The notes below the pieces were generated by a model. That model was given only the letters and a program-made list of their open reading frames with translations, did no database searches and had not been told where the DNA came from. Shown piece after piece: positions 1 to 25,814 of a DNA stretch of 25,814 nucleotides. Made by a program: the position numbers and the translations under genes. The stretch spans positions 1-25,814 of the forward strand of contig NW_026570629.1 of assembly GCF_019649055.1 (NCBI RefSeq). Direction: 5' to 3'. The stretch is from Paramacrobiotus metropolitanus. Its lineage: Eukaryota > Tardigrada > Eutardigrada > Parachela > Macrobiotidae. Position 1 is the stretch's first letter; each line of letters begins with the position of its first letter.

Positions 1-2
1 TT

Positions 3-410
3 ACGGAGCTGCAAGTCCACAATGCCATCGAACAGCACGTGGCCAAAGTACGGACCGCGACTGGAACCAATCAAGGGGATATTAAAGTCTATCCCGGTAC
101 CAGAGGCCGATTGGTGCTTCTTAAACAAAGGTACCGAACATGGTTCACTGGCATTCGACACCTCCTCGAAACCAGAACGGTCGACATAGTGAATGAGTTG
201 GGACGGGTCGGCGCAAGAACTGACGACCAGATCCGCCAAGCCAGGGAGGAATGCCAAACAATGATTAACCTTACCGAAGCCTTAGAAGAAGGGATTATCG
301 AATGGGAAGAGGAACAAATTGTACTCCATGCACAATTTGCGGAACATCAACTTTCCATCCCGCCGATACTTGAGATCCAAGCCCACGAACCTGGTGGCCA
401 ACCACAATAA
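3..410 (+). CDS. Gag-like charged helical protein, C-terminal part (partial)
   Basis: The frame is already open at the window edge, so only the C-terminal about 135 residues are visible. They are rich in Glu, Arg and Gln, with a long predicted helical stretch (around the residues VDIVNELGRVGARTDDQIRQ), and have no zinc knuckle. The frame overlaps the beginning of the pol frame by roughly 90 bases in a different phase (+1 relative to it), the usual gag-pol arrangement in LTR elements. I do not recognise the sequence as a named gag family; the assignment rests on position and composition only. A protease motif (D-T/S-G) is not visible. Confidence 0.4.
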   Translation, partial: TELQVHNAIEQHVAKVRTATGTNQGDIKVYPGTRGRLVLLKQRYRTWFTGIRHLLETRTVDIVNELGRVGARTDDQIRQAREECQTMINLTEALEEGIIEWEEEQIVLHAQFAEHQLSIPPILEIQAHEPGGQPQ

Positions 411-2079
411 AAAGGAGGTCATTATCCGGAAAGGAACCCCTATGGGTCGGATCGAGCCGTACGAACACATGACGGACGATCGGAGGGCCCGGGTCAGACT
501 TGCCCAATTAGGTGAGGAAGACTCGGAAACACTAGAAGAGCAGAAGAAGGCCATCAACTCCATTAAGCTCGGAGAGAACCTAACCGACGGGCAGCGACAA
601 GTTTTACGAGACATCGCATGGGAGTAGAGATTGGTCTTCCCGACCTCAAAGCGACCCTATGGTGACGTCAAGGGAGTCACTCACGTCATCGACATCCAAG
701 GTGCAAAGCCCATCAAGATGAACCCGACCAGAACAAGTTGGAAGGGCCGCGAATTCATCTCCAAGCACGTGCAGAAGATGTTGGACCAGGGCGTAATCGA
801 ACTTTCCGACGCAGCATGGAGCTTTCCCGTGGTCTTGGCAGCCAAAAAAAGCCCGGATGGCTCCGTCGGAACTCGGTTCTGCATCAACTATATTAAGCTG
901 AATGCAGTAACCAAGAAGAACAACTACCCTCTTCCTAACCCGGACGAACTACTAGACCGGTGCGCCGGGATGGAATTCTACGGCAAGGTGGACTGCCAGT
1001 TCGGTTTTTGGCAAATCCCAATGGACGAAGCCTCAAAGGACGTGACAACCTTCGTAACCCCGGAGGGCATGTACCGCTTTAACCGGATGCCGTTCGGAGT
1101 CTGCAACGGACCCGCAACTTTCCAGATGCATGTCGATAAAATCACGGCAAAAGCCCGCAAGAAAGGTGTTTTTGCCTACATTGACGACATCATCTTCTTC
1201 GGTCGGACTTTTGATGAATTCAAGGAAGCCTTCCGAGCAACCCTGGACTGCCTACTAGAGGCCGGGTTCACCATCAAGCCTTCAAAGTGTGAGGTCGGAA
1301 CGGATAAATTACCGTTCCTTGGCCATGTCCTCAGCAAGGCTGGAGTCCAGACCGACGACGAGAAAGTAGCGGCCATTGCTCAGCACCAACCCCCGAGAAC
1401 AGAACGCCAATTGCGGTCGTTCCTCGGGTTGGCCAACTATTACCGGAAATTCATCCGTAATTACGCACAGAGGACATCAAAGATGTACGAACTCCTTCGG
1501 AAAACGAATTCCATCCGGACAGACTGGACGGATGACCATACGGCGGAGTTCAACGGCATCAAGATAGCCTTAATCACAGCCCCGGTACTCGCTAGGTTCC
1601 ACCCGTTCAAGAAGACGGTAATCGAGTGCGATGCCAGTGGAGCCGGACATAGCGCGGTGTTGTCACAAGAAGACCACCCGGTAGCTTTTGCCAGCCGAGT
1701 ACTCCACGGAGCTGAAAAGAACTACGGTGTCACCGAACGGGAATGCCTAGCCGTAGTCTGGGCCTTGCAAAAGTTCAAACACTTCATTGATCATGGACCC
1801 TTCACTGTCCGAACGGACCACCGAGCCCTGCACAACTTGATGCGCTGTGACTCCAATAGACTTGGCATCAACCCCCGGCTAACACGGTGGGCATTGGCTC
1901 TGCAAGGCAAGGATATCACCATCGAGTACAAAACCGGAGTTTTCTGCGACAACGCGGATGCCCTGTCTCGATGGCCGTTGGAACGACCCGAAGATAACGA
2001 CCCTCACGAAGAACTCGCCCAAGTACCCAACTTTGAAGACTTCAAAGATGAGATCCAAATAAGGTCTCTAAGGGTGTAA
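319..2079 (+). CDS. Ty3/gypsy pol: reverse transcriptase and RNase H
   Basis: This enzyme copies element RNA into DNA and degrades the RNA strand. Before the RT proper, 319-624 encodes the usual Ty3 lead-in (NHNKKEVIIRKGTPMG, then LTDGQRQVL). An in-frame TAG at 625-627 interrupts it, and the frame is open again to 2079. Counting from 631, RT shows the catalytic Asp in KVDCQFGFWQIPM (121), FNRMPFGVCNGPATFQ (150-165) and YIDD (183-186). The connection follows with LRSFLGLANYYRKFI (261-275). RNase H keeps its acidic set: D334 in CDASG, E370 in TERECLAV, D396 in TDHRAL and D443 in NADALSR. The domains look functional apart from the TAG, which could be a mutation or a readthrough site. No integrase follows; the protein ends soon after the words VPNFEDF, which also occur in the second copy at about 22420. 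Confidence 0.92.
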
Positions 2080-2264
2080 CGGAAGGTTCAGAAGGAAAGG
2101 AGCCGAAGAAACCCGGACCAGACCTTGGAACCCGGAGGCTTAACGGATGAGGCCCGAGTTAGGTCTCTTCGAGCGGTCGGATGGAAGCAGACTAACAGAA
2201 TGCGTCGCCCAGTTCCGAAGAACACCCCGCTCCTCGGATGCAAAGTCATCTCCGACTGGAATGA
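2080..2264 (+). other. Linker between pol and protein A
   Basis: The pol frame reopens after the TAA at 2077 and stays open to 2460, overlapping protein A in another frame. The translation is Arg/Pro-rich with no recognisable motif. It may be a decayed or recoded C-terminal extension of pol or simply an untranslated linker. Confidence 0.3.
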
Positions 2265-3362
2265 GCTTGCAACCGCAGACGCCGGGACAGGACTCGAAGA
2301 AGGGTCAAACCTCAGATATCATCCTCGGACAGCGAGTCAGACACCGAATCAGGCCGGCAGGAACCCGACAAGAACCGGGGGCCGAAACTTAAGCCTGGTC
2401 AGAGTGTCGACGCTTGGGTCGATGAGATTCGTCGATGGGCCGATGGGAAGCCTCCAATAGAGGCACCCAAGGCTAAATCAAAGCTCTTGGACGTAAGCAC
2501 CCCGCTCCTTCGGATGATGATCGATAACTCTAATCGTAGAGAAGGTCGAGAAGAAGCGGCAAAGGCTGAACCGAAGGCCGAACCGGAGCCTCACGAGGTG
2601 GAAATGAGATCACCTTCACCAGAAATCCCATCAAAGGTTCAAGACAAGTCCGACCGGATGGATGCGGCGTCCACCGAACATCTAGCCGAGGGTTCCGACG
2701 AAGAACTCGATGCGGACACCAACCAGTCCGACTTACCAGCCCCAGATAACATCCGAGATAGGCTGCCGGACAGACAACCTTCGGAGCCCGAGCCTTCCTT
2801 CCCTAAAGCCCCTTTTAAGGAAGACGTCTGGCGCATGAGCCCCACTGCTAACATGGGAAGAAGAGACGTCTACCAGGAACTGGTCACGAAGCTGACGGAG
2901 ATGTACCAGGTGAAGAAGGAACACTTCCTAACTAAACAGTTCATGCCGAAGATCATCGCCTGGATACAGGAAGAAGCCTTGGCTCTCATACTTCATCGCT
3001 CACGGGACACCATGGGAGAGCTGATCTTCCCTAAACCACCGAATAAGCTCCGCAAGGAAGAGTCCATACCCGAAAGGATTGTCAGAGCTATCGGATACTA
3101 CCGTAACCCGAGAGGCTCAACCCGATTTCAGATCGCCCGGTTCCTCAACGTAATGTACACTTACGGGGACAAACCTAAAGGTGAAGCAGAGATTGAAAAG
3201 ATCCAGACGGAGATCGCCCCGATCCTACATCAAATGGTCAGGGATAGAGAGCTGCAGACCACCAACGCGCAGCGCGGACAGTACCTACGGTACACGGTTC
3301 CCGACTTTATCCCTGGCGAAACGAAAGGAACTGAAGCTCCGGATCTCTTACGTCCACAATAA
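2265..3362 (+). CDS. Unknown element protein A, acidic with winged-helix-like C-terminus
   Basis: Open for about 366 codons in one frame; the first ATG is at 2514, and the region before it also looks coding (Ser/Asp/Glu-rich, then a PGQSVDAWVDEIRRW segment). The N-terminal half is low-complexity and charged (repeated KAEPKAEPEP-type runs), probably disordered. The C-terminal half, about 2830-3310, is compact and mixed in composition, with DVYQELVTKLTEM, TRFQIARFLNVMYTYGD and QYLRYTVP, suggesting a helix-rich fold ending in a beta hairpin, like a winged helix. That is inference. It occupies the place where integrase normally lies in Ty3 elements, but I see no HHCC zinc finger and no DD35E pattern. 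A CAATA hairpin sits inside the frame at 2450. The frame ends in TAA at 3360. I do not recognise a family. Confidence 0.6.
   Translation, partial: ACNRRRRDRTRRRVKPQISSSDSESDTESGRQEPDKNRGPKLKPGQSVDAWVDEIRRWADGKPPIEAPKAKSKLLDVSTPLLRMMIDNSNRREGREEAAKAEPKAEPEPHEVEMRSPSPEIPSKVQDKSDRMDAASTEHLAEGSDEELDADTNQSDLPAPDNIRDRLPDRQPSEPEPSFPKAPFKEDVWRMSPTANMGRRDVYQELVTKLTEMYQVKKEHFLTKQFMPKIIAWIQEEALALILHRSRDTMGELIFPKPPNKLRKEESIPERIVRAIGYYRNPRGSTRFQIARFLNVMYTYGDKPKGEAEIEKIQTEIAPILHQMVRDRELQTTNAQRGQYLRYTVPDFIPGETKGTEAPDLLRPQ
2450..2464 (+). repeat. Outlying CAATA hairpin inside protein A
   Basis: A perfect 5-bp stem, GCCTC/GAGGC, closes a CAATA loop within the protein A reading frame. It is the only clear member upstream of the array. 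Another CCAATAG near 1853 has no stem and is not counted. Confidence 0.6.
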
Positions 3363-3411
3363 GAATAGGGGCCCTGCCCGAGTTGAACCTCAGACCAGGC
3401 CACCGGGATGA

Positions 3412-5361
3412 CGGCCGGCCCAGGCGAAAGTCTGGCTCGAACTTGCCGGGTCAACGGCAGCATCTGCGGGTAGCATATTCCCCCATGAAAGACCCAGAGC
3501 ACCCGGGGATTCGAAGGTTTACGAAGTGATGGAACCCTCGGCCCGGGATTCTGCTAACAAGGCATCGAAGCATGCAGTACGGGACAGAAGGGGCAAGTTC
3601 ATCCAGGACACACAGTCAGCTCCCCCGGCATCGCCACCCACCTCCCCGAAGGACTTCGCAGTCAGCTTCGCAGGCTGGAACCTCAAAAAGGGGCCAGTCT
3701 ACGACTAAGAAGCGAAAAAACAAGGGTCGGACCTCACGGAATGCGCACTCCTTGGAAGAGGAAGAAGACCCTCTTCGAAGGAAGATGACGCCGAGTCGGA
3801 ACAAGACTGCGACCGAACCGATAAATCGGACGGCGAAGACGACGATGATGATGAGGGGAAGCCGCCAACAGCGGCACCCCAGGACCCCAACCCGGAGGAG
3901 CCAGATAAACCCGAGGATCCTCCGGCGGAAAACCAAGATGACCCGATGGATGGGGAAGATGTCGGCCACGATGCCCCTTCCCACCAGCAAGACTCGGGTC
4001 CATCCAACCAGCAAGGTCTATGGGAACGGACACCCAGCCCACCGAAGAATCAACTGTTCATGGTGTGGCATGAGGATAAAGCGCAAGTGTTACCGCTGGA
4101 GATCCCATCGAAGCCCATAATACGGCTTCCACCGCGACCGAAGCAGCCGGCGATGATGCGAGCGGCTGAACCGAAGTTCAACCCTCGGATCGCCGACACT
4201 GATGAAGGTTGGGTGCACGTACACGCTGCACTCAAGGCGCTGTCTTGGTCCGGCCCACTGTACGCAACCCCGGACTTGGCTCACCAGCTGTTGAAGCATT
4301 GGCGCGTCGACAAGGACGGAAGCTGGTTCGACCTCAGCCTCGACAGGGTCAAGGAATACTGTCGGTTGGCTTATGAAACGGGTGCCATCCTCCGAGTCTA
4401 CACCCATACCGGGAGGCCATACTACGTCTTCCCGAGGGAGGAGCAAGACCCTGCACCCCGGACTTACCTTGGATGGCGCGATGCAGTCATCGCCTGCCTG
4501 CGAACGGATCGACACCCGGATGGATTAACTCGACGGGAGATCCTGAGCCTCCTAATCGGTCGGTTCGAGTTTATCCTGATGTCCGCTGGACCCCAATTGG
4601 AGGATGATCGGTATCGACCGATCCGACGGAAGGATAGCAACCTGTACCACCTTACAGATGAACTAAAGTATGTCCTGGGGCAGGCATTCCGGCAAAAAGC
4701 CGGAATGCCTGCCCTGCCCAGCGCCACTGACCCAGCCATGTTGGCCACATCATTGGATCGGCCCGACTCGTCTCAGCTAAGCCAACTCCCGATCTACCCG
4801 GATGGACGCGAGATCACGGATCATACGGAATGGGTTGCGCAGTTTGTACTGCCAGAGGCACAAGCAGCCATGGTAGTCACCGCAGCCCGAGCATCTCGGA
4901 ACATTCCCGAATACCTGGGAGCTGAGGAACCACAGGCTCAAGGGGATGCCCCGATGGCCTTCCTGACGGCTCAGCGACTGATCTTCGCGGCCCGGCTTTG
5001 CCACCATCATAGCAACTACACCTTGTACTGCGCGTACCGGAATAACAACGTTCCACCCAGACTGCGGACCACGATAGCCCAGCTCAGCACACCGATGCGG
5101 GACGCATTAGACGGATTGTGGCTTCGGGACTTCCTTATGACGGCGGAACGTTGGAAGAAGGAGTACCGTACTGGTATCCGGATGAGAAGAATACCGACGA
5201 GGCTTCGACCCTCTCGGAATGGTGCCGATGCATTCGCCACTTGCCACCTGGATTCACATCACCACCGATGCCAGAAGGTAAGTCATACTACCGGTATGAC
5301 ATGTGGCCTGGATCATAATCATCCAGCCGAAATCGCCGGCGTCGGGAAGCGCGCCGTGTGA
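3412..5361 (+). CDS. Unknown element protein B with repeated winged-helix-like modules
   Basis: A single frame is open from 3412 to 5361 except for one TAA at 3706-3708. The N-terminal third is disordered and acidic (a run of Asp codons near 3840, then Pro/Glu-rich sequence). From about 4180 it becomes a folded-looking protein. One module ends in GRPYYVFP (about 4250-4440). A second contains HPDGLTRREILSLLIGRF and ends in SNLYHLTDELKYVLG (about 4460-4680). A further helical segment with NYTLYCAYRNNN and IAQLSTPMRDALDGLWLRDF follows (about 4900-5140). The two modules could be tandem winged helices, a nucleic-acid-binding fold; this is inference from pattern. Near 5150 the plausible protein appears to shift into another frame (see next entry). 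No membrane segment, signal peptide or integrase motif is visible. I do not recognise the family. Confidence 0.6.
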
Positions 5362-5522
5362 AGGCTGGAAAACCAGGTCAGGAGACTCCGGATCCCCAAT
5401 CGACCTGCACCCAGGAGGCTGAATCCTCGAACCAGCCGGAGCAACGCGGCCCGGATAAGGACGACGACTCGGAAGGATCCCACTTCGGTGGTGGAGCCCC
5501 GGTCGTCGGAGACTTAGAATAA
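5118..5522 (+). CDS. C-terminal continuation of protein B in a second frame
   Basis: In the +2 frame relative to the preceding gene the translation looks more protein-like than the original frame: PYWYPDEKNTDEASTLSEW, then CIRHLPPGF. It is open to a TAA at 5316, then open again to 5522 with an Arg-rich block (SSRNRRRREARR) and a Gly/Asp-rich tail (SEGSHFGGGAPVVGDLE). Either a frameshift mutation lies near 5150, or the element uses recoding or splicing. A near-perfect splice donor, AAG|GTAAGT, lies inside it at 5277/5278. Confidence 0.45.
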
Positions 5523-5645
5523 GGAAGACCGGCAGCCAGACCCCAATAGGGTTAGGCTTACCGTTAAAACCGGTCAAAAGGACATGACGACGTCTCCAAT
5601 AGGGACGTTGACGAATTTTAACCGGATAAAACCTGAAGAACCCCA

Positions 5646-7355
5646 CAGATTGTGGAGTAACCAAGTTCTGCTATCCGTTCGGACCCTCAATAAGGGATAC
5701 GACGGTAGGACCCTTTGCAAAATCGTGTTAACCACATCTGCTACCTGTACGGACGAAAAATAAGGGATACGTCGGGTTAGCTTATCCCTGTACTAAACCC
5801 AAACGAACCCTATGGAATGGATTCCCTGATTGACTTGGCAAAAACGGGTACACCTGTCAGAATTTCAGTAGATGCACCGTACCGGTATGTCCACCGCGGT
5901 TTCCCCCGGATAGAATCCGTCAGAAGGCTCGGATCCCCCGGCACTAACCCTTTAACGGAGCAGATTGCACCAGATCGAACCACGTTCTGCCACCGGAAAC
6001 CTTTGAGCCACAGACTGTGTGCCCGACCATGATCTGCTACCATTATCGGCCCAGAATGGAGCCTTCAGCCTAAGTCCGCAGACCGCGGCATCCACTTCTG
6101 CTACCAAAGAAAGTCACAGAGTCAGCCACAGGCACGGCTGTCCGTGGGTATCTCAGTGAGGAAACTGCAGATCGCAGCCCCTAGCCACGATTCTGCTACT
6201 AGCTGGACCCTCAATAAGGGATACAGCAGTAGCCTTCCGCAGATCGCGAGTAACCACGATACTGCTACCTTAACCATCCAGCAGATTGCAGATTCCGACC
6301 CTGCCCAAGCTAGCCGGGTCAGAAAAACGATCATACTATGGAAGGAACAGACCGTTCAATACCTACCCGGACCCTTGAAGGCTCCGGAGTAGAGACCCAA
6401 TAGGCCTCCCCCTGTGGATGAAATTCTAAGTTCCGTCCCTTAGATGCGGGGAGCAAAATCATCTACATCTGGGGAACGGAAATACTAGAGGAACCTCGGA
6501 AGGAGGATCACGGCATTTCAGGGAGACATACCACCTTAAATGCCTCGGTCCAAAAAACAGAGTCCAAAGAGTGGACCCGTGAAACGCCGGATAGCAACCC
6601 TGTGAACCCAATAGGTTCCGGGGGAGAGCGCTTAAAAGGCTGCTGCAGACGTCTGAAACCCTATCCCCCGTGGACGACCCGAGCAGAATTGAGACCTCGT
6701 CGTCTGCGAGGGAAAACCCGAGCGAACCTTCGGCCCCGCCGGACCCGACTCGGCAAGCAAGTTGCTTAGACGGTTTAGCAAGACCACTAATTGACCAAAC
6801 CCAGGGTCACAGTGCTTTTGGAAGAGAAGCCTCCTAAAACACCGTGGTCAAACGACCCTTCGCACGAAGGGCGGGAAACCCGGGATGTCGAACGAGATAC
6901 GTTCAGCATTCCCTCCTTCTCATTACGACAGAAGAGCCCGAGACCCTCGGATCGATCCCTCGGGTGAACCCGATAAGTACGAGTTCAATCCAAGTGGACC
7001 GTACCGGACGTTCGCCCTGGCTTCCCCTGGATGAACCGGACAGAATGTTCCGGTCACCGGCGACAATGACAGGAGACAAACTGAGCCAATAAGCGAGGGT
7101 ACGCAACGTCACTGACGGAGCCTAGATACAGGACGGTTTAGTTGGCTTCAGCCGAATCAACGACTCCGCCACCGTCGACCGCTTCTGCAGAACCTGTGGA
7201 GGAAAAACCATAGAAATGTTTCGGACCGTGACACCAACCACGGATCCGTCATCGACTCAGGGAGCTGTCCCCAATAGGGACACCCCGACGTCAAAACCCC
7301 CGTACCGGGGGAGTGGAATAGCCACAGATTGCGTTCCGAACAACGAATCTGCTAC
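5646..7355 (+). repeat. CAGAtyG...CTGCTACC stem module, eight copies
   Basis: Copies lie at 5646-5676, 5717-5745, 5961-5995, 6011-6041, 6078-6105, 6167-6199, 6239-6269 and 7324-7355. Most start with CAGA, CAGAT or GCAGATCG and end with a pairing TCTG, AATCTG or CGATTCTGC, followed by CTACC or a close variant. The centre commonly contains AACCA or ACCA. In the last copy the arms CAGATT/AATCTG pair fully; in the copy at 6167, GCAGATCG pairs with CGATTCTGC around a changed base. This is a second hairpin family interleaved with the CAATA hairpins. Confidence 0.6.
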
Positions 7356-7370
7356 GTCAACGGGACGAAT

Positions 7371-8342
7371 CGCACGAAAGGCGGCTGGCTAGCGGTGAAC
7401 TGCGCAGACGCAATTAATCTCTCGTCAGCCACTCCGGCAGAAGGATCCCAACAAACTAGTCCCTAAGTCGGACTTTGGAACCCAACAGGCTCCCACCCAT
7501 TCAACATAGCCCGGACTTCTACGGCAAAGGAAGCCTTAAACCCTCTACCGATGAAGCCCAGGTGAAAAACCTGCTTTCATGGGATTCGTCGTACGAATAG
7601 CGGCTGGACAAGCACAACTGCGCACAACACAGTTGTCCATGTTCAGGCCCCTCCGGCAGAAGGATCCCGGTCGACAGGTTCCGTAACTCTGACCATAGAG
7701 CCCAATAGGCTCTTAACGCTTACCGGAATGCGGGTTATCGGAGCTAAGGAAGCAACCTCTCCTTAACCCCGTACCCGCAGGACTTACCCTCGGACCCTAC
7801 CAGCCTGGACCTTGTAAGCCGAGGAAGCAACAAGCCCTATACTGGCGAAGTCCAGGTGAAGGCCCAATCATCGGACCCTTCGTACGAAAGAAGGTTAACC
7901 AGGGGCTCCCAGCACAGTCTGCTGGGTCCTTCTGTTTAAACCCGACCGGCAGAAGGACCTCGGTGGAATAGCGGTTCCGTAAATTGAACCGTTAGAGCCC
8001 AATAGGCTCTGCCACCGAACGAATGTGGACCGCGTTGGCCTGGAAGCAGAATCTCCTGACCACTCGATCCACAGGACTTAATCCCCGGATCTCAAACCTA
8101 GAGGATTCCGCTAACATGGTGAAGAAGACGTCACTGCCGCCTTCTCCGCCATGTTTGCCAACACACCCATGGGTAACCCGGGACTTGGAGCATTAGCTAG
8201 CTGCATTTGAACCAGCGACGGGCCCAATAGGCCCTTGTGAAAGAAGCTGACTAACCCGGGATCTCTCGTACGAAAAGCGACGAACCATTGTGGAGGAGGA
8301 TAACCCGCTCCGCTCCAATGGCTCGTCCCTCCGGCAGAAGGA
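7371..8342 (+). repeat. CGTACGAAA...CCGGCAGAAGGA module, four copies
   Basis: Copies span 7371-7445, 7590-7664, 7881-7957 and 8267-8342. Each begins CGTACGAA (CGCACGAA in the first) and ends CCGGCAGAAGGA. Between these fixed words the sequence differs completely but folds: GGACAA with TTGTCC in the second, CCCAGCA with TGCTGGG in the third, GACGA with TCGTC and CCAT with ATGG in the fourth. One or two CAATA hairpins lie between consecutive copies, giving a 200-400 base repeating unit. Confidence 0.65.
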
Positions 8343-8540
8343 CTCTGGACTTCGGAAAGTGACCATCACGTGGATCGCGCCAACCACGATCTCTACCTCG
8401 ACGCTGCTTGCAGAGACCCAATAGGTCCCTAGCATAACTTGGCAGCCCGCGGTAAAATCCGATTACTACCTATACGGTACTAGAAGAGGCCCAATAGTCC
8501 TCCAGCCCGGAGAAACCCCCTTCGGAACGGATGGATCGGG

Positions 8541-9050
8541 ACATTAGGGCACATCGGTACCATTACTCCGATCCAGCGGATCGGACTCGTAGTATCGATG
8601 TCCGGCATGACCATTTCACCCGCGAACCGGACCATGGTCACCTCACGGAACGTGTTAGAACATTAGGGAACACGCGTATCCTTGCTCGACCTCGAAGAAG
8701 ATCGAGTAATGAGACGCGTGTCCGACAAAACTACATGCCCGATGGAAGCCATGGGAAGATTCTAATAACTTTGGCAAGTAGGCCCAATAGGTCTTTGCCA
8801 TGCGGATGAATTACCCTTAGTGTCCCGGAATGGATCGGACGTAGAGCGGCGCGCCAGCGGTTCGGTGTAGAAACCCCACAACGTGCTGCTTGCGGGCCAC
8901 TTCGACGAGAAGTCCCGGAGTAAGGAAACGGGAAGAGTCCAATAGGCTCTTTTCTGCCCTCCGGAAGGATGTACAAGGACATCAGGGTACGCGGATGAAC
9001 GCATGTTAGCGAGACCAGCTAATGCGCATTCATCCGCGTCCGACATGACT
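8541..9050 (+). repeat. ACATYAGGG long-stem module, three copies
   Basis: Copies lie at 8541-8612, 8660-8726 and 8979-9050. Each starts ACATTAGGG or ACATCAGGG, then a long stem with different sequence in each copy, then GTCCGRCATGAC or GTCCGAC. Stems: ACATCG with CGATGT plus TCCGATC with GGATCGGA; ACACGCGT with ACGCGTGT plus CTCGA with TCGAG; CGCGGATGAA with TTCATCCGCG. Fixed joints with fully replaced helices point to selection on shape. Confidence 0.65.
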
Positions 9051-9593
9051 GTACGCCCGGAAGGAGGCTATGGATACCAGCTGAACCTGCTGGATTACCC
9101 GGATAGGATCCAGAATGGATTTCCCGTGGAGAATCACAAGGTACGAACCGGCCAGAACGGACGTGTTCCCCGATGACCAAGACAGGATGATTCGATACTG
9201 GCATCTCGGGTGTTCCTGCCTAAGTAGAAGCACGGGATCAGCCGAAAGGCGGACCAGAATGGACCCCGTCTTTTCAACCTTAGAGTGTTTACCTCGCGGC
9301 TAAGACCCAATTAGGTCTAATATAGTCGCAGGAAAGCCTCTTCTTGCATGCTTTTTGCAAGTCGCCCGGTGAAGACCCCCGGCATCACCGACCATGGAGG
9401 TCGGATTCCCACCAGAGCATGTTGGGCCAGTTTCGGTCGGTTCCCAATAGGAACCCCCGAACCAGCAGGAGCCGAAATTGGACTCCCACAGCCCAGAGGC
9501 TCATCATCGAACCCGCAAGGCTCGGATCCTCCTCAGAAGCGTTACATCCCGGCACTAACCCTGTCCTCAGCACCCAATAGGTGCTAGAGGACC

Positions 9594-10131
9594 ACCTTAA
9601 GGGTTTCGCCCGGATGGATCCTCCATGATCCATCAGACCGATAACCATGGCTTGCTTTAGACTTAGAATCAGCAACCGAGGCTGCCATCGAACTTAGAAC
9701 CTGCGACTAGGGTTGCCCTCGGATTTGACCCCTTGGACCCTGGATTCGATGTCAGAGTCCGGCATCAACCCTTCCAATGCTGCCCAATAGGCGACGGCAG
9801 ACCATTACGGGGTTTTCGCCCAGAGAGAACCTTCAACGACTCTACCACAGCAGCCGAAGATTCCATTGGACTCTACCTCAGTAACCGAGGCTGCGATTGG
9901 ACTTAAACTTTCTGACCGAGGTTAGCCCTCGAGTATCGAGGCTACCCCGGATCAGACCCTTCAAAGCCTGACATTAACTAGTCCAAGTTGCCCAATAGGC
10001 GACGGGACGCGAAATTACAGTTTTTGTCCGGACGAAACCCTGGGAAATCGGTACTTTATCGGATGATTCCCCTGTAAGAAGACCCAATAGGTCTTATCCT
10101 TAACCTAGAGAGGATGCCTTACGGCTTTCGC
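9594..10131 (+). repeat. TTACGGGTTTTCGCCC and AACCGAGGCTG repeat words
   Basis: A word like CCTTAAGGGTTTCGCCC follows the CAATA hairpins at 9594, 9803 and, more divergently, 10013 and 10117. A longer repeat beginning CAGCAACCGAGGCTGC (9670-9722) recurs at 9879-9931 with about one change in five. These mark the last units of the array as copies of one another. Confidence 0.5.
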
Positions 10132-10580
10132 GTACTGCGACGGTGCCTCTCCATTCACCTTACTGTACGAACCCCGGCAACGGAGGTTCCATTCAACTTT
10201 AACAGTTGGATCCCCGGTCGGAATGTGAGTTTCATGCCCGTTTCTCACCCGGCTAAGGGAGATTCACGTCTAACCCGAAGTCATTCGGTCGGAAGTAAGT
10301 TTCGCGCCCGTTTCCTACCCGACCCTCGGTGAATCGAACCGGTACCATCGGGTATCTCGAGAACCGATGCCTCGAACCCGAATGGCCGGACATCCAGTGG
10401 ACTGGAGCCCCCGTGTGTGGATCAGCTCTAGTCAGAATCAGCACCCGGACCAAAGTCCCAGACCAAAGACTTTTAGTTTATTTTTTTACTCGGAATGATG
10501 TTCTCACTTTATTAGATCTGTAGCAGATCCCTTTTATTAACCTGCTCACCAGGAATTGTGATGCTTTTTTTTACTTTGAC

Positions 10581-10595
10581 GAGAGGGAGAGAAGA
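10581..10595 (+). promoter_or_regulatory. Polypurine tract
   Basis: GAGAGGGAGAGAAGA is an uninterrupted purine run directly before TTGATTAAC. In LTR retroelements such a tract primes plus-strand DNA synthesis just upstream of the 3' LTR. It fits the position but is short. Confidence 0.45.
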
Positions 10596-10778
10596 TTGAT
10601 TAACACTACTTTTTTACTTTTCGCCGTTACAGACCATCACCAACAGAAGCCTACACCGGTCCAACTACAACACCGACCGACCTCCGGATTTCTGCCGTTA
10701 GTTGTCCCGTCACCACGGGTCCGGAGGAGAGCGCGGTGCCGGAGAGACCTACACCGGACACCCCCGAGGCGATGTCAC

Positions 10779-10795
10779 CGACTCCAATAGGGTCG
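10779..10795 (+). repeat. Outlying CAATA hairpin downstream of the array
   Basis: The stem CGACTC/GGGTCG (one T-G pair) closes a CAATA loop. It lies beyond the candidate acceptor at 10632 and within the candidate 3' LTR or terminal exon. Confidence 0.6.
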
Positions 10796-11229
10796 TGTGC
10801 GGAGCGGGCACTGGGACGGTAGGAGGCCGGTCCTTCGCAGGGGCTCGGACTCCCGCCCAGAGGCATGTTGGGCCAGTCGCCATGGCAGCCTACGAGTATG
10901 GCAGCCAGCGACAGTCCCGCTTCCGGTGCACGGCTCATTAGTGCACAATATCGCACACACCCACGCCTGCACGCACTCGCTTAGTCGACGCCGAATCACT
11001 GGCCTCGACTCCGCCTTGCCACACCTACGGCTTGACGTCTCGGCCAATCAGCGTTCGCTATCGCTCGTGTTGGATCTGCCCAGTGCCGCATTAGGCTTCT
11101 CTATGTTACGGCTCGGTATGCCGTTTGTTCATGATTTAGTAGACATTCACACGCCTTGCTGTACACTAGCATATGCGATATCGAGCCTTCACGTGCTTTG
11201 TGTTTTGGTTCTTGACTTATTGATTCCTC

Positions 11230-11235
11230 AATAAA
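11230..11235 (+). promoter_or_regulatory. Poly(A) signal of the retroelement
   Basis: AATAAA is followed 25-45 bases later by a T/G-rich stretch (CCTTTGTTTGCC). It probably sets the 3' end of the element transcript near 11250. Confidence 0.5.
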
Positions 11236-11283
11236 GCCATTGTTCTCACACTCGTGAGCCTTTGTTTGCCAGCTGTCACAAAA

Positions 11284-11355
11284 CCTACTACACCTAAGAA
11301 ACCTAATCAAACCCAAGAAAACCTAAGAAAACCTAAAAAAACTAAAAAAAAAGCA
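11284..11355 (+). repeat. A-rich degenerate CCTAA repeat
   Basis: Five or six imperfect units of about 10 bases such as ACCTAAGAAA run into a poly(A)-like stretch. It directly follows the candidate LTR end. It could be a simple repeat, a retroposon tail or decayed telomere-like sequence; the sequence does not decide. Confidence 0.5.
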
Positions 11356-11360
11356 AAGAT

Positions 11361-11440
11361 GGCCGAAATGTCCTGTGGCCGAATTGAGCGCTGGCCGAAA
11401 TGAATGCTGGCCGAACTGAGTCTCGGCCGAAGTGATCGGA
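11361..11440 (+). repeat. Five 16-bp tandem units starting GGCCGAA
   Basis: GGCCGAA occurs at 11361, 11377, 11393, 11409 and 11425, exactly every 16 bases. The first ten bases are nearly constant (GGCCGAAnTG); the last six vary from unit to unit. Confidence 0.85.
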
Positions 11441-11460
11441 CGCGGACACAGCTCACTCTG

Positions 11461-11634
11461 TGTGTCATCCTTACATCCGAGGAGGTCCTTCAGATGTTGC
11501 GGGCGTAGACCAAATACTCCTCCAGCTGAACCGGGCGGAAAGCTGAATGCAGCTGACACCAACTCGGCTGGAGAAACAGCTGTGGTATTTACTGAATCTT
11601 CGGGAGGCGCTGGGAAATTGCAATCCTCAGGCAG
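11461..11634 (-). pseudogene. Non-LTR retrotransposon RT-like fragment
   Basis: The minus strand encodes SFPPGSAGGVFGLRPQHLKDLL, preceded by an AVSPAELVSAA segment, close to the conserved FPPGSAGGPDGLRPQHLKDL motif near the start of the RT region in many animal non-LTR elements. The reading frame continues in both directions (11323-11940) but the flanks show no further RT motif, and the downstream end is a translation of the 16-bp tandem repeat. It is an isolated, dead fragment. Confidence 0.55.
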
Positions 11635-11691
11635 CTGAAAAAAAAAATTACGGAAGCAAGCAGCCAGAATCCACAGGTGCCACACTAACGA

Positions 11692-12045
11692 GCTCACTGG
11701 ATAAGGGCGAAACGCAGAGCGTTGTAAGGGCAAGCCCCCAGATTGCTTCGGGCAAAACACCAGGAAGAGCCGACCACAAACATCCGCGCTTCCTCCATCT
11801 GTCTCCACAGCCTGGGAGATCCACGTCCGTTCCATGATACCGCAATGACAGGAATAATGCAATGAAGCGATCCAACGCGCAGTGAGGGTTCCAGAAGTCA
11901 GCAAGATTCCACAGCACAGATCCTCGTTCTTCGGCCGCACTTACCAGAAAAGCAGGGTTTAGGGGAATACCGAATGCCGCGCTGAAGAGATCACTGGTTA
12001 AAAGGGCAAAACGCGAAGCGTTATAAGGGCAAGCCCCCAGATCAC
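11692..12045. repeat. Direct repeat of about 57 bp, two copies
   Basis: 11692-11748 and 11988-12045 share CACTGG, then GGGC-AAACGC, AGCGTT and TAAGGGCAAGCCCCCAGAT with scattered differences. The copies are about 296 bases apart. Open minus-strand frames run through them (11648-12331) but I recognise nothing in their translation. Confidence 0.7.
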
Positions 12046-12331
12046 TTGAAGCACCACATTCAGACGCCCCTGTCTGTCCCCCCTCACGGCGCACACGGTC
12101 GATCCCACAGACCAGGCTCCAGCGTTTCGACGACTCCATTAGACAGGGAAAATGGGTTCTGACGTATGTCACGGGTAGTATGAAGTTAATAAGGGACAAT
12201 GAGAGGAACAAATGGCCACGAAAAGATGCTGCGAGAACAGAAGGCAGTTTGTCACTTCTGAGTGCAGTTCCCCAGGACAACTTGTCCCTGCCAATCTGGT
12301 TCGAACCAGAAATGGCAGTTGGTGCGCACAC

Positions 12332-13719
12332 ACTTAAGGACGAGATCGGTTAAGTTTCGAGCACACTGACGTCGCACTGTTTTGGGGATTCTTTTGGGGA
12401 TGTGGTAGCGGTCTCCTTCAAGGAAAGAATGCAGGAGATGTTTTCCCAGGTTGTGCTGATGGCGACGACGGAGCTTGGTTTGACAGAGAACCCAAGGCTT
12501 CAGCTGGCTTGCGGGAGCAGGCGCGCACGTGGAGTTTAATCCAGCTCCCTGTGTAAACAGCTTTGGGCAGTGGTTGATCACGGACCATCGTATAGGCATA
12601 AAAAAAGACCAATCCGGAGAATCAGGTTGCCGCGAGCAGCTTCCCGTACCGTGGGACTTTCCCGTTCCGTGGTACGGTGCCACGTTAAGATTCCCCAAAG
12701 CCACCCACATGTTGACAGAAAGTAGCTTCTGCTAACGCGTCGGGAAATTCGACGCGAAAATCAAGATGTCGATCCCGAAAATCCATTGGTTAAAATGACT
12801 CAATCAAAATGACATCTCTCTCTTATAACATCCAATAACATCCAGGGATAGACTATGAAATCTATGCTCAGCCGGCAAATCAACAGTGGAAATGACGTGA
12901 TATTTCACGTCATTTCCACTGTTGAATAAATTCAATTCAACATATTTCACATTTACACGGGAAGGGATCGTTTGCAGGTACAATTTTCCTACCCTATTAA
13001 CCACTTTACTTTTTTCTTGATAAGAAATTAATTTTCACTTGCGAGAATGTGAAATCCAAATTGACCGCCACCCTGCAATTGTAGCTTCACCCAGAAGACC
13101 TGGCCATAGAATGCAGAAAAAGAATAGGGTATATTAATTCTATATTTCGCTCTCGTATTTACAGAAATAAATATCTTCTCTGTATAAATATTTTCTTTTT
13201 GTCGGCAATCTTGAACCTGCGGATGTTGTTTGGGAAGCGGTCTGGTACGACGAGGATTTTGACGTCACCAAGAGAGGTAATTGTGCGTCCTTTAACTCCT
13301 GCAATCCTTATATCGGAAATTTAATGTGAGCGCTGGTTTGTGTAGGCGCTAATCGGTTAGCGATGCTGGCTTGTGGGCAACATGCCCAATGATATACGTA
13401 CACTATAAAGATATACAGTACATGCCCACCGAACTGCGCGCTAAACCTTTATGCCAGATCTCTCTCCCTACACAAAGCGCCTACCGCGCATTTTATACTT
13501 CACAATACACAGCATGACAACACAGCATCTAGAACAATCTAGAGATCTAGAGACCTAAATCACAATAGACCCCAATGATTTTGGAAGCTTCCTAATGTTT
13601 AAAATTTGATGCTTTTAATTACTGTAAACCTGCGCTGGCAAATTCTTATGTGTATTGGCTGATGCTAAATAAAAATCTGGAGACTACACAGGGTCACTCG
13701 ATGCCGCCGGCACTTCACT
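12332..13719. other. Intergenic stretch without recognisable gene
   Basis: It holds near-palindromic GTACCGTGG-type words at 12648-12680, the perfect palindrome listed separately, and a loose inverted repeat (TTTGTGTAGG near 13340 against CCTACACAAA near 13467) that may be a decayed foldback element. No reading frame here looks coding. Confidence 0.5.
12880..12925. repeat. Perfect 21-bp inverted repeat with 4-base centre
   Basis: The arm TCAACAGTGGAAATGACGTGA (12880-12900) is followed by TATT and then its exact reverse complement (12905-12925). It would form a strong hairpin in DNA or RNA. No coding sequence surrounds it. Confidence 0.9.
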
Positions 13720-13773
13720 AGTGAGGCGGCGAAACGCGTGTAAGTAGAAGGTTTGGAGTCGGAAGTCGATCGA
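13720..13773 (+). repeat. Left terminal inverted repeat of the Harbinger element
   Basis: It matches the reverse complement of 18606-18659 at 53 of 54 positions; the single difference is A/T in the word GTAAGTAGAAGG. Confidence 0.92.
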
Positions 13774-13981
13774 AACCATGTTAGATCGACGTTGGTAAAA
13801 TCTGAGGATGCGCAGAAGTTTGGCGTGGTAAACTGAACATATACATTATACAGTACAGTAACGTTTCTGTGCACTGCCGAGCAGCACTGGTAATAGTGAC
13901 CGTAATACTTATCATAATAATCCTATAATTCATTATGTTTTTTATTGCGCAAATGTAGTATTTGCTTTATTAACTCGCAAA

Positions 13982-15620
13982 ATGAATACTTTTCTTGAGC
14001 ATATGTACTTGTTTGACGGAATTGATGACAACGAGTTTATTTTCCTTACGGATCAGCGAAAGCCGTTATGGAATGCAGATCGTAAGAAACAGTTTTGCTT
14101 GAGCGATTTTAATGACGTAGAATGCGAACTTAATTTTCGTTTTGGTCCTCTGGAGTTACCCCGACTTCAAGCTGCTCTATCTATTCCCGATGTTGTACGG
14201 TTAGAAAACGGCTGTATTGTTTCGGGTATTGAATGTTTATGCGTTCTTTTGAGACGGCTGGCCTTGAATGGCAGACTGCATGAAATGTCGATGATGTTTG
14301 GGAGACCCGGTAATGTCATCGGGAGAATCTTTTCGTGGTGCATTGATCACATTTATGACAATTTTGCCGATCGTTTATTGAAGAATTTGAATTCACCATA
14401 CCTCACAGAAGCATATTCAAGAATCTGTGTCGAAGAAATGTTGAGAAAGGCTCTCTGTTTGACAATTGTATTGGCTATTTGGACGGAAGACTGATCGAAG
14501 TATGTCGTCCTTCTGGACCTGATGAGATTCAGAGACAGCTGTATTCATACAAGAAATACCACGCGCTTAAGTACCAGGCATTGGCCGTGCCAAACGGGTT
14601 AATTTTTCAATTTGATGGACCTTGTGTCGGGAAACTCCACGACAGTACCGTATTTAAAAGGGAAAGCTTTCAACTTGTCGCGCGATTCACTGTCCCCACA
14701 TAGTATCATTAGATTCCTTGGAATTTATGGAATTTGTTATCCTGCAAAAGGTTTCTCCCAAGCAGTAAACTGAAGTTGCAAAACTTCGAAGAACCCAGCA
14801 AAGTAAAGATGGCTGATTGATGTGAGACGTCAGATTGCGATGCTCATCCACTCTACGCATAAGCTTACGTTGCATGACTGTAAGCGCGTCTGTTAAATCG
14901 TATCTGTGTTCTCCGCTCACCGTTACACCGCTTATTGCCAGCGAGATCTAGTGAGCTGTGAATTTTTGAGTGACTCATCACGCCTCCATACGTACGAAAC
15001 AGCTGTACAGACGCAATGCCGCATTGTTGGATTTCGACCATCGCAAGCTGACGTCAAGATTGCTTTCAGCCCTCTTTACAATGTAGGGTTCTTCGAAGTT
15101 TTGCAGCTTCAGTTTACTGCTTGGGAGAAACCTTTTGCAAGATAATAAATTCCATAAATTCCAGGGAATCTAATGATTCTATGTACGGCCAGTGAATCGC
15201 GCGACAAGTTGCAAGCTTTCCCTCGTTAGAAGAAGTCACCTTGCCGAGCGCCTGGAACATTTGAATAACAAATTCAGAATTCGCCCGGATAATCGCTTCA
15301 TAGTTTATGCTGATAGCGCTTACGCAAAAAGTTTGTATGTGATGCCTGTCTACAAAAATACGGCCGTGGGATCTTGGCGAGCACGAATTAATGACGAGAT
15401 GAAGCCACTTCGCATTTCAGTGGAATGGGGCTTTAAAAAAGTGAAGCAGTTGTTCCGCTTTATTACCGACCGAGATAACATGAAAATATTTTTAACTCAG
15501 CCCGGGAAATACGTGCCTGTTGCCGTAATCTTGACGAATGCTCATACTTGTTTGTATGGAAGCCAAACCACCGATTACTTTAACTGCGCGCCTCCTTCAT
15601 TGGAAGAATATTTCGGTTAA
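13982..15620 (+). pseudogene. Harbinger-type DDE transposase, frameshifted and interrupted
   Basis: The first ATG is at 13982. The N-terminal part contains the helix-turn-helix-like MFGRPGNVIGRIFSWCIDHIY that precedes the nuclease domain in this superfamily. Near 14430-14450 the frame must shift: the nuclease start, FDNCIGYLDGRLIEV, is in another frame. The catalytic triad is all present: Asp at 14482 (YLDG), Asp at 15312 (YADSAY) and Glu at 15423 (SVEWGF). HDSTVF at about 14640 matches the family's HDS motif. A 569-bp insert (14657-15225) separates the first and second Asp. The protein ends at 15620 (EEYFG). Without frameshift and insert it would be about 360 residues, normal for the family. 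Confidence 0.88.
14657..15225. mobile_element. Nested foldback/MITE-like element inside the transposase
   Basis: Arms of 140 bp (14657-14796 and 15086-15225) are imperfect inverted repeats, with outer ends AGGGAAAGCTT and inner ends GAAGAACCC, around a unique centre of about 290 bp. TTA precedes it (14654-14656) and follows it (15226-15228), a Harbinger-style TTA target duplication. Removing the element with one TTA brings HDSTVF and SHLAERLEHL into the same frame, strong support for these exact borders. No transposase is encoded inside. Confidence 0.8.
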
Positions 15621-15918
15621 AAAGGGACGAGAGGAAAATGGTAATTGTGACTATTTTCTACATTTAGATAGTTTTGACAGTGCGCTTTTTAGAATTTTTT
15701 TGTTTTTATATTTATTACCACTTATGTAGTCCGCATTATGAAAAGACCCTGACTGTAACGACGTGGGCCGGGCAGCCTTGCATTTCACATCTGGTTTTCC
15801 AAGGCCGACTCAGTTAATGATTTAATGGCTGATAACGGGCTGATCAATACAAGATTAGTCCAGCTAATTTTATTGATGATTTTTTCGGTACAGTATTGAG
15901 TTTTTCATTTTTTTACAG

Positions 15919-16627
15919 CCGAGTCCCAGCTGTGAAATCGCCTGACTGCGATATGCCTGTATTAAAACGCGCTCTGCAAGCGCCTCCTTTATCCAATGCG
16001 TTGGAAATTTATGCGGATTTGTATCGCACACACAAAACGTTCCGGAGTTTTAATGAACCGGCTTCTATGGGAACCGAAATGAAAGGATCCCCTACTACAC
16101 GCTTACACGCGGCTCTAACCCAAGAATCTCCGATAAGCCTGTCACGCTGATGCCCACACACTTGCTATCCAATTTTGGAGGCTATTATGGACTGGGCCTG
16201 GCGACAGCGCGGAATCCCGGTACGATGCCGGCAGCCGTGGCGGCTGTGGCCGGATCGGCTTTTAACAAAGCATCACCGTTCTCCTTCGTCTCTCCGGCTG
16301 CGTTCTACCCGGCCCATGCGGCAGCCGATATTCGCCTATTGCATCACCAAATTGGCAATATTAGTCTGTATCCACAGGCGTTTGACATGTCGCTGGCCTA
16401 TCTAGTTCCCTAGCCCAACAGGTATGTTTTGTCGGATGGCGCCTTCCCGAAGTTCTTATTTGCCCTGACCGGCACACTACCGCCGCAAGTCAGCTCATCT
16501 GGTTAATTTGTCTCCCATGTACCAAATGCCTCCGTCACCGGCCAGTGCCTCTTCGTTTAAACGTCCTAATGGAAACAAATGTCGCCGACGCCGACGAGCC
16601 AACAGGTTTGAGGAGACATACTGGTGA
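15919..16627 (+). pseudogene. Unrecognised gene remnant carried inside the Harbinger element
   Basis: A good splice acceptor (CATTTTTTTACAG) ends at 15918. A frame then runs to 16149 (VLKRALQAPPLSNALEIYA). A second, more convincing frame covers about 16056-16410, with PYYTLTRGSNPRISD, LLSNFGGYYGLGLATA, an Ala-rich stretch and HQIGNISLYPQAFDMSLAYL. A third ends at 16627 with a basic cluster, KCRRRRRANRF. Frame changes and stops (TAG at 16411) separate them; AACAG|GTATGT at 16421/16422 could be a donor. The composition (Ala, Pro, His, aromatic residues, a terminal basic patch) resembles a regulatory protein, but I do not recognise the family. It matches neither Harbinger gene, so host gene capture is a possible origin. 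Confidence 0.4.
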
Positions 16628-17172
16628 CCGGAGCGCGGTTAGTCGTTGGTTGTTTTACTAGTACGGAAATTTTGGTTAGATAAGTAGTAGTAGGTAGTGG
16701 GATGTTAAGAGTTTAATTATTGTTTAGGGTGGTTCTGTGTGCGTGTGCTTGACGGGTATATTCGAATAGTATTAATCTCGCGGCAAGATTTCCAGTAGTT
16801 GTGCTGTTAGTCTTGATTTCACTGCGACGATATAATTAAAAGAATTTATTCTATCATGCGCGACACTTACTGACGTAAGATACTGTAGTATTCTAGTAAT
16901 TATTATTGTGAGTATCACACCGATTCATACGCGCTAAACCATGGTTCCAGTACCGTTTACATGCCGACATTGTTCGATCAAAAAATGCCAAAAGCAATGC
17001 TGCTCTCTTTAGTTAAAAATTTTACTTAAGATGGAAAAAAGTTAGCTGGTAAAAACTTAAAATAAAATGAAAACAAAAAGCTGAAACCAGCCGCTATCGC
17101 TTATTAAGTAAGTACCGTACTTCAGAAACGTAATACAGTAACTGGTATATAAACCGGCAGTAATTAACTGCA
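16628..17172. other. Non-coding spacer between the convergent units
   Basis: AT-rich with no recognisable coding frame. It contains several TACAGTA/TACTGTA words. It presumably holds the 3' end of the Myb-like transcript. Confidence 0.4.
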
Positions 17173-18429
17173 CTAGTTTTTATTAAGCAAAAATGTCAGA
17201 GTTTCTCGCAGGAGACCAGTTTGCTCATCCCTAGAAGCCGCATCCCGCTCGTACTTTTTTTTCTCGAAGTCACGATCTTTGTCTTGTTTCTCTCTTTGAA
17301 ATTGCCGATCCTTTTCCCTTTCTTCGCGCTGGAACTCTCTTTCTTCTCGTCGATCCCGCAGCTCCTCTCTCCGCAATTCTGCATCCGATCGAAATTTCTC
17401 CTGGAGTAAGTTGTCCCGATTTTTTCTTGCGGATCCCGATCCTGCGAATTTCCAAGGCGAATGAACTACACGCTTCATCCATTTTTTGACAGGAGTCCCG
17501 CTGGCCGTGTACAGTTCTGGGTGTTCTTCTTCATGGCGTCGGCGGGCTTCATCTATAAAATGGGTCAGCTGGTACTGATAGCAGGAGATGTGACTAAATT
17601 AGACAATTACCACAATACACAATGATAGTCACCCTTTACAGACAATCAGATTCACCTCGACAAATCTATAAAATCGGCTTTTAGTGCCTTTTACTTAATA
17701 GAAGTGATTTAAAAATCAAAAGCGAACGAATGATTAACCGTCTTCATCCGAGTCCCAGTTTGCATCATCGTTATCGCTTACAGTGGCTGATTTCTTCGAC
17801 AGTTTCTTCTTGGCGTCGTCTTCCAGTCTTTCTATCAACTCCACATTGTGAGACTCTTTTTCTTTCTGAGCATCTGACATGTTTTTGCCTTCTTCTTCAG
17901 CCGCTGAGACACTTTCAAGTAGCAACTGATATTCGGTCGGCTCAGGCTGTTGTTCATCACCAGTCGGATCAATACTAGGAGTCTTTTTAGCTCTGTATTC
18001 CACCAACAAAGTTCGCACTCGGTCACGGCCGTACTTGCTGGTTCTGACTTTGTTGGGTTTAGATATTTTGTCCGCAACTTTCTGCCACATACTTTCTCTC
18101 TTTCGAATGGGGGAGGAGAAAGGCTTGATGTCCACCATGGCCTGCAGAAGCTCGAAATCAGACTCCTGCATAATGGCCGATTTACGGCGCTTCGATGCTT
18201 TTTCTGAGTCTGCGGGTGCGCTATCTAAATTGAAATTTGCAAAAAAATCATAAAAATTGAGAATATGCAGCATAGCGGAGCGAAGAACTTGCCCGAAACT
18301 GCAGATAAAGGCGAAACTGGCTGACTTTCTGCGGGATTCATGGTGCTCTAAGTGCTCTTGCAGAGGACAGCAGTCATAACACGCCAAGTCAGCAACAGCA
18401 ATTCTGGCGCCGTTCAAAATTATAAACAT
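17173..18429 (-). CDS. Myb/SANT-like protein of the Harbinger element, two exons
   Basis: In this superfamily a second protein with a Myb/SANT-like trihelix binds DNA and works with the transposase. The upstream exon (18429 to 17739) encodes a SANT-like domain from about SDFELLQAMVDIKPF through RESMWQKVADKI to GRDRVRTLLVEYR, then an acidic tail. An intron of 186 bp, 17738-17553, with GT...TTTTATAG borders, removes a stop at 17734. Phase is kept: the joined codons read DSDED-DEARRRHEEEHPEL. The downstream exon ends in a long Arg/Glu/Lys coiled-coil-like helix and LLRETLTFLLNKN at 17173. The N-terminus is uncertain: the first 60-70 residues from 18429 are hydrophobic and unlike the family, and an acceptor (TTTCAATTTAG) just before DSAPADSEK suggests another 5' exon. 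Confidence 0.8.
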
Positions 18430-18605
18430 AAAGACAAATAAATTCAGTTAACATAACGAGTGTTCTTCGTTGAATAACAAAAACAGTATCAGGCACCCAA
18501 AGGAATAAAATACGGGATTTTACTAACGGCAAACTACAATTTAAAATCAAAAATAAAGTATTAACTCACACCATGTGCGTTTTGTAAAGTCGGACTTTAT
18601 TCGCC

Positions 18606-18659
18606 TCGATCGACTTCCGACTCCAAACCTTCAACTTACACGCGTTTCGCCGCCTCACT
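18606..18659 (-). repeat. Right terminal inverted repeat of the Harbinger element
   Basis: This is the partner of 13720-13773. Immediately outside is ACT, the same triplet as at the left end. Confidence 0.92.
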
Positions 18660-19497
18660 ACTACTTGCTGACAACGCATGACCACGCATGGTCTTATATA
18701 ACCACATTGTGTGCAGGTACAGCGTACGCTGCATCTATCACAAGCTGTCCCCATTTTCTTTTTACATATGGTCAAAATATCCTTTTGCAAGGACATTTTT
18801 ATCTGCGCCAACTGCGTCAGCTCCAGTGCGAAAGCAGCGCTTCGAGGTGATGCGGGCTAACTGTTTATGAATGTCGATTGTTGACATTTTGCAGGCTGAC
18901 CGAGATAAAATGAGCGAGCTGCTAAGCGAACCAATAACAAGCGATCGAACTGTTAAATCAGGCAACAGAATAACAGCAAAGGTCATGTCTACTTAAGTTC
19001 TAAAGTTCGTCGTCGATCGGATTCGAGAAAACTATGTTGTTCCTCCGAATCATACAACCAATCTAGAGGTCAACTGTTGTTTTACATTTAAGCATGTGTA
19101 AAACCGGCCTTCGTGTAAAAACTTACGCTATAGTATGCTAAAACAATTTGAGTGTAAGCAATGACAGCAACGACACAATGAGTGGAGTGGAAAACAATGG
19201 TGATGCATGGCTGCGAACAACGCTTATACAGGCATCCGGCCAAGGCGGATCCACAGCCGCTTGACTGCAGGGCCACGGAGATGCCCTTTGGAGAGTGACC
19301 GACAGTCACCGATTCACCAAAAGATTGGCGTATTAGTCTTGCTAATTTTGCAAAAAAATGTTAGAGCAGGAAACCGCAGCAAGCAATTCTAAACTTTGCA
19401 GATTTATTTTGCTATTAGATTTATTTTATTCTAATTTTAGCGTGCGGCGCAACAAGGCTAGGTTTGTTCGAATAAGCAAGACTACCAGTCACGTCAC
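18660..19497. other. Intergenic stretch, nothing recognised
   Basis: Short open frames occur on both strands but none has motifs or convincing composition. The right part holds the 3' flank of the galactosyltransferase gene. Confidence 0.5.
19403..19430 (-). promoter_or_regulatory. Poly(A) signals of the galactosyltransferase-like gene
   Basis: On the minus strand three AATAAA hexamers (19425-19430, 19420-19425 and 19403-19408) lie 70-95 bases after the stop codon of the gene ending at 19498. Confidence 0.5.
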
Positions 19498-20550
19498 TTA
19501 GACACAAAGTTCATTATACGTATGGCACTGATCGTTCCAGAGTTCGTAAAACTGGGAAACAGATACATAGTGAATGCAAATTCTGTCTCTTTTCTCGCAT
19601 TCAGTCTCCTTCGTTCCAGGCGACCAAGCCATTTCCGGTAAAGAAACTCTGGATAGATTGGCTGCTTTTGCAAGTAAGCCTGCTATGTAAACATCATCCA
19701 AGAACACAGTAGGAATTTTTTTGCTGAAATAAAGAATCCTTTTTATTGTCTTTGTGGGCACTGTAAAAAACATTCCTGAGGAGTATTCGGGAAAAAAATC
19801 AGGACCATACTCCTCCCTTGGAATGCCATATTTAGTGTCCGGTCTGCGAACTACGGTTGAGCCAGCGCCGATAGGACTACCATACACTGCTTCGGTAAAT
19901 TCCGATTTTTTTAAAACCTCATAAAATTTTGGCAGATTTAACCAGTTATCATCATCAATTCTAGAAGTAAAAACCGCTTGGGGACAGAATGTTGCAACCC
20001 ATTGGTATCCAAAAAGCGTTTTTGTCGATGACGAGCGGTACTGATCATCATACTTATTGGCTTGTATTATATCTCCGTACATTGCAGCTTCCACCACTAA
20101 CTTCGATGAGATTTCCTTGTCGAGAATTCGCCCCAGCAAGAAGTACCTGCGCACACCGCAGATGGGGTTTGCTAAAGAGCCCCAAGTTTTTCTGATTACT
20201 TGGCGTCGATCAAATCCCCCAGGTTTGCTAATTACCAAAATCACCAGGAAAGGCACAGTACCAACAATGCCACAAGGCTGAGGAGTCAATGAGTAGTCCA
20301 TAACAGTCTTGTGATAGTCTAGCGCATATTTATCAGATCCATTAAATTTGGATTCCAGCTGATCTTTGATGTGAAAAATTAAGCTGTCCTTCGATAATGA
20401 TTGGATCGCAAAGCCTGATTTTTCGATCCTGAAATACAGCATTATAACCGTGCACGTAATGCCGATGACAACACCAAAAGTTGCAAACCGCGTGAAAAAT
20501 CGACGCGTTTTAAAACCAAGCACCGTTAAAATCATAGCAGCCGGCAACAA
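19498..20550 (-). CDS. Beta-1,3-galactosyltransferase-like protein (glycosyltransferase family 31)
   Basis: Family members transfer galactose or N-acetylglucosamine from UDP-sugars in beta-1,3 linkage to glycans in the Golgi. This 350-residue single-exon frame has the type II layout: a short cytoplasmic tail with Arg/Lys (LGFKTRRFFTRF), one membrane anchor at about residues 22-40 (ATFGVVIGITCTVIMLYF), a stem, then the catalytic domain. Family motifs are present: IRKTWG (119-124), KT at 177-178 before a conserved Trp and Cys, the metal-binding DDD (199-201, in SRIDDDNWLN), YSSGMFFTVP (256-265) and LDDVYIAGLLA (284-294, canonical EDVYVG). Possible N-glycosylation sites are N70 and N298. Length and motif order are complete, so it is probably functional; acceptor specificity cannot be read from the sequence. 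An upstream exon is possible but not needed. Confidence 0.9.
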   Translation of the reverse strand: MLPAAMILTVLGFKTRRFFTRFATFGVVIGITCTVIMLYFRIEKSGFAIQSLSKDSLIFHIKDQLESKFNGSDKYALDYHKTVMDYSLTPQPCGIVGTVPFLVILVISKPGGFDRRQVIRKTWGSLANPICGVRRYFLLGRILDKEISSKLVVEAAMYGDIIQANKYDDQYRSSSTKTLFGYQWVATFCPQAVFTSRIDDDNWLNLPKFYEVLKKSEFTEAVYGSPIGAGSTVVRRPDTKYGIPREEYGPDFFPEYSSGMFFTVPTKTIKRILYFSKKIPTVFLDDVYIAGLLAKAANLSRVSLPEMAWSPGTKETECEKRDRICIHYVSVSQFYELWNDQCHTYNELCV

Positions 20551-21783
20551 ATCTGTTTTTAATTCCTTATTTCAAAATAAGAATAATTTTTTCCAAAAAG
20601 GGCAACCAAAGTTGCGTCGTTTCTCGATCAGCTAACCATAACAGCATCGAATGATTTGCTTTTCATAGCGATAGCGGATCAACTGCAAACACCGACAGTC
20701 CATTTCGTGAATACAGAAGAAGCGTAAGATAACGCCTTTAGGCCATATGTTAAAATGGTGAAATATAATGACAAAACAATTGCTCCAAATAAAAGCTACA
20801 TGACACAAGCACTTATGCAGCTTGCGTAAAGAATTTGTTTCGAGTAAGCTCGACTGCTCTAGAATTTGGAAAACAAAAAAAAACATGTAAAGCCTAAGAT
20901 AAGCATGGAAACGAAAAATCTTAGATAGTTTAGTAAAATGTCCGCTCGATTTCGTAAAGGGACGACATTGTGTTACGGCGACTTGGTGCTGGTCGACGAA
21001 TTTTTCCCCGAAATGGCGGGTCAAAACCTGTTATAATTTACAGTTCCAACAGCGCTTCTACTTGGTGGCCAAACAATTCTAAAACTTGATATTTCTGATC
21101 CGCTCTCTTTGTCAATTTAAAATAACGATAACTGATTAGAAAAATTCATAATCTCTCTGTGAGTAAGCAACTCTTGCAGCTTTAACTAATGCTACCGACG
21201 CACATACTGGCTCAGGTGATATACGGTAATTATGTCACTACTGCCAGAAAATGACGACAAAGGCGAACAGAACGCCATCTCTTTGTTGTGAAGGTAAATT
21301 CGAATGAAGTGAACCTGACTAAAAAAACTTGGAAGCGGAATGATCGCTGTGCTTTGGTGTGTTTGGCAGAGGATACATGGCCTGCGGGTATCGTTGTCAC
21401 GCGGCCATGGCCAGGTTTATCGAAGTTCAGTAGTTTGACGGAGGTGTTGGTGGCATCAGCCGCCATCAGGGCGGGTGTAGTCGGTGCCGCCGCTCTCACG
21501 CTAGACTAGTTTAGTTTAGTCGTTCCTTAACCGCTTTTCCCCTCGTATTCAGGTTAGCCGCAGTGAACTGGTGGAAGTATGCTTGCCGTTGTTCTAGGGT
21601 CTGGCATCTTGCAAACAATAGTTGGCGCAACTAAGGCTCGAGTACGCTGACTTCAGAGTAATTGAAGACAATTTTATCCAATATGTCAATTTTATCCAAT
21701 ATTTTATCCAATATTCTAGCTCGCTCCTTGAGGGTTATGATGGCTTTGTAAAATTGGCCTGTGCTTTGAGTTTGCGCCTGTAG
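20551..21783. other. Intergenic stretch, nothing recognised
   Basis: Several short frames are open (for example 20632-21024 on the - strand and 21230-21509 on both strands) but none shows a motif. A short direct repeat, TTTTATCCAATAT, occurs three times near 21671-21715 just before the decayed retroelement. Confidence 0.5.
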
Positions 21784-23022
21784 GTGCGCCTCGTGATTTC
21801 TACTCAGAGCATAGATTTACGATCGTTCCTGCGACTGGCTACCTACTATCGGAAATACTCCCGAATATACGCGCATAAAACGTCACCAGTGCATGAGCTC
21901 CTCCGGAAGGACAAAAACATCAAGAAGGATTGGACTAAAGCCCACACGGCCGAGTTCAACGAAATGAGGAATTCGTTAACGGAAGCGCCCGTACTTGACC
22001 CGACGAAAGAGACCATCATCGACTTTGATGCAAGCGGAGTCGGACTACTTGGCGCGGTGCTATCACAGCGTGGACGCCCAGTCGCTCACGGCAGCGGAGT
22101 ACTCCACAGAGCCGAAGTCAATTACGGAGTTACCGAATGGGTATGCCTAGCCGTGGTATCGGCAGTGCAGAAATTTTAGCAGTATATCGACCATGGACCG
22201 TTCATCGAAAAGACAAATCACCGAGCACTGCAGAATCTGCTTTAATGAGAGTCGAACCGACTCGGCATCATCCCCCCGACTGACACGTTGGGCCGTGGCA
22301 CTACGAGGCCGGGATATCACTATCGAGCATAAACCAGGCGCCTTCTGCCATAATTTGCATGCCTTGTCAAGATGGGGATTCGAACGGAGTGATGACAAAG
22401 ACCCACTGAAAAAGTAAAACAAGTGCCCAACTTCGAGGACTGCACGATACGAACCATCATTCGAGAGAAAGTCAACGCACGGGAGAAAAGCTGAGAGACG
22501 AGGAAGAGGAAATCCCACCCCCTGCTTCTCCCACGTCGCAACCTCATGTCGAACTGGCATGACTTAAATACCACGGAAGTAAGAGTCATCAACATCACAG
22601 CAACGGAGACACCGGAACCGACTATTAGGACCGTTAACACGGCGGAGAAGACGAACGAGCAAAACCCACTTGGCGAGACACTCGTGCAGCCCGCGGAACC
22701 GAACGCGGAATTACGGAAACCGCAGTTGCGATACCCGCATCTACGGAAAAGTATCGACGAACTGGAAAACCAGGACAAACTCGACCACAAGTCGAAGTAT
22801 CCAGTGCACTACCAAATGGCTCAAGGAGACCTGTATTGGATCAAAAGGATCAACACGAATCTCGAACGGTGCTTCCTTGCACCGCTCATCATGCGGAACG
22901 AACATTGTACGGTCACCCCATGTGACGGAGAGATCAGTACGATAGGAATAATTACCGTAATAATCTATCCTACCGACCTAACTCAACGACAGAGAATGAG
23001 CTGGTATCTCAATGTGGCATAG
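21784..23022 (+). pseudogene. Decayed Ty3/gypsy pol: connection, RNase H and integrase-like N-terminal region
   Basis: It starts at the RT-RNase H connection (LRSFLRLATYYRKYSRIYA) and aligns well with residues from about 261 onward of the pol at 319-2079. The RT core is missing. RNase H is dead: DFDASG survives, but TERECLAV has become TEWVCLAV (catalytic Glu lost) and TDHRAL has become TNHRAL (Asp lost), and stops occur at 22177 and near 22242. A frame change leads to RDITIEHKPGAFCHN and LHALSRW. After VPNFEDC comes a frame (22546-23022) with QGDLYWIKRINTN, LAPLIMRNEH and YPTDLTQRQRMSWYL, which resembles the segment leading into and through the integrase zinc-binding domain of Ty3 elements, with most zinc ligands not intact. 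Confidence 0.8.
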
Positions 23023-23792
23023 CTAAGCCAATGAATCTACGCGAAGCGAGAACCGCATCTCCGACGATATTTAATTCTAAACTCCGATCACTGCAAAACT
23101 CAGAATAAGAAAACTGATCCCCAAAGTACTGCCACTCACGGACTTATACAGACACGGCGCATCCGTGTAGAAACAACCAAAAGTAAATCCGAAAACAAAA
23201 GAGAAACGCCGAGAAAGTACAAGCGAATAATGGAAAGTACGAGTAAAGCCGTCACTTTACGTACTGTACTGCTATATCACGTCACCCCCGCAAACGGCTT
23301 TTGGGGAACCCAACACAAAAAGAACAGGAAAGAAAAGCAAAAAACAGGAATAAAAAACTAAACAGAGATTTCTCACGCTCTCGACTGGACAAAGTCGGGC
23401 AAATCCATCCTCCGTCCAAGAACGAGTGACTGATCCTACTCCAGATGACTGAGATGGTGAGAGAGGAGAAGATCCTTGACGGGATGAAAAACTGAGGGTG
23501 GGCAGGAAGAATGAGAAGGTTGGCAAAACGGCAGTTTAAGAGCAGTCGGATTGAAGAAACAGGGAAAACGTCGGAACGCAACAATAATTTTTAGTGGCCG
23601 AATTTTAATCAAGTAAAATAGCCGATGAAAATTAACGCAAAAAACATCCGCGATGGAGAATAAAAATAAAAGAAAACACCACTTTGTAAAATAGTAGGAA
23701 ACACTTGTGAAACGCACGCAGTCAGCATAATAACCGAAGGTGGTTAAAAAAGCGACTCAGTCGGCGCACGTACAATCCCCGAAAGACGGCAT
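23023..23792. other. Non-coding flank between two retroelement remnants
   Basis: A-rich on the + strand with many short interrupted frames. It may contain LTR or untranslated sequence of either neighbour; I could not find a repeated end. Confidence 0.4.
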
Positions 23793-24710
23793 TCAAAAAG
23801 GATATCTTCGAGAATAAAATCCCAGCAAATTTACAGGCACATTTCGAAGTTTGTCCACATCGCTGTACTTATCTTCATACACCATTTTCAAAACCTGATC
23901 ATCAACTTCAATTATATTTTTTGCGTCCGCTAGAGTCTGATTCACAATTTCAGGACTTTTACACTCATTTGTGTCGATGCGACGACCGGCCGAATCATAC
24001 TCGTACTGCACACAATTTGTAGTGTATCGGCTTTTACTCTGCTACTGCGTAAGAGGAATTTCAACTTTTTCATTCTGGACACTGCTGCACACTTCAATTC
24101 TGTTTTCAGTTTTACACATTTCATTTTCATTCATCACATTTTCAAGCACATTCTCAGACACTTCAGCATTTTCACATTTCAGCAAAACATCTTTAATAGC
24201 TTCCTGCATATTACACCAATAATACCTGGTGGTCAAATACTTTTAAACTGACACGCCGCGCGGTAATAATTCATTTTTCGCACTTCGTTCCTGTACAGAC
24301 ATGATTAGTTTCTGTTGCCTTTGTCTCGGCACTTCAATTCTGTCAATACCATTTTCAGAACGCTTTCGACAAAGCAAACCATTTATCACAACCATGCGAT
24401 AAATTTCTTCGTTTTCAGATTTATTTTTAGCTTTAACAGGGTTTTTGTACAAATAAAACCAGTGTCTGGTATCACTGTACCTGCGCTGTTCGGCTTTCCA
24501 AAACTCTTCATTAACCAAATTTTCAGCGAATAAGGCTTTACCAGTATAAATGGGCTTACCTCCGCAAACTTGACTGGACGCAGTCGTTTGCAACGCATCG
24601 GGCGGTAGCTCACGGGGCACCGTTCGCCCCCGCAAACTTGAGTGCTGCTGCACTTCCGTTTCCACATTTTCAGTTAATTTTGAATCGCACTGTACAGTAC
24701 GAATTTCCAA
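23793..24710 (-). pseudogene. Ty3/gypsy integrase N-terminal region, decayed
   Basis: One frame runs from 24710 to 23793 with TAA at 24243 and TAG at 24042. It shows the pre-integrase pattern NEEFWKAEQRRYSDTRHW, VVINGLLCRK and RIEVPRQRQQKLIMSVQE, then LTTRYYWCNMQEAIKDVLLKC, which corresponds to the RYYWP.M...I...V..C end of the HHCC zinc domain. The His pair is missing between them, so a short deletion is likely. The catalytic core was not found; the tail after 24160 is Glu/Asn-rich and unrecognised. Confidence 0.65.
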
Positions 24711-24745
24711 TTAACGGGCTTCCGCATTTTTTAAATTGTACCGCT

Positions 24746-24976
24746 TCAACACTTCAACAGGCGGTTTTTAGAAACATCTTTCCATTTACCTACGAATGTA
24801 CAGTAATTCGCTGGGTGCAGCTTATGGCATTTAAAACAGATATGCTGACCACAGTCAGTACGCCATTTATTTACGTCAATTTTCACATTTCCAATTATAT
24901 ACGGGTTTTTACCGTAATTACTGTAATTTTCACAACCATCAAACACTTCTTCATATTCACATTCGTCATCACTCAT
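24746..24976 (-). pseudogene. Zinc-knuckle fragment of a Ty3/gypsy gag
   Basis: The acidic N-terminus (SDDECEYEEVFDGCE) is followed by CFKCHKLHPANYC, a CCHC knuckle one residue shorter than the canonical CX2CX4HX4C. Such knuckles bind RNA in nucleocapsids. It lies between the gag core and the integrase piece; protease, RT and RNase H are missing, so an internal deletion is inferred. Confidence 0.55.
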
Positions 24977-25097
24977 ACTTTCAGTTTCATGCGAGTACTT
25001 TTGTACGTATTTTCATAGTCATTATTTTCATCTGAACTAGCGTTTTCGTACATTTCTCTTTGACATTTCAAAGTGTACAGCGTTTTTAACTGAGCCA

Positions 25098-25729
25098 TTA
25101 CGTTTTCAACAGTTTTAGGTTTGACAAAGTCAACTTTTCATACCACTTTATTTGCGTTTTCTTCAGTCCATGAGTGAGTACAGATACTCTTTCTTCTTCT
25201 TTAGTGCTCAAAATATTAAACCAGTTTAAGAAACCATCAACATACGAGTTCACCGTGTTTTCTTCTGTGAAGACACGTGCATACATTGCTTGTCGTATTT
25301 CGGCCGGGTAACTCTCCGAAGAGAAGTGACTAATTAATACCGCTTTCCCGTAAATCCAGTCTTGATCTGGATTTGATATTTTATTTTCCACATACCACAA
25401 ATATGCATCACCTTTCAGTGCATATGACAATTCCTTTTCAATCAGCTGTTTTTCAGTCCAACCATTTAAATCTCTACATCTTTCACAATCCAGAATAAAC
25501 CATTCCACTTTATCGCTTTCTTGTGTACCTTCGTACATTTGCGGGTATTGTGTTTTTCTCGGTTATCAGATTTTAGCTGCATTTCTTCCATTTTCGACAT
25601 TAGCGCTAGTTGGCGCTTCATTAATTCATCGGCACGTGTTTTTTCTTCGCGATATTCACTTTTAACTCGTCCACTTTTATTACGCAATTTTACCAATTCA
25701 GCATTTGAGGCACTGTTTTCAGTGGCCAT
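25098..25729 (-). pseudogene. Ty3/gypsy gag: coiled coil and capsid-like domain, frameshifted
   Basis: Gag forms the particle shell. From ATG at 25729 the first frame encodes a charged coiled coil (VKSEYREEKTRADELMKRQ, MSKMEEMQLK). Near 25540 the frame shifts, and the second frame (to 25098) carries the retrotransposon gag core: WFILDCERCRDLNGWTEKQ, LKGDAYLWY, then SHF, ARVFTEENTVNSYVDGFLNW and EEERVSVLTHGLKK. Spacing and order fit the gag family well. It continues into the zinc-knuckle fragment after a stop. The 5' LTR would lie beyond 25814. Confidence 0.82.
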
Positions 25730-25814
25730 ATCTGTATTGCGGCCGCTTGACGCATGTCATATGCGATTTGCGTTACGATACTTTCTTTGAAGTGCAAGCG
25801 CTGTATACAGCTGT

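Follow-up and report, generated by a model that had tools for sequence, protein, structure and literature searches.

A fixed-loop hairpin with covarying stems is repeated along a non-coding tract downstream of a Ty3/gypsy-type reverse transcriptase gene

Dispersed packaging stem-loops, in which a common recognition motif is set within variable sequence, are described for MS2, STNV-1 and the hepatitis B pregenome (excerpt of PMC6281560), and for STNV-1 the proposed dispersed packaging hairpins are reported to lack discernible significance in vivo (excerpt of PMC6475782). A different use of reiterated motifs is exemplified by CsrB, a single RNA that carries 22 GGA motifs, many of them in hairpin loops (excerpt of PMC7652899). 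Among the Ty3/gypsy retroelements, plant Tat/Ogre elements possess, downstream of pol, a non-coding region that is variable and contains repeats (excerpt of PMC7004042, in the main text of which the word hairpin does not occur). For yeast Ty3, the cis-acting packaging sequences lack precise definition (excerpt of PMC11381356), and a review of Ty1 and Ty3 states both that the packaging sequences and structures lack clear definition and that a contribution is likely from several RNA sites scattered beyond the main packaging regions (excerpt of PMC4974528). The means by which LTR retroelements select their own RNA are poorly defined, and a natural array of approximately 20 variants of one hairpin bears on this question.

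Such an array is found in a 25,814-nucleotide stretch of Paramacrobiotus metropolitanus DNA (hereinafter, the window), within a non-coding tract of about 5,000 bases (approximately 5.5-10.5 kb) located downstream of a Ty3/gypsy-type reverse transcriptase (RT)-RNase H gene. Hairpins with a 6-bp stem and a CAATA loop occur there on the coding strand, separated by a median of about 210 bases, and the stems of the approximately 20 hairpins differ between copies in matched pairs while the loop sequence is constant. The principal features of the element are the following:

631..2079, plus strand: Ty3/gypsy-type open reading frame (ORF) for RT and RNase H (PF00078, 1.5e-25; PF17917, 2.2e-31; PF17919)
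2487..3362, plus strand: ORF without a Pfam match at E<=0.1
3946..5361, plus strand: ORF without a Pfam match, codon use near or slightly like that of the RT ORF
10582..10596, plus strand: putative polypurine tract GAGAGGGAGAGAAGA, read directly, preceding a putative 3' LTR that reaches approximately 11280

Membership in Ty3/gypsy rests on the RT-RNase H ORF, for which 3420 proteins scored E<=1e-20 among 8000 scored; the best 120 listed are 37-43% identical to it, and the YIDD-type aspartates, which we take to be the catalytic residues of the RT, are invariant in the alignment. Pfam searches of four ORFs between positions 39 and 5361 detected neither an integrase domain nor a gag or capsid domain, and none of 7999 candidates scored against the 3946..5361 ORF reached E<=0.01. 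No LTR pair or second LTR was found within the window, which starts inside the element. A coding origin of the tract was rejected on codon scores and stops, by which the tract is non-coding. Positions 1-10450 are T-poor, unlike the DNA after 11290, and this shared composition, together with the hairpins in the gap after the RT ORF and in the putative LTR, indicates that the element and the hairpins belong together. The same window contains a decayed gypsy relative (21817-22464, 48.9% amino acid identity), in which, truncated as it is, the covariance model identified no CAATA hairpin. Bacterial or viral origin was also considered and rejected: blastn against phages yielded no match, and viral contigs contained no relative of the RT. 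As to the host, a galactosyltransferase search recovered, apart from the window, seven proteins, four of source 'lgn' with 35-58% identity and three from chordates with 30-32%. Nor was a known RNA family recognised, Rfam giving no match at E<=1 across the window and, for positions 5400-11300, two matches with E of 1.2 and 5.4, far below gathering scores.

The consensus hairpin is RRRRCC-CAATA-GGYYYY, and in many copies a small bulge separates it from an outer helix below. The 21 hairpins that the earlier note, made from the sequence alone, had placed in 5539-10095 were recovered as 19 CAATA-loop hairpins and two loop variants, and addition of the hairpins at 2449-2465 and 10779-10795 brings the total to 23. 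In the list below, each CAATA hairpin is a match of the covariance model and, unless a value is given, has a pair probability of at least 0.5 in context:

2449..2465, plus strand: CAATA hairpin lying after the RT ORF and before the next listed one (pair probability 0.99)
5538..5554, plus strand: CAATA hairpin
5591..5607, plus strand: CAATA hairpin
5682..5698, plus strand: CAATA hairpin, U-A closed
6206..6222, plus strand: CAATA hairpin duplicating that at 5682, likewise U-A closed
6392..6408, plus strand: CAATA hairpin, its stem interrupted by one A-C mismatch and weak in context (0.04)
6603..6619, plus strand: CAATA hairpin
7266..7282, plus strand: CAATA hairpin
7477..7493, plus strand: CAACA-loop variant, predicted unformed in context (0.00)
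7697..7713, plus strand: CAATA hairpin
7994..8010, plus strand: CAATA hairpin
8219..8235, plus strand: CAATA hairpin
8413..8429, plus strand: CAATA hairpin
8486..8502, plus strand: CAATA hairpin containing a mismatch, weak in context (0.27)
8779..8795, plus strand: CAATA hairpin
8934..8950, plus strand: CAATA hairpin
9302..9319, plus strand: six-base-loop variant CAATTA, present in the minimum free energy (MFE) fold of its 65-base surroundings
9439..9455, plus strand: CAATA hairpin
9569..9585, plus strand: CAATA hairpin within module V copy 1
9779..9795, plus strand: CAATA hairpin within module V copy 2, weak (0.08)
9987..10003, plus strand: CAATA hairpin within module V copy 3
10079..10095, plus strand: CAATA hairpin
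10779..10795, plus strand: CAATA hairpin within the putative 3' LTR, weak (0.33)

Between 2400 and 10960 there are 25 CAATA sites. Our alignment comprised 21 of them, leaving out 3357, 6357, 7087 and 10946, where no stem is present, and it likewise omitted the two loop variants. Counts of outer helices and of folding in context refer to 22 hairpins, that is, the 21 aligned sites and 7482, without 9308. In a 305-nt context, the mean pair probability was at least 0.5 for 17 of these 22 stems and lower at 6398, 7482, 8492, 9785 and 10785. Outer helices around the CAATA hairpins exceed the permutation expectation (p=1.5e-4) and are missing from 5 of the 22.

Chance pairing does not account for the array. 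When all 23 CAATA in 5500-10960 were included, misses and all, 114 of the 138 positions in shells 1-6 were paired, compared to 77.8 expected from 100,000 arm permutations (sd 4.4, largest 99), and the excess held for shells 3-6 alone (74 of 92 versus 40.9). Shells 7-8 were paired at 17 of 46 positions, against 17.0 after permutation, and shells 7-10 are at chance, so that the stem stops at six pairs. Furthermore, 91% of the stem positions paired in register and at most 53% when the arms were slid. The pattern GCCCAATAGGC, allowing up to two mismatches, matched the window 20 times (17 on the plus strand of the tract, 2 on the minus strand and 1 at 16413), compared with a mean of 5.15 and a maximum of 14 in 100 sequence shuffles; equal frequency in shuffled sequence, one of the outcomes that would have told against the signal, is thereby excluded. 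In a census blind to loop sequence, CAATA accounted for 13 of 41 hairpins with five-base loops and for 9 of the 19 with 6-bp stems, and no other five-base loop occurred twice among the 41.

The covariation is strong among the copies within this one window, from which all of it is drawn: changes on both sides were observed at all six stem pairs, in 39 cells against 12.4 in the shuffled control. The covariance model that had been called for scored its 21 training sites at 19.3-25.5 bits, the CAACA variant at 15.4 bits, the CAATTA variant at 13.0 bits and a minus-strand site at 9468 at 14.2 bits, with no further match above 10.9 bits in the rest of the window; across 97 unrelated loci totalling 813,699 bases, scanned with default filters, a single match reached 19.3 bits.

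The confinement of the hairpins to one strand, likewise claimed at the outset, is borne out across the whole window: at least five standard pairs flank 16 of the 43 CAATA on the plus strand (14 in 5500-10960, and those at 2455 and 16356), and not one of the 18 on the minus strand has even four, which excludes equal frequency in both orientations. The site at 16356 lies outside the element, is rich in G-U pairs and is absent from the covariance-model matches. The further contention that G-U pairs identify the plus strand as the RNA fared less well. Among the 19 distinct stems of the 21 aligned hairpins, 8 G-U against 3 A-C (one-sided p=0.025) modestly favour the plus strand, whereas the longer hairpins of the tract, with 19 G-U and 28 A-C at threshold 6, show no G-U excess and leave a strand proof from them unsupported.

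The CAATA hairpins, on which the earlier note focused, are accompanied in the same tract by other repeated modules that it left out, several of them multi-helix and compensating:

7355..7465, plus strand: module X copy 1, a variable hairpin enclosed by CGNACGAA ... CCGGCAGAAGGA
7572..7680, plus strand: module X copy 2, same arrangement
7864..7975, plus strand: module X copy 3, same arrangement
8253..8360, plus strand: module X copy 4, same arrangement
8531..8625, plus strand: module Y copy 1
8650..8750, plus strand: module Y copy 2
8968..9070, plus strand: module Y copy 3
9536..9612, plus strand: module V copy 1, with CAATA hairpin 9569..9585 inside
9748..9823, plus strand: module V copy 2, with CAATA hairpin 9779..9795 inside
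9960..10035, plus strand: module V copy 3, with CAATA hairpin 9987..10003 inside
5640..6300, plus strand: module Z, AGAYY-loop hairpins followed by TCTGC, from a permutation test

Module Y consists of an outer stem, a conserved internal loop and a long hairpin, and 18 of its 28 pairs (17 by another count) changed on both sides among the three copies. In module V, the CAATA hairpin is enclosed by three further helices, and every one of these includes one or more pairs with both sides changed (7 of 17 pairs overall). For module Z, 24 of 32 stem positions were paired versus 17.5 after permutation at eight sites picked for a downstream TCTG (six in 5640..6300, 6692 and 7326) out of the 31 AGAYY in the tract; RNAalifold yielded three pairs only, which is weak support. 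A pseudoknot joining the AGAYY loop to TCTGC is conceivable. The module X pattern had no matches in viral contigs and 17 in genome contigs, near the approximately 15 estimated by chance, and the at least 80 viral stretches that matched the module Y pattern are taken as chance because it includes 16 fixed bases. Tandem Repeats Finder (TRF) detected a single array in 5500-10450 (31 bases, 2.1 copies) and one across the right end (13 bases, 1.9 copies, 10444-10468), and longer duplicates are 70-76% alike. In 200-base windows, the tract has lower folding z-scores than the remaining sequence, and its values are alike on both strands (means -1.81 and -1.96); the excess folding is therefore not counted as evidence for RNA.

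Collectively, the shuffles, the strand bias and the covariation within the window leave, as the best reading, a reiterated RNA signal under selection for both shape and loop, with the G-U argument as its weak part. The 5.5-10.5 kb tract would form a large RNA domain, non-coding and situated in the 3' part of the element, presumably transcribed as one RNA and enlarged through duplication of structured modules whose copies then diverged while selection maintained their shape. Each CAATA hairpin would be a candidate binding site for one and the same protein, the approximately 20 copies allowing multivalent binding of the transcript. That protein would most likely be the element's own Gag/nucleocapsid, which would selectively gather or package the genomic RNA, and the next choice would be a host protein providing export or stability. 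To an ornate domain with some 20 protein-binding hairpins, most likely read by Gag/nucleocapsid for packaging, we give roughly even credence.

Recognition by a host protein, the array acting multivalently in export, stability or localisation of the transcript or as a sponge instead of as a packaging signal, appears unlikely, if worth serious thought. The same anatomy, from the arm permutation to the both-sided changes and the loop census, fits this alternative, as does the location of the hairpins in a 3' non-coding tract. Such regions are a usual place for stability and localisation signals. CsrB, in which about 20 hairpin loop motifs titrate a protein, offers a parallel (excerpt of PMC7652899); against it stands the thin observation, limited to the window, that no strong covariance-model match falls outside the element.

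We consider it improbable that the hairpins are structural caps or tertiary contacts (loop-receptor or loop-loop) of one folded RNA with no protein reader. The nesting of the module V hairpin inside three further compensating helices, the excess of outer helices and the other compensating modules agree with such a role. However, the hairpin recurs amid dissimilar modules and is also found beyond the tract, at 2449 and at 10779, so a portable binding site fits better than a fixed architectural part.

It is very improbable that the paired changes reflect mutation and not selection, one arm being rewritten from the other by template switching. This mechanism has been described, including repair that keeps loop and structure, and its intrastrand form is tied to an excess of G-C over C-G (excerpt of PMC8794818), as seen in the 19 distinct stems (28 versus 11); the lack of a G-U excess in the long hairpins also agrees. 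The expected excess of U-A over A-U (excerpt of PMC8794818) is reversed here (A-U 17, U-A 6), and nothing in the mechanism calls for a single orientation. Template switching alone leaves the fixed loop over differing stems and the 6-bp stop unexplained. It may still have supplied paired changes, which selection could then have retained.

Action as single-stranded DNA or cruciform sites in reverse transcription or integration is scarcely credible: both strands do fold, as the z-scores show, but the G-U bias of the CAATA stems favours the plus strand as RNA, and no known DNA-hairpin enzyme was recognised in the four element ORFs scanned.

The favoured reading of a protein-binding RNA signal has a broader form, tentative and in our judgement rather doubtful, in which a Ty3/gypsy-type lineage of a poorly sampled host carries an ornate non-coding RNA domain of approximately 5 kb with several structurally conserved module families and about 20 protein-binding hairpins. 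If true, the domain would represent a new class among large structured RNAs, one organising the ribonucleoprotein particle of an element, and, to our knowledge, the first repeated, covarying assembly code in an LTR retroelement. The array is an unusually clean instance of copies within a single molecule changing in a compensatory manner, and lets one ask which protein reads the hairpin and whether copy number sets packaging.

Among the described systems, yeast Ty3 shares with this element the Ty3 class, and its polypurine tract is resembled by the putative one here (excerpt of PMC11381356). It has an integrase after RT, a domain that the four ORFs scanned here lack, and the excerpted account mentions no repeated fixed-loop hairpin array (PMC11381356). 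The likeness to the 3' UTR of Tat/Ogre elements is in position only, a non-coding region downstream of pol; unlike their head-to-tail tandem monomers, the repeats here are diverged, dispersed and structurally conserved. With CsrB/CsrC the locus has in common about 20 repeats of one motif, many of them in hairpin loops, on a single RNA, whereas those bacterial small RNAs differ in size and host and display GGA, not CAATA. Unlike the viral packaging signals, the putative signals here place CAATA on a 6-bp stem and are crowded into a non-coding Ty3/gypsy-type tract; like the dispersed packaging hairpins, they combine one loop motif with variable stems in several stem-loops.

The tract of approximately 5.5-10.5 kb located 3' of the reverse transcriptase (RT) ORF carries the CAATA hairpins (consensus RRRRCC-CAATA-GGYYYY), which are one layer within a larger design that also includes further repeated multi-helix units, modules X, Y and V.

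Features of the element, the Ty3/gypsy-type retroelement carrying the tract (+ strand coordinates)
631-2079, Ty3/gypsy-type RT-RNase H ORF, at the left of the window
2487-3362, first of two ORFs without known domains
3946-5361, second ORF without known domains
mostly 5640-6300, recurrent AGAYY-loop hairpin followed by TCTGC
7355-8360, module X, four copies, a weaker case than Y and V
8531-9070, module Y, three copies, internal loop and flanking sequence blocks kept, outer stem and long hairpin rewritten
9536-10035, module V, three copies, three helices around a CAATA hairpin
10582-10596, polypurine run, 5' of a possible 3' LTR with its end near 11280

As the earlier note proposed, the CAATA loop persists while the stems are replaced in a compensatory manner: in alignment A1 of these hairpins (21 rows, 19 distinct), all six stem pairs change on both sides, in 39 cells versus 12.4 in shuffles, with only one such cell in each of the two loop-adjoining pairs. 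All of this covariation is among copies inside one sequence. Pairing involves 91.2% of the A1 cells, and sliding the partners gives 19-53%. For all 23 CAATA sites in 5500-10960, stemless ones included, stem positions (shells, counted outward from the loop) 1-6 are paired in 114 of 138 cases, compared with 77.8 (sd 4.4, largest 99) when 3' arms are permuted among sites; none of 100,000 permutations reached 114. Without the loop-adjoining CC/GG, shells 3-6 are paired at 74/92 positions versus 40.9 permuted, and a purine is the 5' base in 45 of their 62 Watson-Crick pairs (19 distinct stems; p = 5e-4). Shells 7-8 (17/46 versus 17.0) and 9-10 (18/46 versus 14.9) are at chance level, and the stem thus consists of 6 bp and then ends. 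Behind a small bulge, an outer helix is commoner than in permuted flanks (score 153.6 versus 92.7, sd 16.3; p = 1.5e-4), being absent at 5 of the 22 sites.

The loop also emerged from a census of 5500-10450 that was blind to it: CAATA accounts for 13 of the 41 hairpins with a five-base loop and five pairs, every other loop occurring at most once, and for 9 of the 19 six-pair hairpins. The 9-mer CCAATAGGC (at most one mismatch) occurs 19 times, once without a stem (7086), whereas across 20 shuffles no 9-mer exceeded 11 occurrences. A covariance model gives its 21 member sites 19.3-25.5 bits and picks up two loop variants at 15.4 and 13.0 bits, in agreement with the anticipated number of at least 23 hairpins; it gives 14.2 bits for site 9468 on the - strand and, with default filters, one match of at least 19.3 bits in 813,699 unrelated bases. 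The array is confined to one strand, also as claimed: at least five standard flanking pairs surround 16 of the 43 CAATA on the + strand (one, 16356, outside the element), and at least four surround 0 of 18 on the - strand. The five standard pairs at 16356 are G-U rich, and the covariance model does not list this site. The further claim that G-U pairs mark the + strand as the RNA finds modest support in the CAATA stems (8 G-U versus 3 A-C; p = 0.025 against composition), which favours the + strand, also the coding strand. It does not extend to longer hairpins found without strand bias, whose 19 G-U and 28 A-C match composition and therefore provide no strand evidence. Folding energies of windows are similar on both strands. 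Predicted folding within 305 bases of surrounding sequence gives 17 of 22 stems a mean probability of at least 0.5 across the first five pairs, with 6398, 7482, 8492, 9785 and 10785 below 0.5. From 5544 to the putative LTR, neighbours are spaced 53 to 700 bases apart (median near 210).

Both-sided change affects 18 of 28 pairs in module Y (94% of cells paired; no more than 2 such pairs after sliding), 7 of 17 in V (slides at most 3; the number of further pair types matched by 99/500 shuffles) and 5 of 18 in X, all within one helix (17/500 shuffles reach 5); these structures were derived from and counted on the same alignments, and the shuffle tests, which draw on only three or four copies of each module, are no more than indicative. 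In the AGAYY hairpins, 24 of 32 stem positions at eight chosen sites are paired versus 17.5 permuted (p = 2.5e-4); RNAalifold lends them little support. CAATA-type hairpins are spanned by four duplicate pairs with 70-76% identity, and the tract therefore grew partly by duplication. The linear motifs TCGGACCCT and TCTGCTACC (at most one mismatch) occur 10 and 9 times in 5500-10450, a recurrence that is only suggestive, since the commonest 9-mer of shuffled sequence occurs up to 11 times. GCATGTTGGGC is found at 9417-9427 in the tract and again at 10863-10873 in the putative LTR.

Judged by its stops, and by its codon use when compared with that of the RT ORF, the stretch of approximately 5 kb after the ORFs looks non-coding. 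Composition is T-poor across 1-10450 (T 17-20%) versus 28% past 11290, and the polypurine run is similar to that of yeast Ty3 as given in PMC11381356. No second LTR was detected within the 25,814-base window, and we infer that the window holds the 3' portion of a single element. Downstream of RNase H (2080-5361) there are two ORFs without known domains in place of an integrase, and the four ORFs scanned contain neither an integrase domain nor gag. The second of these ORFs has a very acidic stretch 5' of it (read by eye) and contains an inverted repeat (4678-4714; 16-bp arms, five-base loop). An in-frame TAG (628-630), compatible with either read-through or decay, directly precedes the RT ORF, and the stretch upstream is open in the same frame. 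A degenerate AAACCTAAG-type tandem repeat (11280-11350) adjoins the putative LTR end. The best protein relatives of the RT ORF among the matches listed are 37-43% identical, and viral_contigs searches yielded no RT relatives.

Elsewhere in the window, a second, decayed gypsy-type fragment (21784-23022; 48.9% amino acid identity to the RT ORF over 219 positions, at 21817-22464) contains no CAATA hairpins. A DDE_Tnp_4 transposase piece (15192-15620) lies near a 158-base inverted repeat (14659-14816/15066-15223), and a DDE_Tnp_4-type element of Harbinger-like kind (13719-18660) may be bounded by the 55-base inverted repeats found at 13719 and 18606. The four nearest relatives found for a Galactosyl_T gene (19498-20550) show 35-58% identity and all come from a single source, which points to a eukaryotic host from a thinly sampled group.

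Some 20 copies in one RNA, in varied surroundings, of a portable hairpin whose loop and stem length are fixed while its stem sequence is free are the pattern expected of selection by a protein that recognises the loop and the shape. Because the element encodes RT, we favour its own Gag or nucleocapsid as the probable reader, with packaging as the effect. The main rival is a host export or stability factor that would read the same hairpins; a role in RNA architecture alone comes next. Template switching may have produced the paired changes, and the excess of G-C over C-G (28 to 11) is one of two asymmetries tied to it in PMC8794818, but the other is reversed here (A-U over U-A, 17 to 6), and the common loop and the 6-bp limit are left unexplained.

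Among the titles and abstracts listed from PubMed Central literature under open licence (subscription journals being mostly outside), none describes an LTR retrotransposon with an array of covarying hairpins that share a fixed loop. Closest by position are the 3' UTRs of Tat/Ogre elements, which consist of tandem repeats (PMC7004042) and from which the tract differs; the analogues of the CAATA array are CsrB (PMC7652899) and the hairpins that serve packaging in some RNA viruses (PMC6281560).
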